Part shown: one piece after another, positions 1-64,000 of the stretch
How positions within the stretch are numbered: the stretch's first letter is position 1
Layout: each line of letters opens with the position of its first letter
NCBI RefSeq assembly: GCF_014145395.1
Contig: NZ_JACHTE010000002.1
Coordinates: 62,001-126,000 of the forward strand
Direction: 5' to 3'
Origin: Marilutibacter penaei
GTDB taxonomy: Bacteria > Pseudomonadota > Gammaproteobacteria > Xanthomonadales > Xanthomonadaceae
Length of the DNA: 64,000 nucleotides
The notes under the pieces: model-generated
What the model was told of the DNA's origin: nothing
What the model saw: the letters and a program-made list of their open reading frames with translations, nothing else
Databases searched by the model: none
Made by a program: the position numbers and the translations under genes

Positions 1-2280
1 AAGCTGGACCCCCAGCGCCTGCTGGTCACGGTCTACCACACCGACGACGAGGCCCATGCCATCTGGAAGGACCGGATCGGTGTTCCCGAGGACCGTATCG
101 TCCGGATCGGCGACAACAAGGGCGCGCCTTTCGCTTCGGACAACTTCTGGCAGATGGCGGACACCGGGCCCTGTGGCCCGAGCACCGAGATCTTTTACGA
201 CCACGGGCCGGACATTCCCGGCGGGCCTCCCGGATCTCCCGACGAGGACGGTGACCGCTTCATCGAGATCTGGAACCTGGTCTTCATGCAGTTCGACCGG
301 CAGCCGGACGGTACCCTGTTGCCGTTGCCGGCGCCCTGCGTGGACACGGGCATGGGCCTGGAGCGCGTCGCCGCGATCCTGCAGGGCAAGCACGGGAACT
401 ACGAGATCGATCTGTTCCAGTTCCTGATCGCCGAGGCGGCCCGGCTGACCGGCACGTCGGATCTGTCGAACAAGTCGCTCCGGGTGATCGCCGATCACAT
501 CCGTGCCTGCGCTTTCCTCATCATCGATGGCGTGCTGCCCTCCAACGAAGGGCGGGGATATGTGCTGCGCCGGATCATCCGGCGGGCGTTGCGCCATGGC
601 TGGATGCTGGGCCAGAAGCAGCCCTTCTTCCATCACATGACCGGGTCGCTGGTCCAGGCCATGGGCGAGGCCTACCCGGAACTGGCGGGAAAGCAGGACT
701 TCATCGAGCGCGCACTTCGTGCCGAGGAAGAGCGTTTCGCTGAAACGCTGGACGCGGGCATGCGCATGTTCGATGAGGTCGCGGCTCGCAGCCGCGGCGC
801 CATTGCCGGCGAGGAAGCGTTTCGCCTGTACGACACCTACGGCTTCCCGGTCGACCTGACCGCGGACATCGCCCGCGAGCGCGGGCTCGACGTCGACATG
901 GCCGGTTTCGAGGCCGCCATGGAAGCGCAGCGGGAAGCCGCGCGCGCGGCCGGGAAGTTCGGGGGCGGTATCAGCCTGCCCGCCGAACTGGCCGCCCAGC
1001 TCCCGGCCACCCGCTTCCTCGGTTACACCGGGCTTGCGGCCGATGGCCTGCAGGTGCTCGCGATCGTCCGCGACGGCAAGCCGCTGGATCGCCTCGAGGC
1101 GGGCGGGGAGGCGCTGCTCATCCTCGACCAGACGCCCTTCTACGCGGAGGGCGGTGGCCAGGTGGGTGATGCCGGCGTGCTGTCGGGCAACGGTGCCGCC
1201 TTCGAAGTGCGCGATACGGTCAAGGTCGCCGGCCAGTTCCATGGTCACGTGGGGCGCCTCGTGACCGGCGCGCTGGCGCGCGGTGACCGCCTCGCGGGCG
1301 AGGTCGATGCGGCCCGCCGGGCCGCCACGGTCCTGAACCACTCCGCGACGCATCTGCTGCATGCGGCGCTGCGCTCGGTGCTGGGCGACCACGTCGCACA
1401 GAAGGGCTCGCTGGTCGCCCCGGACCGGCTGCGGTTCGACTTCGCCCATTTCCAGCCGGTCACCGCGGAGGAGCTCGCGTTGATCGAGGACCGCGTCAAC
1501 GCGGAGATCCGCCGCAACCATGCTGCCGAAGAGCATCACATGGGCATGCAGGAGGCGCTGGACTTCGGTGCGCTGGCGTTGTTCGGCGAGAAGTACGGCG
1601 ACGAGGTGCGCGTGCTGCGGATGGGCGACGCCTCCACCGAGCTATGCGGCGGCACCCACGTCGTCCGGACCGGCGACATCGGGCTGTTCAAGATCCTGTC
1701 GGAAGGCGGGGTGTCGGCCGGCGTGCGTCGCATCGAAGCGGTGACGGGCGAAGGCGCGCTGGCCCAGGTCAACGAGGAGCAGCGCCGCCTGGGTGATGTG
1801 GCCCGGTTGCTGGGCGGCACCCAGGCCGAGGCGCCGGAGAAGCTGCGGGCACTGATCGATCGCCAGAAGAAGCTGGAGCGCGAGCTGGAGTCGCTCAAGG
1901 CCAAGGCCGCGGCGGGCGCCACCTCCGACCTGGGCGCGCGCGCCGTCGACGTGGCGGGCATCCGCGTGCTTGCCGAGCGCCTGGAGGGCTTCGATGCCAA
2001 GGCGCTGCGCGAGGCGATGGACCGGCTGAAGCCGCAGTTGGGCGATGCCGTCATCCTCCTCGCCGGTACGCGCGACGGCAAGGCCTCGCTGGTCGCGGGC
2101 GTCTGCGGCAGCGCGCTGGGGCGGATCAAGGCGGGTGAACTGATGGCCCAGGTGGCCGGTCAGATCAACGGCAAGGGGGGCGGGCGACCTGACATGGCCC
2201 AGGGAGGGGGCGAGGATGGCCCGAACCTGCTTTCAGCACTGTCCGGCGTGCCCGGATGGGTTGAACGGCAACTGAGTTGA
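1..2280 (+). CDS. alaS: Alanine--tRNA ligase, 5' end cut off by window edge
   Basis: Charges tRNA-Ala with alanine in the cytoplasm and edits mischarged Ser or Gly. The reading frame is already open at base 1, so roughly the first 115 residues of the class II catalytic domain lie outside the window; 759 codons remain. Visible signatures are the NFWQM and [10 protein letters not shown] catalytic block near the start, the editing-domain zinc ligands HSATH (about codon 448) and CGGTH (about codon 551), and a C-terminal coiled-coil/DHHA1 region ending in a glycine-rich tail ([11 protein letters not shown]). The second Cys of the usual CGPCTE block is Ser here, a conservative change. csrA follows about 145 bases later, an order I recall as common in gammaproteobacteria. 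Confidence 0.97.
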
Positions 2281-2303
2281 AGTGCTGCCAGCGTTGTATA
2301 CGC

Positions 2304-2332
2304 TTGTGGCGTGGACTTCTCAATAGGATAAT
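2304..2332 (+). promoter_or_regulatory. Candidate sigma-70 promoter for csrA
   Basis: TTGTGG (2304-2309) and GATAAT (2327-2332) are separated by exactly 17 bases, in the 144-base gap between alaS and csrA. The match to the sigma-70 consensus is fair. It would give a leader of about 85 bases before the csrA ATG. Confidence 0.5.
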
Positions 2333-2424
2333 TGTCAATTGTTTTTCAACCAGCGCACCGTGTACCTTCAACGGACTGGTGCAACCGTCGGCACCTGAAA
2401 CCGCCGACATGAGGAGAGTTCTCA

Positions 2425-2622
2425 ATGCTAATCCTGACGCGTCGCGTCGGTGAGACCCTGATGATTGGCGACTCGGTGACCGTCACCGTGCTCGGCGTCA
2501 AGGGCAACCAGGTGCGTATCGGCATCACTGCGCCGAAAGACGTAGCGGTGCACCGTGAAGAGATCTACCAGCGTATCCAGCGCGGTGAAGGCGTGGACGA
2601 CGCTGGCAAGCAGGCAGACTGA
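2425..2622 (+). CDS. csrA: Carbon storage regulator CsrA/RsmA
   Basis: Small dimeric RNA-binding protein that blocks or stabilises target mRNAs by binding GGA motifs in their leaders; in xanthomonads the homologue RsmA controls virulence and exopolysaccharide. The 65-residue product has the full family sequence from [10 protein letters not shown] through the [11 protein letters not shown] core to the conserved VHREEI helix. The start is fixed by a strong GAGGAGAG ribosome site at 2411-2418. It lies between alaS and tRNA-Ser, as in related genomes. Length and sequence match the family, so function is secure. Whether it controls the neighbouring polysaccharide genes cannot be judged from this sequence. 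Confidence 0.98.
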
Positions 2623-2632
2623 TCGAAAAGGT

Positions 2633-2661
2633 TTGCCGCGCGCGGAGCGAGTGGTTATCAT
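2633..2661 (+). promoter_or_regulatory. Promoter for tRNA-Ser
   Basis: TTGCCG (2633-2638) and TATCAT (2656-2661) have a 17-base spacer and lie about 45 bases before the tRNA-Ser gene, so the tRNA can be transcribed independently of csrA. Confidence 0.6.
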
Positions 2662-2705
2662 GCCCGCCCGCGCCGGTTTGCAGTAGCGTGGGCTTGCAAC
2701 ATCGC

Positions 2706-2798
2706 GGAGAGTTGCCCGAGTGGCTGAAGGGGCTCCCCTGCTAAGGGAGTATAGGGTTTATAGCTCTATCGAGGGTTCGAATCCCTCACTCTCCGCCA
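2706..2798 (+). tRNA. tRNA-Ser(GCU)
   Basis: A 93-base class II tRNA. The acceptor stem GGAGAGT pairs with ACTCTCC, followed by G and an encoded CCA. The anticodon loop CTGCTAA gives GCT, reading AGC/AGU. The long variable arm expected for serine tRNA is present, and the T-arm has GGTTCGAATCC. Confidence 0.97.
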
Positions 2799-2819
2799 GT
2801 TCCTTTCGACGGAAAAGGC

Positions 2820-2848
2820 TTGACGAAAACAGCCCTCGTCGTCATAAT
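2820..2848 (+). promoter_or_regulatory. Promoter for tRNA-Arg
   Basis: TTGACG (2820-2825), a 17-base spacer, then CATAAT (2843-2848), 11 bases before the tRNA-Arg 5' end. This is one of the best consensus matches in the window and indicates separate transcription from tRNA-Ser. Confidence 0.7.
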
Positions 2849-2859
2849 TTTTCGACTAC

Positions 2860-2936
2860 GCGCCCGTAGCTCAGCTGGATAGAGCACCAGGCTACGAACT
2901 TGGGGGTCGGAGGTTCGAATCCTTCCGGGCGCGCCA
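2860..2936 (+). tRNA. tRNA-Arg(ACG)
   Basis: A 77-base tRNA with acceptor stem GCGCCCG pairing with CGGGCGC, discriminator G and encoded CCA. The anticodon loop CTACGAA gives ACG, normally modified to ICG to read CGU/CGC/CGA. Confidence 0.97.
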
Positions 2937-2954
2937 TCGGAAACAGCGGAAAAG

Positions 2955-2981
2955 CCGGACGCGAGAGCGCCCGGTTTTTTT
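2955..2981 (+). terminator. Rho-independent terminator after tRNA-Arg
   Basis: CCGGACGC and GCGCCCGG form an 8-bp stem with one mismatch around a GAGA tetraloop, followed by seven T residues. It closes the tRNA unit and separates the core genes from the accessory region. Confidence 0.85.
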
Positions 2982-3087
2982 GTGCGCGCGTGTCTCGCGG
3001 CGCCGGCCATGGCATCGTCGATGATTGTCCGGCCCCGCTGTCCGGTGACGTTCAAGCACGCATCGATTGCGCGTAGCGGAGAGACGC

Positions 3088-3843
3088 ATGCCTCCATCGG
3101 TACCCACTGTCCATGCCGTTGCACCGCAGACCCGGGCCGAGGCCCCGGAAAGCGTTGCGGAAGGCGGTGGGTGGGCCACCCTGGCAGGCGCGCAAGACGC
3201 GGATACCTGTGCCCTGTGGCTGGACGTGGCCGACTGGAGCCCGTGGCGAAGACGGGCCACCGCCCTGCTGGATGCGGCTGAGCGCGCGCGCGTCGAGCGC
3301 ATGCGCCGGCCCGCGGACCGGGAAATGCTCACCATCGCCTACGCCGCCCACCGGCTGTTGCTGGCGTCTTGCCTCGGACGGGCGCCGGAAGCCGTGCCCC
3401 TTACGCGTGACGCGCGCGGCTGCCCCCGTGTGCCCGGCACCGCGTGGCACACCAGCCTGAGCCATGCGGATGGCGCCGTGGCGATCGCGGCCAGCCGGGT
3501 GGGCCCGGTCGGCATCGACCTGGAGACACGTGCCCGCGCAGGCCTGATGCCGGAGCTGGCCGAGCGGATCTGCTCGCCGGCCGAGCTCCGGCGGTATGCC
3601 GCCATGGGACCGGAGGCCTTGCTGGCGCTGTGGGTGCGCAAGGAGGCGGTGCTCAAGGCGTGCGGATGGGGGCTCGGGGTCGAGATGAGCGGGATCGAGG
3701 TGCCGGACGGGGCGTCGTGCGTGCTGCCGCGCGACGGACGTCGCGTCCACGTCGCCATGTTGCCCGTCGGGGCGGCGCATGTCGCCGCGCTGGCCAGCCC
3801 CGGCCCCGACGGTATCAGGCACGTCCCCTGGTGGCGGCCCTGA
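3088..3843 (+). CDS. Sfp-type 4'-phosphopantetheinyl transferase
   Basis: Transfers the phosphopantetheine arm of CoA to a serine of carrier proteins, here presumably the four PCP/ACP domains of the two assembly-line proteins downstream. The 251-residue product has the Sfp signatures: a conserved HTSLSHADG block, VGIDLET with the magnesium ligands D144 and E146, and WVRKEAVLKACGWGL with K185/E186. I chose ATG 3088 because GGAGAG lies at 3078-3083; a TTG 21 bases upstream has no such site. It is the first accessory gene after the tRNA terminator. The family assignment is firm; the partner proteins are inferred from proximity. Confidence 0.9.
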   Translation: MPPSVPTVHAVAPQTRAEAPESVAEGGGWATLAGAQDADTCALWLDVADWSPWRRRATALLDAAERARVERMRRPADREMLTIAYAAHRLLLASCLGRAPEAVPLTRDARGCPRVPGTAWHTSLSHADGAVAIAASRVGPVGIDLETRARAGLMPELAERICSPAELRRYAAMGPEALLALWVRKEAVLKACGWGLGVEMSGIEVPDGASCVLPRDGRRVHVAMLPVGAAHVAALASPGPDGIRHVPWWRP

Positions 3844-4004
3844 GGCCGGTTTCACGCCACGTTGCCGTTTGTTGCCATCACAAGGGCATATTCAAGGGGC
3901 ACGCAGGTGATGTCGCGACAGGGATGGGGAGCGTCCGCACGGCCGCATGACGGATACGGGAAGCACGGACACGCCGGCGCGGTTCCGCGTGGAGGGGCGC
4001 TGCG

Positions 4005-5399
4005 ATGAGTGCGGCCATGCGGAGCCGGAAGAGCCGGACGCTGTTCGCCCTGTGGCTCCTGGAGATGGCGGCCTTGATGCTGGCGGTGTTCCTGGCGGCC
4101 CACCTGCGCTTCCTTGACGACCCCGAGGGCCATGCGCTGTTCTCCGAATGGCTGGGGCTTCGTGCGGGGTTGGTAGGACTGGCGGTGACCGGCGCCATGG
4201 CCGCGTTCGGCCTGTACCAGGTCCACGTCCGTCACAAGTGGGTGGACCTGGTCCTGCGGATGCTGTTGTCGTTCGCGTTCGGCGGTATCGCCCTTCTCGT
4301 GTTGTATTACGTGGTGCCGCTGGTCTACATCGGCCGTGGCGTGCTGGCGCTCGCGTTGACCCTGGGCTTCGTCGTCCTGCTGCTGGGACGCGTCCTGCTG
4401 AGTCGCCTCGTGAGCAGCGACGCCCTGCGACGCCGCGTGCTGGTGCTGGGCGCCGGCCAGAGGGCCGAACTGATCAACCAGCGCCTGCGCCGCAAGAGCG
4501 ACAGGCAGTCCTTCGTCATCGTGGGTTTCCTGCCGTTCCCCGGGCAGGACGTGCTCGTGTCCGAGGGCGTGCTGGAGGTGGATGGGGCGTCGTTGCTGGA
4601 TCGCGTGGACCGGTTGCAGGTCGACGAGATCGTGGTCGCCGCCGATGAGCGCCGCGGCGCGATGCCGATGGACCAGATGCTGGCGTGCGCGCAGCGCGGC
4701 GTCGCCGTCACCGACTTGTCGAGCTTCTTCGAGCGGGAGGCCGGCATCGTCAAGATGCAGGTGGCGGATCCGTCGTGGCTGGTGTTCTCCGGGGGGTTCG
4801 ACCATTCGATGCCGCGTCGCCTGAGCAAGCGCTTCTTCGACCTCGCCAGTGCGCTGGTCCTGCTCGCGATCGCTTGGCCCGCGATGCTGGTGGTGGCGAT
4901 CTGCGTCTGGCTGGAGTCCGGAGCGCCGATCCTCTACCGGCAGACTCGCGTCGGCCAGGGTGGACGGCAATTCGACCTCTTCAAGTTCCGGAGCATGCGC
5001 ACGGACGCCGAGGCCGATGGCGTGGCCCGCTGGGCCAAGGCCGGCGATGACCGGACCACCCGCGTCGGACGTTTCATCCGCCTCACGCGACTCGACGAAC
5101 TGCCGCAGCTGTTCAACATCATCCGCGGCGACATGAGTTTCGTCGGGCCCCGGCCGGAGCGGCCGCAGTTCGTGGACATGCTCGACCAGGAGCTCCGCTA
5201 TTACTCCGTGCGCCACAGCGTCAAGCCCGGCCTGACCGGCTGGGCCCAGTTGCGCTACCCGTATGGGGCGTCGGTCCGCGATGCCGAGGAGAAGCTCAAG
5301 TTCGACCTCTTCTACGTGAAGAACCACGGCCTGCTGTTCGACCTGATGATCCTGCTGCAGACGGTGGAGGTGGTCGTGTTCCAGCGCGGTTCGCGCTGA
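4005..5399 (+). CDS. Polyprenyl-phosphate sugar-1-phosphate transferase (EpsB/WcaJ type)
   Basis: Initiating enzyme of exopolysaccharide assembly: it moves a hexose-1-phosphate from a UDP-sugar onto undecaprenyl phosphate at the inner membrane. The 464-residue protein has about five N-terminal membrane helices, a Rossmann-like CoA-binding-type segment starting at VLVLGAGQRAE (about 145), and from about residue 273 the bacterial sugar transferase domain with KRFFDLA, FKFRSMRTDA, TRLDELPQLFN and GDMSFVGPRPERP. The overall form resembles the family seen in XrtA/PEP-CTERM polysaccharide loci. GGAGGGG at 3991-3997 supports the ATG. It is separated from the other export genes by the NRPS operon. 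The sugar it transfers cannot be read from sequence. Confidence 0.92.
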   Translation: MSAAMRSRKSRTLFALWLLEMAALMLAVFLAAHLRFLDDPEGHALFSEWLGLRAGLVGLAVTGAMAAFGLYQVHVRHKWVDLVLRMLLSFAFGGIALLVLYYVVPLVYIGRGVLALALTLGFVVLLLGRVLLSRLVSSDALRRRVLVLGAGQRAELINQRLRRKSDRQSFVIVGFLPFPGQDVLVSEGVLEVDGASLLDRVDRLQVDEIVVAADERRGAMPMDQMLACAQRGVAVTDLSSFFEREAGIVKMQVADPSWLVFSGGFDHSMPRRLSKRFFDLASALVLLAIAWPAMLVVAICVWLESGAPILYRQTRVGQGGRQFDLFKFRSMRTDAEADGVARWAKAGDDRTTRVGRFIRLTRLDELPQLFNIIRGDMSFVGPRPERPQFVDMLDQELRYYSVRHSVKPGLTGWAQLRYPYGASVRDAEEKLKFDLFYVKNHGLLFDLMILLQTVEVVVFQRGSR

Positions 5400-5414
5400 G
5401 CGCCGGTCTCAGCG
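5394..5414. terminator. Convergent hairpin between sugar transferase and J-domain gene
   Basis: CGCTGAG (5394-5400) and CTCAGCG (5408-5414) form a perfect 7-bp stem around a 7-base loop, overlapping the 3' ends of two converging genes. There is no clear T-run, so termination is likely but not certain. Confidence 0.4.
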
Positions 5415-5912
5415 ACGGACGCCTTTCGCGTCGTCCGCCGGCGTCGGGGGCGCATCCGGCACGGCGTCGTGCCGACCGGGCACCCCGGTCGGCGGTGCGG
5501 GGGGCGCGCTGGCTTCGAGGATCACGATCAGTGCGATGACCAGCAGCACCGCGAGGATCGCCAGCCGGGTGTGCAGGCGTCGCCCGCGTTCGGGGCCGCC
5601 GGCGCCGTTCGCGTTCGCCGGTCGCAAGGGCACGGAGGGCGGCGAGGGCGAGGGTGGCGTCCGCGAGCTGCGGGGCGGCACGGCGGCGCCGGGCAAACGG
5701 CCATGCGTCCGATGGAAGCGCGTGGCGGTCGTGTAGAGCGAGGTCAGCTCCGACAGCGACATGCCGCCCTCGGGCGACGCCGCGCTGGATCCCGGTGAGC
5801 GGTCGGGGTGCAACTCCGCGACACGGCGCCGGTAGGCCCGCTTGAACTCGTCAAGCGTGCAGTCCGGGCGCAACGCGAGTTGCGAATACAGTTGGGTGAA
5901 GTCCGAATCCAT
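5409..5912 (-). CDS. J-domain protein with C-terminal membrane anchor
   Basis: Hsp40-type co-chaperone fragment: a J-domain with the HPD motif at residues 35-37 that would stimulate a DnaK-type ATPase. The 167-residue protein has the J-domain at about 5-70, a Pro/Ser-rich linker, one strongly hydrophobic helix (about 114-134) and a Pro-rich tail. There is no zinc finger or client-binding domain, so it is not DnaJ itself. Because the J-domain precedes the only helix and lacks a signal peptide, a cytoplasmic J-domain tethered to the inner membrane is expected. GAGGGG just before the ATG supports the start. It is transcribed opposite to its neighbours, inside the polysaccharide/NRPS region. Its target is unknown. 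Confidence 0.8.
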   Translation of the reverse strand: MDSDFTQLYSQLALRPDCTLDEFKRAYRRRVAELHPDRSPGSSAASPEGGMSLSELTSLYTTATRFHRTHGRLPGAAVPPRSSRTPPSPSPPSVPLRPANANGAGGPERGRRLHTRLAILAVLLVIALIVILEASAPPAPPTGVPGRHDAVPDAPPTPADDAKGVRR

Positions 5913-5954
5913 AGTGTCCCCTCGAACGCGCGCTTCCTTCGCGTCGCCAGCCCC

Positions 5955-5967
5955 TGCCGTTCCGGCA
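5955..5967. promoter_or_regulatory. Inverted repeat in the divergent dnaJ-like/NRPS promoter gap
   Basis: TGCCG-TTC-CGGCA is a perfect short palindrome in the 151-base gap between the divergent J-domain gene and the NRPS operon. TATAAC on the - strand (about 5970-5975) could be a -10 for the J-domain gene. No convincing promoter for the NRPS operon was found by eye. Confidence 0.25.
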
Positions 5968-6063
5968 CGTTATACCAATACGTCGGCTGGCCGAAAATCA
6001 GGCCTCGATCCGTATGAATGCAGGTGACGGGACGTTGTCGCGCGACATCATGGAGCGGATTGG

Positions 6064-9000
6064 GTGAAGGCGTTGCAGAAGCAGCAAGAGCATTGGCGTG
6101 CACAGGTGGCCGCGGCACCCGCGCGACTCGACCTGCCCCTCGGGCCGGGCCGTGCGGGACGGCCGTTGCGGGCCGTGGTGCCCCTCGCGGCGTCGCATGG
6201 AGCCGCGCTCGAGGCGACGGCCCGTCGTGCGGGCGTTTCGATCGAGGCGGCCTGGCTGGCGCTCTGGGCGACGTTCATGGCCGGCATGGCCGATGCGGAC
6301 GCCGTGCAGGTGGCGCGGATCCAGGCCCGCACTGACGCGTCCATGCCGTTGCAACCGCTCGTGCTGCGCTTCGGCGGGGGCGAAGGCGAGGGCGGGGAGC
6401 CCGTCGGCACCGCTGCACGTGCGCTCGCCGACGCGGACGCACACGCCATGCCGCAGGCGGCGTTCGACGCGTTGTTCCCGGAGCTTCCCGTCTGGCAGTT
6501 GGGGTTCCATTTCGGCGATCCCGACGATCCCGACAGCGCCGCCTGGGTGGCGCGTTGCGATCTCGCCTGCGTGGTGGGTTCCGGCGAAGGAACCCCGGCC
6601 TGCGAGCTGGTCGTATCCGCCGACGCCGACGATGTCGCCATGCCTGCACGGTGGGCCGCGTTGTTCGCGACATGGCTGGAACAGGCGCTCGATACACCGC
6701 AGATGGCCTGGCGTGCGCTCCCGCTCATGGCGCCGGAAGCGGCACAGGCGCTTTGCCGGCGCGGGCACGTCGCACGGGATGTACCCGACTGCACGGTACA
6801 TGCGCTGTTCGAAGCGCAGGTGGACCGCACGCCTGATGCCACCGCGGTGGCAGGCGACACACACGCCCTCACGTATCGCAGCCTTGACGAAGCCGCCAAT
6901 CGCCTGGCCCGGCAGCTGCGGTTGCTCGGGGCCGGCCCCGATGCCCGGGTGGCCGTGTTCCTTGATCGAACCCCCGATCTGCTGGTCGCAGTGCTGGCCA
7001 TCCTGAAAGCCGGCGCCGCTTACGTCCCCCTCGATCCCGGCTATCCGCCCGAGCGCCTTCGCCTGACGCTCGGCGACAGCGCGCCCACGGCCGTGATCAG
7101 CGGTACTGCGATGGCAGAGGGCTGGGCCGGACTGGCGGACGCGGCGAACGGTGTGCCGGTACTGCGCCTCGACGACCCTGCGGCGCCGTGGATCGCGTTG
7201 CCGGCGACGCGGATCGATGCGGGCGAAACCGGCGTGTCACCCGCGCATCTGGCGTACGTGCTGTATACCTCGGGCTCCACCGGCACGCCCAAGGGCGTGG
7301 CGATGCCGCACGCCCCGCTGGTGAACCTGATCCAGTGGCAGACCCGCCAGCCCGGCCACGAGGGTCCGTTGCGCACCCTGCAGTTCGCTGCGCTGGGCTT
7401 CGACGTGGCGTTCCAGGAGATGTTCGCCACGCTGTGCACGGGCGGTGAGCTCCATATGATCGACGCCGACAGCCGCCTCAGCGGCGAACGGCTGCATGCC
7501 TTCGTGCGTGCGCGTCGGATCGAACGGCTGTTCCTGCCGTATTTCGCCCTGCAAATGCTTGCCGAGGCGCATGCCAACGCCGGCGAGGACCCGCAGGGCT
7601 TCGCGCTGCGCGAAGTGGTGACGGCCGGTGAACCCCTGCGCATCGAGCCGCGCATCCGCGCATTCTTCGATGCCTTGCCGGAGTGCCGCCTGCACAACCA
7701 TTACGGCCCCACGGAAAGCCACGTGGTGACGGCCTTCGCGCTGGAAGGCGCGCCCGCGGACTGGCCGTTGCTGCCCAGCATCGGCCGGCCGATCGACAAT
7801 GCACGCGTCTACCTGCTGGACCGGCGAGGCCAGCCCGTGGTGGACGGCATGGTCGGCGAGCTGTACCTGGCGGGACCGGTGCTGGCGCGTGGCTACCTGG
7901 GCCGCGATGAACTCAGTGCGGAACGGTTCCTCGACGATCCCTTCGACAACGACCCGGCGGCCCGCATGTACCGGACCGGCGACCTCGCGCGCTGGCGCGC
8001 GGACGGCGCGCTGGAGTTCCTGGGCCGTCGCGACTTCCAGGTGAAGATCCGGGGCTTCCGGGTCGAGCTGGGTGAGGTGGAGGCCCAGGTGATGGCCTGC
8101 GACGGCGTCCGCGAGGCGGGCGTGACGGTGCGCGAGGACGTGCCCGGATTGAAGCGCCTGGTGGCCTACTTCACGCCGATCGACCCGGAACGACCGGTCG
8201 ACATCGACGCCATGCGCACGCGGCTGGCGAACCGCCTTCCCGAACACATGGTGCCGGCAGCCTATGTGCCCCTGCCAGCCATGCCGCTGTCGCCCAACGG
8301 CAAGCTCGATCGCGGCAAGTTGCCGTCGCCGGGACAGGCGCGCCCGGACTGGATCGGCGAGTTCCACCCGCCCGTGGGGGAGGTCGAATCGCAACTGTGC
8401 GCGCTGTTCTCCGAGGCACTGGGGCTCGAAGGCCTGGGGCGGCACGACAGCTTTTTCACGCTGGGCGGCACGTCGCTGCTCGCCCTGCGCCTCCTGCAGG
8501 CGATACGAAAGGCGGGACTGGGCGAGGTCGCGGTCACCGCGCTGTTCGCCGCGCCCACGCCTGCCGGCGTCGCGCGCGTGCTCGCCGGCGACCCGGCGAC
8601 GCCGGCGCTGCGTACCCGCGCCCGTCGCCGTGGCGACGACGACGTGCCCATTGCCATCATCGCGATGACCGGGCGCTTCCCCGGGGCGAACGACGTGGAG
8701 TCGTTCTGGGAGAACCTCTGCGAGGGCCGGGACAGCATCCGTTTCTTCACGCCGGACGAGCTGGATCCGTCCATCCCCCTGTCGGAGCGCGATGATCCGG
8801 ATTACGTTGCCGCGCGCGGCGTCATCGAGGGCCATGACTGCTTCGATGCCGCGTTCTTCGGCATCAGTCCGCGGGAAGCGGAGTTGATGGACCCCCAGCA
8901 GCGCCTGTTCCTTGAACTCTGCTGGGAGTGCATGGAGCGGGGCGGACATGCGCCGGGCCGCCACGAAGCGTCGGTCGGCGTGTATGCGGGCATGTACAAC

Positions 9001-12000
9001 GCCAGCTATTTCCAGAAGCACGTCAGCGCGCACCCGGACCGGATCGAACGACTGGGCGCGTTCCAGGTGATGCTGGACAACGAGAAGGACTACATCGCCA
9101 CCCGGGTGGCCCACAAGCTCGACCTGGACGGCCCGGCGATCAGCGTGCATACCGCGTGTTCGACCTCGCTGGTGGCGATCGCGCAGGCGGTGGACAGCCT
9201 GCGGGCAGGACGTTGCGACATGGCGCTGGCCGGCGGGGTGTCGATCACCTGCCCGCCGAACAGCGGCTACCGCTACCAGGAGGGGGCGATGCTGTCCCCG
9301 GACGGCCACACCCGCACGTTCGATGCCGATGCCAAGGGCACCGTGTTCGGCGATGGCGCCGCGGTGGTGCTGTTGCGCCGGCTGGACGAAGCGCTGGCGG
9401 ATGGAGACCCGATCCATGCGGTGATCCGCGGGGTGGCGCTGAACAACGACGGGGCGGACAAGGCCAGCTTCACCGCGCCCAGTGCCGCCGCGCAGGCGGC
9501 GGTGGTCGCGATGGCGCACGAGGATGCCGGGGTCGACCCCCGCAGCATCGGTTACGTGGAAGCCCACGGCACGGCGACCCCGCTGGGCGACCCCATCGAG
9601 GTGGAGGGCCTCACCCGGGCCTTCCGGCGGGGCACGCGCGACACCGGCTTCTGCCGCATCGGTTCGCTGAAGAGCAACATGGGACATCTGCTGATCGCGG
9701 CGGGTGCGGCCGGTGTGATCAAGACCGCCCTGTCGCTGGAGCACGAGTGCATCCCGCCGACCCTCCATTACGTCCAGCCCAATCCCGCGATCGACTTCGC
9801 GTCATCCCCCTTCGTGGTCAACGCGTCGGCGACGCCATGGCCGCGCGAAGGAACACCGCGCCGCGCCGGCGTGAGTTCCTTCGGGGTCGGGGGGACCAAC
9901 GCGCACGTGGTCCTGGAGGAAGCGCCCGGACGCGCTGCCAGCGTTCGGCAGGAAGGCCCGGCCGTGCTGCCGGTCTCCGCGCGCACGCCCGCGGCCCTCG
10001 CCGAAGTGGCGCGCCGCCTCGCCGGCCACCTCGAGCGCCACCCTGACACCGTACTTGAAGACGTGGCGTGGACCTTGTCAAAGGGCCGCAAGGCGTTTGC
10101 CCATCGCGCCAGCGTGGTGGCGGACGACGTGCCGGCGGCCATCGCGGCGCTCGGGGATGCTTCGTTCCTCGGGCGGATCGCGCGGGGACGGCCTGCGCGC
10201 AGCCAACAGGTGGTGCTGATGTTCCCCGGGCAGGGTGCGACGTATCCGCGCATGGGGGCGGGCCTGTATGCCGCCGACCGCACCTGCCGGGACGCGCTGG
10301 ACGCCTGTGCGTCCGCGCTGGGGGATGCGTTCGGCTTCGACCTGCTGGAGCGTCTCCACAGCGAAGACCCCGATGCGTTGATCCCGACCTCCATCATGCA
10401 GCCGGCCACGTTTGCGCTCGAGTACGCGCTGGCGAAGTGGTGGCAGGGCCGCGGACTCGAGCCGGTGGCGATGATCGGCCACAGCGTGGGCGAGTTCGTC
10501 GCGGCAACCCTGGCCGGCGTGTTCTCGCTGGAAGCGGGCATCCGCCTGGTGGCCGAACGTGGCCGCCTGATGCAGGCGCAGCCACCGGGCGGCATGCTGT
10601 CGGTGCGCGCGGACTGGGGCACGCTGGCGTCGCGCTTGCCCGCCGGAGTGTCGATGGCCGCCGAAAACGCCCCCGCGGCCTGCGTGGTGGCCGGTCCGTC
10701 GGATGCGCTGTCGGCGTTCCAGGACGTTCTGGAAGGCGAGGGGGTCGCATGCCGCATGCTGCACACCTCGCATGCCTTCCACTCCGCGATGATGGTCCCC
10801 GCGGTGGAGCCGTTCCGCGCCGCCGTCGAAGCGGCGGGCCCGCGTGCGCCGGAAGCACGGATCGTCTCCACCACGACGGGCGACTGGCTCGATCCCGAAC
10901 GGGCACGCGATCCCGCGTACTGGGCCTCGCACCTCCGGGAGCCGGTGCGGTTCTCGAAGGCGCTCCTCACCGCGCTGGAAATGCCCGGCCTCGCATTGCT
11001 TGAAGCCGGGCCGCGCGGCAACCTCTCCAGCCTGGCGCGCCTGCATCCCCAGGTCGGCAAGGCCCACGTACCGGTGATCGCGAGCCTGGCGGACAGTCCG
11101 GAGCGCGAGACCTCGCTGCTGCACCAGGCATTCGGTGACCTGTGGAGCTGCGGAATCGCGTTGGAACCGTCGACGCTGGACACGCGCACGGCGCGCCGCC
11201 GTGTGTGCCTGCCGACCTACCCCTTCGAACGCCAGCGCTACTGGCTCGATGCACCCCCTGCACAACGGAGCGTGCTGCCCCACCCGGCGGCCGCGATCTC
11301 CCGGGAGAACCCCATGCCGCACCTTGCACCGGCCACCGATGCACCGGCCGCCCCCACGCCCGTCGCCGATCGCATTCCCGGTCTCGTCGCGCGCCTGCGC
11401 GACGTCATCGAAGACGTGTCGGGCATCGACATGGCGGATGCGGAAGCGGATGCGAACTTCATCGAGCTCGGTCTCGACAGCCTGGTGTTGACCCAGGTCG
11501 CACTGCAGGTGCAGAAGTCGTTCGGAACCCGGGTGACGTTCCGCCAGTTGATGAGCGATGCGTCCAGTCTCTCGGCGCTGGCCGGTCATCTGGACGCGCA
11601 ACTGCCGCCCGAGCCGGTGACTGCGCCGGTGGCAGCGCCAGCCGCGCCCGTGGCGCCGGCCGCCATTGCCACGGTGGCAACCGCGCCGGCCCAGGCGTCT
11701 TTGGCGCCCACCGTTCCTGCGTTCCAGGCGGGGGCGGGAGGAGATGCCCTCCAGCAGCTCATCGCCCAGCAGATGCAGTTGATGTCGCAGCAGCTGGCGC
11801 TGCTGGGCGGGCAGGGTTCGATGGGCGCCATGGCGGCCCCGACGATCGCGGTCCCGGCGCCGCCGTCCGGCATGGCTGCGGTGTCGGCCCCGGCGGTGGT
11901 CGCGCCCGCCGCACCGAACGAGGGCGAGGCAGCGGTGGCCATCGGGGCCTCCGACATCGACGACGAGGCCGCCCTTGCCCATACCCGCTACGACCTGAAA

Positions 12001-13533
12001 AAGGCCTTCGGTGCGATCGCACGCATCGACAGCACGGGCCAGCTGGTCCTGGAAGATTCGCAACGAACGAGCCTCTCCCGATTCATCGACCGCTACCAGG
12101 CGAGGACCGCGAAGTCGAAGGCCTACACCCGGAAGCATCGCGCCCACATGGCCGACCCGAGGGTCGTCAACGGGTTCCGCCCGCTGACCAAGGAGATCTG
12201 CTACCAGATCGTCATCGAGCGCTCCCATGGCGCACGCATGTGGGACCTGGACGGCAACGAATACGTCGATGCACTGAACGGCTTCGGCATGAGCCTGTTC
12301 GGATGGCAGCCCGACTTCATCATGGACGCGGTGCGCACACAGCTGGACCGGGGCATCGACATCGGGCCCCAGCATCCGCTGGCAGGCGAGGTGGCCGGCA
12401 TGATCTGCGAGCTGACCGGCCATGACCGCGCGGCCCTGTGCAACACCGGCTCCGAAGCCGTGCTGGGCGCGCTGCGCATCGCCCGCACGGTGACCGGTCG
12501 GGAGACGCTGGTCGTGTTCAACGGTTCCTACCACGGCATCATCGATGAAGTGATCGTGCGCGGGACGCGCAAGCTGAAGTCGGTGCCTGCCGCGCCCGGT
12601 ATCCTGCGCAACACCGCCGAGCACGTGCTGGTGCTCGACTACGGGACGCCCGAGGCCATGCAGGTGATCCGCGAGCGCGCGCACGAGATCGCGGCGGTGC
12701 TGGTCGAGCCGGTCCAGAGCCGCCGCCCCGATTTCCGGCCGGTGGAGTTCCTCAGGGAACTGCGACAGGTGACCGCCGAGGCAGGCGCCGCGCTGATCTT
12801 CGACGAAGTCATCACCGGGTTCCGTGCGCATCCCGGTGGCACCCAGGCCATGTTCGGGGTCAAGGCGGATATCGCGACGTACGGCAAGGTGGTGGGCGGT
12901 GGCCAGCCGATCGGCGCCATCGCCGGGAAGCGCGAGTTCATGGATGCACTCGACGGCGGCGCCTGGGACTTCGGCGACGATTCGGTGCCGACGGTCGGGG
13001 TGACCTACTTCGCCGGCACGTTCGTCCGCCATCCCATGGCGTTGGCGGCCGCGCATGCGGTGCTGGTGGAAATGAAGCGGCAGGGCCCGGCGCTGCAGGA
13101 AGACCTCAACGCACGCATGGACGCGATGGCCGACGAGATCAACCGGTTCTGCCGTGCACGGGGCGCACCGGTCGAGGTCAGGCACTTCGCCTCGGTCTGG
13201 AAGACGTTCTTCCTGGAGGACCATCCGTTGCAGGACCTGCTGTTCGCCATGATGCGGACCCGGGGCGTGCACATCCTCGACAATTTCCCGTGTTTCCTCA
13301 CCACGGCCCACGGTGAGGCGGAGCGGCGCGCGATCGTCGATGCCTTCAAGGCGTCCATCGTGGAACTGCAGGAGGCCGGCTTCCTTCCCGGTACGGTGAC
13401 GTCCGGCGTGCCGGCCATGGATGCGGCGGCGCCGCCCGTCCCGGGTGCCCGCATCGGGCGTGATCCGGAAGGCCGACCTGCCTGGTACCTCGCCGACCCG
13501 GACCGTCCCGACCAGTACGTGAAGGTGGGGTAA
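6064..13533 (+). CDS. Hybrid NRPS-PKS: (half C)-A-PCP-KS-AT-ACP-aminotransferase
   Basis: First assembly-line protein, 2489 residues. In order: a C-terminal half condensation domain without HHxxxDG (1-230); an adenylation domain (240-757; YTSGSTG near 400, LSPNGKLDR at its end); a PCP (Ser804); a ketosynthase (860-1285; Cys1032 in TACSTS, His1168, His1208); a malonyl-type acyltransferase (1383-1665; GHSVGEF with Ser1474, HAFHS); an ACP (Ser1806); an Ala/Gln/Pro-rich linker; and a class III PLP aminotransferase (2030-2425; Lys2275) of the kind seen in mycosubtilin/iturin synthases. There is no ketoreductase. Expected chemistry: an amino acid is loaded, extended with malonate, and the beta-keto group is converted to a beta-amine. 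GTG 6064 is the first start codon after an in-frame stop and has GGAG 8 bases upstream. Active-site residues are intact in every complete domain. Confidence 0.93.
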   Translation: MKALQKQQEHWRAQVAAAPARLDLPLGPGRAGRPLRAVVPLAASHGAALEATARRAGVSIEAAWLALWATFMAGMADADAVQVARIQARTDASMPLQPLVLRFGGGEGEGGEPVGTAARALADADAHAMPQAAFDALFPELPVWQLGFHFGDPDDPDSAAWVARCDLACVVGSGEGTPACELVVSADADDVAMPARWAALFATWLEQALDTPQMAWRALPLMAPEAAQALCRRGHVARDVPDCTVHALFEAQVDRTPDATAVAGDTHALTYRSLDEAANRLARQLRLLGAGPDARVAVFLDRTPDLLVAVLAILKAGAAYVPLDPGYPPERLRLTLGDSAPTAVISGTAMAEGWAGLADAANGVPVLRLDDPAAPWIALPATRIDAGETGVSPAHLAYVLYTSGSTGTPKGVAMPHAPLVNLIQWQTRQPGHEGPLRTLQFAALGFDVAFQEMFATLCTGGELHMIDADSRLSGERLHAFVRARRIERLFLPYFALQMLAEAHANAGEDPQGFALREVVTAGEPLRIEPRIRAFFDALPECRLHNHYGPTESHVVTAFALEGAPADWPLLPSIGRPIDNARVYLLDRRGQPVVDGMVGELYLAGPVLARGYLGRDELSAERFLDDPFDNDPAARMYRTGDLARWRADGALEFLGRRDFQVKIRGFRVELGEVEAQVMACDGVREAGVTVREDVPGLKRLVAYFTPIDPERPVDIDAMRTRLANRLPEHMVPAAYVPLPAMPLSPNGKLDRGKLPSPGQARPDWIGEFHPPVGEVESQLCALFSEALGLEGLGRHDSFFTLGGTSLLALRLLQAIRKAGLGEVAVTALFAAPTPAGVARVLAGDPATPALRTRARRRGDDDVPIAIIAMTGRFPGANDVESFWENLCEGRDSIRFFTPDELDPSIPLSERDDPDYVAARGVIEGHDCFDAAFFGISPREAELMDPQQRLFLELCWECMERGGHAPGRHEASVGVYAGMYNASYFQKHVSAHPDRIERLGAFQVMLDNEKDYIATRVAHKLDLDGPAISVHTACSTSLVAIAQAVDSLRAGRCDMALAGGVSITCPPNSGYRYQEGAMLSPDGHTRTFDADAKGTVFGDGAAVVLLRRLDEALADGDPIHAVIRGVALNNDGADKASFTAPSAAAQAAVVAMAHEDAGVDPRSIGYVEAHGTATPLGDPIEVEGLTRAFRRGTRDTGFCRIGSLKSNMGHLLIAAGAAGVIKTALSLEHECIPPTLHYVQPNPAIDFASSPFVVNASATPWPREGTPRRAGVSSFGVGGTNAHVVLEEAPGRAASVRQEGPAVLPVSARTPAALAEVARRLAGHLERHPDTVLEDVAWTLSKGRKAFAHRASVVADDVPAAIAALGDASFLGRIARGRPARSQQVVLMFPGQGATYPRMGAGLYAADRTCRDALDACASALGDAFGFDLLERLHSEDPDALIPTSIMQPATFALEYALAKWWQGRGLEPVAMIGHSVGEFVAATLAGVFSLEAGIRLVAERGRLMQAQPPGGMLSVRADWGTLASRLPAGVSMAAENAPAACVVAGPSDALSAFQDVLEGEGVACRMLHTSHAFHSAMMVPAVEPFRAAVEAAGPRAPEARIVSTTTGDWLDPERARDPAYWASHLREPVRFSKALLTALEMPGLALLEAGPRGNLSSLARLHPQVGKAHVPVIASLADSPERETSLLHQAFGDLWSCGIALEPSTLDTRTARRRVCLPTYPFERQRYWLDAPPAQRSVLPHPAAAISRENPMPHLAPATDAPAAPTPVADRIPGLVARLRDVIEDVSGIDMADAEADANFIELGLDSLVLTQVALQVQKSFGTRVTFRQLMSDASSLSALAGHLDAQLPPEPVTAPVAAPAAPVAPAAIATVATAPAQASLAPTVPAFQAGAGGDALQQLIAQQMQLMSQQLALLGGQGSMGAMAAPTIAVPAPPSGMAAVSAPAVVAPAAPNEGEAAVAIGASDIDDEAALAHTRYDLKKAFGAIARIDSTGQLVLEDSQRTSLSRFIDRYQARTAKSKAYTRKHRAHMADPRVVNGFRPLTKEICYQIVIERSHGARMWDLDGNEYVDALNGFGMSLFGWQPDFIMDAVRTQLDRGIDIGPQHPLAGEVAGMICELTGHDRAALCNTGSEAVLGALRIARTVTGRETLVVFNGSYHGIIDEVIVRGTRKLKSVPAAPGILRNTAEHVLVLDYGTPEAMQVIRERAHEIAAVLVEPVQSRRPDFRPVEFLRELRQVTAEAGAALIFDEVITGFRAHPGGTQAMFGVKADIATYGKVVGGGQPIGAIAGKREFMDALDGGAWDFGDDSVPTVGVTYFAGTFVRHPMALAAAHAVLVEMKRQGPALQEDLNARMDAMADEINRFCRARGAPVEVRHFASVWKTFFLEDHPLQDLLFAMMRTRGVHILDNFPCFLTTAHGEAERRAIVDAFKASIVELQEAGFLPGTVTSGVPAMDAAAPPVPGARIGRDPEGRPAWYLADPDRPDQYVKVG

Positions 13534-13539
13534 GGGGGC

Positions 13540-16500
13540 ATGGCGACATCCGCGATACGACAGGACGGTGCGCGACGTACGGTTGACTACGATCCCTTCG
13601 CCGGTGGCGTACTGGAACGGGTGGTGCCGACCACCGAGCCGCAACGCGAGATCTGGCTGGCGGACCGTCTGGGGCGCGAGGCTTCGCTGGCCTACAACGA
13701 GTCGGTGTCGCTGCTCCTCGAAGGCCCGCTGGAGCGGGAGGCGCTGTGCCGTGCGGTCCAGCAGTTGCAGGCCCGGCATGACGCCTTGCGGGCGAACTTC
13801 GGTCCCGATGGCGAAACGCTGTGCGTGGGCGAGGCGAACGCCTCGATGCCCGTGCAGGTGCACGACTTTGGGCTGCTGGAGGGCACGCAACGCGACGCGG
13901 CCGTGGAAGCCCGTCTGCGTGCGAGCGTCGAAACGCCCTTCGAGCTCCTCGATGGCACCCTGTTCAGGGCCGAGTTGCTGTGCCTCTCGGAGCGCCGCCA
14001 CCGGCTGCTGCTGAGCGCACACCACATCGTCTGCGACGGCTGGTCGTGGTGGGTCATGGTCCGCGAGCTGGGCGCCCTGTATGCGCGCGAGTGCGGGCTG
14101 GACCCGGGCTGGTTGCCCGAGCCGGATTCGTTCGCCGATCATGCCTGCGCACTGGCGGCCGGGCGGTCGGCCGAACAGGAGGCGGACGAGGCCTACTGGC
14201 GCACGCGCTTCCAGACGCTGCCCGAGCCGCTCGACCTGCCACTCGACCGGCCCAGGCCTGCACGGCGCACCTCGAGCGCGCGCCGGCACGACCACGTGGT
14301 CGACGCCTCCCTCGTCAGTGCCATCCGGCAGTTCGGCGCGCGCCGGGGCTGCAGCCTGTTCGGCACCCTCCTGGCCGGCTTTGCAGGCCTGATGGCCCGA
14401 TTGACCGCCCAGGACGACATCGTGGTCGGCATACCGGCCGCGGGCCAGTCGGTGGAAGGGCAGGACCAGCTCGTGGGCCATTGCGTGCACGTGTTGCCGT
14501 TGCGCTTCCGGGCGGATCCTGATGCCCCGTTCGAGACGGTACTGGCGCATGCGCAGGAGGTCCTGCTGGATGCGCTCGACCACCCCCGGCTGACCTTCGG
14601 CAGCCTCCTCAAGCACCTGAGGGTCGAGCGTGACCCGGCGCGACTGCCGCTGGTCAACGTGATGTTCAACATCGACCAGGCGCTCGACCAGGAAAGCAAC
14701 CGCTTCCCGGGGCTGGACCTCGCGTTCGAGACCAACCCGCGCGCCCACGAAACCTTCGAGCTGTCGGTCAACGCCGTCCAGGTCGACGGTGCGCTGCGCC
14801 TGGAGTGCCAATACAACACCGACCTGTTCGACCACGCCACCATCGAACGCTGGATGCGGGCCTACGAAACCCTGCTGCGGGCCGCCATCGAGCAGCCGAC
14901 CCGGCCCTTCGGCGAGCTGGGCCTCGTGGATGCAGGGGGATGGCAGGCGCTGCAGGCATTGCAGCCCGCGCCGGTGCAGTACGATCCCACGCAGCCGGCG
15001 CACGCGTTCTTCGAAGCATGCTGCGATGCCGCGCCGGACCGCATCGCCGCGTGCCACGGCGATGCACGCCTCACGTATGCGCAGCTGGACGCGCGCGCGA
15101 ACCGCATTGCGCACCTGCTGCGCGAGAACGGCGTGCACGCGGGCAACCTGGTGGGCCTCGGGCTGCAGCGCGGCACCGACATGCTCGCGACAGTCCTGGG
15201 CATCTGGAAGGCAGGCGCCGGCTACGTGCCGCTCGACCCCGCCTTCCCCGTGGATCGCCTGACCTACATGGCGGGCGATGCGGGCCTCGCGGCCCTGGTG
15301 ACGCACGAAGCCTCGGCCGGCCTGTTCGACCTGCGCGGCCGGCCGGTGCTGGTGCTGGACCAGCTGGAGCCTACGCTCCAGGCCATGCCGACCGCGCGGC
15401 CGCGACTCGAGCCCGGCAGCCTGCAACCGGACTCCGTCGCCTACGTCATCTATACCTCCGGTTCGACGGGGCGGCCGAAAGGCGTCCAGGTACCGCACCG
15501 GGCCGTTGCCAACCTGGTCGTCGCCATGCAGCGCGAGCCCGGGCTTGTCGCCGACGACCGCATGCTGGCACTGACCACGCTGTCCTTCGACATCGCAGTC
15601 CTGGAGCTGCTGCTGCCGCTGAGCGTCGGCGCACGCGTCGTCATCGCCGGCCGCGAGGTCGCGGTCGATGGCGCAGCGATCGCGGCGTTGATCGAGTCCG
15701 CCGGCGTGACCTGCATGCAGGGCACGCCCGCTACCTTTCGGCTCCTGCTCGCGGCGGGTTGGGCGGGGCGGCCGGGGCTGAAGGCATTGTGCTGCGGCGA
15801 ACCGCTGCCGGTGGACCTGGCGCGCGACCTGCTGCCCCGGTGCGACTCCCTGTGGAACATGTACGGGCCCACGGAGACCACCGTCTACTCCACCGGGACG
15901 CGCGTCGAGCCCGATGCCGCGGGTCACCTCGATATCCACATCGGCACGCCGATCGCCAACACCCGCGTCTGGATCCTGGATGCACGGGGGCAAGCCTGCC
16001 CGTTGGGCGTGCCTGGCGAAATCTGCATCGCCGGCGAAGGCGTGACCCTGGGATACCTCGGACGCCCCGAGCTGACCGCGGATCGCTTCATCGAAGCCAT
16101 CTCGCTGCCGGTGCGGCCGGATGGACGGCCGGAGCAGGTCTACCGCACCGGTGACCGTGGACGCTGGCGACAGGATGGCCGGATCGAGCACATGGGCCGG
16201 CTGGACCACCAGGTGAAGGTGCGCGGTTACCGCATCGAGCTGGGGGAGATCGAAAGCGTCCTCGCCGCGCACCCCGCGGTGGCGCGCTGCGTGGTGATCG
16301 TGCGCGAGGACCGCAAGGACGATGCGCGGCTGGTGGCCTACGTGGTGCCGCGGGAAGACGCACGGCCGGACGAGGGGGCGTTGCTGGCGCACCTGCGCCA
16401 GGCAGTGCCCGAGTACATGCTGCCGCAGCATTTCGTCATGCTCGATGGCCTGCCCTTGTTGCCGAACGGCAAGCTGGACCGTGGGCAGTTGCCGGCCCCG

Positions 16501-19500
16501 GTGACCGGCGGGCATGCCAAACTGCACGAGGCACGTCCCCCGGCGACCGCCGTCGAAGCGCACCTCGCCGCCACCATGGCGGACGTCCTGGGCGTCGAGG
16601 CCATCGGTGTGGACGATGACTTCTTCGCCAGCGGTGGGCATTCGCTGCTCGCCGCCCAGCTGGTGGCCCGGTTGAATCGCGAACTCGGCGCGAACCTGCA
16701 CTTGAGGACCTTGTTCGACGCGCCGACCGTGGCTCGGCTCGCAATGCATGTCGAATCCACCGGGGATGACGGCCTGGCGGCACGACCGCCCATCCAACGG
16801 CTGCCGGAGGATGCCCGCGTTCCCCTTTCGCCGATGCAGGAGCGGCTCTGGGTACTCGAGCAGATGCAGCCCGGGCGGGTGACCTACAACACGCCGTCGG
16901 CCCACCGGCTGCGCGGGCCACTCGATCACGCCGCCTTCGAGCGCGCGTTCCAGGCCATGGTGTGTCGACAGGCCACGCTCCGCACGGTGGTCGGCGAGGA
17001 CGAGCAGGGCACGTTCCAGCGCGTTCGCGATGACATCGACGCGGCGCTCCCCGTCCAGGACCTGCGCAGCCTCCCCGAGGGCGACCGGGAAACCGAACTG
17101 CGTGCCGCAATGGAACGGATGATCGCCGAGCCCTTCGACCTCGAAGCCGGCCCGCTGTTCCGTGCACGCCTGTTCCGGCTGGACGACGAAGACCACGTGC
17201 TGTTCTTCATGACGCACCACATCATCTGGGATGGCTGGTCTTTCGACGTTTTCTATACCGAGATGGCCACGCTTTACCCCGCGTTCCTGCGCGGCGAACG
17301 CTCGCCCTTGCCCGCACTGGATGTTGATTACAGGGACTTCACCGCGTGGTATCGCGCATGGCTGGATGGCGATGAACTCAAGCGCCAGCTCGACTTCTGG
17401 TCGGACCACCTTGCCGGTCATGCGGCACCCCTTCAGCTGCCGCTGGACACGCCCCGGCCATCCGAGGCCAGCGGCGCGGGCGGTACCGAATGGATGGCCA
17501 TCGGGCGCGACACCACCGACCGCGCACGTGCGCTGGCGACGCGGAACGACGCGACCCTGTTCATGGCCCTGCTGACGGCGTACTACCTGTTGCTGCACCG
17601 CTTGAGCGGCCAGGACGACCTGGTCGTCGGCCTGCCGGTCCGCAATCGCGAAAGCGAGGCGCTGGAGCCCATCATGGGCTTCTTCGTCAATATGCTGCCG
17701 ACCCGCGTGCAGGTCGATCCGGATGCGTCGTTCCTGGACCTGCTGCGCCAGGTGCGGCGTGCGGTACTCGACGCCTTCTCCCATCCCGACGTGCCATTCG
17801 ACCGCTTGGTCCGGGCGCTGGAGGCCCCGCGCGATCCCAGCATCGCCCCCGTGTACCAGGCCAGTTTCTCGTTCCAGGACGTGCGGGCCCGCCGTACCCA
17901 TTGGGGCGACCTGGAGCACGAACACCTGCTGGTGTTCCAGAAAGCCAGCTCCGGCGACCTGGGCTTGTGGTTCCTCGAGCATGGCGAGGGCCTGTCCGGG
18001 GTGATGACCTACAACACGGACGTCCTCGGTGCCGACAGCGCACGGTGCTTCAGCCAGCGCTACTCCCGGTTGCTGGAGGCGGTGCTCGAGCATCCCGACC
18101 GGCCATTGGCTGCGCTCGACATTCGCTGCGACGCCGATATCGACGTGCCGCGACAGGCCAATGCAACGCGCCGGGCCCTGCCGTCCCCGGCCACGCTCGG
18201 GTCCCTGTTGGATTCGTCGCTGGCCGTGCATGGCGCGCGTGTCGCACTCGACCACGCGGGCCAATCCTTGACGCATTCCGCCCTGCACGAACGCAGCCTG
18301 CGCATCGCCGCGTGCATGCGGGAGGAGGGCGTGCGTGCCGGGGACCGGGTCGGCATCTGCATGGCGCGCGGACCGGACATGCTGGCCAGCATGCTGGGGG
18401 CGTTGCGCATCGGCGCCGCATACGTGCCCATGGATCCCGACTACCCGACCGACCGCCTGCAGTTCATGGTGGACGACGCTGGCCTGCGGCTTGTCCTGGG
18501 CCAGCGCGGATCGTGCGACGACCTCAAGCTCGGCGCGGCACGCCGGATCGACGTGGATGCATCGGGGGCACGGCTGGCGGCGATCGCCCCGCTCGCTCCC
18601 GGGACGGACGAGGCCTCACCGGAATCCGTCGCGTACGTCATCTATACGTCCGGTTCGACCGGTAAGCCGAAAGGCGTGCAGGTGCCGCACCGCGCCGTCG
18701 TGAACTTCCTGCTTTCGATGCAGCGGGTACCCGGCCTGGACAGCGATGACGTGCTGGTGGCGGTGACCACCACCTCCTTCGACATCGCCGTGCTTGAGCT
18801 GTTCCTGCCCCTGCTGGCGGGTGCCCGCATCGTGCTGGCCGATCGCGACACGGTGCTGGACGACGTCGAGCTGGGCCAGCTGATCGCGGCCAGTGGCGCG
18901 ACCGTCATGCAGGCCACGCCCTCGACCTGGCGGATGCTGGTCGAAACCGGCTGGCAGGCGCCTGTGGGTTTCCGCGCGTTGTGCGGGGGCGAGCCGCTGG
19001 CGCCGGACCTGGCCGAGTCGCTGGTCGGAATGTGCGCCGAGGTCTGGAACATGTACGGTCCCACCGAAACCACGGTGTGGTCGACGTGTTGCCGGGTGGA
19101 AGCGGATGCACCCATCCATATCGGCAGGCCCATCGACAACACCACCGTGCATGTGCTCGACCCATCGGGCCGGCCCTGCGCCGTGGGGTGTTCCGGCGAG
19201 ATCTGCATCGGTGGCGCAGGCGTCTCCCTGGGCTACCTCGACCGCCCCGCGCTGACAGCGGAACGCTTCGTGCCGGATACGTTCGCGGACGGGGATGGCA
19301 TCCAGGGGCCGGGCCTGCTGTATCGCACGGGCGACCGCGGCCGTTGGCGGCACGACGGCACGCTCGAACACCAGGGGCGTTTCGACCATCAGGTCAAGTT
19401 GCGTGGCCACCGCATCGAACTGGGGGAGATCGAGGCCGCGTTGCAGGCGCACCCTGCGATCGTACGTTCCGTGGTGACGACGCACGAAGCGCGGCCCGGT

Positions 19501-20157
19501 GATGTGCGGCTGGTGGCGTACGTGGTGCCGCAGGCCGATGCGCCCGCAACGTCGGCGCTGCAGGGGCATCTTGCCGCGCGTCTGCCCGCCTACATGCTGC
19601 CGCAACGGATCGTCGTGCTGGACACGCTGCCCTTGCTCCCGAACGGGAAGATCGACCGCAATGCCCTGCCGCTGCCGGGCGGAGTGCTGACGATCGATGC
19701 TCCCGACGGCCCTGACATCCCTGACATCCCTGACGTCCCTGACGCACTGAGGGAGGATCCCCCACGCCCCTCCGGAACGGGTATCCCGGCATCCGGTCTG
19801 GCGTCCGATACACCGCCGCGAATCCGTTATCTGGTGCAGGTATGGGAGGAACTGCTCGAGGTGCGCGTACTCCCCACCGATAACTTCTTCGATCTGGGGG
19901 GGCACTCGATGCTGGCGGTGAAGATGGCCCATCGCGTCTCGCGCGATACCGGCGTACGGCTCAAGCTGATGAAACTGACACAATTGAGCCTGGCGCAGGT
20001 GGCCGAGGCCCTGCCCGATGCCACCGACGTGTATGGCGTGGCGGCCTCCGGCAGTGACGCGCACGGTCCGGCTCCTGGTGCGCCGCCTTCGCCCTGGCAC
20101 CGTCGCGCACGGAGACGCCTGGCGCGCTGGATCGGCGGCGAAGGCGAGTCGACGTGA
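13540..20157 (+). CDS. Nonribosomal peptide synthetase: C-A-PCP-C-A-PCP
   Basis: Second assembly-line protein, 2205 residues. C1 (20-450) has HHIVCDG at 161-167 and an N-terminal TEPQREIW block resembling condensation domains that follow aminotransferase modules. A2 spans about 488-986, with PCP Ser1035. C2 spans about 1097-1530, with its HHIIWDG motif beginning at 1226. A3 spans about 1553-2047, with PCP Ser2123. The chain ends about 80 residues after the last PCP in a basic tail, with no thioesterase, reductase or terminal condensation domain. It starts 6 bases after the preceding stop behind AAGGGGG and overlaps the next gene as GTGA, so the genes are translationally coupled. By hand alignment A2 and A3 have glycine-like specificity residues. 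It should add two residues to the beta-amino acyl chain made upstream. Confidence 0.93.
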   Translation: MATSAIRQDGARRTVDYDPFAGGVLERVVPTTEPQREIWLADRLGREASLAYNESVSLLLEGPLEREALCRAVQQLQARHDALRANFGPDGETLCVGEANASMPVQVHDFGLLEGTQRDAAVEARLRASVETPFELLDGTLFRAELLCLSERRHRLLLSAHHIVCDGWSWWVMVRELGALYARECGLDPGWLPEPDSFADHACALAAGRSAEQEADEAYWRTRFQTLPEPLDLPLDRPRPARRTSSARRHDHVVDASLVSAIRQFGARRGCSLFGTLLAGFAGLMARLTAQDDIVVGIPAAGQSVEGQDQLVGHCVHVLPLRFRADPDAPFETVLAHAQEVLLDALDHPRLTFGSLLKHLRVERDPARLPLVNVMFNIDQALDQESNRFPGLDLAFETNPRAHETFELSVNAVQVDGALRLECQYNTDLFDHATIERWMRAYETLLRAAIEQPTRPFGELGLVDAGGWQALQALQPAPVQYDPTQPAHAFFEACCDAAPDRIAACHGDARLTYAQLDARANRIAHLLRENGVHAGNLVGLGLQRGTDMLATVLGIWKAGAGYVPLDPAFPVDRLTYMAGDAGLAALVTHEASAGLFDLRGRPVLVLDQLEPTLQAMPTARPRLEPGSLQPDSVAYVIYTSGSTGRPKGVQVPHRAVANLVVAMQREPGLVADDRMLALTTLSFDIAVLELLLPLSVGARVVIAGREVAVDGAAIAALIESAGVTCMQGTPATFRLLLAAGWAGRPGLKALCCGEPLPVDLARDLLPRCDSLWNMYGPTETTVYSTGTRVEPDAAGHLDIHIGTPIANTRVWILDARGQACPLGVPGEICIAGEGVTLGYLGRPELTADRFIEAISLPVRPDGRPEQVYRTGDRGRWRQDGRIEHMGRLDHQVKVRGYRIELGEIESVLAAHPAVARCVVIVREDRKDDARLVAYVVPREDARPDEGALLAHLRQAVPEYMLPQHFVMLDGLPLLPNGKLDRGQLPAPVTGGHAKLHEARPPATAVEAHLAATMADVLGVEAIGVDDDFFASGGHSLLAAQLVARLNRELGANLHLRTLFDAPTVARLAMHVESTGDDGLAARPPIQRLPEDARVPLSPMQERLWVLEQMQPGRVTYNTPSAHRLRGPLDHAAFERAFQAMVCRQATLRTVVGEDEQGTFQRVRDDIDAALPVQDLRSLPEGDRETELRAAMERMIAEPFDLEAGPLFRARLFRLDDEDHVLFFMTHHIIWDGWSFDVFYTEMATLYPAFLRGERSPLPALDVDYRDFTAWYRAWLDGDELKRQLDFWSDHLAGHAAPLQLPLDTPRPSEASGAGGTEWMAIGRDTTDRARALATRNDATLFMALLTAYYLLLHRLSGQDDLVVGLPVRNRESEALEPIMGFFVNMLPTRVQVDPDASFLDLLRQVRRAVLDAFSHPDVPFDRLVRALEAPRDPSIAPVYQASFSFQDVRARRTHWGDLEHEHLLVFQKASSGDLGLWFLEHGEGLSGVMTYNTDVLGADSARCFSQRYSRLLEAVLEHPDRPLAALDIRCDADIDVPRQANATRRALPSPATLGSLLDSSLAVHGARVALDHAGQSLTHSALHERSLRIAACMREEGVRAGDRVGICMARGPDMLASMLGALRIGAAYVPMDPDYPTDRLQFMVDDAGLRLVLGQRGSCDDLKLGAARRIDVDASGARLAAIAPLAPGTDEASPESVAYVIYTSGSTGKPKGVQVPHRAVVNFLLSMQRVPGLDSDDVLVAVTTTSFDIAVLELFLPLLAGARIVLADRDTVLDDVELGQLIAASGATVMQATPSTWRMLVETGWQAPVGFRALCGGEPLAPDLAESLVGMCAEVWNMYGPTETTVWSTCCRVEADAPIHIGRPIDNTTVHVLDPSGRPCAVGCSGEICIGGAGVSLGYLDRPALTAERFVPDTFADGDGIQGPGLLYRTGDRGRWRHDGTLEHQGRFDHQVKLRGHRIELGEIEAALQAHPAIVRSVVTTHEARPGDVRLVAYVVPQADAPATSALQGHLAARLPAYMLPQRIVVLDTLPLLPNGKIDRNALPLPGGVLTIDAPDGPDIPDIPDVPDALREDPPRPSGTGIPASGLASDTPPRIRYLVQVWEELLEVRVLPTDNFFDLGGHSMLAVKMAHRVSRDTGVRLKLMKLTQLSLAQVAEALPDATDVYGVAASGSDAHGPAPGAPPSPWHRRARRRLARWIGGEGEST
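19711..19743 (+). repeat. 9-bp tandem repeat in NRPS linker
   Basis: CCTGACATC is repeated about 3.7 times, the third copy reading CCTGACGTC. It encodes an in-frame Pro-Asp-Ile/Val run between A3 and the last PCP, so changes in copy number would keep the reading frame and only alter linker length. Confidence 0.85.
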
Positions 20158-20969
20158 CCGAGCCGTGCTACTTCGGTCCCCGGGGACGGGAGCTCTTCGG
20201 TCTTCTGCACCATGGCGCGACAGCTGACGGAGACAGCCCGCAGGTAACGCGTCCGGCCTGGCTGGTGTGTCCACCGCTGTTGCAGGATGCGATCCGCAGC
20301 CACCGTGCCCTTTGGACGCTGTCGCGGTCGCTGGCGGGCGCGGGCCATGACGTGATGCATTTCGACTGGTACGGGACCGGCGATTCGTCCGGCGACCTCG
20401 AGGACCTCACGCTGGCCGGCATGTCCCGCGACCTGGATGCGGGCATGGCCGCATTGGGGCGGGGTGCGTCGGCGCGCCCCCGGGTACTGGCACTCCGCAG
20501 TGCCGCGTTGCCCGTGCTCGCCTGGGTACGGCAGCGGGGCATGCCCGTCGACCTCGTGTTGTGGCAGCCCTGTCTGGACGGCGCCGGACAGGTCGCGGAC
20601 TGGCGCGCCCAACAGGTGGACCAGTTGACCGTGGCGGGGCGTTATCCCTATGGCGCGCCGGCCGGTGCCGACGATGACCTGATGGGATTCAGGGTGGCGC
20701 GGGCGTGGCTGGACAGTCTTGCTGCGCTCGATTTCCGTGCCTGGACGTTGCCGGAGGGAAGTCGCCTGTTGGTGGCTGCCTGGCAACGGGATGTGGTGCT
20801 CGATGCCTGGCTCGAGCGCCAGCGCGGGGCGGGCATCGAGGTCGATGTCCTGGTGTTCGAGGACGACGAAGCACCGCCCGTGGATGCCCCCCGCCTGTTC
20901 GAAGCGCAACTGTTCCCCCGGCAGAGCGTGGCCGCGCTGTCGAGTCGCATGGCCGGGCGGGCCGCATGA
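20154..20969 (+). CDS. Exosortase A system-associated hydrolase 2-like alpha/beta hydrolase
   Basis: A 271-residue alpha/beta-fold protein resembling ortholog 2 of the two hydrolases that accompany XrtA exopolysaccharide loci. Visible features are the early strand ending in PPLLQDAIRSHR, the DWYGTGDSSGD turn and a degenerate nucleophile elbow: where GxSxG is expected there is ALRSAAL, with Arg at the nucleophile position. Catalysis by a classical Ser triad is therefore doubtful, and a partner or carrier-binding role is possible. The GTG start overlaps the NRPS stop as GTGA, and the end overlaps the next gene as ATGA. Its place directly after an NRPS lacking a thioesterase suggests a part in product release or transfer. 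Confidence 0.75.
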   Translation: MTEPCYFGPRGRELFGLLHHGATADGDSPQVTRPAWLVCPPLLQDAIRSHRALWTLSRSLAGAGHDVMHFDWYGTGDSSGDLEDLTLAGMSRDLDAGMAALGRGASARPRVLALRSAALPVLAWVRQRGMPVDLVLWQPCLDGAGQVADWRAQQVDQLTVAGRYPYGAPAGADDDLMGFRVARAWLDSLAALDFRAWTLPEGSRLLVAAWQRDVVLDAWLERQRGAGIEVDVLVFEDDEAPPVDAPRLFEAQLFPRQSVAALSSRMAGRAA

Positions 20970-21877
20970 ACGCGCAATTGGCGGTCGAGGACGTTATCGC
21001 GGGTCCGGATGCCTGCGATGGATCCCGCCGAAGCGACAATGCCCTTGGGGAAAGCGCGTACCGCTTCGGCCCGGGACTCGTGGGCGTGTTGCACCGGCCC
21101 TGCCACGAGGACGGGCACGTGCAGGACGTCGCGGTGATCCTGCTGAATGCGGGGCTGGTCCGTCGCATCGGACCTTACCGGCAGTACGTATTGCTCGCGC
21201 GCCTGCTGGCCCGCGCCGGGTTCACCGTGCTGCGTTACGACCAGTCCGGTCTGGGCGACAGTGCCTCGGCTTCCCGCGAAGCGGGCGACAGGCGACTCCG
21301 CGAGGTCCGCGCGGCGATGACGCTCGTGGGTGCGGAGACCGGGCACATGCGCTTCGTACTCGGGGGACTGTGTTCCGGCGCAGACGATGCCTTCCATATC
21401 GCCGTGCAGGACTCCCGGGTCGTGGGCACGTTGCTGCTCGATGGCCCGGGGTACAAGACAGCGGGCTTCTGGTGGCGGCACCTCCTGCCCCGCGTGTTCA
21501 GCCCAAGGCGCTGGCGCGCGTTGCTCGGCCATGTCGGCAAGTTGCGTACCCATGAGCCGGGCCTGCTCGACTATCGGGACTTCCCGCCCCAGGCGGATGC
21601 GCGCCTGCAACTCCAATCGCTGGTGGAGCGGGGCGTGCGCATGCTGTTCCTGTACACCTCGGGCAGCTATTACTACGTCAACCATCGCAGCCAGCTGGCC
21701 GCCGCCTTGGGCGACGCGGCGCGCGCGCCCGCCGTCACGGTGGAGTTCTGGCGCGACTGCGACCACACGTTCTACCTGCAGCAGGACCGGACCCGGATGT
21801 TCGCCTACACGCTGGGGTGGATGCAGGATGCCTTTGGGACGCGCAAGGGCCGCCCCGGGCCAACGCCCATCCCATGA
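20966..21877 (+). CDS. Exosortase A system-associated hydrolase 1-like, Cys-nucleophile hydrolase
   Basis: A 303-residue alpha/beta hydrolase of the XrtA ortholog 1 type. The nucleophile elbow GGLCSG places Cys136 where Ser is usual, and CDHTF supplies His267 next to Asp266. Early motifs VGVLHRP and YRQYVLLARLLA match the family. A cysteine elbow is often seen in thioester-transferring members of the fold, so this is the best candidate for off-loading the peptide from the last PCP. The ATG start overlaps the previous stop, and the reading frame extends further upstream only inside the previous gene. It overlaps the flippase gene by ATGA. Assignment to the family is by eye; the acceptor is unknown. 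Confidence 0.78.
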   Translation: MNAQLAVEDVIAGPDACDGSRRSDNALGESAYRFGPGLVGVLHRPCHEDGHVQDVAVILLNAGLVRRIGPYRQYVLLARLLARAGFTVLRYDQSGLGDSASASREAGDRRLREVRAAMTLVGAETGHMRFVLGGLCSGADDAFHIAVQDSRVVGTLLLDGPGYKTAGFWWRHLLPRVFSPRRWRALLGHVGKLRTHEPGLLDYRDFPPQADARLQLQSLVERGVRMLFLYTSGSYYYVNHRSQLAAALGDAARAPAVTVEFWRDCDHTFYLQQDRTRMFAYTLGWMQDAFGTRKGRPGPTPIP

Positions 21878-23373
21878 ACGGCGATGCCAAGGGCGTAGCG
21901 ACCCACTACCGCCGCTATGCCACCGGGAACGCCCTGACGCTGCTGGCGGGCCTCGTTTCGTTCCCGCTGTTGACCCGCCTGCTCGACAACACCCAGTACG
22001 GGATGTTCGGATACTACGGCGCGTGGATCCTGATGGCCGTGGCGGTCGGCAAGTTCGGCGCGCAGCATGCCATCCTGCGTTTCTATCCCCACGACCGGGA
22101 TCCCCAGCGCCTCAGGGCCTTCGCGACGAACCTGTTCTACGCGCCGCTCGGCCTCGCCTTCGTGCTGTGGGTCGTCGTCGTGGCCGGAATGCTGCTGGTC
22201 GACGCGGTCAGCGGGCAACGGCAAAGTGCGATGTTCTGGCTGGTGGTCGCGATGGCGCCGCTGGCGATATTCGCCAGCCTGGTCGATACCGTGCAGAAGG
22301 TCACCGAGCGCTCCCGGCTGGTCATGTACCTGCGGATCGGCGGCCGCTGGCTCGAACTGCTGCTGATGCTGGGTGCCGTGCTGCTGGTGCAGGCGAGTGC
22401 AGTGGCGGCCTATTCCGGGAAGCTTGCGACCTGCATCCTCCTCGCCGTGGCGTATGTCGTGTGGATGCGTCGCCACCTGCAGTTCTCGCGGCAGGCGCTC
22501 GACCTGTCGGAGACGCGCGCGGCCCTGATGTTCGGCATGCCGATGGCCCTGAGCGAGGTGATTTCGGTCACGCTGGTGTCGCTCGACCGATGGATGATCA
22601 AGGACATCACCGGCGACTTCGCGCTGGTCGGCGTATACAGCATCGGTTCGTCGCTGGCGATGCAGGTCAGCCTGTTCATGAACGCTTCGGTGTTCGAGGC
22701 GTTCCTGCCTACCGCCAACCGCATCTACAGCCTGGAAGGCGACGCAGCCCTTCGCGAACTGAAGGCGCGCGTCCTGATGCCGATGACCTATGCGGCCGTC
22801 GGCATCGCTGTCCTGCTCGGGAGTTTCGGGAGCGACCTCATCCTGGTCGCCAGCGGCGCGGACAAGGTGGCATCCGGTCCGGTATTCGCGCTGCTCGCGG
22901 TGGTGTGCGTACTCCAGCCGGTGCTGCTGCTGGCCGGTTACGGCCTGTTGCTCGAAAAGAGGTCGAGCACAGTGCTGCTGCTGGTGTTCGCCAGCCTGCT
23001 GGTGAACGGTGTCTTGAACTGGCTGTGGATACCGAGGTTCGGCGTCATGGGAGCCGCGTGGGCGACGGTGTTCAGTTCGATGGCACTGGGCATCGCCCAT
23101 TGCGCGGTCGTGAAGCGGTCGCTGTTGAAGCTGCCGGACCTGCGGACCGTCGGGACCGCCCTCCTGGCGGCCACGGCGGTAGTGCTCTTCGATCGCTGGC
23201 TGATCCAGCGCGGTGTGCCCGCGGGCTGGATCCGCTTCCTGTTCGGCGGCGGAGCGGCCGGGCTGATCTACCTGGCGTGCGTGTTGTGCGTCGACGCTCG
23301 TTTGAGAGTTCTGGTGAAGGGCGCGGCCAAGTCGGCCTTTGGATTCAATAGTTCGTCACGCGCGCAGGCTTGA
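21874..23373 (+). CDS. Wzx-like polysaccharide flippase (MOP superfamily)
   Basis: Inner-membrane protein of 499 residues with about 12-14 hydrophobic helices, starting with a YRRYATGNALTLL segment and charged loops (YPHDRDPQR) typical of Wzx/RfbX transporters that flip undecaprenyl-linked repeat units to the periplasm. ATG 21874 overlaps the hydrolase stop, so it is translationally coupled to the NRPS-hydrolase operon rather than placed with the Wzy/Wzz/Wza genes. That placement links the peptide pathway to export of a lipid-linked saccharide, or of the peptide itself. The MOP family assignment is good; the substrate is inferred. Confidence 0.85.
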   Translation: MNGDAKGVATHYRRYATGNALTLLAGLVSFPLLTRLLDNTQYGMFGYYGAWILMAVAVGKFGAQHAILRFYPHDRDPQRLRAFATNLFYAPLGLAFVLWVVVVAGMLLVDAVSGQRQSAMFWLVVAMAPLAIFASLVDTVQKVTERSRLVMYLRIGGRWLELLLMLGAVLLVQASAVAAYSGKLATCILLAVAYVVWMRRHLQFSRQALDLSETRAALMFGMPMALSEVISVTLVSLDRWMIKDITGDFALVGVYSIGSSLAMQVSLFMNASVFEAFLPTANRIYSLEGDAALRELKARVLMPMTYAAVGIAVLLGSFGSDLILVASGADKVASGPVFALLAVVCVLQPVLLLAGYGLLLEKRSSTVLLLVFASLLVNGVLNWLWIPRFGVMGAAWATVFSSMALGIAHCAVVKRSLLKLPDLRTVGTALLAATAVVLFDRWLIQRGVPAGWIRFLFGGGAAGLIYLACVLCVDARLRVLVKGAAKSAFGFNSSSRAQA

Positions 23374-23394
23374 CCACAACCGGGCCAAGCCTGC
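23364..23394. terminator. Bidirectional hairpin between flippase and beta-helix gene
   Basis: GCAGGCTTG (23364-23372) and CAAGCCTGC (23386-23394) form a perfect 9-bp stem with a 13-base loop. It overlaps the flippase stop codon and lies just beyond the stop of the converging gene. T-runs are absent on both sides. Confidence 0.45.
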
Positions 23395-23410
23395 ACTGCA
23401 CGTAGAAGGC

Positions 23411-26400
23411 TCAGGGCCTCGCAACTTCCCACGACATGGACACGGTATCCAGACGCCGCAGTTTGCTGTATTCGGCATCTTCCCAGATTACATCCTGGCC
23501 AGTGCCCGCGTGCCGCCAGAAGATGTCGGCCTGCCCATCACCATCGAAATCTCCGGTGCTGGCGACCTGCCAAGCGAGACCCGGCACGGTCGTGATCGAG
23601 GTGCTCGAGGCGAATTCGCCGCTATACCATATGACGTTGCGCCCGTTCCTTTGATTGCGCCAAAGGATGTCGGGCACTTCGTCGCCATCGAAATCATCGA
23701 CACCGACGATCTGCCACGCGGTATTGGAGACGGTCGTCAGCCGCTTCTGGGTCTGGCCATTCGCGCTCATCCATACGGTATTGGCGCCGGACCGGGCGTT
23801 TCGCCACAGCAGGTCCGAATGACCGTCACCATTGAAATCGCTGGTGCCTACGACCTTCCAGTCCAGATTGCCCACCAGCATTGCATTGGTGCGCGTGGCG
23901 TAGCTGCCGCCGTGCCACAGGACGTTCCTGCCATTTCGTGCGTTGCGCCAGAAGATATCCGCCCGCCCATCGGCATCGAAATCGGCGACGGCGACGGGCT
24001 CCCAATCCAGGTTGGAGACCGTCGTGAGCGGTGTTTGCATCGCGCTATCGGCGGAGCGCCATATGGTGTTCCTTCCGTTGCGAACGTTTCGCCAAAGGAT
24101 GTCGTCCTTGCCGTCGCCATCGAAATCGGCGATGCCTGCGATCTTCCAGTCGACGTTGGAAACCTCTGACAGGTACTGGTACTCGGTCGGGTTCGCTTTC
24201 TTCCAGATGGAATTCCATCCCTCAACAGTGTGACGCCAGAGAACATCCGAGCGCCCGTCACCGTCGAAGTCACCGCGTACATCCAAGCTGAAACCCGGAA
24301 TGCTCGATTGCGCGACCCGCACCGAGGCATCGTCGGCAACGGTATGCAGTCCCGACAACGCGCTGGAGGTGCCGAAGGCGACGGCATGGGATCCAGGCGT
24401 GGCGTCGGATGCCACCCGCAGCGTGAGCGTGGCTGACGTCGAGCTTCCCGGCGAAATCGCTACTGTGTTGGCAGAGAAGTTTCCACTCCAGCCAGAAGGT
24501 ATCGTTCGGGCCAGGGCAAAACTGGTGGTGCCGCAGGCAGCGGTATCGTTGTTGGTGATACGTCCGGTCAGGGTGGCTGTTCCGCCGGGTGCAACCGAGC
24601 CCGAAGGTGGATCAAGCGAGATCGACGGTGTGCGCCGTGTGCAGGTCGGCGGCGGTGCGTCGATGGAAAGGGCCAAGGTGACGGTGTCACTCGCCGTATG
24701 AATGCTGCCAGCCGAACTGGATGAAGCGACGGCGAGGGCGTAGTTTCCAGCGCTCGCGTTGCCCGGTATGACAGCTGACAGCGTCGTGGTTCCTGAACGC
24801 CCGGGGGCCACGTCAAGCGAATTGGCCGCCAGGCTTCCTGTCCAGGCCGCGGGAAGAGTGCGAGCGAGCGAGAACGACGTGCTGGCGCAGCCCGCGCTGT
24901 CGTTGTTCGCGAGAACCAACGTATACGTTTCGCTCTCGCCCGGTGCCGATTCGCTGGGGCCGGTAATCGCGAGGCTTGGCTTGACTCGGGTGCATACGGG
25001 TTGAGGGTCAGGTTGGCCACCCCCCACCTGCACCTCGATCGCGCCGATGTCCGCCGCGGGTCCGGAGGGACGCCCATTGCCATAGAAGTCGTTGGTGATC
25101 GCGGCCAGGTACGGCGCCTTGTCGATCAGCGGGCTGCCACTTTGTGGGGTCGCGTCGAAACCGCCCAGGGCCGTGGCCACCAGCTTGGGGTTGGAGCAGG
25201 TGCTGCCGCCCGGGCACTGGCCCGACTTGACGTTCCAGAACAGGTTGCCGCTGTAGTTCACCTTCGCCGACGAGTTGTAGGCGTAGTGGCCGCAGGTCAG
25301 TTCCGAGGGCTGCCGCCAGTCGGTCTGGCCGACGAACGCATTGTTCTGGATGTTGAGGGTGCTGGACGAGGAGCCGGCTTCACTCAGCAGCAGGCAGTCG
25401 CCCTGGCCGGTGATGGTGTTGTGGCGGATGTCGACGTTCTGCCCGGACACCAGGCCCACCGAAATGGTGTTGCCCAGCGCGCGGCACTGGTCGCTGTCCT
25501 TCATGAAGTCGCGGCCGTCGAAGTAGGCACAGTTCCCGACCACGACCGAGTTCTCGATGGTGGCCCGGCCGTAGGTCTTGAGCTGGTTGCCGGCGTTGCC
25601 GACGGCATGGGTGCGGCGGACCGTCACCGAGGAATTGCTGGCGCCATCCATGTACAGCAGGTCCAGGCCATCGGACGTGTTGTGGTGGATGTAGCTGTCC
25701 TCGATCAGCCAGTGGCCGCCGGTGCGCGCCGTTCCGAGGCCGTCGCCGTAGCCGCTGGCGGTCTGCGCCCAGCAGGCCCAGGGGGTGCCGTCCAGCTTCT
25801 CGCCGCAGCCGTTCCAGGCGATCTCCACTTGCCGCATGATGATGTTGCCGCTGTTCGAGCTGCCCGAGCCGATGTCGCCGTCCCAGCCTGCCCACGGGTT
25901 GCCGATGATCTTGACGCGTTCCAGCGTCCAGTCGGTCAGGCCGCCGGCGATGATGCCGCGATTGGCCAGGCCATGGATGTCGAGGTCGTGCAGGTAGACA
26001 TTCCGGGAGTTCGAGGCGGAAATGCCCACGCCCGCCCACTGGCCGTAAGGCGTGCTGTCGCGGCGGCAGCGGGCGCCGGCGTTGCTGTGGAACTCGACGC
26101 ATTCGCTCTTGTCGGTGATCTCCAGGTGGCCGATCTCGACGTTCGAACTGCCATTGAGGTTCAGCATCGAACTGACGCGTTCGGTGCCCCACAGCACGGG
26201 CGGACGCGCGGCATCGAGGCCCAGGATCCGGGTGCGTTGCGATGCGCTGGGGCCGCTCGGGATCGGCGGCAGGTAGCAGTCGTAGCGACCGCCGTCGTAG
26301 CAGCGCCCGCCGGCGGCGCCCGGCGCGCCCCAGCCCAGCATGTATTCGCCGGGCGCGATGTACACCGTATCGCCGCCATTGATGCGGGCGCTTCCCGACG

Positions 26401-26641
26401 CAGGCAGGGCCTGGTGCAGGGAATTCCACGCGCAGGCGCGGTTCGATCCGCTGCCCGGGTAGGCCGCGTTGGACGTGCCCGTGCATTGGCTGGCGCTGCC
26501 GCCATCGGTGCGGATGTAATAAGTGGCGGCCTGGGCCGAGCCAAGCCCGGCCAGGGCGAGCAGGGCCAGCAGGCCGGCCCGCTTCGTCACCGAGCGGCCG
26601 TGGAAGGAGAGCAGGGAAGTCGAGGTGCTGCCAATCGTCAC
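23411..26641 (-). CDS. Secreted parallel beta-helix protein with FG-GAP/VCBS tail
   Basis: About 1076 residues: signal peptide (cleavage after GSAQA, about residue 38), a right-handed parallel beta-helix (about 40-590) starting YYIRTDGGS and rich in Asn ladders, two Ig-like NEW3-type domains (about 590-780) and six repeats of about 48 residues with calcium-loop motifs such as DFDGDGRSD, DFDGDGKDD and DFDADGRAD. Helix proteins of this kind are lyases, epimerases or glycan-binding proteins; the substrate here is probably the locus polysaccharide. GTG 26641 is preferred because CGGAG lies 8 bases upstream; an in-frame GTG at 26590 nearer the signal peptide is the alternative. It is closely related to the next two genes. 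The tail is much less GC-rich than the rest. Confidence 0.8.
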   Translation of the reverse strand: MTIGSTSTSLLSFHGRSVTKRAGLLALLALAGLGSAQAATYYIRTDGGSASQCTGTSNAAYPGSGSNRACAWNSLHQALPASGSARINGGDTVYIAPGEYMLGWGAPGAAGGRCYDGGRYDCYLPPIPSGPSASQRTRILGLDAARPPVLWGTERVSSMLNLNGSSNVEIGHLEITDKSECVEFHSNAGARCRRDSTPYGQWAGVGISASNSRNVYLHDLDIHGLANRGIIAGGLTDWTLERVKIIGNPWAGWDGDIGSGSSNSGNIIMRQVEIAWNGCGEKLDGTPWACWAQTASGYGDGLGTARTGGHWLIEDSYIHHNTSDGLDLLYMDGASNSSVTVRRTHAVGNAGNQLKTYGRATIENSVVVGNCAYFDGRDFMKDSDQCRALGNTISVGLVSGQNVDIRHNTITGQGDCLLLSEAGSSSSTLNIQNNAFVGQTDWRQPSELTCGHYAYNSSAKVNYSGNLFWNVKSGQCPGGSTCSNPKLVATALGGFDATPQSGSPLIDKAPYLAAITNDFYGNGRPSGPAADIGAIEVQVGGGQPDPQPVCTRVKPSLAITGPSESAPGESETYTLVLANNDSAGCASTSFSLARTLPAAWTGSLAANSLDVAPGRSGTTTLSAVIPGNASAGNYALAVASSSSAGSIHTASDTVTLALSIDAPPPTCTRRTPSISLDPPSGSVAPGGTATLTGRITNNDTAACGTTSFALARTIPSGWSGNFSANTVAISPGSSTSATLTLRVASDATPGSHAVAFGTSSALSGLHTVADDASVRVAQSSIPGFSLDVRGDFDGDGRSDVLWRHTVEGWNSIWKKANPTEYQYLSEVSNVDWKIAGIADFDGDGKDDILWRNVRNGRNTIWRSADSAMQTPLTTVSNLDWEPVAVADFDADGRADIFWRNARNGRNVLWHGGSYATRTNAMLVGNLDWKVVGTSDFNGDGHSDLLWRNARSGANTVWMSANGQTQKRLTTVSNTAWQIVGVDDFDGDEVPDILWRNQRNGRNVIWYSGEFASSTSITTVPGLAWQVASTGDFDGDGQADIFWRHAGTGQDVIWEDAEYSKLRRLDTVSMSWEVARP

Positions 26642-26699
26642 GCGGGTGACTCCGGATTCAGGGGGATGCCGCGGTCGGGGGATGCGGCGGATCCAATTG

Positions 26700-26716
26700 T
26701 GGACAAAAATTGTCCA
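26700..26716. promoter_or_regulatory. Palindrome upstream of the first beta-helix gene
   Basis: TGGACAA-AAA-TTGTCCA is a perfect 7-bp inverted repeat with a 3-base centre, 59 bases before the proposed start of the beta-helix gene, in an AT-richer stretch. It has the look of a repressor or activator site. No matching regulator is encoded nearby. Confidence 0.5.
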
Positions 26717-26733
26717 GCTTCTGCACATTGGGG

Positions 26734-26744
26734 CACAGATACGG
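26734..26744 (-). promoter_or_regulatory. Shared upstream motif, copy 1
   Basis: CACAGATACGG on the + strand, with CACATGC 6 bases further on. The same 11-mer, with CACATGC one base away, occurs upstream of the second beta-helix gene at 29621-29631. It lies about 93 bases before the proposed start, a position suited to regulation. Confidence 0.45.
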
Positions 26745-26809
26745 CAAATGCACATGCCTGAATGACATTCCCCCTTGTTCATGTGAAGAGTCATTCATTG
26801 TTCATTCAT

Positions 26810-26841
26810 AAAAAGGGCGGCGACCGTGGTGGCCGCCGCCC
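26810..26841 (-). terminator. Rho-independent terminator of the second beta-helix gene
   Basis: Read on the - strand, an 11-bp stem (GGGCGGCGGCC with GGTCGCCGCCC, one G-U pair) closes an ACCAC loop and is followed by five T residues, 25 bases after the stop. It insulates the two beta-helix genes from each other. Confidence 0.85.
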
Positions 26842-26865
26842 GGGGGTGTTGCGGGTCCCAGGCAT

Positions 26866-29520
26866 CTATTGGACGGAGAACTGCACCTCGTCCGTGACCG
26901 TTTCGCCGTTGCGCGTCGCCGTCGCCTTCACGGTCCAGGTCCCCGTCGGGGTCCACCACCACCACCGGCTCAGCGACTTGCTGGCACGTGCCACGCCGGC
27001 ATTGTTGGTGCGTGCGCTGAAGGTTTCCCGGGCGCCCCAGGGGGACGTGATTTCGAAGGTCACCGGTACGCCGGAGAGGACGTTGGTGCCCAGTGCGACC
27101 CGGGAGGTCATGGTCACCGTCTGGCCCCTGCGATAGGTCGAACGGTCCGTGCTCAATACCTGTTCCAGCTCACCGGCGGCCGGCGGGGGCTGCTGGGCCT
27201 GGACCGCGTACGTGGCCGTATCGCTGGCGCTGTGCACGTTGCCCACGGCGCTGCCGATGCCCGCGCCCACCGCATGGGTGCCTGCCGGGGCCTGGCTGCT
27301 GGACGTCACGTCCAGCGTGGTGCTGGTGGAGGCGCCTGCGGCGAGGGTGATCCGGCTCTGGCCCAGCGCCACGTTCCAGCCCGCGGGCACGCTGCCGGCG
27401 ACGTCGAAGGCGGTGCTGGCACAGGCGGCGGTATCACGGTTGGCCACGGTGAGGGTGTAGCGGACCGTCGTGCCCGCCGGGACGGCGGCGGTCGGTCCAC
27501 TGAGGCTCACGCCCGGGGCGTTGCGGGTGCAGACTGCGGCCGGCGCCTGGACGGTGTAGGTGGCGGACGCATTCCGGGTGTGCACGTTGCCGGCGCTGCT
27601 GCCGATGCCAATGCCGATCCCGTAGCCGCCGGCAGTGGCGCTGGCCGGCGAGGTGACGTCAAGACGGGCGGTGGTGCTCGCGCCGGGAGCCAATGCGACG
27701 GCGTTGCGGCTCAGGGCGCCGTTCCAGCCTGCCGGAACGCTGCGGGCCAGGTTGAAGGTGCTGGTGCCGCAGGCTTCGCTGTCGCGGTTGGACACCGTCA
27801 CGGTGTAGGCGATGGTGCTGCCAGCCGAGACGGGCGCGCTGGAACCGGAGAGGCCCAGCGTCGGTGCGCTGCGCTCGCAGACCGGCTCCGGTTCGGGGTT
27901 CCCGCCTTCCTGCAGCTCCACCGCACCGATGTCCGCGGCGGCGCCCGAGGGACGCGGGTTGCCGAAGAAGTCGCGGGTGATGGCGGCCAGGTAGGGTGCC
28001 TTGTCGACCAGCGGGCTGCCGCCCTGGGGGGTCGCGTCGAAGTTCGCCATGCTCGCATTGACCAGTTTCGGGTCGTTGCAGACACTGCCGCCCGGACACT
28101 GCCCGGACTTGACGTTCCAGAACAGGTTGCCGGCGTAGTTCACCTTCGCCGACGAGTTGTAGGCGTAATGGCCACAGGTGAGCTCGGGGGCCTGGCGCCA
28201 GTCCGTGCGGCCGATCAGCGCATTGTTCTGGATGTTGAGGTTGGTGGACGACGAGCCGGATTCGCTGAGGATCAGGCAGTCGCCCTCACCGGTGATGGTG
28301 TTGTGCCGGATGTCGACGTTCTGGCCCGCTACCAGGCCGACCGAGATGGTGTTGCCCAGTGCACGGCAGAGGTCGCTGTCGTTCATCGAGCCCTGGCCGT
28401 CGAAGTACGCGCAATTGCCGACCACGACCGAGTTCTCGATGGTGGCGCGGCCGTACGTCTTCAGCTGGTTGCCGGCATTGCCAACGGCATGGGTGCGGCG
28501 CACCGTCACCGAGGAGTTGCTGGCACCGTCCATGTACAGCAGGTCAAGGCCGTCGGACGTGTTGTGGTGGATGTAGCTGTCTTCGATCAGCCAGTGGCCG
28601 CCGGTGCGCGCGGTGCCGAGGCCATCGCCGTAGCCGCCGCCATTCTGTGCCCAGCAGGCCCAGGGCGTGCCGTCGAGCTTCTCGCCGCAGCCGTTGAAGC
28701 CGATCTCGACGTCGCGCATGACGATGTTGCCGCTGTTGGAGCTGTTCGCGCCGATGTCGCCATCCCAGCCTGCCCAGCCATTGGCGACGATCTTCACCCG
28801 CTCCAGCGTCCAGTCGGTGAGGCCGCCGGCGATGATGCCGCGGTTGGCCAGTCCGTGGATGTCGAGGTCGTGCAGGTGGACGTTCCTCGAGTTCGACGCA
28901 CTGATGCCGGACGACGCCCATTTGCCGTAGGGCGCGCTGTTGCGCCGGCATTGCGCCGCGGCGTTGCTGTGGAACTCGACGCAGTCGCTCTTGTCGGTGA
29001 TCTCCAGGTGGCCGATCTCGACGTTCGAGCTGCCGTTGAGGTTGATGATCTCGCGCACGCGCTCGTTGCCCCAGAGCACGGCCGGATTGTCCGGATCCTG
29101 GCCGAGGATCCGGGTCGGCTTGTCGACGCTGGGTCCGCTGGGTACCGGCGGCAGGTAGCAGTCCCACGCGCCGACCGCGTAGCAGCGACCGCCATTGGCG
29201 CCCGGCGCATCGAGGCCGATGGCGTATTCGCCCGGCGCGATGTAGACCGTGTCGCCGCCATTGATGCGGGCCGCGCCGGAGGCGGGAAGGGCCTGGTGCA
29301 GGGAGTTCCAGGCGCAGGCCTGGTTGTTGCCGCTACCGGGGTATGGCGCGTCGGAGGTGCCGGTGCACTGCGCGGCGCTGCCGCCGTCGGTACGGATGAA
29401 GTAGGTCGTGGCCTGTGCGGCGCTGGTGGCACCCAGGGCCAAGGCCAGGAGCGTGAGCGAAACAGTCCACCTGCGCGGGCGACGCGTCGCCTGCGCACGG
29501 GGCTTGGGAAGAGGGAACAT
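26866..29520 (-). CDS. Secreted parallel beta-helix protein with Ig-like domains
   Basis: An 884-residue paralogue of the preceding gene. A basic N-terminus and hydrophobic stretch give a signal peptide ending SAAQA (about residue 37). The beta-helix (40-590) is nearly the same as in the first copy, with one segment of about 60 residues identical. It is followed by two NEW3-like domains and a C-terminal Ig-like domain with an unusual RWWWW tryptophan run instead of the FG-GAP tail. GGAG 7 bases before the ATG fixes the start. It has its own upstream region (157 bases) and a strong terminator, so it is a single-gene unit. It probably acts on or binds extracellular polysaccharide; no enzyme family can be named with certainty. 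Confidence 0.82.
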   Translation of the reverse strand: MFPLPKPRAQATRRPRRWTVSLTLLALALGATSAAQATTYFIRTDGGSAAQCTGTSDAPYPGSGNNQACAWNSLHQALPASGAARINGGDTVYIAPGEYAIGLDAPGANGGRCYAVGAWDCYLPPVPSGPSVDKPTRILGQDPDNPAVLWGNERVREIINLNGSSNVEIGHLEITDKSDCVEFHSNAAAQCRRNSAPYGKWASSGISASNSRNVHLHDLDIHGLANRGIIAGGLTDWTLERVKIVANGWAGWDGDIGANSSNSGNIVMRDVEIGFNGCGEKLDGTPWACWAQNGGGYGDGLGTARTGGHWLIEDSYIHHNTSDGLDLLYMDGASNSSVTVRRTHAVGNAGNQLKTYGRATIENSVVVGNCAYFDGQGSMNDSDLCRALGNTISVGLVAGQNVDIRHNTITGEGDCLILSESGSSSTNLNIQNNALIGRTDWRQAPELTCGHYAYNSSAKVNYAGNLFWNVKSGQCPGGSVCNDPKLVNASMANFDATPQGGSPLVDKAPYLAAITRDFFGNPRPSGAAADIGAVELQEGGNPEPEPVCERSAPTLGLSGSSAPVSAGSTIAYTVTVSNRDSEACGTSTFNLARSVPAGWNGALSRNAVALAPGASTTARLDVTSPASATAGGYGIGIGIGSSAGNVHTRNASATYTVQAPAAVCTRNAPGVSLSGPTAAVPAGTTVRYTLTVANRDTAACASTAFDVAGSVPAGWNVALGQSRITLAAGASTSTTLDVTSSSQAPAGTHAVGAGIGSAVGNVHSASDTATYAVQAQQPPPAAGELEQVLSTDRSTYRRGQTVTMTSRVALGTNVLSGVPVTFEITSPWGARETFSARTNNAGVARASKSLSRWWWWTPTGTWTVKATATRNGETVTDEVQFSVQ

Positions 29521-29620
29521 GGGGGAACTCCAGAACGGTCATGCAGGGGAAGTGGCTCGCTTCCCTGTGAACCGTGCTGGAATTCTGAGGCCCGGCATGG
29601 TGCGAATCTGGCGTGTCCGC

Positions 29621-29631
29621 CACAGATACGG
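29621..29631 (-). promoter_or_regulatory. Shared upstream motif, copy 2
   Basis: CACAGATACGG followed after one base by CACATGC, about 100 bases before the start of the second beta-helix gene. See the copy at 26734-26744. No copy was seen before the third paralogue, which follows an acetyltransferase gene. Confidence 0.45.
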
Positions 29632-29678
29632 TCACATGCGGACGCTCCGCGTCACACAAACAAGTGCTTGATTCGTAT

Positions 29679-31394
29679 TCATTTTTCTGAACCCGCGTTC
29701 AGTGCCTGGCGCCCGCGCGGTCGCTGCACCGCGCCGATATCCGGGGTGTCGGCAATGAACAGGCGTCCTTCAAGATCGAAGCGGTTCCCTTCACGGTCCG
29801 GCACGCCGGCGCCGAGCACCGGGCTGTCGCCCAGGGGCATCGGGTCGAACGCGTCGAACCCGGCATTCGCGAGTTTCGGATCCTCGCATCGACTGTCGCC
29901 GGGACACTGCCCGCCCTTCACGTGCCAGAACAGGTTGCCCGCGTAGCTCACGCGTGCCGGGGACTGGTGCGCATAGTGACCACAGGCAAGCTCCGGAGAC
30001 TGCCGCCAGTCGATCCGTCCCAGCAGGATGTTGTTGGCAAGGATCAGCTGGCTGGAAGGGTCGCCCCCCTCGCTGAGCACCAGGCAATCGCCTTCCCCGG
30101 TGATCGTGTTGTGGCGCAGCTCCGCCGGCTGGCCCTCCACCAGCCCGATCGACAGTGCGTTGCCCCGCGCGCGGCAGAGGTCGTCCGCCTGCATTCGCCC
30201 CTGGCCTTCGAAATACGCACAGTTGCCCACGACCACCGAACTCTCGATCAATGCGCGCCCCTGGGTCTTGACCTGGTTGCCCGCGTTGCCTTCCGCCCGC
30301 ACACGGCGGATCGTCACGGAACTGTCCGCACTGCCATCCATGTACAGCAGGTCGACGCCGTCGGACGTGTTGTGGTGGACGTGGCTGTCCTCGATCAGCC
30401 AGTGGCCGCCCGTGCGCGCCGTGCCGAGGCCATCGCCATAGCCGCCCGCGTTTTGGGCCCAGCACGCCCAGGGCGTGCCGTCGAGGGTCTCGCCGCAGCC
30501 GTTGAAGCCGATCTCGACGTGCCGCAGCACGATGTCGCCGCTGTTGGAGCTTCCGTCGCCGATGTCGCCGTCCCAGCCCGCCCAGCCGTTGGCTTGGATC
30601 CTGACGCGTTCGACGGTCCAGTCCGTGAGCCCGCCGGCGATGATGCCGCGATTCGCGAGGCCATGGATGTCGAGGTCGTGCAGCCAGACCTTGCGGGAAG
30701 CCGAAGCGCTGATGCCGGACGATGCCCACTCGCCGAACGGAGCGGCATCGCGTTCGCATTTCGCGGTCGGGTCCGCGTGGAACTCCACGCACGGACTGCC
30801 ATCCGTCAGGACCAGGTGGGCGACCTCAACGTTGGCGCTGCCATTGAGGTCCAACAGGTGGCTGACACGTTCGTGGCCGCGCAGGACGGGCGGACGCGCG
30901 GGATCCTGGCCGAGGATGCGGGTGGGGGTGCGGGCATCCGGTCCGCCCGGCACCGGCGCAAGGTGGCAATCCCAGGGGGCGTCGGCATAGCAGCGTCCCC
31001 CCAATGCCCCGGGCGCATGGACGCCGAGCGGATACGTGCCGGGTGCGACATAGAGCGTGTCCCCCCCCTTGATGCGCGCCTCTCCGGTCGACGGAAGCGC
31101 GTGGTGCAGCGAATTCCAGGCACAGGCCTGGCGTGTTCCCCGCCCCGGGTAGGGGGCATCGGCGGTGCCGGTGCACTGGTCCGCCTCTCCACCGTCGACG
31201 CGGACGTAGTACGCCGTTCCATGCGGCGTCGAGTCGAAGGGGGGCGGGGGGACGGGAGGTGCCGGCGCGGCCGCGGGTACGCCCATCGCCGTCGCCGCCG
31301 GCGTGGACTCCGGATCCGCGTTCACGCAGCCCGCGGCCAGAAGCCCGCCGCCCAGCACCAGGATCCAGCGGAGGCGGCCGGCGGGCGCGATCAT
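29679..31394 (-). CDS. Parallel beta-helix lipoprotein
   Basis: Third paralogue, 571 residues, reduced to the beta-helix alone. The signal ends in LLAAGC, so Cys23 would be lipidated, and a Pro/Ala linker (about 30-55) leads to the YYVRVDGGE start of the helix. It keeps the Cys pairs and the DIHGLANRG and NGWAGWDGDI blocks of the other copies but is more diverged. It lacks the NEW3, Ig and FG-GAP domains. Its ATG overlaps the stop of the acetyltransferase gene, so the two are co-translated. Membrane anchoring suggests it acts in the periplasm or at the outer membrane on the nascent polymer, while the other two act outside. The fold is clear; the activity is not. Confidence 0.82.
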   Translation of the reverse strand: MIAPAGRLRWILVLGGGLLAAGCVNADPESTPAATAMGVPAAAPAPPVPPPPFDSTPHGTAYYVRVDGGEADQCTGTADAPYPGRGTRQACAWNSLHHALPSTGEARIKGGDTLYVAPGTYPLGVHAPGALGGRCYADAPWDCHLAPVPGGPDARTPTRILGQDPARPPVLRGHERVSHLLDLNGSANVEVAHLVLTDGSPCVEFHADPTAKCERDAAPFGEWASSGISASASRKVWLHDLDIHGLANRGIIAGGLTDWTVERVRIQANGWAGWDGDIGDGSSNSGDIVLRHVEIGFNGCGETLDGTPWACWAQNAGGYGDGLGTARTGGHWLIEDSHVHHNTSDGVDLLYMDGSADSSVTIRRVRAEGNAGNQVKTQGRALIESSVVVGNCAYFEGQGRMQADDLCRARGNALSIGLVEGQPAELRHNTITGEGDCLVLSEGGDPSSQLILANNILLGRIDWRQSPELACGHYAHQSPARVSYAGNLFWHVKGGQCPGDSRCEDPKLANAGFDAFDPMPLGDSPVLGAGVPDREGNRFDLEGRLFIADTPDIGAVQRPRGRQALNAGSEK

Positions 31395-31948
31395 GCGCCT
31401 TCGTCCTCCCGTGGGGGAAGGGGCGACATGCGGATGGCCGCGCCGACCACGCGCATGCGGTCGGGCACGTCCTTGGTGACCACCGTGTTGGCGCCGATGA
31501 CCACGCCATTGCCGATCCGTACGTCGCCGATCACCTTGGCACCGGTGCCGATGTAGACGTCGTCGCCGATGTCGGGCCAGCGGGTCGACTTTCCGGCGCC
31601 CTTGAAGCCCAGCGTCACGCCCTGGCCCACCGACAGGTTCCGGCCCGCATCGCCGTGCAGGAAGATGCCGCCGAAGTGCCCGATATAGAGCCCCGGGCCG
31701 ATGCGTGCGCTGGCGGGAATGGAGATTCCGAACAGGAGTTCGGTCGGGACATGGAGCAGGTGGTAAACGACCTTGAACGGCAGCGCGAACAGCCCGGGTC
31801 GAACGCTCCGTGTCCAGCGTCCATAGCGGTAGATGGCGACCGCGATGAAGCCGTGGGTCAGCGCCGCGCGCAGGCGCGCCAGCCGGGGCCCTCCGGCAAG
31901 GGCGACGCGGTGGTATCGCGCGAAGTCCTGGCGCAATGTTTCAAACAT
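31391..31948 (-). CDS. Hexapeptide-repeat O-acetyltransferase
   Basis: A 185-residue left-handed beta-helix enzyme of the serine acetyltransferase type, expected to add acetyl groups from acetyl-CoA to a sugar or amino sugar of the polysaccharide. Imperfect hexapeptide repeats run from about residue 90 (ARIGPGLYIGHFGG, VGQGVTLG, IGDDVYIGTGAKVIG, IGANTVV). I start it at ATG 31948 (MFETLRQ), with GGGGAG 9 bases upstream; extending further would run into the divergent ydcF promoter region. It overlaps the downstream beta-helix lipoprotein gene by four bases. The exact acceptor is unknown. Confidence 0.8.
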   Translation of the reverse strand: MFETLRQDFARYHRVALAGGPRLARLRAALTHGFIAVAIYRYGRWTRSVRPGLFALPFKVVYHLLHVPTELLFGISIPASARIGPGLYIGHFGGIFLHGDAGRNLSVGQGVTLGFKGAGKSTRWPDIGDDVYIGTGAKVIGDVRIGNGVVIGANTVVTKDVPDRMRVVGAAIRMSPLPPREDEGA

Positions 31949-32020
31949 GCGGTGATGCTCCCCGTGCCGGGTCGGGATGGATGCTGGGCATGAACGGTGC
32001 GGCATGCAAGACTGCCGGGC

Positions 32021-32806
32021 ATGTCGCACATCTTCCTTTCGCCCTTGACGCTCGCCGTGCTCGGCGGCCTGGTCCTGTGGGCGACGTGGCGCCCCCTGCC
32101 GCGTGTGCTGAAAGCGGTGGGCCTGCTGTCATGGCTGGCCCTGCTGGCGCTGTGCGCCCCGGTGGGCGCCAATCTCCTGGTGCGCCATGTGGAAGGGAGC
32201 ATCGATCCCGTGTACCGCTGCGAGGCGCCGCGCGGCGCGCCGGTGGTGGTGCTGTCCGGCGGGCTGGAGCGCGAGCCGGTGGCGGTGGACGACCACGTCG
32301 CGCTGGCACCGGAAACCTGGCGCCGCCTCCAGGCGGGCATCCGTTTCAGGCGGGCGCAGGGCGAAGGACCGCTGGTGCTGGTGGGAGGTGGACCCTACGC
32401 GGTCAAGGAGGCCGATGTCATGGCGGATCTTGCCGCGGCCTGGGGCATGGCGCCCGGCGACGTGCGGGTGGAGCGGTGGTCGAGGGATACCTGGGAAAAC
32501 GCGAGCGGATACGCGGCCATGGCCGGGCCGGAAGCCGGTCCCGCATGGCTGGTGACCTCGGCCCTGCACATGCCGCGGGCGGTGACCGCGTTCCGCGCGG
32601 CCGGCGTGCAGGTCTGCGTGCACCCCAGTCATAGCCACTACGTGGCTCCCGGCGAGCTGGGCTATTACATCCCGCAGGTGACGGCCATCGAGAAGAGCCG
32701 GCGCGCCCTGCACGAATGGCTCGGGCAGCATGTCTACCGGTACCGCGCATCGCGTGAAGGTGCATCCCCGGCCGTTCATGCCGCACCGGGCAGCAGTTCA
32801 TCATAA
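32021..32806 (+). CDS. YdcF/SanA-type DUF218 membrane protein
   Basis: A 261-residue protein with two N-terminal membrane helices (about 5-55) and a DUF218 domain (VVVLSGGLE, LVLVGGG, SRDTWENA, TSALHMPRA). Family members (ElyC, SanA, YdcF) are linked to envelope and undecaprenyl-phosphate homeostasis. ATG 32021 is chosen; a GTG at 31997 in the same frame is possible, and neither has a strong ribosome site. It diverges from the acetyltransferase, and its last 31 bases overlap the 3' end of the converging glycosyltransferase gene. It is the only + strand gene inside the right half of the locus. Confidence 0.78.
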   Translation: MSHIFLSPLTLAVLGGLVLWATWRPLPRVLKAVGLLSWLALLALCAPVGANLLVRHVEGSIDPVYRCEAPRGAPVVVLSGGLEREPVAVDDHVALAPETWRRLQAGIRFRRAQGEGPLVLVGGGPYAVKEADVMADLAAAWGMAPGDVRVERWSRDTWENASGYAAMAGPEAGPAWLVTSALHMPRAVTAFRAAGVQVCVHPSHSHYVAPGELGYYIPQVTAIEKSRRALHEWLGQHVYRYRASREGASPAVHAAPGSSSS

Positions 32807-33981
32807 CGTGCCAGCAGGTGCCGGCCAATGGCCTCCCAGCCATAGTGCCGTTCGGCCTGCCGGCGTGCCTCCACGCCGAGTTGGCTCGCCAGCGCGGGCT
32901 GCTCCATGAGCGAGACCACCGCGTCGGCGAATGCCTGCGGCTGGTCGGCATAACGTGCGCTGATCCCGTCGTCCAGGCGGATCCCTTCACTGCCGATGGA
33001 CGTCGTGACGATGGGCTTGCCCAATGCCATGGCCTCCAGCACCTTGAGCCGCGTTCCGCTGCCGGCGCGGAGCGGAACGACATACACCGCTGCGTCGTGC
33101 ACGACGGGCCGCAGGTCGGGCACGAAGCCCGCCAGGCGCACATGGCGCTCCAGGCCTGCGGGTACGTCCAGGCCCTCGGAGCGTCCCACGACCACGAATT
33201 CCGCGTCGCTGCGTTGCGCGACGATGCGCGGCAATACGTCGCGCATGAACCAGGCGACGCCATCGCGGTTCGGGAACCAGCCCATCTGTCCCACGAACAC
33301 CATGCGTGACGGTGCGCCGGGCGGCGTGCCGGCCGGGCGGTTGGCCTCCAGGTCGACGCCGTTGGGGACCACGCTCACGGGTGTGCGCGGGGCCAGGTCC
33401 CGCAACTGGACGGCATCGTCTTCGGAGCACGCGAGCACCGCATCGGCGCGTTGGCAGGCCCAACGCTCGAAGCGCCGCAGTTTGTCCACCTGGCCTGCAA
33501 GGTAACGGCGCGCGAGACGCCGCGGCTCCACCTCCGCGCGTTTGGCGAGCAGTCGATGCTCCACATTGTGCGCGTTGAGGACCACCGGGACCCCCGCCGG
33601 AATGCAGTCCACATGGGCGAACAGCGGCAGCATGTCGAAGTGGACCAGGTCCGCCTGCAACGCCAGGCGCCGCAAGGCGTCGCGCAACGGGCGCGAACTG
33701 TACTTGCAGGCGATGAACGGATGCCGGCCCGACAGGCCGCGCACGAGGGCCGATGCCATCGCGACGCGGGATTGTTCGCCCGGGATCGGGAACACATGGA
33801 CATCGTGCAGCGTGCTGCGGAAGTCTGGATCGTCGGCGCGACCATCATCGTCGCGGCGGAAGCTGAGCAGGGTCACCTGGTGCCGGCCTGCCATCGCTTT
33901 CAGCAGATGCCACGAGCGGAGCTGGTGGCCTTCGCTGGGCGGCCACGGCAGTCGACTGGTCAGGGCGAGGATCCGTGCCAT
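32776..33981 (-). CDS. GT4-type glycosyltransferase (Stp1-like)
   Basis: A 401-residue GT-B glycosyltransferase adding a sugar to the lipid-linked repeat unit in the cytoplasm. The N-terminal LALTSRLPWPPSEGHQLRSW and the HNVEHRL and QADLVHFDMLPLF blocks resemble the sugar transferase called Stp1 in exosortase-associated loci. The C-terminal half has VVPNGVDLE, FVGQMGWFPNRDGV and the nucleotide-binding acidic motif LRAGSGTRLKVLEAMA. Its ATG directly follows the TGA of the upstream GT2 gene. It is the last gene of the long - strand operon. Confidence 0.85.
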   Translation of the reverse strand: MARILALTSRLPWPPSEGHQLRSWHLLKAMAGRHQVTLLSFRRDDDGRADDPDFRSTLHDVHVFPIPGEQSRVAMASALVRGLSGRHPFIACKYSSRPLRDALRRLALQADLVHFDMLPLFAHVDCIPAGVPVVLNAHNVEHRLLAKRAEVEPRRLARRYLAGQVDKLRRFERWACQRADAVLACSEDDAVQLRDLAPRTPVSVVPNGVDLEANRPAGTPPGAPSRMVFVGQMGWFPNRDGVAWFMRDVLPRIVAQRSDAEFVVVGRSEGLDVPAGLERHVRLAGFVPDLRPVVHDAAVYVVPLRAGSGTRLKVLEAMALGKPIVTTSIGSEGIRLDDGISARYADQPQAFADAVVSLMEQPALASQLGVEARRQAERHYGWEAIGRHLLARYDELLPGAA

Positions 33982-35097
33982 TCAGTGTTTCTTCCATAGG
34001 CGTTGGCTGTTGCCCGCCAATGACGCGGGCAGCGACAGCAGTGCCGCCGAATTGAGCATGAGGAAGGTGCCCGCTGCAGGCAGCAGGGGTACCTGGCGGG
34101 CAAGGGCGGGCTTCATCCAGGCCAGGGCTGCCAGTGCGTAAGCGGCCAGCTGGAGGGCGAACAGGAGGCGGTAGGGCAGGGGCGGCGCGAGCGCCGAGGC
34201 CAGCAGCGCGAGCAGCAGCGCCCACGGCACCAGGAGCCGAAGCAGCTTGTGCGATACCCAGGCGAGGAACACCGGGTTGCGTGCCGGGTGGAGCAGCCAG
34301 GGCAGGCGGGCGATCAATTGCCAGTTTCCCGCGAGGGTGCGCAACTTGCGCCGGAACTCCTCGCCCAGCGTCGCGCTGGCGCTGTCGATCGCGACGGCGT
34401 CGCGTGCCATCCATGTGTACTGTCCCGCACGCAGGGTTTGCAGCGGCGTCCACATGTCGTCAAGCACGGTGCCGGGAGGCATCGGTACGTACAGGGCCCG
34501 CCTGACGGCGTGGATCGCGCCGCTTGCTCCATGCAGCCAGCCCAGGCGGGCCTCGTCGGAACGGAGCCGGGTCTCCATCTTCCAGTACAGGCCGGGGTTG
34601 CCCGCGCCCTCGCCGATGACCAGTTCGCCCGAGACACCGCCCACCCGCGGGTCCGCCATTGGTGCCACCAGGGCGCGGAGCGCGCCGGGTGCGAAGCGCT
34701 GCCGTGCATCCGCGAACACCAGGACCCCGTGGCGCGCCGCCGCCGCCGCCGCGTTGAGCGCGACCGCCTTTCCGCCATTCGGTTGCAGGTCCAGAACGCG
34801 CACGCGTGGATCATCCAGTTGCGCGGCATGCACGGTACCGTCGGTGCTGCCATCGCTGGCCACGATCACTTCGATGCAGTCGCCTGGGTAGTCCTGGGCC
34901 AGGATGTCCCGCACCCGGGCGGCGATCCGCGCCTCCTCGTTGCACGCAGCCACCAGCACGCTCACGGGCGGCGCGACGTCCTGCGGCGCGGGGGTGCGTC
35001 CCCGGGCCCTCGCCAGCAGCGCGACCATCACCGGGTAGCCGGCATAGGCGTACACCACCAGCGCGAGGCAGGACCAGAACACGACGATCGCGGTCAT
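33982..35097 (-). CDS. GT2-family membrane glycosyltransferase
   Basis: A 371-residue GT-A glycosyltransferase with one N-terminal helix, the catalytic domain from PVSVLVAACNEEARI (about 45), ASDGSTDGT and FADARQR as acidic metal-binding motifs, a later DDMW block, and three to four C-terminal helices (about 270-365). This layout resembles processive or repeat-unit glycosyltransferases of capsule and exopolysaccharide loci. It overlaps the deacetylase upstream by four bases. The helices may help pass the sugar chain to the membrane, but the number of sugars it adds cannot be deduced. Confidence 0.85.
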   Translation of the reverse strand: MTAIVVFWSCLALVVYAYAGYPVMVALLARARGRTPAPQDVAPPVSVLVAACNEEARIAARVRDILAQDYPGDCIEVIVASDGSTDGTVHAAQLDDPRVRVLDLQPNGGKAVALNAAAAAARHGVLVFADARQRFAPGALRALVAPMADPRVGGVSGELVIGEGAGNPGLYWKMETRLRSDEARLGWLHGASGAIHAVRRALYVPMPPGTVLDDMWTPLQTLRAGQYTWMARDAVAIDSASATLGEEFRRKLRTLAGNWQLIARLPWLLHPARNPVFLAWVSHKLLRLLVPWALLLALLASALAPPLPYRLLFALQLAAYALAALAWMKPALARQVPLLPAAGTFLMLNSAALLSLPASLAGNSQRLWKKH

Positions 35098-35861
35098 AGC
35101 AGGCGCGACCTCAGGCGCTGGTAGTTGTCGTTCCCGAGCACCTTCTTCGGTACACGCAGGGCCAGGAAGCGCGTGCGCGCGAGGCGGGGCGAAAGTCCCG
35201 ACCAGTCGACCAGGCGGGCGAATCGCGTGTCGTCCATCTGGCGGGTCACGGCGATGCGCTGCAGCCAGGAGGAACGGAACGGCGCCCGGTTGGGGCCCGG
35301 CACGGAGCCAAGCAGGTGCCGGTAACCGCTCGCCCGGGCCTGCCGCGATTCGCGGTCACCGCCCCGGCCGCCCGGCAACGCGATCGCATCGATCTCGACG
35401 CCACACAGCGCTGCCAGGGTCTCGCGGCTGCTGTCCAGCTCCTCGGCGAGGGCCGCGTCGGACAGATCCTCGAGGAAGGCATGCGTCCGACCGTGGGATC
35501 CGACGCCCATGCCGGCGCCCGACAGTGCCCGCACGTCTTCGGAGGAAAGCATCCCCGGCTGGTCCACGAAGTCGCTGGTGATGAAGAACTCGGCCACCAT
35601 GCCGCGCTCCAGCAACAGCGGCGTGGCGACCTCGAGGTTCGAGACGTCGCCGTCGTCGAAGGTCACGAGTACCGGTTTCGCAGGAAGCGCATCCGGACGG
35701 TCCAGGTCGCCCAGCCGGATGCTCCGGTAGCCTTGCGAACGCAACCAGTCCATCTGGCGGGCGAAGGCGACGGGCGTGACACTGTAGACCGCATCGAAGC
35801 GGCCACGCGCGCCGGGGTCGGCGTGCAGGCCGTGGTACATGAGGACGGGCAGGCGCTTCAT
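35094..35861 (-). CDS. Polysaccharide deacetylase (NodB/CE4), small
   Basis: A 255-residue CE4-type enzyme expected to remove N-acetyl groups from amino sugars. TFDDGD provides the catalytic Asp and first metal ligand, and SHGRTH the metal-binding His pair; LMYHGLH and LPGG are the flanking family motifs. No signal peptide is obvious, so it may act on cytoplasmic lipid-linked intermediates or be exported by another route. It overlaps both neighbours by four bases within the right-arm operon. Together with the next gene it gives the locus two deacetylases. Confidence 0.85.
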   Translation of the reverse strand: MKRLPVLMYHGLHADPGARGRFDAVYSVTPVAFARQMDWLRSQGYRSIRLGDLDRPDALPAKPVLVTFDDGDVSNLEVATPLLLERGMVAEFFITSDFVDQPGMLSSEDVRALSGAGMGVGSHGRTHAFLEDLSDAALAEELDSSRETLAALCGVEIDAIALPGGRGGDRESRQARASGYRHLLGSVPGPNRAPFRSSWLQRIAVTRQMDDTRFARLVDWSGLSPRLARTRFLALRVPKKVLGNDNYQRLRSRLL

Positions 35862-36880
35862 GCGGAGGCCATCTTCCGCATCAGGCCGAGCAGTCCGCTC
35901 GACTCGCTGAAGAACAGCGCAGGGGACAAGGCACCGGAAGGCGTGCGGTAACGTGATTCGTGCACGTTGAAGCGCAGCAGCCGGTAACGGTCTGTCTGCG
36001 TCCTGTTCACGCCCTCGATGGAGGTGGTGGCGCTGACGTAGCCCGCCCGGCGGACCAGCTCGACGTCGCGCGGACCGAAGTCCTCGGCGGTGCCGTTGGG
36101 GTAGGCGAAGTGACGTGGTCGCTTGTGCAGCACCTGGGCGATCTGGTCGGTGCAGCCTTCGATCTCGGCCTGGGCGGTGGCGGCGTCCACGCGACTGAGC
36201 AGGACGTGGCCGCGCGTATGGCCGCCGAGGTCGATCCCGTTGCGGTCCAGGGTGCGGACGTCGTCCCAGTCCATCATCTCGCGCTCCGACGCCTCTCGCG
36301 TGCGCGGCTGCAACTGGGCGAAGACCCCGTCCAGCACCTCCTGGAAACGTTCATGCGGCAACTGCTTGAGCAAGGGCGGGAGTATCGCCAGGGCGCGCCG
36401 CCGTTCGTGCGCGTCGGACAGGTCGAAGCGGCCGAGGCCCAGATGCCCGAGATCCAACAGGTCCTGCCTTCGGCAGCGGACCGCCGTCACGAGCTGGTAG
36501 GCCCAGATGGGGTCCGCGCCGATATGGTCGGTCGCGAGGTAGACGGTGGCCGGCACGCCGTCCAGGGGCGGGGACAGCAGGTTCAGGTTGTCGCGGTAGC
36601 CGTCGTCGAGCGTCACCGCGTACAGGGTGGTCGTACCGCGTGGCCGGTCGAGGTGTGACAGCCCTTCGTCCAGGCTGACCAGCTTCCGGTCGTCGCGCAG
36701 CCAGGCCACGATCTGGCCGAACGTGTCGCTGGAGATGCTGAGGGGGAACGGGTCGTCCTCGCCGCGCAGGCGATGCAGCATGAGTACGACCAGGCCGGCA
36801 CCGGACAGGCGACGGTAGAGGGCGTCGAGGCCACTGTAGTGGCAGCCGATGGCAATCAGGTAGCGGATCCATGCAGTCAT
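35858..36880 (-). CDS. Polysaccharide deacetylase (NodB/CE4), large
   Basis: A 340-residue deacetylase. The NodB core has TLDDGY (about 98) and GGHTRGH as metal-binding motifs, with an insertion of about 90 residues between them, and HFAYPNGTAEDF near the end of the fold. The N-terminus is weakly hydrophobic and basic without a cleavable signal. ATG 36880 overlaps the upstream polymerase stop by four bases. It resembles the deacetylases of XrtA-type loci in size and layout. Having a second, larger deacetylase suggests two different positions or stages of deacetylation. Confidence 0.85.
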   Translation of the reverse strand: MTAWIRYLIAIGCHYSGLDALYRRLSGAGLVVLMLHRLRGEDDPFPLSISSDTFGQIVAWLRDDRKLVSLDEGLSHLDRPRGTTTLYAVTLDDGYRDNLNLLSPPLDGVPATVYLATDHIGADPIWAYQLVTAVRCRRQDLLDLGHLGLGRFDLSDAHERRRALAILPPLLKQLPHERFQEVLDGVFAQLQPRTREASEREMMDWDDVRTLDRNGIDLGGHTRGHVLLSRVDAATAQAEIEGCTDQIAQVLHKRPRHFAYPNGTAEDFGPRDVELVRRAGYVSATTSIEGVNRTQTDRYRLLRFNVHESRYRTPSGALSPALFFSESSGLLGLMRKMASA

Positions 36881-38235
36881 GCGGGGCGTCCCGGGCGGGG
36901 GGCTTCGGCGGGCAGGAAGCGCGCCTTGGCCACGAGTGCAACGAAGGCCCAGAAATGCGCCATCATCGGATAGTGCGTGAACCGGTCGCCGAACAGGTTG
37001 CCGACGACCAGCGCCATCCACGCGCCCATCAGGCCCAGTGCGAGCGCGTAGCGCAGGGTGCCGCTCGGCGCGTTCGAGATCTCCTTGCGTGCCATCAGCA
37101 GGATCGAGAGCAGGATGCCCAGCAGCAGCACGGCGCCGATGGTGCCGCCCTCGGCCAGCGTGCGGATGTACAGGTTGTGGGTGTCCTTGCCATGGGGATT
37201 GATCTCCGTGTGCTGGAACGAGTGGTAGCCCGTGCCGGTGACCGGGTGCCGCGTATAGGTGTCCCAGGCGATGCCCCAGTACACGAAGCGCAGCTCGGTG
37301 CTTTCGTCGCGTTCGTTTTCCTCCACCGCGGTGCTGTCGAAGCGCTCGATCACGGAGTAGGGGAGGATCGCGGGCAACAGCACGGCCGCGAGGAACAGGG
37401 GGGCGATCATCTTCCATCGGCCACGCCAGACGAGGATCACGGTCACCAGTCCGAGGATCAGCGCGATGTAGGCGGTGCGCGAGTAGGCATAGAGCACGCC
37501 CATCACCATGCACGCGATGCAGAACCCGAGCCCGAGCTTCCACAGGCGCGGCAAACGTGCCGCCAGCAGCAGCGCGAAGGCCATCACCGCGGCGGTCACG
37601 CAGAACGCGGCGAACTCGTTCGCACCCAGCATGCTGAAGGTGCCGGAAATGCGCAGGTCGTCCGAGTAGTGCCAGCTGGCCACGCTGAGGTGCTGGGACC
37701 AGGCCACCTTCGCGATATACGGCAACGGGACCATCATCGCGATGATGACGCGCCGCGCCGTCGTCCAGTCCTGCACGCTCTTCTGCACGAGGAACAGCAG
37801 CGACATGCCGATGAGATGGTCCTTCATCATCTGGAAGTGGTCGCCGGTGTCGGCCACGTACTGCGATGCCACGAACAGGGACACGAGGCTGTAGGCGATA
37901 TAGGCAAAGACCCAGCGGTTGATGGACGCACCGGGGGCCAGGCGCCCCCCCGAGGCCAAGGCACCGACGAGGCTGGCGAGGAAGGCCACGTTGAGGAAGT
38001 TCAGGCCGCCGCCGAGGTTCGGAATGTATCCAACCTGGATGTTCTGCAGCGGCAACAGCATCAGGAAGGCGTAAAGGGGCCAGTTCTGCCGGTGCACGCG
38101 AGCGGGCCTCACGCCTGCATCCGGGGCCACCCGCGTACGAGGCGCCATCGATACCGGGCGCGCGAGCATCGCCTTTGCCGCGAGGGGAAAGCGCTCGGGG
38201 CCGGGAGGGCTCGCGTCAGGCCGCATGGGCGTCAT
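36877..38235 (-). CDS. O-antigen ligase/Wzy-like polymerase
   Basis: Integral membrane protein of 452 residues with an unusually long cytoplasmic N-terminus (about 50 residues) and 10-12 helices. The large periplasmic loop carries the Wzy_C signature: GTGYHSFQ followed by PHGKDTHNLYIRTLAEGG, with the conserved HN. It should polymerise flipped repeat units in the periplasm. GGAG six bases before the ATG supports the start, which overlaps the upstream glycosyltransferase gene by 20 bases. Because Wzz and Wza are in the same operon, the polymerase reading is preferred over lipid A-core ligase. Confidence 0.85.
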   Translation of the reverse strand: MTPMRPDASPPGPERFPLAAKAMLARPVSMAPRTRVAPDAGVRPARVHRQNWPLYAFLMLLPLQNIQVGYIPNLGGGLNFLNVAFLASLVGALASGGRLAPGASINRWVFAYIAYSLVSLFVASQYVADTGDHFQMMKDHLIGMSLLFLVQKSVQDWTTARRVIIAMMVPLPYIAKVAWSQHLSVASWHYSDDLRISGTFSMLGANEFAAFCVTAAVMAFALLLAARLPRLWKLGLGFCIACMVMGVLYAYSRTAYIALILGLVTVILVWRGRWKMIAPLFLAAVLLPAILPYSVIERFDSTAVEENERDESTELRFVYWGIAWDTYTRHPVTGTGYHSFQHTEINPHGKDTHNLYIRTLAEGGTIGAVLLLGILLSILLMARKEISNAPSGTLRYALALGLMGAWMALVVGNLFGDRFTHYPMMAHFWAFVALVAKARFLPAEAPRPGRPA

Positions 38236-39370
38236 CGCAGGCTCCCTTCACCGCGAGATACAGGTCGCGGTAGCGTCGCGCCATGGCCTCCGGCGAATGG
38301 CGCGAACGCACGTACTCCCGGGCGGTCGTGTCGGTCGCGCGCCCGGCACGGAGCCGGTCGGCCATCGCCGAGGCCAGGGCGTGCAGGTCCTGCCGGGGCA
38401 CGAGCCGGCCTTCGTCTGAGGCCGCGAGCAGGCGGCCCACCTCGCCCACGTCGCTGGCGATGACGGGCAGCGCATGGTCCATCGCCTCGAGCACGGTCAG
38501 CGGCATGCCCTCGCTCAGGGACGGCAATACCAGGCAATCGATCAGCGGATAGACCCGTTGCATGTCGTCCATCACGCCAGTGAAACGAACCCGGCCGTGC
38601 AGGCCCAGCGCGTCGCACTGCGCCTTCAGGGCGTCGGCTTCAGGACCGTCCCCGACCAAGAGCAGCACGCAACGCGTTTCCGCGCGCGCGATGCGGGCGA
38701 ACGCCTCCACCAGCTGCCCGAGGTTTTTCTCGGGCGAGAACCGCGCGACCGCGCCGAACACGAACGGCCTGGCCTGCAACCCGAACCGTTCGATCAGCAC
38801 CCGGGAGGGGGCGTGCGCGTTGTCGTCCAGTTCGATGCCATTGTCGATGACCTGGATCCTGTCGCGGGGGATGCCCGCCGCGGAGAGGCCGTCGACCTGG
38901 CAGTGCGCGACGACCGCGAGCGCGTCGAACCCGCGCAGGACGGCCCGTTCGATCCGGTTGTAAAGACGCAGGGAACGGGTCGCTTCGACCTGTCCATGCA
39001 AGGTGGCGACGCGCCGGACGGCGAGTCCCCGGGTGGCCAGCCACGCGTAGGTGGCGCTCTTGTAGTCGTGCGCGTGCAGGACGTCGATGCGATGACCGCG
39101 GACCTGTTCGCGCAGACGGGACAGCGTGGTCATGTCCACGCGGCTCCTGCACGGCAACAGTTCGCACGCCTGGCCACGGGCGATGGCCGAACGGTGCAGC
39201 GCCTGTTCCGGGGTGAGGTAGTTGTTGATGCTGGCTAGTCGACTGTCCACGCCCACGCCAGGGAGGGCGCCGTTCAGTGCCAGCACCATGCGATCCGCGC
39301 CGAACAGGCCGGCACTGGATCGCAGTTGCATCACGCGCGGGCGTGCGTCCGTGGGCGTGCTCAGTGACAT
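38216..39370 (-). CDS. GT4-type glycosyltransferase (Stp2-like)
   Basis: A 384-residue retaining glycosyltransferase. The N-terminal RVMQLRSSAGLFGADRM and VLHAHDYKSATYAW blocks and the C-terminal VIDNGIELD, FSPEKNLGQLVEAFA and PSLSEGMPLTVLEAM motifs are those of family 4, the last carrying the donor-binding Glu. GGAGGG directly before ATG 39370 decides the start. It overlaps both neighbours. It may correspond to the second Stp transferase of exosortase-linked loci, but that is a resemblance only. Confidence 0.86.
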   Translation of the reverse strand: MSLSTPTDARPRVMQLRSSAGLFGADRMVLALNGALPGVGVDSRLASINNYLTPEQALHRSAIARGQACELLPCRSRVDMTTLSRLREQVRGHRIDVLHAHDYKSATYAWLATRGLAVRRVATLHGQVEATRSLRLYNRIERAVLRGFDALAVVAHCQVDGLSAAGIPRDRIQVIDNGIELDDNAHAPSRVLIERFGLQARPFVFGAVARFSPEKNLGQLVEAFARIARAETRCVLLLVGDGPEADALKAQCDALGLHGRVRFTGVMDDMQRVYPLIDCLVLPSLSEGMPLTVLEAMDHALPVIASDVGEVGRLLAASDEGRLVPRQDLHALASAMADRLRAGRATDTTAREYVRSRHSPEAMARRYRDLYLAVKGACDDAHAA

Positions 39371-40584
39371 GGGCCCTCCAGCAGGCGCTGGTACAGGCGC
39401 TCGTAGGCACGCACCATCGTTTCGAGCGAGAACTCGGCTTCGATCCGACGGCGTCCCGCGGCACCCAGCTGTTCGCGCAATCCCGCGTCGCCGGCGAGCC
39501 GGTCCATCGCGGTTGCCATCTCCGTGACGTCGGCGGCGGGAACCAGGCAGCCGGTGACACCGTCGCGGACCAGTTGCAGGTTGCCCCCGACCGCGGTGGC
39601 GAGCACGGGCAGGCCGCTGGCCATGGCTTCCAGCACGGCATTGGACATGCCTTCGCTGTGCGAGGCGAGGACCGAGACATCCAGTGCCGGGAGAATCCTG
39701 TCGATGTCCGCGCGGATTCCCAGCTGGGTGACTGCTGCGCCCAGGCCGAGTGCCTGAGCCTGCCGCTCGAGCGGTCCCGCGAGCTCGCCACTGCCCACCA
39801 GCAGCAGCCGACACCGCGGGTTCCGCGCATGCACGCGGGCGAAGGCATCCAGCAGGACGGCGTGGCCTTTCACGGGGTACAGGCTGGCGACGCATCCGAA
39901 CGCGATCTCGTCAGGCCCAAGCCCCAACGATGCGCGCATTGCCTGCCGTTGACCCGCGGATGCCGCGGGCCGGAACTTCGCGGTATCCACGCCGTTGGGG
40001 ATCCACACCATCCGGCCAGGACCCAGGCGTTCATGCCGGGCGAGCGCACCGAGGATCTCGTGCGCGGGCGCGACCACCGCGTCGTAACGGCCATTGAGCA
40101 GGCGGAACGCCAGGCGCAGCCGCGCGTTCTTCATGAATCCCATGTCGCGCCGGTTCGAGACATGCCGGCAGGCCCCGGCACCGCGTGCCGCTGCGTTCGC
40201 GAGGTCGGACTTCTCGTGCTGGGACTGGATGATGTCGAAGCGTCCCTCGCGTACGAAGTCCCGCAGGCGCCGCAGGGTGCGACGACCGCTGCGCCCGTAG
40301 ATCGCCGCGGTCGGCCAGCCCAGCAGGCGCAGCGGGCGCCCGCTGGCACCCAGCGAAGCCTGGACATCGCTCTCCTCGCGAGCGCCCAACTGCACCACCG
40401 TCACGTCGTAACGATCGACCGGCAAGCGCTCGATGAGATTGCGGAGGAAACGCTCGCTGCCGCCGGTGTTCTCCAGCGTGGTGTCCGTCAGCAGCAGCAG
40501 GCGGACCGGCGCGGGCTGGACGGCTTCAGGCGCGACCGGCTCAGCGGCGATAAGCGATGCTGACCAGGGCGGCATTGTCGTCAT
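39361..40584 (-). CDS. GT4-type glycosyltransferase
   Basis: A 407-residue family 4 glycosyltransferase with TENTGGSE-like donor/acceptor loop (TLENTGGSERF), SQHEKSDLA, WIPNGVDTAKFRP, ASLYPVKGHAVLLDAF and SHSEGMSNAVLEAMA. It adds one sugar of the repeat unit. The ATG lies 44 bases inside the outer-membrane protein gene and has a weak ribosome site, so translation probably depends on coupling. It is similar in size to the next gene but distinct in sequence. Confidence 0.86.
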   Translation of the reverse strand: MTTMPPWSASLIAAEPVAPEAVQPAPVRLLLLTDTTLENTGGSERFLRNLIERLPVDRYDVTVVQLGAREESDVQASLGASGRPLRLLGWPTAAIYGRSGRRTLRRLRDFVREGRFDIIQSQHEKSDLANAAARGAGACRHVSNRRDMGFMKNARLRLAFRLLNGRYDAVVAPAHEILGALARHERLGPGRMVWIPNGVDTAKFRPAASAGQRQAMRASLGLGPDEIAFGCVASLYPVKGHAVLLDAFARVHARNPRCRLLLVGSGELAGPLERQAQALGLGAAVTQLGIRADIDRILPALDVSVLASHSEGMSNAVLEAMASGLPVLATAVGGNLQLVRDGVTGCLVPAADVTEMATAMDRLAGDAGLREQLGAAGRRRIEAEFSLETMVRAYERLYQRLLEGPCH

Positions 40585-41860
40585 AGCTGAAACCTTGCAC
40601 GGAACTGTCGCGGGTGCGGCGCAACAGGTTGAAGCGCCCGGTCAGGTGGCGCGTGAATCGCCGCTCGATCCCGATTCCCAGCGTCAGGTCGCGGTCGAGA
40701 CGGTCGAGCGTCTCGTACTCACGGCGTTGATAGTCCGCGGTCAGGTTCAGGTCGGTCAGGGCATTGAAGCGGTGCGTGTACCCGACATAGGCACCGCTGA
40801 ACCGGTTGTCGAAGTCATCGGCCTCGATGTACTCGGCTTGCTCGTGGAACACCGTCGCGTCGAACGCGTAGCGCGGCGTGGCGTGCTGGAAGCCGATCTC
40901 GGCGCGCTTCTGCCGATAGGGGTCGGAGGAGACGATGGTGCCGCTCACGTCGATGTCGGTGCCGACCGGCAGGTCGGGTCCGATCGGCGTGGCGACCAGG
41001 CTTCGCGCCGTATCGGAGAACTGGTAGTCGAGGCTCGCGCTCAGCGAGGTTTCTGCCGAAAGACGCCAGTCGAGCGCAAGGCGGGCCAGGGGAGCGTCAT
41101 GGCCCGCGCCATCCACCACGTCCAGGCGGGAATAGCCCAGGTCGAGGCTGGCGTCGAAGTCGTTGAGGTTCCTTTGATAGTTGCCGTAGACATCCCAGCG
41201 GTCGTAGTCGCTGCTCACGGTGGTGTCGTCGAACTCGACCTGGTTCGCTTCGACATTGAAGGAAGCCCGCGAGGTGGGCGTCAAATCGTGCAGCACGCGG
41301 AACGCGCCGTTGAGGCGATGGCCGTCGAAGTCAGCCGTCTCCTCTGCCTCGTTGCGGGTGTAGCGCAGGTCCAGCTGGCCGCGCGTGCGGTCGCCGAAGC
41401 GCAGGTAGAGCGTCGGCCCGCCGACCAGCACGTTGACCCGTTGCGTATTGCTGGGGGTCAACGGCGACAGGATGTTGACCGGCTGCTGGCTCAGGTAATC
41501 GTCGACCATGAAGTCGAGGCGCTCGGGCAGCGCGCGCCAGCGCAGGTGGCCGCTGAACCCGCTCCGCACCTCGTCATCGAACGTCCCGCTCGTGTAGTGC
41601 AGGTAACGGACATTGCCGCGTGCGGTGGCATCGACGCTGCGGCCCTCGTGTACGAAGCTGAAGTCGATGCCGGGCGCCAGCGTGGTTTCGCTGATCTCGT
41701 CGTATTCGCTGAGGATGATGTTGGAGTTGTGGGTCACGCCCACGCTGAGTTCGTAGTCGAGGTCGATGGCACCCACCCTGCCGGGCAGCAGTGCGGCACC
41801 GACGATGGCGAGCGAAAGCAACGTGTGGCGCGGGGCCTGCATGCGGGGGCGGGTCTGCAT
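40541..41860 (-). CDS. Outer-membrane beta-barrel protein of EPS locus
   Basis: A 439-residue protein with a signal peptide (LLSLAIVGAALLPGRVGA, cleavage near residue 30) and many alternating amphipathic strands ending in an aromatic/basic C-terminus (ALVSIAYRR), as expected of an outer-membrane barrel. It starts IDLDYELSVGVTHNSNI and resembles the PEP-CTERM-associated outer-membrane proteins found beside Wzz and the autokinase in exosortase loci. An excellent GAGGAGG site, overlapping the stop of the upstream ATPase, fixes ATG 41860. It may help secrete or hold the polymer at the surface; the mechanism is not known. Confidence 0.78.
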   Translation of the reverse strand: MQTRPRMQAPRHTLLSLAIVGAALLPGRVGAIDLDYELSVGVTHNSNIILSEYDEISETTLAPGIDFSFVHEGRSVDATARGNVRYLHYTSGTFDDEVRSGFSGHLRWRALPERLDFMVDDYLSQQPVNILSPLTPSNTQRVNVLVGGPTLYLRFGDRTRGQLDLRYTRNEAEETADFDGHRLNGAFRVLHDLTPTSRASFNVEANQVEFDDTTVSSDYDRWDVYGNYQRNLNDFDASLDLGYSRLDVVDGAGHDAPLARLALDWRLSAETSLSASLDYQFSDTARSLVATPIGPDLPVGTDIDVSGTIVSSDPYRQKRAEIGFQHATPRYAFDATVFHEQAEYIEADDFDNRFSGAYVGYTHRFNALTDLNLTADYQRREYETLDRLDRDLTLGIGIERRFTRHLTGRFNLLRRTRDSSVQGFSYDDNAALVSIAYRR

Positions 41861-41870
41861 CCGGGCCTCC

Positions 41871-42608
41871 TCAGACGCCCTGGTTGAAGACCACGCCGGC
41901 GAATTTCTCCGGATCGAAATTCGCGGCGGCCTGGGCGATCGCTTCGGGCGAGTCCTGTCCATAGCCCGCAACGAGGATCACCACGTCGGCGAGGTCGGCC
42001 AGGATCCGGGCCTCCGGGGCGCCCCTGACCGGGGGGCTGTCCAGGAACATGTAGCAGTCGGGATGCTGGCTGCGGATGGAGTCGAGCATCAGCCGCATGC
42101 GCATCGAGCTGAAGTACTCGGCGCCCGCTTCCCGCACGCCGCCCGCAGGCAGGACCGACAGGCCGGGCATGCCCGTGTCGTACAGGACGTCCTCGATCTG
42201 GCCGTCCGGGTCTTCCAGGTAGTCGGTGAGGCCCCCTTGGGCGCAGTCGATCTGCAGGGTCGCATGCTGCGAAGGGTGGCGCAGGTCGCAGTCGATCAGC
42301 AGCGCGCTGCGGGTCTCGTCGAAGGCCATCGCAGCGGCCAGGTTGCGGGCGACGAAGCTGCCGCCGCAGCCCGCGCTGACCGGAGCCACCAGCGCGACGA
42401 AGTTGTTGGTGGTCATCGCCAGCAGGCGGGTGCGGATCTCGCGGAAGGCATCGACCTCCGGTCGCGCGACCGCCGAGCGCCGGATCAGTGCGCGCTCCTC
42501 CATCTGGGCCGGGGTCAGGGACGGTGCGGCGTGGCGCAGGGAGAGCGAGCGTCCCCTTCCACGTCGCGCGAGCTCGTCGTGGCTGGGGTGCTGGACGACC
42601 GTGTTCAT
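41871..42608 (-). CDS. CpsD/CapB-like polysaccharide ATPase with defective P-loop
   Basis: A 245-residue protein related to the BY-kinases that phosphorylate their own Tyr tails and control polymer length together with Wzz. The Walker A' motif ALLIDCDLRHP and the VFNQGV end are present, but the Walker A reads PVSAGCGGSF: the Lys and following Thr/Ser of GxGKT/S are replaced, and no Tyr cluster ends the chain. It may bind nucleotide weakly or act structurally. It overlaps Wzz by four bases, as is usual for such pairs. The family is clear, the kinase activity doubtful. Confidence 0.82.
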   Translation of the reverse strand: MNTVVQHPSHDELARRGRGRSLSLRHAAPSLTPAQMEERALIRRSAVARPEVDAFREIRTRLLAMTTNNFVALVAPVSAGCGGSFVARNLAAAMAFDETRSALLIDCDLRHPSQHATLQIDCAQGGLTDYLEDPDGQIEDVLYDTGMPGLSVLPAGGVREAGAEYFSSMRMRLMLDSIRSQHPDCYMFLDSPPVRGAPEARILADLADVVILVAGYGQDSPEAIAQAAANFDPEKFAGVVFNQGV

Positions 42609-44176
42609 GAGCCTGCGACCTTGATGAGGAGAACGATGCCGTAGACGATCGGGACCAGCAGGAAGAGGCCTGCCGCCATCATCACCCGGCGCCGGTAGGC
42701 GCTGCGGCGCGCCTGCGTGTAGTAATGGGGTACCGCGCCCAGCACCGGCAGGCCTGCCTGGCGCTCGATCTGCTGCGGCGAGCGGATGCGCGGGTCGAAC
42801 TTCACCAGCACGAGCAGCAACAGCATCGGGGTGGCCAGCGCCATGCCCAGCCCCCCGCCGGCCACATGGAGCAGGCGCAGGCCGTTGCTGCGCAACGGGA
42901 TGCGGGCGGGCTCCTGGATGCGGAAGCTGAGGCCGCGTTGCTCGGCATCGAGGCTCATGGATACCCGTGCGTTCTCGCGGCGCTTCAACAGGTCCTGGTA
43001 GAGGTCGCGATTGACTTCGTAATCGCGGGTCAGTTCGGCCAGGCTGCTTTCCGAAGATGCGATGCGCCGGCTGCGTTCCAGCTCCTGATCGAGCAGGTCC
43101 TGCGCCGTCCCGATCCGGGTACCGGTCGCAGCGGCCTGCCGACGCACCTGCGCCAGCTTGCTCTTGAGCTCGCCATACAGCGGGTTGAAGCTCGCCGAGC
43201 GGTTGATGGCTCCGTCGCTGTTGGCGCTGCGGGCGCGGTCCAGCGACTCTTCCTCGCGCAGTTGCGCCTGGAGGTCGTCCAGCTGGTGCTGGATGCGGAC
43301 CACGTCGGGATGCTGCCGGGTGTAGGTGAGGAGCAGGCGATCCTGCTCGTCCTCCAGTTCCGCGAGGCGGGCGACCAGTTGCCCGGTGCGGGTCTGGAGC
43401 ACGGTGACTTCGTTCTCGCCGGACAGTTGTGATTGCAGGGCGGCCTCCTGCGAGCGCAGGTCCTGCAGGTCCATCCGCGAGGTCTCCACCATGCGGCGCA
43501 GCTCGGCGATGCGGGAGTTCACGTCGGTCTCGATGCCGGGCCGCGCATCGGGGTTGGAGCGGCGGTAGGCCTCGAGCTTGGCTTCCGCGTCGGTCAGCTT
43601 CTGGTGGTACTGGCGCACCTGTGAGTCGATGAAGTCGTACGCGTCGCGGCTTTCGCGTTCCTTGGTGGCCAGGCTCTCCGACATCACCAGTTCCGCGAAA
43701 CGGTTGGTGACGTCATAGGCGCGGCGCGGATTGGAGTCGGTGTACGAGATCTGGATCAGGTTCTCGCGCGGATTGTCGATGCGCGTGCGCTTGGCGATCT
43801 CTTCGGCCAGCCGGTCCTGCTCGAGCGCACTGGGGGCATCGTCCATCCAGCCGCCGGTCTGCAGGATCTCCCCCATCACCTTCTGGCTGAAGGCGACCTG
43901 GCGGGTGATGCTGGCGCGGTTGGAGACCCCGGTCGGCACCGCGCGCCCCTCCATCAGGGGCCGGATGATGTTGGAGTCCTCGACGAGGATGGTGGCGGAG
44001 GAGGTGTACTTCTTCGGCAGGATGATGCCCACCGCCAGTGCAAGCAGGGCGATGGCGGCGAAGAGGGCGACCAGGAGCAGTTGGCGGCGCTTCAGCTCCT
44101 CGATGGCGACGGGGATCAGCGCGGATATGGAGGTCGGCTGTTCCTGGCCCGACCACTCGAGGGCTGGGTATGTCAC
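42605..44176 (-). CDS. Wzz/GumC-type chain-length determinant
   Basis: A 523-residue inner-membrane co-polymerase. A first helix (about 33-53, LLLVALFAAIALLALAVGII) and a last helix pair (about 430-450 and 500-520) bracket a large periplasmic coiled-coil region (about 180-400). The SNGLRLLH...FDPRIRSPQQIE segment near the second helix is typical of exosortase-associated chain-length proteins. There is no fused kinase domain; the kinase-like partner is the next gene. The start overlaps the Wza stop by four bases. It sets polysaccharide length with Wzy and Wza. Confidence 0.9.
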   Translation of the reverse strand: MTYPALEWSGQEQPTSISALIPVAIEELKRRQLLLVALFAAIALLALAVGIILPKKYTSSATILVEDSNIIRPLMEGRAVPTGVSNRASITRQVAFSQKVMGEILQTGGWMDDAPSALEQDRLAEEIAKRTRIDNPRENLIQISYTDSNPRRAYDVTNRFAELVMSESLATKERESRDAYDFIDSQVRQYHQKLTDAEAKLEAYRRSNPDARPGIETDVNSRIAELRRMVETSRMDLQDLRSQEAALQSQLSGENEVTVLQTRTGQLVARLAELEDEQDRLLLTYTRQHPDVVRIQHQLDDLQAQLREEESLDRARSANSDGAINRSASFNPLYGELKSKLAQVRRQAAATGTRIGTAQDLLDQELERSRRIASSESSLAELTRDYEVNRDLYQDLLKRRENARVSMSLDAEQRGLSFRIQEPARIPLRSNGLRLLHVAGGGLGMALATPMLLLLVLVKFDPRIRSPQQIERQAGLPVLGAVPHYYTQARRSAYRRRVMMAAGLFLLVPIVYGIVLLIKVAGS

Positions 44177-44832
44177 AGGGTACGCTCGGGAACGGTGATG
44201 ACGTCGCCGGGGGCGACCTTGAAGTTGGTGGACAGGTCGCCCTCATCCAGGATGCGGTCGAGTTCGACGGCGTAGTTGCGGGTCCCTTCGTCCCCGCTGC
44301 GGTACAGCTCCGAACGCGCCGGTGCGGCAAATTCCGTCACGCCGCCTGCGGCAAGGATGGCGTCGAGCACCGTCATGCCCTGGCGGTAGGGAATCGAGAC
44401 GGGCTGGCGCACCGCACCGGTGACGCGCACGCGGGAGAGGTACTCGTGGCTGCGCAGGTCGGTCAGGATCACCGCGACCTGCGGGTCGCGCACGTACACG
44501 GACAGCTTTTCGCGGATGTCGTCGGCGACCTGGGTCGGGGTCAGGCCTCCGGCGCGGACGTCGCCGACGAGGGGGACCGAGATCATTCCGTCCGGGCGCA
44601 CCGGCACGGTGATGCCCAGGTCCGGGTTGCGCCATACGGTGACCTGGACGATGTCGTCCACGCCGATCTGGTACGCATCGACGGCCGTCTGCGCCTCGGT
44701 GTCCGGCGGTGGCGTGGTGGAGGCGCCGCCGCTGCTGGCGCAGCCGGCGAGGGCGAGTGAACCGGCCAGTGCGAGCAGGGCGAAGGTCCGGGTGAGGGCC
44801 GTCCGGGTCGGGAGCATGGGTGTGCGGTACAT
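44173..44832 (-). CDS. Wza-type polysaccharide export lipoprotein
   Basis: A 219-residue outer-membrane lipoprotein with signal peptide and lipobox LALAGC (Cys31), then the polysaccharide export domain (YQIGVDDIVQVTVWRNPDL, about 50) and a SLBB domain (VRVTGAVRQPVSIPYRQGMT). It is shorter than E. coli Wza, like the export proteins of exosortase-type loci. ATG 44832 is used because it yields a proper signal peptide; a second ATG five codons later is also possible. It forms the outer-membrane channel for the polymer with Wzz. Confidence 0.9.
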   Translation of the reverse strand: MYRTPMLPTRTALTRTFALLALAGSLALAGCASSGGASTTPPPDTEAQTAVDAYQIGVDDIVQVTVWRNPDLGITVPVRPDGMISVPLVGDVRAGGLTPTQVADDIREKLSVYVRDPQVAVILTDLRSHEYLSRVRVTGAVRQPVSIPYRQGMTVLDAILAAGGVTEFAAPARSELYRSGDEGTRNYAVELDRILDEGDLSTNFKVAPGDVITVPERTL

Positions 44833-44880
44833 GGCGGGTATCCCCAGGGTGTCAGCAGAGAACAACGCAGATGAATGGAA

Positions 44881-44907
44881 GCCCCGGCCACGTCGGCGAG
44901 CCGGGAC
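44881..44907 (-). terminator. Intercistronic hairpin between epimerase and wza genes
   Basis: On the - strand GTCCCGGC and GCCGGGGC pair (8 bp, one U-G) around an 11-base loop, in the 82-base gap after the epimerase stop. TTCCATTC follows. It may partly terminate transcription, giving less export-gene than precursor-gene mRNA. Confidence 0.35.
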
Positions 44908-44914
44908 GGGGCAC

Positions 44915-45922
44915 TCAGGCGCCGTAGTAATCGCGGTACCAGGCGACGAAACGGCGGATGCCTTCCTCCACCGGCGTTTCCGGCGCGTAGCCCACGTCGG
45001 ACTGGAGCGCCTGCACGTCCGCGTGCGACTCGGGTACGTCACCCGGTTGCAGCGGAAGGAGCCGGCGTTCGGCCTTGCGCCCGAGGTTTTCCTCGATGAG
45101 CTCGATATAGCGCATCAGTTCGATCGGCCGGTTGCTGCCGATGTTGTAAAGCCGGTAGGGCGCGGCGGAGGCGGCCGGGGTGGCATGGGCGAAGTCGTAG
45201 TCCGGATCCGCCCGTGGCACGTGGTCCAGGGTGCGTACGATGCCTTCGACGATGTCGTCGATATAGGTGAAGTCGCGCCGGTGGTGGCCGTGGTTGAACA
45301 CGTCGATCGGCTTGCCCGCCAGGATGTTCCGCGTGAACAGGAACAGCGCCATGTCGGGGCGGCCCCAGGGGCCGTACACGGTGAAGAAGCGGAGCCCGGT
45401 GGTCGGCAGCCCGAACAGATGGCTGTAGGTGTGGGCCATCAGTTCGTTGGACTTCTTCGTCGCTGCGTACAGGCTGACCGGATGGTCGACGTTGTCCTCC
45501 ACCGAGAACGGGAGCTTCACGTTGGCCCCGTAGACCGAACTGGACGACGCGTACACCAGGTGCTCCACGGCGTGGTGCCGGCAGGCCTCGAGGATGTTGA
45601 CGAAGCCCACCACGTTGCTGTCGATGTACGCCTGTGGGTTCTCCAGCGAATACCGCACGCCGGCCTGGGCCGCCAGGTTGACCACGCGATCGGGCTTGAA
45701 ATCCCTGAACGCGGCGTCCATCGCCTCGCGGTCTTCGAGTGCGGCGCGCACGAACCGGAAACCCTCGTGTGCCTGCAGGCGTGCGAGGCGGGCCTCCTTC
45801 AGCGTGGGGTCGTAGTAATCGTTGACGTTGTCGTAGCCCAGCACCTCGTCGCCGCGCTCGAGCAGGCGCGTGCTGAGGTGGGAACCGATGAAGCCGGCCG
45901 CGCCGGTGACCAGGATGCGCAT
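44915..45922 (-). CDS. UDP-uronic acid 4-epimerase (GAE/LpsL type)
   Basis: A 335-residue extended SDR that inverts C4 of a UDP-uronate. The NAD site is [12 protein letters not shown], the catalytic triad lies in ASSSSVYG and YAATKKSNE, and the KLPFSVED block marks UDP-glucuronate epimerases. GAGGA seven bases before ATG 45922 supports the start. It directly follows the TviB-like dehydrogenase, which would supply a UDP-N-acetylhexosaminuronate rather than UDP-glucuronate, so its true substrate may be either. The product is a galacto-configured uronic acid building block. Confidence 0.88.
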
Positions 45923-45932
45923 GCGGGTGTCC

Positions 45933-47222
45933 TCAAAGGCGTCCGTCGACGTCCGCGCGCGGCAGCACGCCCTTGACGTCGAACAGGGTGGCGCCCTCGC
46001 GGCCCCAGCGTCGCAGGCCGCTGGCACCGAGTGAAACGAAGCGGTCGTGGGCCACGGCCAGGATGATCGCGTCGTAGTCGCCCGCTTCGGGGGCGTCCAC
46101 GAGGCGCAGGCCGTACTCGTGCATGGCCTGGTCGGCGTCGACCCAGGGATCGTGCACGTCGACGTCGGCGCCATAGGCCCTGAGCTCTTCGACCACGTCC
46201 ACGACCCGGGTGTTGCGAAGGTCCGGGCAGTTCTCCTTGAATGCCAGGCCGAGCACGAGGACCCTGCAATGGGCGGGATGCGCCTCGCGCTGCTGGATCA
46301 GGCGGACCACGCGACGGGCCACGTGCGGCCCCATCCCGTCGTTGGTGCGGCGTCCGGCCAGGATCACGTCGGTGTGGAAACCCACCTGCTGCGCCTTGTG
46401 GGTCAGGTAGTAGGGATCGACGCCGATGCAGTGCCCGCCCACCAGTCCCGGGCGGAACGGCAGGAAGTTCCACTTGGTGCCGGCCGCGGCCAGCACTTCC
46501 TGCGTGTCCATGCCGAGGCGGTCGAACAGCAGCGCCAGTTCGTTCACCAGGGCGATGTTGACGTCGCGCTGGATGTTCTCGATGACCTTCGCCCCCTCCG
46601 CGACGCGGATGCTGGACGCCTGGTGCGTACCGGCGGTGATGATCGACTTGTACAGGGCGTCGACGAAATCGGCGGCGGCGGGACTGGAGCCCGAGGTGAC
46701 CTTGGTGATCGTTTCAAGGCGGTGCTCGCGATCCCCCGGGTTGATCCGCTCCGGGCTGTAGCCGACATGGAAGTCCCGGTTGAACACCAGGCCGGACTCG
46801 CGCTCCAGGATCGGTACGCAGACTTCCTCGGTGGCACCGGGATAGACGGTTGATTCGTACACCACCACGTCACCACGCTTTAGCGCCCTGCCGGCGGTGC
46901 GGCTGGCGGATTCCAGCGGCGTCAGGTCGGGGCGCTTATAGGCATCGATCGGCGTCGGCACCGTCACGATGAATACGTTGCAGTCCGACAGGCGCTCCGG
47001 GTCGGCCGTGAAGGCGAGGCCCGCCGCGGCACGCAACTGGTCCGGGGTGACCTCCAGCGTCTGGTCCTCGTGGCGTTGCAGTTCCGAAACGCGCGCAGGA
47101 TTGATGTCGAAGCCAAGGGTCGGGCGTTGCCGGCCGAAGGCGACGGCCAACGGCAGGCCGACGTAGCCCAGTCCGATGATGGCCAGCCGGGTCGAGTCCC
47201 GGTGCGGCAGCGGGGCATTCAT
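45933..47222 (-). CDS. tviB: UDP-N-acetylglucosamine 6-dehydrogenase, TviB/WbpA family
   Basis: A 429-residue NAD-dependent nucleotide-sugar dehydrogenase. Motif by motif it follows S. Typhi Tvi[49 protein letters not shown], the catalytic Cys in [15 protein letters not shown], and [15 protein letters not shown]. It makes UDP-N-acetylglucosaminuronic acid (or the galacto form) for the polymer. It is the first gene of the long - strand operon and diverges from galE across 194 bases. The TviB family reading is firmer than UDP-glucose dehydrogenase, whose PTP motif and length differ. Confidence 0.88.
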
Positions 47223-47355
47223 TCCTGTGCAGATCTCCGATGGGATGAGGCGCGACGGGCCTGGCCTGCGTGGCGATTCCCACCGGCTTCCCCGCCTGTT
47301 CGACCTGATGGAACGCGAAACGCGCCGGGAACCGGCAACATGTGAATGGGGTGGC

Positions 47356-47361
47356 TATAAT
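47356..47361 (+). promoter_or_regulatory. -10 box for galE
   Basis: A perfect TATAAT 55 bases before the galE ATG. No good -35 lies 16-18 bases upstream (CGGCAA or nearby), which suggests an activator-dependent promoter or one using the TG just upstream. Confidence 0.55.
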
Positions 47362-47377
47362 TCGCCGTTTCCTCAGA

Positions 47378-47395
47378 TGTCCGGGGTCCCGGACA
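47378..47395. promoter_or_regulatory. Perfect palindrome in the galE leader
   Basis: TGTCCGGG and CCCGGACA are perfect 8-bp arms around a 2-base centre, just downstream of the galE -10. The spacer is too short for a stable RNA hairpin loop, so a protein operator is more likely. Confidence 0.5.
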
Positions 47396-47416
47396 CCAAC
47401 GCCCGGGATGCTCACC

Positions 47417-48466
47417 ATGCGGATCCTCGTGACCGGCGGCGCCGGCTATATCGGTGCCCACACCTGCCTGGTACTGGCCGAGCGCGGCCACGAGGTGGTC
47501 ATCGTCGACAATTTCAGCAACAGCTCCGCGGCGGTCCTGCCGCGCCTGGCGCATCTGGCAGGCCGGCCGTTCGCCTGCGAAGAGGTCGACCTGCGCGACC
47601 GTGCCGGCATGGATGCGCTGTTCGCGCGTCATGCGATCGACGCGGTGGTGCATTTCGCCGCCCTCAAGGCGGTGGGCGAGTCCTGCGAACAGCCCCTTGC
47701 CTACTTCGACAACAACATCAGCGGCACGATCACGTTGCTGCAGGCGATGAAGCAGGCGGGCGTCGGGCGTCTCGTGTTCAGCTCGTCGGCGACCGTCTAC
47801 GGGGCGCCGGATGCCGTGCCGGTGCGGGAGGATGCGCCTTTGCGGGTGACCAACCCGTACGGGCGGACCAAGCTGGTCGTGGAGCAGCTGCTGGCGGACG
47901 TGCAGGCGAGTGATCCCGGTTTCCACGTCGCCAACCTGCGCTATTTCAACCCGGTGGGCGCGCATCCCTCGGGACTGATAGGCGAAGACCCCAGCGATAC
48001 CCCCAACAACCTGATGCCCTACGTCTGCCAGGTGGCAGCGGGGCGCCGCGACCATCTCAGCGTGTTCGGCGGCGACTACCCCACGGTCGATGGCAGCGGC
48101 GTACGCGACTACATCCACGTGGTCGACCTCGCGCGCGCGCACGCCGATGCGATCGATTACCTGGAGCGGGAGCGCCAGAGCCTGACCGTGAATCTCGGCA
48201 CCGGTCGGGGGATCAGCGTCCTGGAACTGGTGCACGCGTTCGAGAGGGCGTCTGGCCAGGCCGTGCCGTACCGCATCGTGGGGCGTCGCGCAGGCGACGT
48301 GGCGGAGGTCTACGCCGATCCAGGCCAGGCGCAGGCGCTGCTGGGCTGGCGCGCGGAGTACGACGTGGATGCCATGTGCCGGGATGCCTGGAACTGGCAG
48401 TCCCGTAACCCCGACGGGTACACGGGAACGGGAGACGCAGTGCCCGATCAGCCCCCCGTACGCTGA
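47417..48466 (+). CDS. galE: UDP-glucose 4-epimerase
   Basis: A 349-residue SDR enzyme interconverting UDP-glucose and UDP-galactose (possibly also the N-acetyl forms). VTGGAGYIGAHT binds NAD, SSSATVYG and YGRTK hold the catalytic Ser, Tyr and Lys, and HFAALKAVGES and NLRYFNPVGAHPSG are GalE-specific. I start it at ATG 47417 (MRILVTGG); an ATG three codons upstream is also possible. It points away from the polysaccharide operon and is the last gene that fits the accessory function. It supplies a galactose-type donor for the polymer. Confidence 0.95.
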   Translation: MRILVTGGAGYIGAHTCLVLAERGHEVVIVDNFSNSSAAVLPRLAHLAGRPFACEEVDLRDRAGMDALFARHAIDAVVHFAALKAVGESCEQPLAYFDNNISGTITLLQAMKQAGVGRLVFSSSATVYGAPDAVPVREDAPLRVTNPYGRTKLVVEQLLADVQASDPGFHVANLRYFNPVGAHPSGLIGEDPSDTPNNLMPYVCQVAAGRRDHLSVFGGDYPTVDGSGVRDYIHVVDLARAHADAIDYLERERQSLTVNLGTGRGISVLELVHAFERASGQAVPYRIVGRRAGDVAEVYADPGQAQALLGWRAEYDVDAMCRDAWNWQSRNPDGYTGTGDAVPDQPPVR

Positions 48467-48511
48467 GAGCCTAAAGCCTCTGGCAAGGCCACTTGGCGAT
48501 GCAGTCCCGGA

Positions 48512-49387
48512 TCAGCCGGGCAGCCGGACCGCGAGCCAACGCGCCACGACGCCCGGTTGCTTCATCCACGTGAAATGGTCCGCGCTGCCGCCGAGCGCCT
48601 GGTCGTCCAGCACGGTCCGGGTGGCGTGGGCGCCGGGCATCCTCGACAGCAGGTAATCAAGCGAGGACGGCGGAGCCAGCCAGTCGCGGGCAAGCAACAC
48701 CGCATCCGTCGCCGGCACGCTGCGTGCCAGTGCGGCATCCACGTCCTCGCCCAGGCCTGCGACGGCATAGCGGCCGCTGAGGGCGGTGCGGGCCCAGTCC
48801 TGGATCAGTCCCCGCGCCTCGTTTCCGCCGAAGCCGAGACGGCGCCCGGGCAGGGCACCGTTATGCCGGGCGAGCCAGGGGAGGAAGCGGTAGGCCATCG
48901 GCAGCAGCCAGCGCGCCGGTGCCGGGAACGCCCGCCAGTACGGGGCCCCGCTGGCGACCAGCCACAGGCGCGGCGTGCGCCCGGACGCAAGCGCGATCCG
49001 GCAGCACGCCAACTGCCCGCCCAGGCTGTGCCCCCCGACGATGCGCGGCAGCCCGCCCAGTGGCGCGGGGAGGGCGGCTTCGCTGGCGGGGATATCGAGC
49101 TCGAGGATCTCCCGGTAGCCCCAGTCCTGCATGCGGGAGGCCCGCCACGAACTGCTGCCGTTGCCGCGCCACTCGTGCAGGCAGGTGGCGATGCCCTCCT
49201 TCGCGAGCGCCTCGGCGAACGGAATGTAGTGGCGTGCGGCCACGCCCAGCGCCGGCAGCCACAGCAGGCACGCGCGCGGCCGTGGCGGCGAGCGCACGAT
49301 GAGGTGCCATGCATGGCCATCGGCGGCCACGCAGGCGGTTTCCAAGGCCGCCGCGTGGCTGCCGCCGGGCACGACGTCCCCACTCAC
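48512..49387 (-). CDS. Alpha/beta hydrolase (esterase-like)
   Basis: A 291-residue cytoplasmic alpha/beta-fold protein with the oxyanion strand LLWLPALGVAARHY, the nucleophile elbow GGHSLGG and a C-terminal SADHF block for the catalytic His. The substrate is unknown. A GTG start overlaps the thiD stop (GTGA), so it is the last gene of the phoH-thiD group. Its neighbours are core genes, and nothing ties it to the polysaccharide locus. Confidence 0.7.
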   Translation of the reverse strand: MSGDVVPGGSHAAALETACVAADGHAWHLIVRSPPRPRACLLWLPALGVAARHYIPFAEALAKEGIATCLHEWRGNGSSSWRASRMQDWGYREILELDIPASEAALPAPLGGLPRIVGGHSLGGQLACCRIALASGRTPRLWLVASGAPYWRAFPAPARWLLPMAYRFLPWLARHNGALPGRRLGFGGNEARGLIQDWARTALSGRYAVAGLGEDVDAALARSVPATDAVLLARDWLAPPSSLDYLLSRMPGAHATRTVLDDQALGGSADHFTWMKQPGVVARWLAVRLPG

Positions 49388-50193
49388 GCCGTGGCCGCGC
49401 CGAAATGGTCGAGCACCCGCACGTCGCCGCGGCCCGGTCGATAGCCACCGGCCAGCGCGCGATGGACGTAGTCGCCGGCCACCTCGCAGGCCTCGCGGAG
49501 GGGATGGCCCAGCGCGAGCCGCGCCGCGACCGAGGACGCGAGCGTGCATCCGGTGCCGTGCGCTTCGATCCGCAGGCGGGGATGCGGGAGCTCGACGATG
49601 CCACGGGCATCGGCCAGCAGGTCGATCACGGTGTCGGCGCCATCGGCGAGATGGCCGCCCTTCAGCAGGATGGCATGTGCCCCGAGTGCAAGCAGGTCGT
49701 TGCAGGCGGCGCGCATCCCGTCGAGCGATCCGATCGGGTGGCCCAGCAGGAGTTCGGCCTCGGGCAGGTTCGGGGTCAACAGGTCGGCGCGCGGCAGCAG
49801 GCGGGTCCGCATGGCGACCAGCGCCTCCTCGGCCAGCAGTCGTGCGCCGGACGTCGCGACCATCACCGGATCGACGACGACCGGCACGTCGCGGGTGGCG
49901 AGTGCGTCCGCCACGGTATCGATCACCGTCCCGGTGCCCAGCATGCCCAGCTTCACCGCCGTGATCCGGAAATCATCGAAACAGGCGTCGATCTGGGCCT
50001 GCAGGAAATCCGGTGGCGGGATCTCCACCGCCGTCACGCCGCGCGTGTGCTGGGCCGTCAGCGCGGCGATCGCGCTGAGGCCATGTACGCCATGGGCCGC
50101 GAAGGTCTTGAGGTCGGCCTGGATGCCCGCACCGCCGCCGGAATCGGAGCCGGCGATGGTCAGGGCGCTGGGCACTCGCATGTCCGCATCCAA
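49384..50193 (-). CDS. thiD: Hydroxymethylpyrimidine (phosphate) kinase
   Basis: A 269-residue ribokinase-fold enzyme of thiamine synthesis that phosphorylates HMP and HMP-phosphate. Motifs are LTIAGSDSGGGAGIQADLKTF, VVVDPVMVATSG, LTPNLPEAE, LLKGGH and the anion-hole HGTGCTLAS. It starts three bases after the phoH stop and overlaps the esterase gene. No TPP riboswitch lies directly in front of it. Confidence 0.95.
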   Translation of the reverse strand: MDADMRVPSALTIAGSDSGGGAGIQADLKTFAAHGVHGLSAIAALTAQHTRGVTAVEIPPPDFLQAQIDACFDDFRITAVKLGMLGTGTVIDTVADALATRDVPVVVDPVMVATSGARLLAEEALVAMRTRLLPRADLLTPNLPEAELLLGHPIGSLDGMRAACNDLLALGAHAILLKGGHLADGADTVIDLLADARGIVELPHPRLRIEAHGTGCTLASSVAARLALGHPLREACEVAGDYVHRALAGGYRPGRGDVRVLDHFGAATA

Positions 50194-50196
50194 GGC

Positions 50197-51600
50197 TCAG
50201 AGCACCTCCGAGGCATGGTCGGCCAGTCGCGAGCGCTCGCCGCGTCGCAGGGTGACACTGGCGCTGTGCGCCCAGTTCTTGAAGCGGTCGACGGCGTAGG
50301 TCAGGCCGGACGTCGTTTCGGTCAGGTAGGGCGTGTCGATCTGTTCGACATTGCCCAGGCAGACGATCTTGGTGCCCGGCCCGGCACGGGTGATCAGTGT
50401 CTTCATCTGCTTGGGCGTGAGATTCTGTGCCTCGTCCAGGATCAGCCAGCGGCTCAGGAACGTGCGGCCGCGCATGAAGTTCATCGAACGGATCTTGATC
50501 CGGCTGGCGAGCAGGTCGTTGGTCGCCGCGCGGCCCCAGCTGCCGCCTTCCTGGTTGTGCGTCAGCACTTCCAGGTTGTCCGTCAGGGCGCCCATCCACG
50601 GGGTCATCTTCTCCTCTTCCGTACCGGGCAGGAAGCCGATGTCCTCGCCGACGCTGACGGTCGCGCGGGTCATGATGATCTCGCGGTAGCGCTGCTGGTC
50701 CATGGTCTGCGCCAGGCCGGCGGCCAGCGCCAGCAGGGTCTTGCCGGTACCCGCGGTGCCGAGCAGGGTGACGAAGTCGATCTCCGGGTCCATCAGCGCG
50801 TTCAGCGCGAAGTTCTGCTCGCGGTTGCGTGCGGTGATGCCCCATACCGCGTGCTGGCCGTGCCGGTAGTCGTCGACGATCTGCAGCACGACCTTGTCGC
50901 CATCGACGCGCGCGACCTTCATTTCCGACTGCTCGTCGCCCGGCAGGTAGAGGAACTGGTTCGGGTACCAGTCCTCGTCTTCGTGGCGGCTGATCTCGTA
51001 GTAGGTCCGGCCCTTCTCGGTCCAGGACTTGAGGTCCTTGCCATGCGCCTGCCAGAAATCCTCCGGCAGCGCGGTCGCACCCGAGTAGAGCAGGGCGAAG
51101 TCGTCGAGGGCGCGGTCGTTCTCGTAGTCTTCCGACGCGATGCCGGCGATCGACGCCTTGATCCGCAGGTTGATGTCCTTCGATACGAACACCACCGGCG
51201 TGTCGGGTTCGCCCTCCTTCAGCGCGAGGATCGCCCCCAGGATCGCGTTGTCGGGCACCACCGCACCGAAACGGCGGCCGGCATCGAAATTGTCGGTCTG
51301 GAACAGCAGTCGCCCGCTGCTGCTCTCGCCGCGCAGCTGCAGGCCCTGCGGGTGGGCGAGGGTGATGCCTTCGTGGATGCTGCCGTCATTGCCCCCTTGG
51401 GTCTCGATCAGCTCGTTCAGGAACCGGCTGACCTGGCGGGCGTTGCGACTGGCCTCCGAATTGCCCTTCTTGCCGTTGTCGAGCTCCTCGATGACCTGCA
51501 TCGGCAGGAACACGTCGTGTTCCTCGAACTTGAACAGCGCGGTGGGGTCGTGCATCAGGACGTTGGTGTCGAGCACGTAGATGCGCTTGCTTCGCGTCAT
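50197..51600 (-). CDS. PhoH-family ATPase with N-terminal PIN domain
   Basis: A 467-residue PhoH2-type protein, a putative ATP-driven RNA helicase/ribonuclease. The PIN domain (1-150) begins YVLDTNVLMHDP with the catalytic acidic residues, and the PhoH domain (about 240-460) has Walker A GTAGTGKT and the Walker B block WLILDEAQNLT. AGGAAG before ATG 51600 supports the start. It is separated from bcp upstream by a terminator and followed by thiD. Confidence 0.93.
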   Translation of the reverse strand: MTRSKRIYVLDTNVLMHDPTALFKFEEHDVFLPMQVIEELDNGKKGNSEASRNARQVSRFLNELIETQGGNDGSIHEGITLAHPQGLQLRGESSSGRLLFQTDNFDAGRRFGAVVPDNAILGAILALKEGEPDTPVVFVSKDINLRIKASIAGIASEDYENDRALDDFALLYSGATALPEDFWQAHGKDLKSWTEKGRTYYEISRHEDEDWYPNQFLYLPGDEQSEMKVARVDGDKVVLQIVDDYRHGQHAVWGITARNREQNFALNALMDPEIDFVTLLGTAGTGKTLLALAAGLAQTMDQQRYREIIMTRATVSVGEDIGFLPGTEEEKMTPWMGALTDNLEVLTHNQEGGSWGRAATNDLLASRIKIRSMNFMRGRTFLSRWLILDEAQNLTPKQMKTLITRAGPGTKIVCLGNVEQIDTPYLTETTSGLTYAVDRFKNWAHSASVTLRRGERSRLADHASEVL

Positions 51601-51660
51601 GCGGACTTCCTGCGGGTTGGGCGGTTGGGCCGGGGTTCGACTGCGCCGGACGCGCACCGC

Positions 51661-51692
51661 AAAACCGCCGTGGCCCGCGGGGCGGGACGGCG
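51661..51692 (-). terminator. Rho-independent terminator of bcp
   Basis: On the - strand CGCCGT-CCCGC-CCC-GCGGG-CC-ACGGCG forms an 11-bp two-part stem with a small bulge, followed by GGTTTT, about 25 bases after the bcp stop. Confidence 0.65.
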
Positions 51693-51715
51693 AGGGCGGT
51701 GGCGGGCGATGGGGG

Positions 51716-52198
51716 TCACTGCGATGCGTGGGCCTTGAGTGCATCCAGCACGGCCTGGGCATGGCCGGGAACTTTCACTTTTCGCCACGACTGGGCGAGC
51801 ACGCCGTCGGGCGATACCAGGAAGGTGCTGCGCTCGATGCCCATGACCTTGCGGCCATACATGTTCTTTTCCCGGATCACGTCGAAGGCCGCGCAAAGCG
51901 CTTCGTCGGGGTCGCTGACCAGCGGGAAGCGGAAGCCCTGCTTCGCGCAGAAGTTGTCGTGCGACTTGACCGAGTCCCTTGAAACGCCCATGACGACGGC
52001 GCCGAGGCGCTTGAACCGTGGCAGCAGCGCATTGAAGTCGATGCCCTCGGTGGTGCAGCCCGGCGTGCTGTCCTTCGGATAGAAATACAGCACCACCCAC
52101 GAGCCGGCCTGCTCGGCCAGCGTGGTGGACTGGTCGCCCGACAGGGACAGCGGAAGGCGCAGCGTCTTCGCGGGAAGTTTCTTGCCGTCTTCGATCAT
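51716..52198 (-). CDS. bcp: Peroxiredoxin (BCP/PrxQ type)
   Basis: A 160-residue thiol peroxidase that reduces hydroperoxides using thioredoxin. The peroxidatic Cys is in YPKDSTPGCTTEG. The usual resolving Cys five residues later is absent (TTEGID), but FCAKQ and LCAAF supply other cysteines. GVSRDSVKSHDNF and RSTFLVSPDG are family motifs. It starts two bases after the gcvR stop, the same gcvR-bcp order as in E. coli. Confidence 0.92.
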   Translation of the reverse strand: MIEDGKKLPAKTLRLPLSLSGDQSTTLAEQAGSWVVLYFYPKDSTPGCTTEGIDFNALLPRFKRLGAVVMGVSRDSVKSHDNFCAKQGFRFPLVSDPDEALCAAFDVIREKNMYGRKVMGIERSTFLVSPDGVLAQSWRKVKVPGHAQAVLDALKAHASQ

Positions 52199-52200
52199 CG

Positions 52201-52761
52201 TCAGAACTTCATCGGGTCCATGATGGCGTCGAGGTTGAGGTGGTCGCAGAACTCGAGGAAATCGTCGCGGAGCGCGGCGATGTGCATGTTCGCGGGGACC
52301 CCGACGGTAAGCTGGGCGGAGAACATGTCGGCACCGGTCTGCATGGCGCGGTAACGCGAACAGTGCAGGCTTTCGATGGTGATGCCCTGGCGGTCGAAAA
52401 AGTCGGCGAGCTGGAACAGGATGCCGGGCTTGTCGGCGGCGACGACTTCGACCACGTAGGGCAGGAGGTTGGACTGGGCCTGCTTCGCACCGGTGCGGTA
52501 CCAGACGAGCTTCAGGCCTTCCTCGCGCTCCAGCCGCGTGAGCATGGCTTCGAGCTTGGCGACCGAGTCCCAGGAGCCGACCGCCAATGCGGTCACCGAG
52601 ACGTCCCGCCCGACCGTCGACAGGCGCGCGTCCACGAGGTTGCAGCCGCTGTCGCTGATGCGCCGGGAGACCGCCAGCAACGGCGACTCCGGGTGCGTCG
52701 TATACGCGTTGATCAGCAGGTGGTTCTCGTGCGGCGAGGGTCGGGGGGTCGGATCGGTCAA
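52201..52761 (-). CDS. gcvR: Glycine cleavage system regulator GcvR-like ACT protein
   Basis: A 186-residue protein with two ACT domains (NHLLINAYTTHPESPLLAVSRRI, and VVEVVAADKPGILFQLADFFDRQGI at about 105). In enterobacteria GcvR antagonises GcvA in control of glycine cleavage. The start is uncertain: a TTG at 52761 gives the usual N-terminus, and no ATG fits near it except one about 19 codons upstream. It is divergent from dapA across 204 bases and precedes bcp, matching known gene order. Confidence 0.85.
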   Translation of the reverse strand: MTDPTPRPSPHENHLLINAYTTHPESPLLAVSRRISDSGCNLVDARLSTVGRDVSVTALAVGSWDSVAKLEAMLTRLEREEGLKLVWYRTGAKQAQSNLLPYVVEVVAADKPGILFQLADFFDRQGITIESLHCSRYRAMQTGADMFSAQLTVGVPANMHIAALRDDFLEFCDHLNLDAIMDPMKF

Positions 52762-52965
52762 GGCAGCGCCTGCGGGGTGCTTGGGGGGCGATCGGCCCGC
52801 ATTCGCGGCACCGATGGGCATCCGTGCCGCCGGACGGCGCTGGCGCTGTGGCGGGCGGACCGGATGTGCATGGCGGCAGCATACTTGCCCGTGCTTTCGA
52901 GCCGCAAGTAACATCACGGGTGCCGGGCGCCGCACGGCGCCCCACCCCCACCGACAGGTCCCGAC

Positions 52966-53871
52966 TTGCAACTATCCGGCAGCATCACCGCGCTGGCGAC
53001 GCCGTTCGACCACGCACGCGAAATCGACATGGGCGCCTGGCAGCGCCTGCTCGCACTCCAGCTGGAGCAGGGCACCCAGGGCCTCGTCGTGGCCGGCTCG
53101 ACCGGCGAAGCGGCGGCACTCCTGGATGCCGAGTACGACCTGCTGCTGCGCAGCGCCGTGGAGTTCGTCGCCGGGCGCGTGCCGGTTCTGGCCGGCACCG
53201 GGCAATCCAACACCGCCAAGACCGTGGAGTCCACCCGCCGTGCCGCGGCCCTGGGCGCGGACGCGGCGCTGGTGGTCACGCCGCCCTACGTCCGTCCGAC
53301 CCAGGCCGGCCTGCTGGCGCATTACCGGGCGGTGGCCGATGACGGCGCGTTGCCGGTGGTGCTCTACAACGTGCCAGCGCGCACGGGCTGCGACATGTTG
53401 CCGGAAACCGTGGCCGCGCTCGCCGGCCACCCGCGCATCATGGGCATCAAGGAAGCCCGCGCCGAGCCCGAGCGCATGCAGGCCCTGCTGGCCCTGCAGG
53501 CGGGCGACTTCAGCGTGCTCAGTGGCGACGATCCGACCGCATGCCGGGCGATGCTCGCCGGCGCCCGCGGCATCGTGTCGGTCGCCTCCAACGTCCTGCC
53601 GGCCGCGTTCCGGCGCCTGAGTGACCTTGCGCGCAGCGGGAATGCGCCTGCCGCCATGGAGCTCGATGCCCGCCTGGAGCCGATCCTCGATTTCATGGGC
53701 GTCGAGCCCAACCCCACGCCGGTCAAGGCCCTGCTGGCATTGCAGGGCCTGGGCCATGAATTGCGCCTGCCGCTGCTGCCGCTGTCCGCTGCGCACCAGG
53801 ACGCCGCCATCGCCATGCTCGCTTCGATCCGCGGGATCGAGGGCGCGCTCGGCCCTTCCGTTGCGGCCTGA
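52966..53871 (+). CDS. dapA: 4-hydroxy-tetrahydrodipicolinate synthase
   Basis: A 301-residue TIM-barrel aldolase that condenses pyruvate and aspartate semialdehyde in lysine/diaminopimelate synthesis. [11 protein letters not shown] opens the chain, GSTGEAAAL binds pyruvate, [11 protein letters not shown] holds the catalytic Tyr, and the Schiff-base Lys is in [12 protein letters not shown] 52966 is the start, with ACAGG upstream. It is followed 30 bases later by a bamC-like lipoprotein gene, as in E. coli. Confidence 0.96.
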
Positions 53872-53901
53872 TTCGCGCGGTCCCGCTCCCTGGAGATATC
53901 G

Positions 53902-54420
53902 ATGTCCGTCACCACGCCCCGTTTTTTCCCCTCCCGCGCCGCGATGGGCAGCCTGCTGCTGGCGGTCCTCGTCGCGACCTCCGGATGCAGCTGGCTGCGC
54001 AAGAGCAACGAACTGTATGGCGGAGATCCCGCCCTGCGTCCGCTGGAGGTCCCGCCGCCGTTGCCGGATGCCTCCGAAGAAGTCAGCGGTAGCGTGACCG
54101 CGAGTGGCGTGGTGGCAGCGCGCCAGGCCGGTGCGCCGGCATCCAACGGTTTCCGCTTGGCGGGTGAGCGCGACGCGGTCTACGCCGACGTCGGCACGGC
54201 CCTCGACGCCATCGAGGGCGTCACGATCGCCAGCCGTGCGCAGTTGCTGGGCGCCTACGACGTGAGCTACGAGGGCAGCAGTTTCCTGCTGAGGGTCAGC
54301 GAGATCGAGGGGGGCACCTATGTCTCCGCGGTGGACCCCCGTGGCGTGCCGGCGACGGGCGATGCGCCCACGGCACTGGTCGCGCGCCTCGCCGAGGCGC
54401 TCGGCGCGTCGCAGCCGTAA
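53902..54420 (+). CDS. BamC-like outer-membrane lipoprotein
   Basis: A 172-residue lipoprotein with lipobox VATSGC (Cys29). A segment after the Cys (SWLRKSNELYGG...LEVPPPLP) resembles the N-terminal region of BamC, the accessory lipoprotein of the barrel assembly machine, followed by one compact domain (about 75-170) instead of BamC's two helix-grip domains. Its place right after dapA is that of bamC in E. coli. GGAGAT six bases before the ATG fixes the start. It could be a shortened BamC; sequence alone leaves this open. Confidence 0.75.
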   Translation: MSVTTPRFFPSRAAMGSLLLAVLVATSGCSWLRKSNELYGGDPALRPLEVPPPLPDASEEVSGSVTASGVVAARQAGAPASNGFRLAGERDAVYADVGTALDAIEGVTIASRAQLLGAYDVSYEGSSFLLRVSEIEGGTYVSAVDPRGVPATGDAPTALVARLAEALGASQP

Positions 54421-54444
54421 GCCGCATCCAAGCCCTGGGCGACC

Positions 54445-54497
54445 GGGGCTGACGCGCCCCTGTCGCGGTGGTCGGTGTGGCAGGGGCGGTGCCTGCC
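54445..54497. terminator. GC-rich hairpins between bamC-like gene and fdxA
   Basis: Two hairpins lie in the 97-base convergent gap: GGGGC (54445-54449) with GCCCC (54456-54460), and GGCAGG (54479-54484) with CCTGCC (54492-54497). Neither has a T-run, so a termination role is only suggested. Confidence 0.3.
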
Positions 54498-54517
54498 CCG
54501 GTGGCCGGGACAGGCGG

Positions 54518-54841
54518 TCAGCGCTCCAGCAGGGGCAGCTTGTCCGGCTTGCCTTCCCAGTCCTTGGCGTCAGGTAGCGGGTCCTTCCGGGCCGTGATGA
54601 CCGGCCAGTCCCGCGACAACTCCGCGTTCAAGGAGGCGAACCCCTCCTGGCCGGCGGGGACGTCGTCTTCGGGGTAGATCGCGTTGATCGGGCACTCCGG
54701 TTCGCACAGCGTGCAGTCGATGCACTCGTCCGGATCGATCACCAGGAAGTTCGGCCCTTCGTGGAAACAGTCGACCGGGCACACCTCCACGCAATCGGTG
54801 TACTTGCACTTGATGCAGTTTTCGGTGACGACGAAGGGCAT
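54518..54841 (-). CDS. fdxA: 7Fe ferredoxin FdxA
   Basis: A 107-residue electron carrier with a [3Fe-4S] and a [4Fe-4S] cluster. The cysteines lie in [19 protein letters not shown] and [17 protein letters not shown], giving the pattern of Azotobacter-type ferredoxin I. The C-terminal extension ([18 protein letters not shown]) is also typical. GGAA before ATG 54841 supports the start. It converges on the bamC-like gene. Confidence 0.95.
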
Positions 54842-54944
54842 GGCGTGTTCCTTGGCTGAGCCGGTGCATTTTATCGGCAGGACCGGCTCGCGCCCAGTGC
54901 GGCGGCGAGTGCGCGTGGAGGCATGCGCGGACCGGAAACGAGGA

Positions 54945-54968
54945 AGCCCGCGCATTGCTGCGCGGGCT
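54945..54968 (-). terminator. Rho-independent terminator after tRNA-Glu
   Basis: AGCCCGCGCA and TGCGCGGGCT form a perfect 10-bp stem around a 4-base loop, nine bases after the tRNA-Glu 3' end. The sequence following on the - strand is T-rich (TCCTCGTTTCC). Confidence 0.75.
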
Positions 54969-54976
54969 CCGGTATA

Positions 54977-55052
54977 TGGCGCTCCCTAGGGGATTCGAAC
55001 CCCTGTTTTAGCCTTGAGAGGGCCACGTCCTAGGCCTCTAGACGAAGGGAGC
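54977..55052 (-). tRNA. tRNA-Glu(CUC)
   Basis: A 76-base tRNA on the - strand. The acceptor stem GCTCCCT pairs with AGGGAGC, with discriminator G and encoded CCA. The anticodon loop CTCTCAA gives CTC, reading GAG. The D- and T-arms (GGTTCGAATCC) are standard. Confidence 0.96.
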
Positions 55053-55095
55053 ATTGGTTTTTCCGCCGATCCGGCAGGATCGCTGGCGGCCTGCT

Positions 55096-55125
55096 AGTAT
55101 AGAGGGCTTCCGTTGCGTATGGCAA
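55096..55125 (-). promoter_or_regulatory. Promoter for tRNA-Glu
   Basis: On the - strand TTGCCA (55120-55125) and TATACT (55096-55101) have an 18-base spacer, about 44 bases before the tRNA 5' end. Confidence 0.6.
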
Positions 55126-55179
55126 CGGTTCCGTCCGACTCTTTCAGATTCCGTTGAGCTGCGGCAAAGTCCGCTCCGA

Positions 55180-56520
55180 ATGGCAGCCGATACCGACACC
55201 GAACAGCCCGCGCCGGACGTCACGCTCCGGGTCATCCCACGCGACCAGCATTGCGTTTCGCGCAAGGACATCAGTTCGAGCGCGCTGCGCGTGCTTTACC
55301 GCCTGCGCGACGGGGGCTTCCAGGCGTACCTGGTGGGCGGCGCGGTGCGCGACCTCCTGGTCGGTGGGCACCCGAAGGACTTCGACGTCGCCACCGACGC
55401 GACGCCCGAACAGGTCAAGCAGCTCTTCCGCAATTGCCGCCTGATCGGCCGGCGGTTCCGGCTCGCGCACGTGGTGTTCGGACGGGAGATCATCGAGGTC
55501 GCGACGTTCCGCGCCAACAGCGACGACGGCAGCGGCGACCGCGAAGTCGAGGGCGGGCGGCTGGTCCGCGACAACGTCTACGGCAGCGTCGAGGACGACG
55601 CGGTGCGCCGCGACTTCACCGCCAATGCGCTGTATTACTCGATCGAGGATTTTTCGGTCCGCGACTACGTCGGCGGGTACGACGATGTCGAGCACCGCCT
55701 GCTGCGCCTGATCGGCGATCCTGAGACGCGCTATTGCGAGGATCCGGTGCGAATGCTGCGCGCCGTGCGGCTGGCCGCGAAGCTCGGCTTCGAGATAGAA
55801 GCCGCGACCGCGGAGCCGATCGCGCGCCTGGCGCCACTGATCTCGGAGGCGGCACCCGCACGGCTGTTCGAGGAATGCCTGAAGCTGTTCCTGTCGGGCC
55901 ATGCCGTCGACAGTTTCCTGGGCCTCGAACGCCATGGCCTGCTGGGCGTCCTGCTGCCGGAAAGCGCGAAGGCCATCGCGTCGAACCGCAGTGGCGCCCT
56001 GCGCAGGGTCGTGCTCGCGGGCCTGCGCAATACCGACGAGCGGGTCGCGAACGACGACCCGGTCTCGCCGGCCTTCCTGTTCGCACTGCTGCTGTGGCCG
56101 GCCTATTGCCGCACGCTGTACCAGTTGCAGTCGCAGGGCATGCACGCGGTCGAGGCACAGCGCCGGGCGGCGGACAGGGTGACCGTCCACCAGTTGGACA
56201 CCATTGCGCTGCCGCGGCGGTTCTCCTTGCCGATGCAGGACATCTGGCTGCTGCAGTCGCGGTTCGGGGCACGCCAGCGCAAGCGTGTGTTCAAGCTCCT
56301 GGGGCACCCGCGGTTCCGCGCGGCATTCGATTTCCTCGGGCTGCGGTTGGCCGCGTCGGACGAGCACCGTGCCGACGTGGAGTTCTGGCGCGAGGCGCAA
56401 CAGGATCCGGCCCACGTCCTCGCAGCGCAGGAAGCTGCCGCCGCCGAAGCAGATGAGGACGGCGAAGAGGGTGAGGGTACGCGTCGGCGACGCCGGCGGC
56501 GGCGTCGCAAGCCCCGCTGA
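55180..56520 (+). CDS. pcnB: Poly(A) polymerase I
   Basis: A 446-residue class II nucleotidyltransferase that adds 3' poly(A) tails and marks RNA for decay. LVGGAVRDLL and PKDFDVATDA hold the catalytic aspartates, RRFRLAHVVF and RRDFTANALYY follow, and the ERHGLLGVLLP and RFGARQRKRVFKLL blocks identify PcnB rather than a CCA enzyme. The C-terminus is a run of about nine Arg residues, probably RNA binding. ATG 55180 is chosen because the open frame upstream would reach the tRNA-Glu gene. It overlaps folK as TGATG. Confidence 0.94.
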   Translation: MAADTDTEQPAPDVTLRVIPRDQHCVSRKDISSSALRVLYRLRDGGFQAYLVGGAVRDLLVGGHPKDFDVATDATPEQVKQLFRNCRLIGRRFRLAHVVFGREIIEVATFRANSDDGSGDREVEGGRLVRDNVYGSVEDDAVRRDFTANALYYSIEDFSVRDYVGGYDDVEHRLLRLIGDPETRYCEDPVRMLRAVRLAAKLGFEIEAATAEPIARLAPLISEAAPARLFEECLKLFLSGHAVDSFLGLERHGLLGVLLPESAKAIASNRSGALRRVVLAGLRNTDERVANDDPVSPAFLFALLLWPAYCRTLYQLQSQGMHAVEAQRRAADRVTVHQLDTIALPRRFSLPMQDIWLLQSRFGARQRKRVFKLLGHPRFRAAFDFLGLRLAASDEHRADVEFWREAQQDPAHVLAAQEAAAAEADEDGEEGEGTRRRRRRRRRKPR

Positions 56521-57014
56521 TGACATCCACGCGCGCCTGCATCGGACTGGGCGCCAATCTCGGCGATGCCGCCGGCGCGGTGCGTGCTGCGTTCGATGCG
56601 CTGGCGGCGCTGCCGCACACGCGCCTGCTCGCGGCGTCCCCCCTGTACCGGACACCCGCCTGGGGGTTCGAGGGCCAGCCGGATTTCATCAATGCCGTCG
56701 CCCTCGTCGACACCCGCCTGCGGCCAATGGACCTGCTCGAGGCCCTGCTGAGGATCGAGCGCGAGGCCGGCCGCGACCGTACGGCGGATAACCCGCGCTG
56801 GGGGCCGCGCCGGCTCGACCTCGACCTGCTGCTGTATGGCGACGAGACCATCGACGTGCCCGGTCTGCAGGTGCCGCATCCGCACCTGCATGCGCGCGCA
56901 TTCGCGCTGGTTCCGCTGCTGGACATCGTCCCCGGCGCGGTCATCCCGGGCCACGGCCCGGCGCGCCGGCTGCTCGACGCGATGGCGGTCGGGGACATCG
57001 AGGCGCTAGGCTAG
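56520..57014 (+). CDS. folK: HPPK, folate synthesis pyrophosphokinase
   Basis: A 164-residue enzyme that transfers pyrophosphate from ATP to 6-hydroxymethyl-dihydropterin. IGLGANLGD opens the fold, PDFINAVAL binds pterin, and [20 protein letters not shown] carries the ATP- and Mg-binding residues. The start overlaps the pcnB stop, the order I recall from xanthomonads. Confidence 0.96.
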
Positions 57015-57018
57015 GCGC

Positions 57019-57852
57019 ATGTACGCATCCACTTCCCAGGAACGCCGCGGCGAAGGCAAGCCGTGGACGGTGCCGGCGCTGGCCGGGGCCAAGCGCGAGG
57101 GCCGCAAGCTGGTCATGCTGACCTGCTACGACGCCGGGTTCGCGCGCGCGCTGGACGCGGCGGGCATCGACCTCATCCTCGTCGGCGATTCGCTCGGCAT
57201 GGTCGTGCAGGGACGCGACAGCACCCTGCCGGTGACCGTGCAGGACATCGCCTACCACACCGCCTGCGTTGCACGAGGCCTGGCGCGCGCGCTGCTGGTC
57301 GCCGACCTGCCGTTCGCTGCGGACGCCGACCCGGGACGTGCCCTCGACGCGTCGGTGGCGTTCCTGCAGGCGGGCGCGGGAATGGTCAAGCTGGAAGGCG
57401 CCGGTCACAAGCTCGAGGTGATCCGCCACCTCGTCGACCGCGAGGTCCCGGTGTGCGCGCACCTCGGGCTGACGCCGCAGTCGGTGCTGCGATTCGGCGG
57501 ATTCAAGGTGCAGGGGCGCAGCGATGCCGCCGCGGACCGGTTGCGAGAGGATGCGCGTGCCGCGCAGGCCGCAGGTGCGTCGCTGCTGGTGCTGGAGTGC
57601 GTGCCGAGTGGCCTGGCCGAGGAGATCTCCCGCGACCTCGAGATTCCGACCATCGGGATCGGTGCGGGCCCCGGCTGCGACGGCCAGGTGCTGGTCCTGC
57701 ACGACATGCTGGGCCTGGACAGCGGCCATCGCCGGCCGCGCTTCGTCAAGGACTTCCTGGCCGAGGGCGGATCGGTGGAGGGCGCGGCGATGGCCTACGC
57801 CGACGCCGTCCGCGAAGGTCGCTTCCCCGATGCCGGGCATTCCTACGCCTGA
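57019..57852 (+). CDS. panB: 3-methyl-2-oxobutanoate hydroxymethyltransferase
   Basis: A 277-residue TIM barrel making ketopantoate in pantothenate synthesis. [25 protein letters not shown] and the [14 protein letters not shown] block with metal and substrate residues are present. It starts four bases after folK. panC follows within six bases, and panD after a promoter gap, so the pantothenate genes are contiguous. Confidence 0.97.
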
Positions 57853-57857
57853 CCGCC

Positions 57858-58703
57858 ATGCTTGAGACCTTGACCGAGCTGACCGCGTTGCGTGCGCGCG
57901 TGGCGACCTGGAAGCGCGAGGGTCTGCGGGTAGCGCTCGTGCCGACCATGGGCAACCTGCATGCCGGCCATCATTCGCTGGTTGAACTGGCGCGCCGGCA
58001 TGCGGACCGGGTGGTGGCCAGCGTCTTCGTCAACCCGACGCAGTTCGGGCCGAACGAGGACTTCAGCCGCTACCCGCGCACGCCGGACGCCGATGCGGCG
58101 GGACTGGAGGCGGCAGGATGCGATGCCTTGTGGCTGCCGGACGTTGCGACCATGTATCCGTTCGGTATCGAAGGCGCGGTGCAGGTCCGCGTGCCGGGCG
58201 TCACTTCGGTACTGGAGGGCGCCCACCGGCCGGGACATTTCGACGGCGTCGCCACCGTGGTTGCGCGCCTGTTCCTGCAGGCCCAGCCGGACGTCGCGGT
58301 GTTCGGGCGCAAGGACTATCAGCAGCTCGCGGTGATCCGCTACATGGCGGTCGAACTCGCATTCCCCGTGGAGATCGTCGCGGCGCCGATCAAGCGCGAG
58401 TCGGATGGCCTCGCGATGAGCTCGCGCAACCAGTACCTGTCCGGCGAGGAACGTCCGGTGGCGGCGATGCTGCATGCGACCCTGCTGGCGATGCGCGACG
58501 CCTTCCTCGCGGGCGATGAGATCGGCGCGATCGAGGCGATGGCGCGGGGCCGGCTGACTGCCGCGGGTTTCGAGGTGGATTACTCGGTCGTGCGCCGTCC
58601 CGATCTTTCCGAAGAACCGCGGGGAGCGGGCAACTGGGTGGCCCTGCTGGCGGCCCGGCTCGGCAAGACCCGGCTCATCGACAACCTCGAATTCAGAACG
58701 TGA
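57858..58703 (+). CDS. panC: Pantothenate synthetase
   Basis: A 281-residue ATP-dependent ligase joining pantoate and beta-alanine. VPTMGNLHAGHHSLV supplies the HIGH-like site, VFVNPTQFGPNEDF and VFGRKDYQQLAVI bind pantoate and ATP, and MSSRNQYLS is the KMSKS-like loop. It starts five bases after panB. Confidence 0.97.
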   Translation: MLETLTELTALRARVATWKREGLRVALVPTMGNLHAGHHSLVELARRHADRVVASVFVNPTQFGPNEDFSRYPRTPDADAAGLEAAGCDALWLPDVATMYPFGIEGAVQVRVPGVTSVLEGAHRPGHFDGVATVVARLFLQAQPDVAVFGRKDYQQLAVIRYMAVELAFPVEIVAAPIKRESDGLAMSSRNQYLSGEERPVAAMLHATLLAMRDAFLAGDEIGAIEAMARGRLTAAGFEVDYSVVRRPDLSEEPRGAGNWVALLAARLGKTRLIDNLEFRT

Positions 58704-58788
58704 ACCGTAGCTGACGGCCTGGAACGGAAGGCGCGTGCGGCGCCTGCACTGTCACGCCGGCACCCCAAGCTGTGGACGTACAGCCATG

Positions 58789-58815
58789 TTGCGTTGCGCC
58801 ACCGGCTGCTAGAAT
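58789..58815 (+). promoter_or_regulatory. Candidate promoter for panD
   Basis: TTGCGT (58789-58794) and TAGAAT (58810-58815) have a 15-base spacer, in the 156-base gap after panC. The short spacer lowers confidence, but the -10 is good. Confidence 0.4.
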
Positions 58816-58859
58816 CCCGGTTTTACCGCTCAACGACCGTCGCCAGACGGGGAACCGCC

Positions 58860-59240
58860 ATGTTGCTGAACGTCCTGAAGGCCAAGATCCACCGCGCGTC
58901 CGTCACCCATGCGGAGCTGCATTACGAAGGGTCGTGCGCGATCGACGGGCGGCTGCTCGACATCTCGGGGATCCGCGAGTACGAGCAGGTCCATATCTTC
59001 AACATCAACAACGGGCACCGCTTCGTCACCTATGCCATTCGTGGCGAGGAAGGCAGTGGCGTGATCTCGGTCAATGGCGCGGCCGCGCACCTCGCCCAGC
59101 CGGGCGACTTGGTCATCATCTGCGCCTACGGCCAGTGCGACGAGCAGGAGATGGCGGAGTTCAAGCCGACCTTGGTCTACGTTGACCGCGAGAACCGTTT
59201 GACGCATACCAACCAGTCGATTCCCGCACAGGCCGCATGA
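58860..59240 (+). CDS. panD: Aspartate 1-decarboxylase (proenzyme)
   Basis: A 126-residue pyruvoyl enzyme that makes beta-alanine for pantothenate. It would cleave itself between Gly24 and Ser25 (YEGSCAIDG) to form the pyruvoyl cofactor. LKAKIHRA at the N-terminus and FNINNGHRF are family motifs. ATG 58860 is used; upstream in-frame codons do not match the family. Confidence 0.97.
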
Positions 59241-59258
59241 CGGCCGCCAGGCCGACTG

Positions 59259-60776
59259 ATGAGTCTTACGGAAAAGATTGAGTCCACCCTGCGCCCGCAT
59301 GCGGCGCGCCTGCGCGACACGCGCACTCCCGAACTGCTGCTTGCCGAGCCGGACCGTGCGCGCGACCTCGCGTTGCGGGCCGGACCGTTGTACGCGAACT
59401 TCGCCCGCCAAAGCTACGACCGAGCGGCGCTGGAGGCTCTTTTCGGCCTGTTGGCCGACGCGGACGCGAAGGGCCGTATCCGCGCCCAGTTCGATGGCGA
59501 GCCGATCAACCTGACGGAACGCCGCGCGGTGCTGCACACCGCATTGCGCAGCGACCTGTCGCCGGCGCCGGCGGCACGAGCGGCGCACCAGCAGGCACTC
59601 GAGGCGCGGACGCGGATGCGCGCGCTGGTCGAGGCGCTGGAGGGGAGCGAGGTCACCGATGTCGTCAGCGTGGGGATCGGTGGATCGGACCTCGGCCCTC
59701 GCCTGGCCGTCGATGCGCTGGCCGACGGACGCCGGCTGCGCGTGCATTTCCTGTCCAACGTGGATGGCCACGCGGCGGATCGCGTGCTGGCGGGGCTCGA
59801 CCCGAGGCGCACCGCGGGCATCCTGATTTCCAAGACCTTCAGCACCCAGGAAACCCTGCTCAACGGGCGCGTGCTGGCCGACTGGTTGGGCGAAGCCGCG
59901 GCGACACGCCTGTACGCGGTATCCGCGAACGTCGAGCGTCCCGCCGAGGTCTTCGGAATTCCCGCCGAACGCATCCTGCCAATGTGGGACTGGGTCGGCG
60001 GACGCTATTCGCTGTGGTCGGCGGTGGGTTTTCCCATCGCACTGGCGATCGGCATGGACGGCTTCGAGGCCTTCCTGGCCGGCGCGGCGGAGATCGATGC
60101 GCACGTGCTGCAGACACCGCTCGAGCGCAACCTCGCGGCCTGGCATGCAGTCACGGCGATCTGGAACCGGAACGGCCTCGGCCACGCGACCCACGCCGTG
60201 CTGCCTTACGACGACCGCCTGAAGCTGTTGTCCAATTACCTGCAGCAACTGGTGATGGAGAGTCTGGGGAAGTCCGTGCGCCGGGATGGATCGCCGGTGC
60301 TGGACGCGACGGTGCCGGTCTGGTGGGGCGGGGTGGGCACGGATACCCAGCACAGCTTCTTCCAGGCGTTGCACCAGGGCACCTCGGTGGTGCCCGCGGA
60401 TTTCATCGGCGTGGTCCGGGCCGATGCCACGCACCCCGACAATCATCGTGCCCTGCACGCCAACCTGCTGGCGCAGACCGAGGCCTTCGCCAACGGGCAG
60501 GCCAGCGAAGACCCGCACCGCGTCTATCCCGGCGGTCGTCCCACGACGACCCTGCTGCTTGACGCATTGACCCCGCGCTCGCTGGGCGCGCTGCTCGCGC
60601 TGTACGAGCACAGCGTCTACCTGCAATCCGTGCTCTGGGGCATCAACGCCTTCGATCAGTTCGGCGTGGAGCTGGGCAAGCAGGTCGCCAACCGGCTGCT
60701 GCCCGCGCTGGCCGGCGAGGCCGAGGCCGAGGATCCGGTGACGCGGGAACTGCTGGCGCAGTTGCGGGCCGGCTGA
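59259..60776 (+). CDS. pgi: Glucose-6-phosphate isomerase
   Basis: A 505-residue enzyme interconverting glucose 6-phosphate and fructose 6-phosphate, feeding the UDP-sugar pathways used by the locus on the left. [38 protein letters not shown] and the catalytic Glu-containing [12 protein letters not shown] are intact. It follows panD by 18 bases with a weak ribosome site. Confidence 0.97.
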
Positions 60777-60794
60777 TCCGGTGAAGCCGGGGCA

Positions 60795-61859
60795 CTAGGC
60801 GCCGTGCCGCTGCAGTGCCCATTCGACGTGCTCACGCACCAGTGCGCTGGCATGTTGCTGCCGTGACCGCAGCGCGGCGATGACTGCCGGCGATGTCGGC
60901 GCATTGCCCAGTGCCACCGCGATGTTGCGCAGCCAGCGTTCGTGGCCGCTGCGGCGGATTGCCGAGCCTTCCGTGCGCCGCAGGAACTCGTCCTCGTCCC
61001 ATGCGAACAGGTCGGCCAGCGTGGCGCGGTCGAGGTGGTTGCGCGCCCGGAAATCGGGTTCGTCACTGCGCCGGGCGAACTTGTTCCAGGGGCACACCAG
61101 CTGGCAATCGTCGCAGCCGAAGATGCGATTGCCCATCGGTGCGCGCAGGTCCTCGGGGATCGCGCCCTCGTGTTCGATCGTGAGGTAGGAAATGCATCGA
61201 CGCGCATCCAGCCGGTTCGGTGCGATGATCGCTTGCGTCGGGCAGATGTCGATGCAGCGTGTGCAGGTCCCGCAATGCGCGGTGGCCGGTTCGTCGACCG
61301 GCAAGGGCAGGTCGACGTAGATCTCGCCGAGGAAGAACCAGGAGCCGCCGTCCTTGTCGATCAGGCAGGTGTGCTTGCCGATCCAGCCCAGCCCCGCGTT
61401 GCGCGCGAGCGCGCGCTCGAGCACCGGCGCGGAGTCCACGAATACGCGGTAACCGAACGCACCCACTTCTTCTGCGAGCTGCGCGGCCATGCGTTGCAGG
61501 CGTTGCCGCATCAGCTTGTGGTAATCGCGGCCGAGCGCGTAGCGCGCGACATAGGCGCGCTCGCCGTCGGACAGGGTGTCCCACGCCTCGTCGCCGTCGT
61601 TGCGCCCATAGTCCAGTCCGACCGAGATGACCCGCAGCGTCCCCGGTATCAGTTCGGCCGGGCGGGATCGCTTGTCGCCATGCCGGGCCATCCAGTCCAT
61701 CGAGCCGTACAGGCCTTCCGCCAGCCAGCTGCGCAGGTGGGCTTCGTCTTCGCCCAGTTCGATCGGCGCGATGCCGCATCGCTGGAAGCCGTGCGCGCCG
61801 GCGAGCTCGCGCACGCGCCGGGCCAGGGCGTCGGGATCGGGAGTGGCGGAAGGGTGCAT
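60795..61859 (-). CDS. queG: Epoxyqueuosine reductase
   Basis: A 354-residue cobalamin and Fe-S protein that makes queuosine in the last step of tRNA wobble-base modification. The fold starts near residue 10, VFVDSAPVLERALA includes the catalytic Asp, and CGTCTRCIDICPTQAI plus GCDDCQLVCPWN bind two 4Fe-4S clusters. A C-terminal HEAT-like region follows. The ATG at 61859 is 25 bases from the divergent nnr start. Confidence 0.95.
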   Translation of the reverse strand: MHPSATPDPDALARRVRELAGAHGFQRCGIAPIELGEDEAHLRSWLAEGLYGSMDWMARHGDKRSRPAELIPGTLRVISVGLDYGRNDGDEAWDTLSDGERAYVARYALGRDYHKLMRQRLQRMAAQLAEEVGAFGYRVFVDSAPVLERALARNAGLGWIGKHTCLIDKDGGSWFFLGEIYVDLPLPVDEPATAHCGTCTRCIDICPTQAIIAPNRLDARRCISYLTIEHEGAIPEDLRAPMGNRIFGCDDCQLVCPWNKFARRSDEPDFRARNHLDRATLADLFAWDEDEFLRRTEGSAIRRSGHERWLRNIAVALGNAPTSPAVIAALRSRQQHASALVREHVEWALQRHGA

Positions 61860-61868
61860 GCCGGGCCA

Positions 61869-61878
61869 AGTATAGAAT
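61869..61878. promoter_or_regulatory. Overlapping divergent -10 boxes, queG/nnr
   Basis: AGTATAGAAT contains TATACT on the - strand (61869-61874) and TAGAAT on the + strand (61873-61878). Each would start transcription at, or within about three bases of, the ATG of its gene, and neither gene has a ribosome site. Confidence 0.45.
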
Positions 61879-61884
61879 CGGGCC

Positions 61885-63387
61885 ATGCATGAGGACGGCA
61901 CCCTCCATTCGATCGATGGCCTGAGACGGCTGGAAGCCAATGCGGCGCGTCGCCTGGGTGACGACCGCGCCTTGATGCGCCGGGCAGGCCTCGCCGCGTG
62001 GCATGCGGTACTGGCGCACTGGCCGGATGCCCGCCGTATCGTCGTGGCCTGCGGCCCCGGCAACAACGGCGGCGATGGCCATGAGTTGGCAATGCATGCG
62101 CTGGCGTGTGGGCGCGACGTGAGCGTCGTGGGCCTCCCCGCCACATCGCCTGCAGGCGGGACGGCCGCGGAGGCCGTCCGGCGCTACACGGAAGCAGGCG
62201 GACGTTCGCAGGTGTTCGACGGACGCTTGCCCCACGCAGACCTGGTGGTCGACGCGCTCTTCGGCATCGGCCTGCATCGCGCACCCGAAGGGGATGCGGC
62301 GCGCCTGATCGAAGCGATCAACAGCCATGGCGCCCCGGTGCTGGCGCTGGACGTCCCCAGTGGCGTGGATGCCGGGACGGGCACGGTGCCGGGCATTGCG
62401 GTCCAGGCCTCGCACACGCTGGAGTTCATGCGCCGCAAGGCCGGCCTCTGGACGGGCGCGGCGCTGAACCATCGGGGCACGGCCTCCCTGGACACCCTGG
62501 AGCTCGAAACCACGGACTTCGACGGCGTGGAGGCCGTCGCCATGCGCTGGACCGTCGACGCGCTGGCGCATGCGTTGCCGGCACGCCGGCGCGACAGCCA
62601 CAAGGGCCAGCACGGACGGGTGTTGTGCATCGGGGGCGACCATGGCCACGGGGGGGCGATCGTGATGGTCGCGGAGGCGGCGCTGCGCGTCGGTGCGGGC
62701 CTGGTCGAAGTCGCCACCCGCCCGGCGCACGTGGCGCCGCTGCTGGCCCGGCGACCCGAAGCGATGGCGCGCGGTTGTGATGTGCTGGGTGGCGTCACGC
62801 TTGAAGGCAGCCTCGCGGCTTGTGATGTCGTCGCGATCGGCCCGGGCCTCAGCCAGTCGGAGTGGGCACGCGAAGCGGTGCCCTGGGTGTCGCGCGCGGG
62901 CAAGCCGCTGGTGCTGGATGCCGACGCGCTCAACCTGCTCGCCGAAAGCGCGTGGCCCGTCGTGCCCTCCGATACGATCCTGACGCCGCATCCGGGGGAG
63001 GCGGCGCGCCTGCTTGGCGTGACGACACCGGATATCCAGCGCGACCGGCTCGCCTCGGCCCGCCAGTTGGCCGAGCGACACGGCTGCACCGTCGTCCTCA
63101 AGGGCGCAGGCACCGTGGTGGCATCGCCCGGCCGGAGGCCGGTCGTGATCGCTGCGGGCAACCCCGGCATGGCCGTCGGCGGGATGGGCGATGTGCTGAC
63201 GGGTACCATCGCGGCCTTGCGGGCGCAGGGACTCGATGCGTTCGAAGCGGCCTGCACGGGTGCGCTTCTGCATGCCGCGGCCGGTGATCGCGCGGTCCTG
63301 GAAGGGGGCGCGCGCGGACTGCTGCCCACCGACCTTTCCCCTTGGTTGCGCCGGCTGGCGAACCCCGACTTCCCGGACCCGAGATGA
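61885..63387 (+). CDS. nnr: Bifunctional NAD(P)H-hydrate epimerase/dehydratase
   Basis: A 500-residue fusion that repairs hydrated NADH/NADPH. The N-terminal YjeF_N epimerase (about 1-215) has CGPGNNGGDGHELA. The C-terminal ADP-dependent dehydratase (about 230-490) has CIGGDHGHGGA, TPHPGEAARLLG and the GNPGMAVGGMGDVLTG catalytic loop. It overlaps tsaE as ATGA. The start is close to a -10 box, so the mRNA may be leaderless. Confidence 0.95.
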   Translation: MHEDGTLHSIDGLRRLEANAARRLGDDRALMRRAGLAAWHAVLAHWPDARRIVVACGPGNNGGDGHELAMHALACGRDVSVVGLPATSPAGGTAAEAVRRYTEAGGRSQVFDGRLPHADLVVDALFGIGLHRAPEGDAARLIEAINSHGAPVLALDVPSGVDAGTGTVPGIAVQASHTLEFMRRKAGLWTGAALNHRGTASLDTLELETTDFDGVEAVAMRWTVDALAHALPARRRDSHKGQHGRVLCIGGDHGHGGAIVMVAEAALRVGAGLVEVATRPAHVAPLLARRPEAMARGCDVLGGVTLEGSLAACDVVAIGPGLSQSEWAREAVPWVSRAGKPLVLDADALNLLAESAWPVVPSDTILTPHPGEAARLLGVTTPDIQRDRLASARQLAERHGCTVVLKGAGTVVASPGRRPVVIAAGNPGMAVGGMGDVLTGTIAALRAQGLDAFEAACTGALLHAAAGDRAVLEGGARGLLPTDLSPWLRRLANPDFPDPR

Positions 63388-63881
63388 GCCACCACATCGT
63401 CCAGATCCCGCTGCCGGACCCCGACGCCACCGAGGCGCTGGGGGTGCGGCTGGCCCGGCATCGCCCGCCTGCGGCCGTGGCTTACCTGCGCGGCGACCTC
63501 GGGGCCGGCAAGTCCACGCTGGCACGAGCCCTGCTCCGTAGCCTCGGCGTGACCGGCACCATCCGCAGTCCGACCTACACGCTCGTCGAGCGCTACCCGC
63601 TCGCGGACGACGGCGAGGCCTGGCATCTGGACCTCTACCGGATCGCCGACGCGGGCGAGCTGGAATACCTGGGCCTCGATGCCGATGGCGTGACCTTGTG
63701 GCTGGTCGAGTGGGCCGAGCGGGGCGGCGGCGCGTTGCCGCCCGCCGACCTGGTGGTCGAACTGCGGGTCGAGGGGGCGGGACGGCAGGCGCGTCTGGTG
63801 CCGGCGAGCGAGGCGGGCGGTGCATGGGTAGACGCAGTGCGGACGGAAACGGTCGAACCGTCAGTTGCGCCGCCTTCCTGA
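63384..63881 (+). CDS. tsaE: tRNA threonylcarbamoyladenosine ATPase TsaE
   Basis: A 165-residue P-loop ATPase that powers t6A modification with TsaB, TsaC and TsaD. Walker A is GDLGAGKSTLAR, and SPTYTLVERYPL, HLDLYRI and LVEWAER are diagnostic. The ATG overlaps the nnr stop. In related genomes I recall amiC and mutL following. Confidence 0.94.
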   Translation: MSHHIVQIPLPDPDATEALGVRLARHRPPAAVAYLRGDLGAGKSTLARALLRSLGVTGTIRSPTYTLVERYPLADDGEAWHLDLYRIADAGELEYLGLDADGVTLWLVEWAERGGGALPPADLVVELRVEGAGRQARLVPASEAGGAWVDAVRTETVEPSVAPPS

Positions 63882-64000
63882 CCGGTTCTTCAAGGAAGTT
63901 CTGGCAGGTGACGGATTAATAAGGGAAAAGGGCTTGCAAAAGCGTCGGTGTGGTGCTTGACTAGCCCTCATGCGAGCGAGGGGAGCCACCGTCCAGAAGG
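63882..64000 (+). other. Intergenic sequence after tsaE
   Basis: 119 bases. An AT-rich stretch (GATTAATAAGGGAAAAGG, 63912-63929) and TTGCAA at 63935-63940 look like promoter DNA. An ATG at 63970 opens a frame to the window end, but too little is present to call a gene. Confidence 0.35.

Follow-up and report, generated by a model that had tools for sequence, protein, structure and literature searches.

What does a peptide-polyketide assembly line do within an exopolysaccharide (EPS) locus? This question is raised by a string of five intact open reading frames (ORFs), all on the + strand, in the 64,000-nucleotide stretch of DNA analyzed here (the window). NRPS1, NRPS2, h2, h1, and wzx follow one another with gaps of 6, −4, −4, and −4 bases, respectively, when the starts of h1 and wzx are set to ATGA overlaps in place of the early GTG starts given by the ORF caller (20705 and 21817). 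The five overlapping or nearly touching genes of the preliminary description were thus found intact, with the coordinates and spacing claimed for them. The string and its surroundings are as follows.

4005..5399, +, EpsB-like polyprenyl glycosylphosphotransferase, which starts the EPS repeat unit (TIGR03013, 546 bits; cut-off, 393)
6064..13533, +, NRPS1 (Pfam, motifs, hhalign, A-domain code)
13540..20157, +, NRPS2 (Pfam, A-domain codes)
20154..20969, +, h2, an alpha/beta-hydrolase-fold pseudo-enzyme (TIGR03101, 55 bits; alignment, structure model)
20966..21877, +, h1, an alpha/beta-hydrolase with Cys136 and His267 (TIGR03100, 77 bits; alignment, structure model, fold)
21874..23373, +, Wzx-like flippase (PF01943, 71 bits)
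23411..31394, −, three beta-helix paralogues, homologues of which recur in related EPS loci
32776..40584, −, EPS glycosyltransferases, two polysaccharide deacetylases, and a Wzy/O-antigen ligase-like polymerase
40541..45042, −, EPS secretion proteins: outer-membrane protein, tyrosine autokinase, chain-length determinant (TIGR03007), and export protein (TIGR03027)
44915..47222, −, TviC-like epimerase and TviB-like UDP-sugar dehydrogenase, below the equivalog cut-offs

The assembly line is flanked by the EpsB-like transferase gene on one side and, on the other, by an EPS cluster of 25 kb that is encoded on the opposite strand. An initiating transferase, Wzx, Wzy, a chain-length determinant, a kinase, and an export protein were all present, as in a Wzx/Wzy-dependent EPS system; the TIGR03007 and TIGR03027 matches both exceeded their cut-offs. 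The flippase, whose gene overlaps h1 by 4 bases, was the sole PF01943 match in a search of the whole genome. The TviB- and TviC-like enzymes possibly supply an acetamido-uronic acid.

The beta-helix genes stand in tandem; one product carries FG-GAP repeats and one has an MG2-like end, and they are possibly polysaccharide lyases or binding proteins. A TcdB_toxin_midN match in one of them was set aside because it falls within the FG-GAP repeats. The EPS cluster also contains a gene (31391-32029, −) for a hexapeptide acyltransferase that resembles serine acetyltransferase/EpsC, with a score under the cut-off.

The assembly line and the hydrolase pair

Pfam analysis gave the architecture A-T-KS-AT-T-class III aminotransferase for NRPS1, preceded by a degenerate condensation (C) domain, and C-A-T-C-A-T for NRPS2. 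The N-terminal ~240 residues of NRPS1 aligned to the second half of a C domain (hhalign probability, 98.8%), and the HHxxxDG motif was missing from this remnant. The A, T, KS, AT, aminotransferase, and C domains of an NRPS-PKS-aminotransferase hybrid were intact, with the catalytic motifs that were looked for: ACSTSL in KS, GHSVG/HAFH in AT, YGKVVGGG in the aminotransferase, the carrier motifs, and both HHxxxDG motifs of NRPS2. No terminal thioesterase or reductase was detected in NRPS2 with Pfam, and the only match to the PF00975 thioesterase in the genome (20.6 bits) fell under the cut-off of 26.4.

The A-domain code of NRPS1, DVQFVAHVV, is Pro-like, and the first code in other lines is Val-, Thr-, or Ser-like; that of Lysobacter concretionis Ko07 (L072), for example, is Val-like. 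NRPS2 carries DILQLCMVY and DILQLGMVW. The latter conforms to DILQLG(M/L/V)VW, a later code common to lines from different phyla, which we tentatively take to be Gly-like on an uncalibrated assignment. Extension of a Pro or Val starter by one malonate, followed by transamination, would yield a beta,gamma-diamino acyl unit. The product of the line is most likely a short aminoacyl/beta-amino peptide.

In the alignment of h1, a Cys occupied the nucleophile elbow in every member, accompanied by His267. The structure model (pLDDT 86) placed C136 between a strand (130-135) and a helix (137-148), and fold comparison gave the fold of esterases and lipases. On the other hand, h2 has Arg115 where the nucleophile would be, and its model (pLDDT 91) placed R115 at the junction of strand 110-114 and helix 115-128. 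The role of a thioesterase was therefore rejected for h2, because Arg stands at the nucleophile position in every plausible h2; the Cys rows in the count of h2 nucleophiles are matches to h1, not to h2.

In eight loci from several lineages (L033, L038, L153, L198, L200, L201, L203, and L204), h2 forms the C-terminal domain of a line protein, and the fusion point is the usual position of a thioesterase. This fusion is the strongest sign that h2-h1 act on carrier-bound products. The notion of h2-h1 as a plain stand-in for the missing thioesterase is weakened by three genomes of one genus, g45 (G105, G129, and G246), which have both a PF00975 match inside NRPS2 and a separate h2-h1 pair. A Cys nucleophile such as that of h1 could serve either for hydrolysis or for transfer.

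Conservation of the line with EPS genes

A census of 247 sampled genomes of the Lysobacter family, in which the aminotransferase line was scored at >530 bits, detected the line in 45 genomes and h1 in 58, one copy each. Forty-three of the 45 genomes with the line also have h1 (Fisher p about 1e-32, phylogeny ignored), and the two lie within about 12 kb of each other in 39 of these 43; in G022, h2-h1 (L165) are about 48 kb away from the line. In each of the 15 genomes that have h1 but not the aminotransferase line, another line (NRPS or NRPS-PKS) or an A-T protein is encoded immediately upstream of h2-h1. In the preliminary description the line was placed in the slot of the acyl-CoA ligase and carrier protein; the occupants of this slot were found to range from an A-T protein alone (L161) to a full line. 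An EpsB homologue (E below 1e-100) was present in 81 genomes, including 57 of the 58 with h1, and was within 30 kb of h1 in 48 of the 51 genomes that have both on one contig. EpsB of G013 is about 690 kb from h1.

Near EpsB, a stand-alone ligase-like protein was found in 13 of 14 inspected EpsB genomes without h1. Three of these ligases scored about 350-360 bits on TIGR03098 (cut-off, 592), compared with 713 and 746 for canonical loci. L222 is an EpsB and Wzx locus with neither line nor ligase, and the line therefore looks optional. The other genes after h1 in relatives encode sugar enzymes, namely GINT1_N proteins (L153:2203-3945, −; L040:16978-19608; L197:16483-18192; L163:16265-17803) and one GT2. 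In front of the GINT1_N domain is a conserved N-terminal stretch that matched no Pfam family, and no such protein is encoded in the operon of the window. L036 (G139) is rearranged, with h2-h1 upstream of NRPS1 and beside another NRPS fragment.

More widely, relatives of the line were found in Lysobacter, Rhodanobacter, Pseudoxanthomonas, Betaproteobacteria, Bacteroidota, Planctomycetota, Rhizobiales, and others, and the census of lines also reached those of Bacillus, Paenibacillus, and cyanobacteria. The h2-h1 pair accompanies the line in the Lysobacter group, several Betaproteobacteria, and Planctomycetota. In Rhodanobacter, the line lies within an EPS locus without h2-h1; deacetylase and polymerase genes are downstream of it in L071, and directly before it (3386-4306) is a gene for a Cupin_8/JmjC-like protein, a possible hydroxylase. 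The Bacteroidota lines that were read end in a PF00975 thioesterase, some with glycosyltransferases or a flippase nearby. In Xenophilus, the line and h2-h1 lie among housekeeping genes outside any EPS locus, and neither PF02397 nor PF02563 was detected on that contig. Roughly half of the genomes with a line at least 50% identical have Bac_transf or Poly_export within about 40 kb, and no such linkage was seen for the lines of Bacillus, Paenibacillus, Streptomyces, and Pseudoalteromonas.

The gene order recurs in many genera and is thus far from chance, and the unit of line, hydrolases, and flippase that had been proposed from the window is conserved together with the EPS locus. As for the possibility, raised at the same time, that most lines occur without the hydrolases, most lines within the family have them, whereas some outside it do not. 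There is good support for a coupling between the line and the EPS locus. Its pairing with sugar-coat genes across many relatives suggests that the sugar coat may carry a peptide decoration.

A proposed role for the peptide and its alternatives

On balance, we consider it somewhat probable that the line is a decoration module of a Wzx/Wzy-type EPS locus, in which h2-h1 move the chain to a lipid-linked saccharide before flipping. The line would load an amino acid (Pro-like code), extend it with malonate, aminate the beta-keto group, and then add one or two further residues, one of them possibly Gly. The finished acyl chain would remain on the last carrier domain, at which the pseudo-hydrolase h2 may dock or which it may present. 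The Cys enzyme h1 would take the chain as a thioester and hand it over to the lipid-linked saccharide, where a deacetylated amino sugar may be the acceptor, and the flippase of the same string would move the decorated unit across the membrane. The basis of this scheme was observed directly: the gene content and order, active-site motifs, co-occurrence, h2 fusions, and Cys/Arg conservation. From these we infer the substrates, the transfer reaction, the acceptor, and the order of the steps, as well as the covalent attachment of the peptide to sugar.

The decoration reading is weakened because some lines end in an ordinary thioesterase, the Xenophilus h2-h1 lines stand outside EPS loci, the Rhodanobacter lines in EPS loci lack h2-h1, NRPS2 thioesterase matches occur beside h2-h1 in G105, G129, and G246, EpsB is distant in G013, and a Cys nucleophile also suits hydrolysis. 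Some of these observations also favor a free, secreted small peptide, with h2-h1 as release or editing enzymes and a cluster that settled in the EPS locus, either because such a locus acquires foreign genes or because the peptide is exported along with the biofilm. Xenophilus h2-h1 lines alone among housekeeping genes, the three g45 genomes, and the ordinary thioesterases at the ends of related Bacteroidota lines are all consistent with this explanation. However, no peptide exporter was recognized among the five genes or the neighbors examined, and the only Wzx detected in the genome belongs to the same gene string. Since the line is moreover tied to EpsB in many genera and XrtA polysaccharide loci harbor distant relatives of h2-h1, we regard a free peptide as rather unlikely.

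The evidence from the locus, with the flippase and the initiating transferase flanking the line, would also fit a peptide that serves as a primer, a terminal cap, or a modification of the lipid carrier, or that ends up on a protein or an outer-membrane partner, rather than on every repeat unit. This is improbable in our view, given that a lipid starter domain is absent and the code of the starter A domain points to an amino acid. It seems more improbable still that h1 is only a proofreader like a type II thioesterase and that release falls to a different enzyme, encoded at some other place in the genome. The NRPS2 thioesterase matches besides h2-h1 in the three g45 genomes would agree with such a role, but the genome of the window has no PF00975 match above the cut-off, and in several lineages a fused h2 occupies the place of the thioesterase.

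If the decoration reading is true, bacterial matrix polysaccharides bear peptides, made on an assembly line, that would escape ordinary sugar analysis, and a role that can be tested is gained for hydrolases 1 and 2 of exosortase loci, which so far lack an explanation. More tentatively, there may be a class of EPS that carry non-ribosomal beta-amino peptides, with XrtA-related hydrolases as carrier-to-glycan acyltransferases; the ordinary XrtA ligase with its hydrolases would then be a one-residue version of this chemistry. We hold this to be possible rather than probable. Through the h2-NRPS fusions and through L222, where the locus has no line, the question of decoration is directly testable.

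Comparison with known systems

No description of such a peptide-line/EPS system was found in the open-access literature searched. The EPS loci with XrtA resemble the window in that EpsB (TIGR03013), TIGR03007, and TIGR03027 are over the cut-offs and that hydrolases 1 and 2 have the same Cys and Arg pattern (canonical loci L208-L212); distant h2-h1 relatives sit in these loci. In contrast to them, the window carries an NRPS-PKS line in the ligase slot, where the NRPS A domains beside the hydrolases scored below the TIGR03098 cut-off for a stand-alone acyl-CoA ligase. Its hydrolases are far below the cut-offs (h2, 55 bits versus 203 for TIGR03101; h1, 77 bits versus 168 for TIGR03100), and the control locus L208 gave 303 bits in the XrtA hydrolase test. 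The ten canonical (XrtA) rows of the h1 tree formed one fully supported group of their own; three further rows labelled XrtA-type fell outside it, which makes this label too wide. The exosortase PF09721 was not found in the genome of the window or in 16 of the 17 other family genomes in the exosortase set, G022 having a weak match, whereas all five control genomes with canonical-type hydrolases had it. An exosortase-coupled reading was therefore rejected, and the term XrtA-type that had been given to the hydrolases is loose; judged by their scores, h2 and h1 are relatives, not members, of the XrtA hydrolase families.

The lines for mycosubtilin/iturin and those of the microcystin McyE type are NRPS-PKS hybrids for beta-amino acids that include a class III aminotransferase, and the line of the window shares their order of KS-AT-T-aminotransferase followed by C domains. 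It differs from them in its amino-acid rather than fatty starter, in its EPS-locus setting, and in having a hydrolase pair instead of a thioesterase of its own. The Dlt system D-alanylates teichoic acids, using one amino acid and an MBOAT transferase. What the window has in common with Dlt is the principle of acyl activation by an A domain together with a carrier, with an envelope polymer as the destination, and the A domains of the window score on DltA models; unlike Dlt, the window has a multimodular line and alpha/beta hydrolases.

Follow-up and report, generated by a model that had tools for sequence, protein, structure and literature searches.

The window analyzed here is a 64,000-nucleotide stretch of the Marilutibacter penaei genome, in which two large nonribosomal peptide synthetase (NRPS) genes and a pair of alpha/beta-hydrolase genes occur together with an XrtA-type exopolysaccharide locus. 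The polysaccharide locus starts at 4005..5399 (plus strand) with an EpsB-type XrtA/PEP-CTERM-system glycosyltransferase (TIGR03013; 546 bits, cut-off 393), and its remainder occupies 31391..47222 on the minus strand. NCBIfam and Pfam matches in this remainder included sugar-side genes (acetyltransferase, glycosyltransferases, polysaccharide deacetylases, sugar dehydrogenase and epimerase) as well as genes for assembly and export (O-antigen ligase-like, outer-membrane protein, tyrosine kinase, chain-length protein and export protein). Despite these genes, a complete XrtA/PEP-CTERM sorting system was rejected, because the exosortase family PF09721 gave no match in the genome.

The first assembly-line gene, NRPS/PKS 1 (6064..13533, plus strand, GTG start), has the Pfam domain order A-T-KS-AT-T-aminotransferase (class III), with TIGR01733 (amino-acid adenylation) above and TIGR03098 below the NCBIfam cut-off. 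NRPS 2 (13540..20157, plus strand) is organized as C-A-T-C-A-T according to Pfam and its translation, and its terminal T domain (plus strand, approximate bounds 19774..20004; motif DNFFDLGGHSMLAV) was identified with Pfam and the T-domain tree. The protein ends about 45 residues past this domain, and Pfam detected no thioesterase domain in NRPS 2 or in either hydrolase, in agreement with the sequence-only reading of a synthetase that stops soon after its last carrier (PCP) and lacks a thioesterase. A releasing thioesterase was also sought elsewhere: no PF00975 match in the whole genome exceeded the cut-off of 26.4, the single match (20.6 bits) being on another contig.

NRPS 2 is followed on the same strand by the hydrolase genes hyd2 (20154..20969) and hyd1 (20966..21877) and by a Wzx-type polysaccharide flippase (21874..23373; PF01943 above cut-off). 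Every junction is a 4-base overlap, seen as GTGA at 20154 (NRPS 2/hyd2), ATGA at 20966 (hyd2/hyd1) and ATGA at 21874 (hyd1/flippase).

Active sites of the hydrolase pair

The best family matches were TIGR03100 (hydr1_PEP) for hyd1 (77.7 bits over residues 36-286, under the cut-off of 168.45) and TIGR03101 (hydr2_PEP) for hyd2 (55.3 bits over residues 32-149, under the cut-off of 202.75). Falling below both cut-offs, these matches indicate that the window pair is a divergent branch of the two families, which are described as hydrolases 1 and 2, exosortase A system-associated, and are of unknown function.

In the AlphaFold2 model of hyd1 (mean pLDDT 87.2), Cys136, within the motif GGLCSG, lies at the nucleophile elbow, flanked by strand 130-135 and helix 137-148. 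Cys136 and His267 were each kept in 30/30 relatives, and both the elbow Cys and the His were present in 59/59 rows of a wider alignment that combined relatives, canonical TIGR03100/TIGR03101 members and fused proteins, with one locus entered twice. The proposed active site of Cys136 with D266/H267 (RDCDHTF) therefore stands for its Cys and His, but D266 was rejected as the triad acid: canonical and fused members have D, S, N or G at this position, while every row has D159 or D234, the two positions being complementary. Canonical TIGR03100 proteins have Asn159 and an Asp after strand 7 (15/15 members), whereas the window branch lacks an acid at aligned position 234 and has Asp159 (32/32 rows). 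This pattern suggests that the triad acid of hyd1 is probably D159, having apparently moved from after strand 7 in the canonical proteins to after strand 6 in the window branch.

The nucleophile position of hyd2 is occupied by Arg115 (ALRSAAL), as had been read from the sequence, and this residue was conserved in 30/30 relatives; among the 59 rows the elbow residue was R in 53 and G in 6, and never Ser or Cys. Conservation across all rows led us to reject sequencing accidents as the source of the odd residues in either hydrolase, and identifies them as lineage-wide TIGR03100/TIGR03101 traits. The odd active sites are thus real, but they are not a peculiarity of this locus.

Carrier domains and natural fusions

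In 27 same-order pairs, hyd2 was located directly downstream of a terminal NRPS T domain, with a gap of -1 to 224 bases between the end of this T domain and the hyd2 domain. Where hyd2 is a separate gene (26 of the 27 pairs), only 7-45 residues follow the T domain, leaving no room for a thioesterase, and in locus L041 a T-hyd2 fusion makes hyd2 the C-terminal NRPS domain, at the usual site of a thioesterase. In 13/15 canonical XrtA loci, a free ACP (ELDSMAV-type; verified as PF00550 in L102) ended at a distance of -54 to +89 bases from hyd2. Of the 27 terminal T rows next to hyd2, the carrier-domain tree placed 24 in one clade (support 90/85), whatever module precedes them, with an inner group of 22 rows (support 98/96); the terminal T domain of NRPS 2 belongs to this clade.

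All hyd2 relatives, with R or G at the elbow, were paired with or fused to hyd1. Among 249 sampled genomes, all of one order, 36 encoded hyd2-hyd1 as a single polypeptide, and these fused proteins retained the hyd1 Cys (36/36) and His (36/36), with G (23) or R (13) at the hyd2 elbow. Flippase, hyd2 and hyd1 formed one open reading frame in two loci (L127 and L129). A model of a fused pair (578 residues; mean pLDDT 87.5, pTM 0.87) suggests that the two lobes are packed in a defined manner. The pair also accompanies polysaccharide genes in distant groups, including loci without NRPS.

Proposed off-loading of the peptide and alternative roles

Together, these comparisons make it a well supported prediction that the hyd1/hyd2 pair handles carrier-bound thioesters. 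The sequence-only reading had described one active and one inactive hydrolase acting on such a thioester; its two-part unit beside a carrier is borne out by the adjacency and by the T-hyd2, hyd2-hyd1 and flippase-hyd2-hyd1 fusions, while the thioester chemistry is a step that we infer. We give roughly even weight to the more specific proposal that hyd2/hyd1 is the off-loading unit of NRPS 2, the peptide most likely being passed to a polysaccharide repeat unit. In M. penaei, hyd2 would act as a pseudo-hydrolase that probably heterodimerizes with hyd1 and docks this partner onto NRPS 2 at its terminal carrier domain. In hyd1, Cys136, assisted by His267 and probably by Asp159, would then take the peptidyl chain off the phosphopantetheine thioester to form an acyl-enzyme. 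From there the chain would be handed over, the likeliest acceptor being an amine or hydroxyl on the lipid-linked repeat unit, which the adjacent Wzx would then flip. Given the constant polysaccharide context and the fusion with the flippase, saccharide transfer appears to be the best reading, in preference to hydrolysis.

Stand-alone hydrolases near assembly lines are often editing enzymes, and by this common role hyd1/hyd2 could be a type II thioesterase freeing carriers that have stalled, while another enzyme releases the chain. We consider this improbable, since the pair sits where the absent release domain would be expected, even by fusion with the terminal T domain in L041, a dedicated terminal T clade goes with it, and the genome has no other PF00975-type release enzyme above cut-off. 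A stand-alone release thioesterase, hydrolyzing or cyclizing the peptide off the terminal carrier to give a free product exported or used apart from the polysaccharide, would fit the same carrier adjacency and fusions; it would also be consistent with the alpha/beta-hydrolase fold and with the thioesterases 1tht (myristoyl-ACP) and DcsB (7d78), which appear among many esterases in the model matches listed. However, the association with polysaccharide genes in distant groups, even without NRPS, the fusion to a flippase in two loci and, by analogy only, the elbow Cys, a residue also used there by the acyltransferase PHA synthase (PMC5509742), make this explanation rather unlikely, if less so than editing.

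The pair might instead act on the polysaccharide or on another acyl donor, as a small-group esterase or acyltransferase whose place after the NRPS reflects operon organization only. Fold searches returned generic alpha/beta-hydrolases, the nearest solved structures among the matches listed being serine esterases/lipases and feruloyl-esterase-like enzymes, and in five same-order loci (L042-L046) the pair lies within or close to polysaccharide genes while no carrier was seen at a distance of up to about 10 kb, both of which would favor such a role. Operon order alone would nevertheless hardly explain why 40 loci or pairs from distant groups have an ACP or T domain immediately upstream, in three arrangements (free gene, NRPS domain and fusion), and we rate this explanation as no more probable than editing. 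The loci L042-L046 and the serine-esterase folds also count against the off-loading proposal, as do the three hyd2-adjacent T domains outside the main clade (two in L056, one in L068) and the relatives with a thioesterase: genome G050 (L040) has a PF00975 domain inside the NRPS, upstream of the terminal T domain, and G061 and G088 have an additional C-A-T-TE synthetase close to the locus.

Comparison with known systems

The window pair shares with canonical TIGR03100/TIGR03101 proteins the Cys and His (all 15 members), a hyd2 without Ser/Cys nucleophile beside hydrolase 1, the pairing itself and the polysaccharide setting. It differs in that the carrier is part of an NRPS and not a free ACP, in having Asp159 in place of Asn159 and the post-strand-7 Asp, and in a genome without PF09721 instead of an exosortase A setting. 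Terminal NRPS/PKS thioesterases (PF00975) likewise follow the last carrier and have the alpha/beta-hydrolase fold, but hyd1/hyd2 have no PF00975 match and consist of two proteins, one nucleophile-less, with Cys for Ser. In the Gram-positive Dlt system, D-alanine moves from the DltC carrier to teichoic acid via the membrane protein DltB and extracellular DltD; here, too, an adenylation enzyme and a carrier supply an amino acid for attachment to a surface polymer, but DltB/DltD do the transfer and hyd1/hyd2 are absent. The Pks13 thioesterase domain off-loads its product to polyols, with trehalose preferred (PMC9210659); the comparison concerns the predicted mode of action alone, transfer of an acyl chain from a carrier to a sugar by an alpha/beta-hydrolase, and the Pks13 domain is a single-chain serine enzyme. 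PHA synthase PhaC, a Cys-His-Asp alpha/beta-hydrolase acyltransferase (PMC5509742), also uses a Cys in a GxCxG elbow for thioester acyl transfer, but apparently belongs to another sequence family (no PhaC family among the Pfam/NCBIfam matches of the pair at E 0.001), is a dimer of like catalytic domains and takes CoA thioester donors. PhaC and Pks13 did not occur among the top fold matches listed, an absence to which we attach no weight.

Our literature search turned up no publication dealing with NRPS-modified exopolysaccharide or with what the hydrolase pair does; hydrolases and acyl carriers both go unmentioned in the 2006 paper that deals with the PEP-CTERM system. The proposal offers a testable function for TIGR03100/TIGR03101, so far named only "hydrolase, exosortase A system-associated", and links exopolysaccharide assembly with nonribosomal peptide synthesis. 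Should transfer prove correct, a known biofilm and floc polysaccharide class would bear peptide or acyl substituents from a new kind of release enzyme, with possible use in making peptide-polysaccharide conjugates. More tentatively, and with somewhat less than even confidence, we suggest that this two-lobed acyltransferase, one lobe Cys-active and the other nucleophile-less, may be a widespread, unrecognized module of Proteobacteria that grafts acyl or peptidyl groups, taken off a dedicated carrier that is either a free ACP or the terminal domain of an NRPS, onto lipid-linked exopolysaccharide units just before flipping, in which case many Xanthomonadaceae would have peptide-decorated exopolysaccharides. 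A contig scan with one protein recovered no named relatives other than Lysobacter spongiae and L. aestuarii.

Conserved residues and architecture of the hydrolase pair

The two hydrolases downstream of the second nonribosomal peptide synthetase (NRPS 2, 13540-20157, + strand), hyd2 (20154-20969, +) and hyd1 (20966-21877, +), were nearest to NCBIfam models TIGR03101 (55.3 bits, below the cut-off of 202.75) and TIGR03100 (77.7 bits, below 168.45), respectively, both classed as 'hypothetical equivalog' models for exosortase A (XrtA)-associated hydrolases. The odd active-site residues named in the sequence-only reading (Cys136, Asp266 and His267 in hyd1; Arg115 in the nucleophile place of hyd2) are all present. 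Cys136, His267 and Arg115 were invariant in 30 same-order relatives, and an enlarged alignment of 59 rows, including 15 canonical TIGR03100 members and some fused proteins, with one locus counted twice, retained the hyd1 Cys and His in 59/59 and Arg (53) or Gly (6) in hyd2. Judging by these alignments, the odd residues are family traits. The nearest solved relatives have Ser in a GLSMG elbow at the aligned position, and the hyd1 family therefore differs from them by a Ser to Cys change.

The hyd1 model (mean pLDDT 87.2, pTM 0.85) places Cys136 at the elbow following strand 130-135 and His267 after strand 257-262. Asp266, proposed earlier alongside the invariant His267 that it adjoins, is unlikely to be the triad acid, as this position is D, S, N or G in other members. 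In all 27 canonical and fused hyd1 rows, Asn occupies position 159 and an Asp lies after strand 7 (aligned position 234). In the branch that includes the window protein, all 32 rows lack an acid at 234 and instead have Asp159, which directly follows strand 152-158. The exchange is consistent with migration of the triad acid, giving a predicted triad of Cys136-His267-Asp159; in haloalkane dehalogenases the triad acid occurs in either place. Adaptation to NRPS was ruled out as its origin, because branch members without an NRPS have the exchange too.

A hyd2 neighbour stood beside every hyd1 in the first set of relatives, and 36 sequences combined the two in one polypeptide, in the order hyd2-hyd1. 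The AlphaFold2 model of a fused relative (578 residues, mean pLDDT 87.5, pTM 0.87) suggests a single packing mode for the two lobes. Single ORFs of ~1,100 residues in two loci (L127:9959-13267 and L129:7363-10695) encode a polysaccharide flippase domain followed in the same frame by hyd2 and hyd1, and in locus L041 the NRPS reads through its terminal carrier domain (T) into hyd2 with no stop, leaving hyd2 in the thioesterase (TE) position. Profile searches detected hyd1 in 50/198 same-family genomes and 19/54 genera (one of the 50 a weak match); the fused form occurred in 36/249 genomes sampled from the order of relative G341. Genus-mates of the window genome include Lysobacter spongiae and L. 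aestuarii (hyd1 identity ~70%).

Carrier domains and thioesterases beside the pair

In 27 pairs, the distance from the end of the last carrier domain to the hyd2 domain was -1 to 224 bases; where hyd2 is a gene of its own (26 pairs), 7-45 residues follow the carrier. Among canonical XrtA loci, 13/15 had a free ACP (ELDSMAV-type motif) ending within -54 to +89 bases of hyd2; in L104 an ACP lay 3.3 kb away, and none was found in L116. When 87 carrier domains were placed in a maximum-likelihood tree, 24 of the 27 hyd2-adjacent terminal domains formed one clade (support 90/85; inner 22 rows 98/96), separate from internal carriers and spanning preceding modules C-A-T, C-T and T-TE-T as well as the carrier fused to hyd2; the other three (L056 twice, L068), which came from other families, branched outside it. 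Since the tree had only 82 columns and many forks were unresolved, reliance was limited to this clade. The pair is thus accompanied by a carrier dedicated to it, either free-standing or integrated. Five loci (L042-L046) had hyd2-hyd1 in or near polysaccharide loci with no carrier found within ~10 kb; epimerases occur near the pair in these loci, and L045 also has a flippase and a GNAT-type protein.

NRPS 2 indeed ends without a thioesterase, its last carrier being followed by only ~45 residues. Three 4-base overlaps (GTGA at 20154, ATGA at 20966 and ATGA at 21874) link NRPS 2, hyd2, hyd1 and a Wzx-type flippase (21874-23373, +), which are therefore very likely made together. A PF00975 search of this 3.17 Mb genome returned no thioesterase match above cut-off. 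In 26 pair-bearing relatives, PF00975 matches were mostly elsewhere, with the exceptions of G050, G061 and G088. The NRPS of G050 (L040:7966-15168) has the order C-A-T-C-T-TE-T, with an internal PF00975 TE and another terminal T between it and hyd2-hyd1; the retention of this T downstream of the TE suggests that it serves hyd2-hyd1. G061 and G088 have one more synthetase, of order C-A-T-TE, following the flippase.

Proposed transfer reaction and locus setting

The gene order, residues, fusions and carrier association are direct observations; by analogy with enzyme families, Cys136 would receive the chain held as a phosphopantetheine thioester, and hyd2 may dock or shape the active site. From the genomic context, the putative acceptor would be one of the sugars in the lipid-linked repeat unit, prior to Wzx flipping, perhaps through an amine exposed by the deacetylases of the locus. 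Precedents for the proposed hyd1 reaction are the Pks13 thioesterase, which offloads its product to polyols, with a preference for trehalose (PMC9210659), and PHA synthase, an acyltransferase of the alpha/beta-hydrolase type that has a Cys-His-Asp triad and a GxCxG elbow (PMC5509742). The main rival is release by hydrolysis instead of transfer, and the computations do not distinguish between them. Among the papers covered by the literature search, none dealt with the function of the hyd2-hyd1 pair.

The XrtA-type exopolysaccharide locus (4005-47222) encodes an EpsB-type glycosyltransferase, a chain-length protein, a tyrosine kinase and an export protein, together with PEP-CTERM-system glycosyltransferases, deacetylases, an O-antigen-ligase-like protein and sugar-nucleotide enzymes; despite this, PF09721 detected no exosortase in the whole genome. 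Two large synthetases lie inside it, NRPS/PKS 1 (6064-13533, +; A-T-KS-AT-T-aminotransferase) and NRPS 2 (C-A-T-C-A-T). NRPS/PKS 1 has a domain order seen in beta-amino lipopeptide synthetases, although by score its A domain is of the amino-acid adenylation type. Its N-terminal stretch resembles a truncated condensation domain and had no Pfam match. Three large proteins with right-handed beta-helix, NEW3 or FG-GAP repeats are also encoded within the locus (23411-31394, -), and many of the related loci have a relative of the third close to hyd2-hyd1. A third alpha/beta-hydrolase (PF12146; 48512-49549, -) lies 27 kb from the pair, on the far side of galE.
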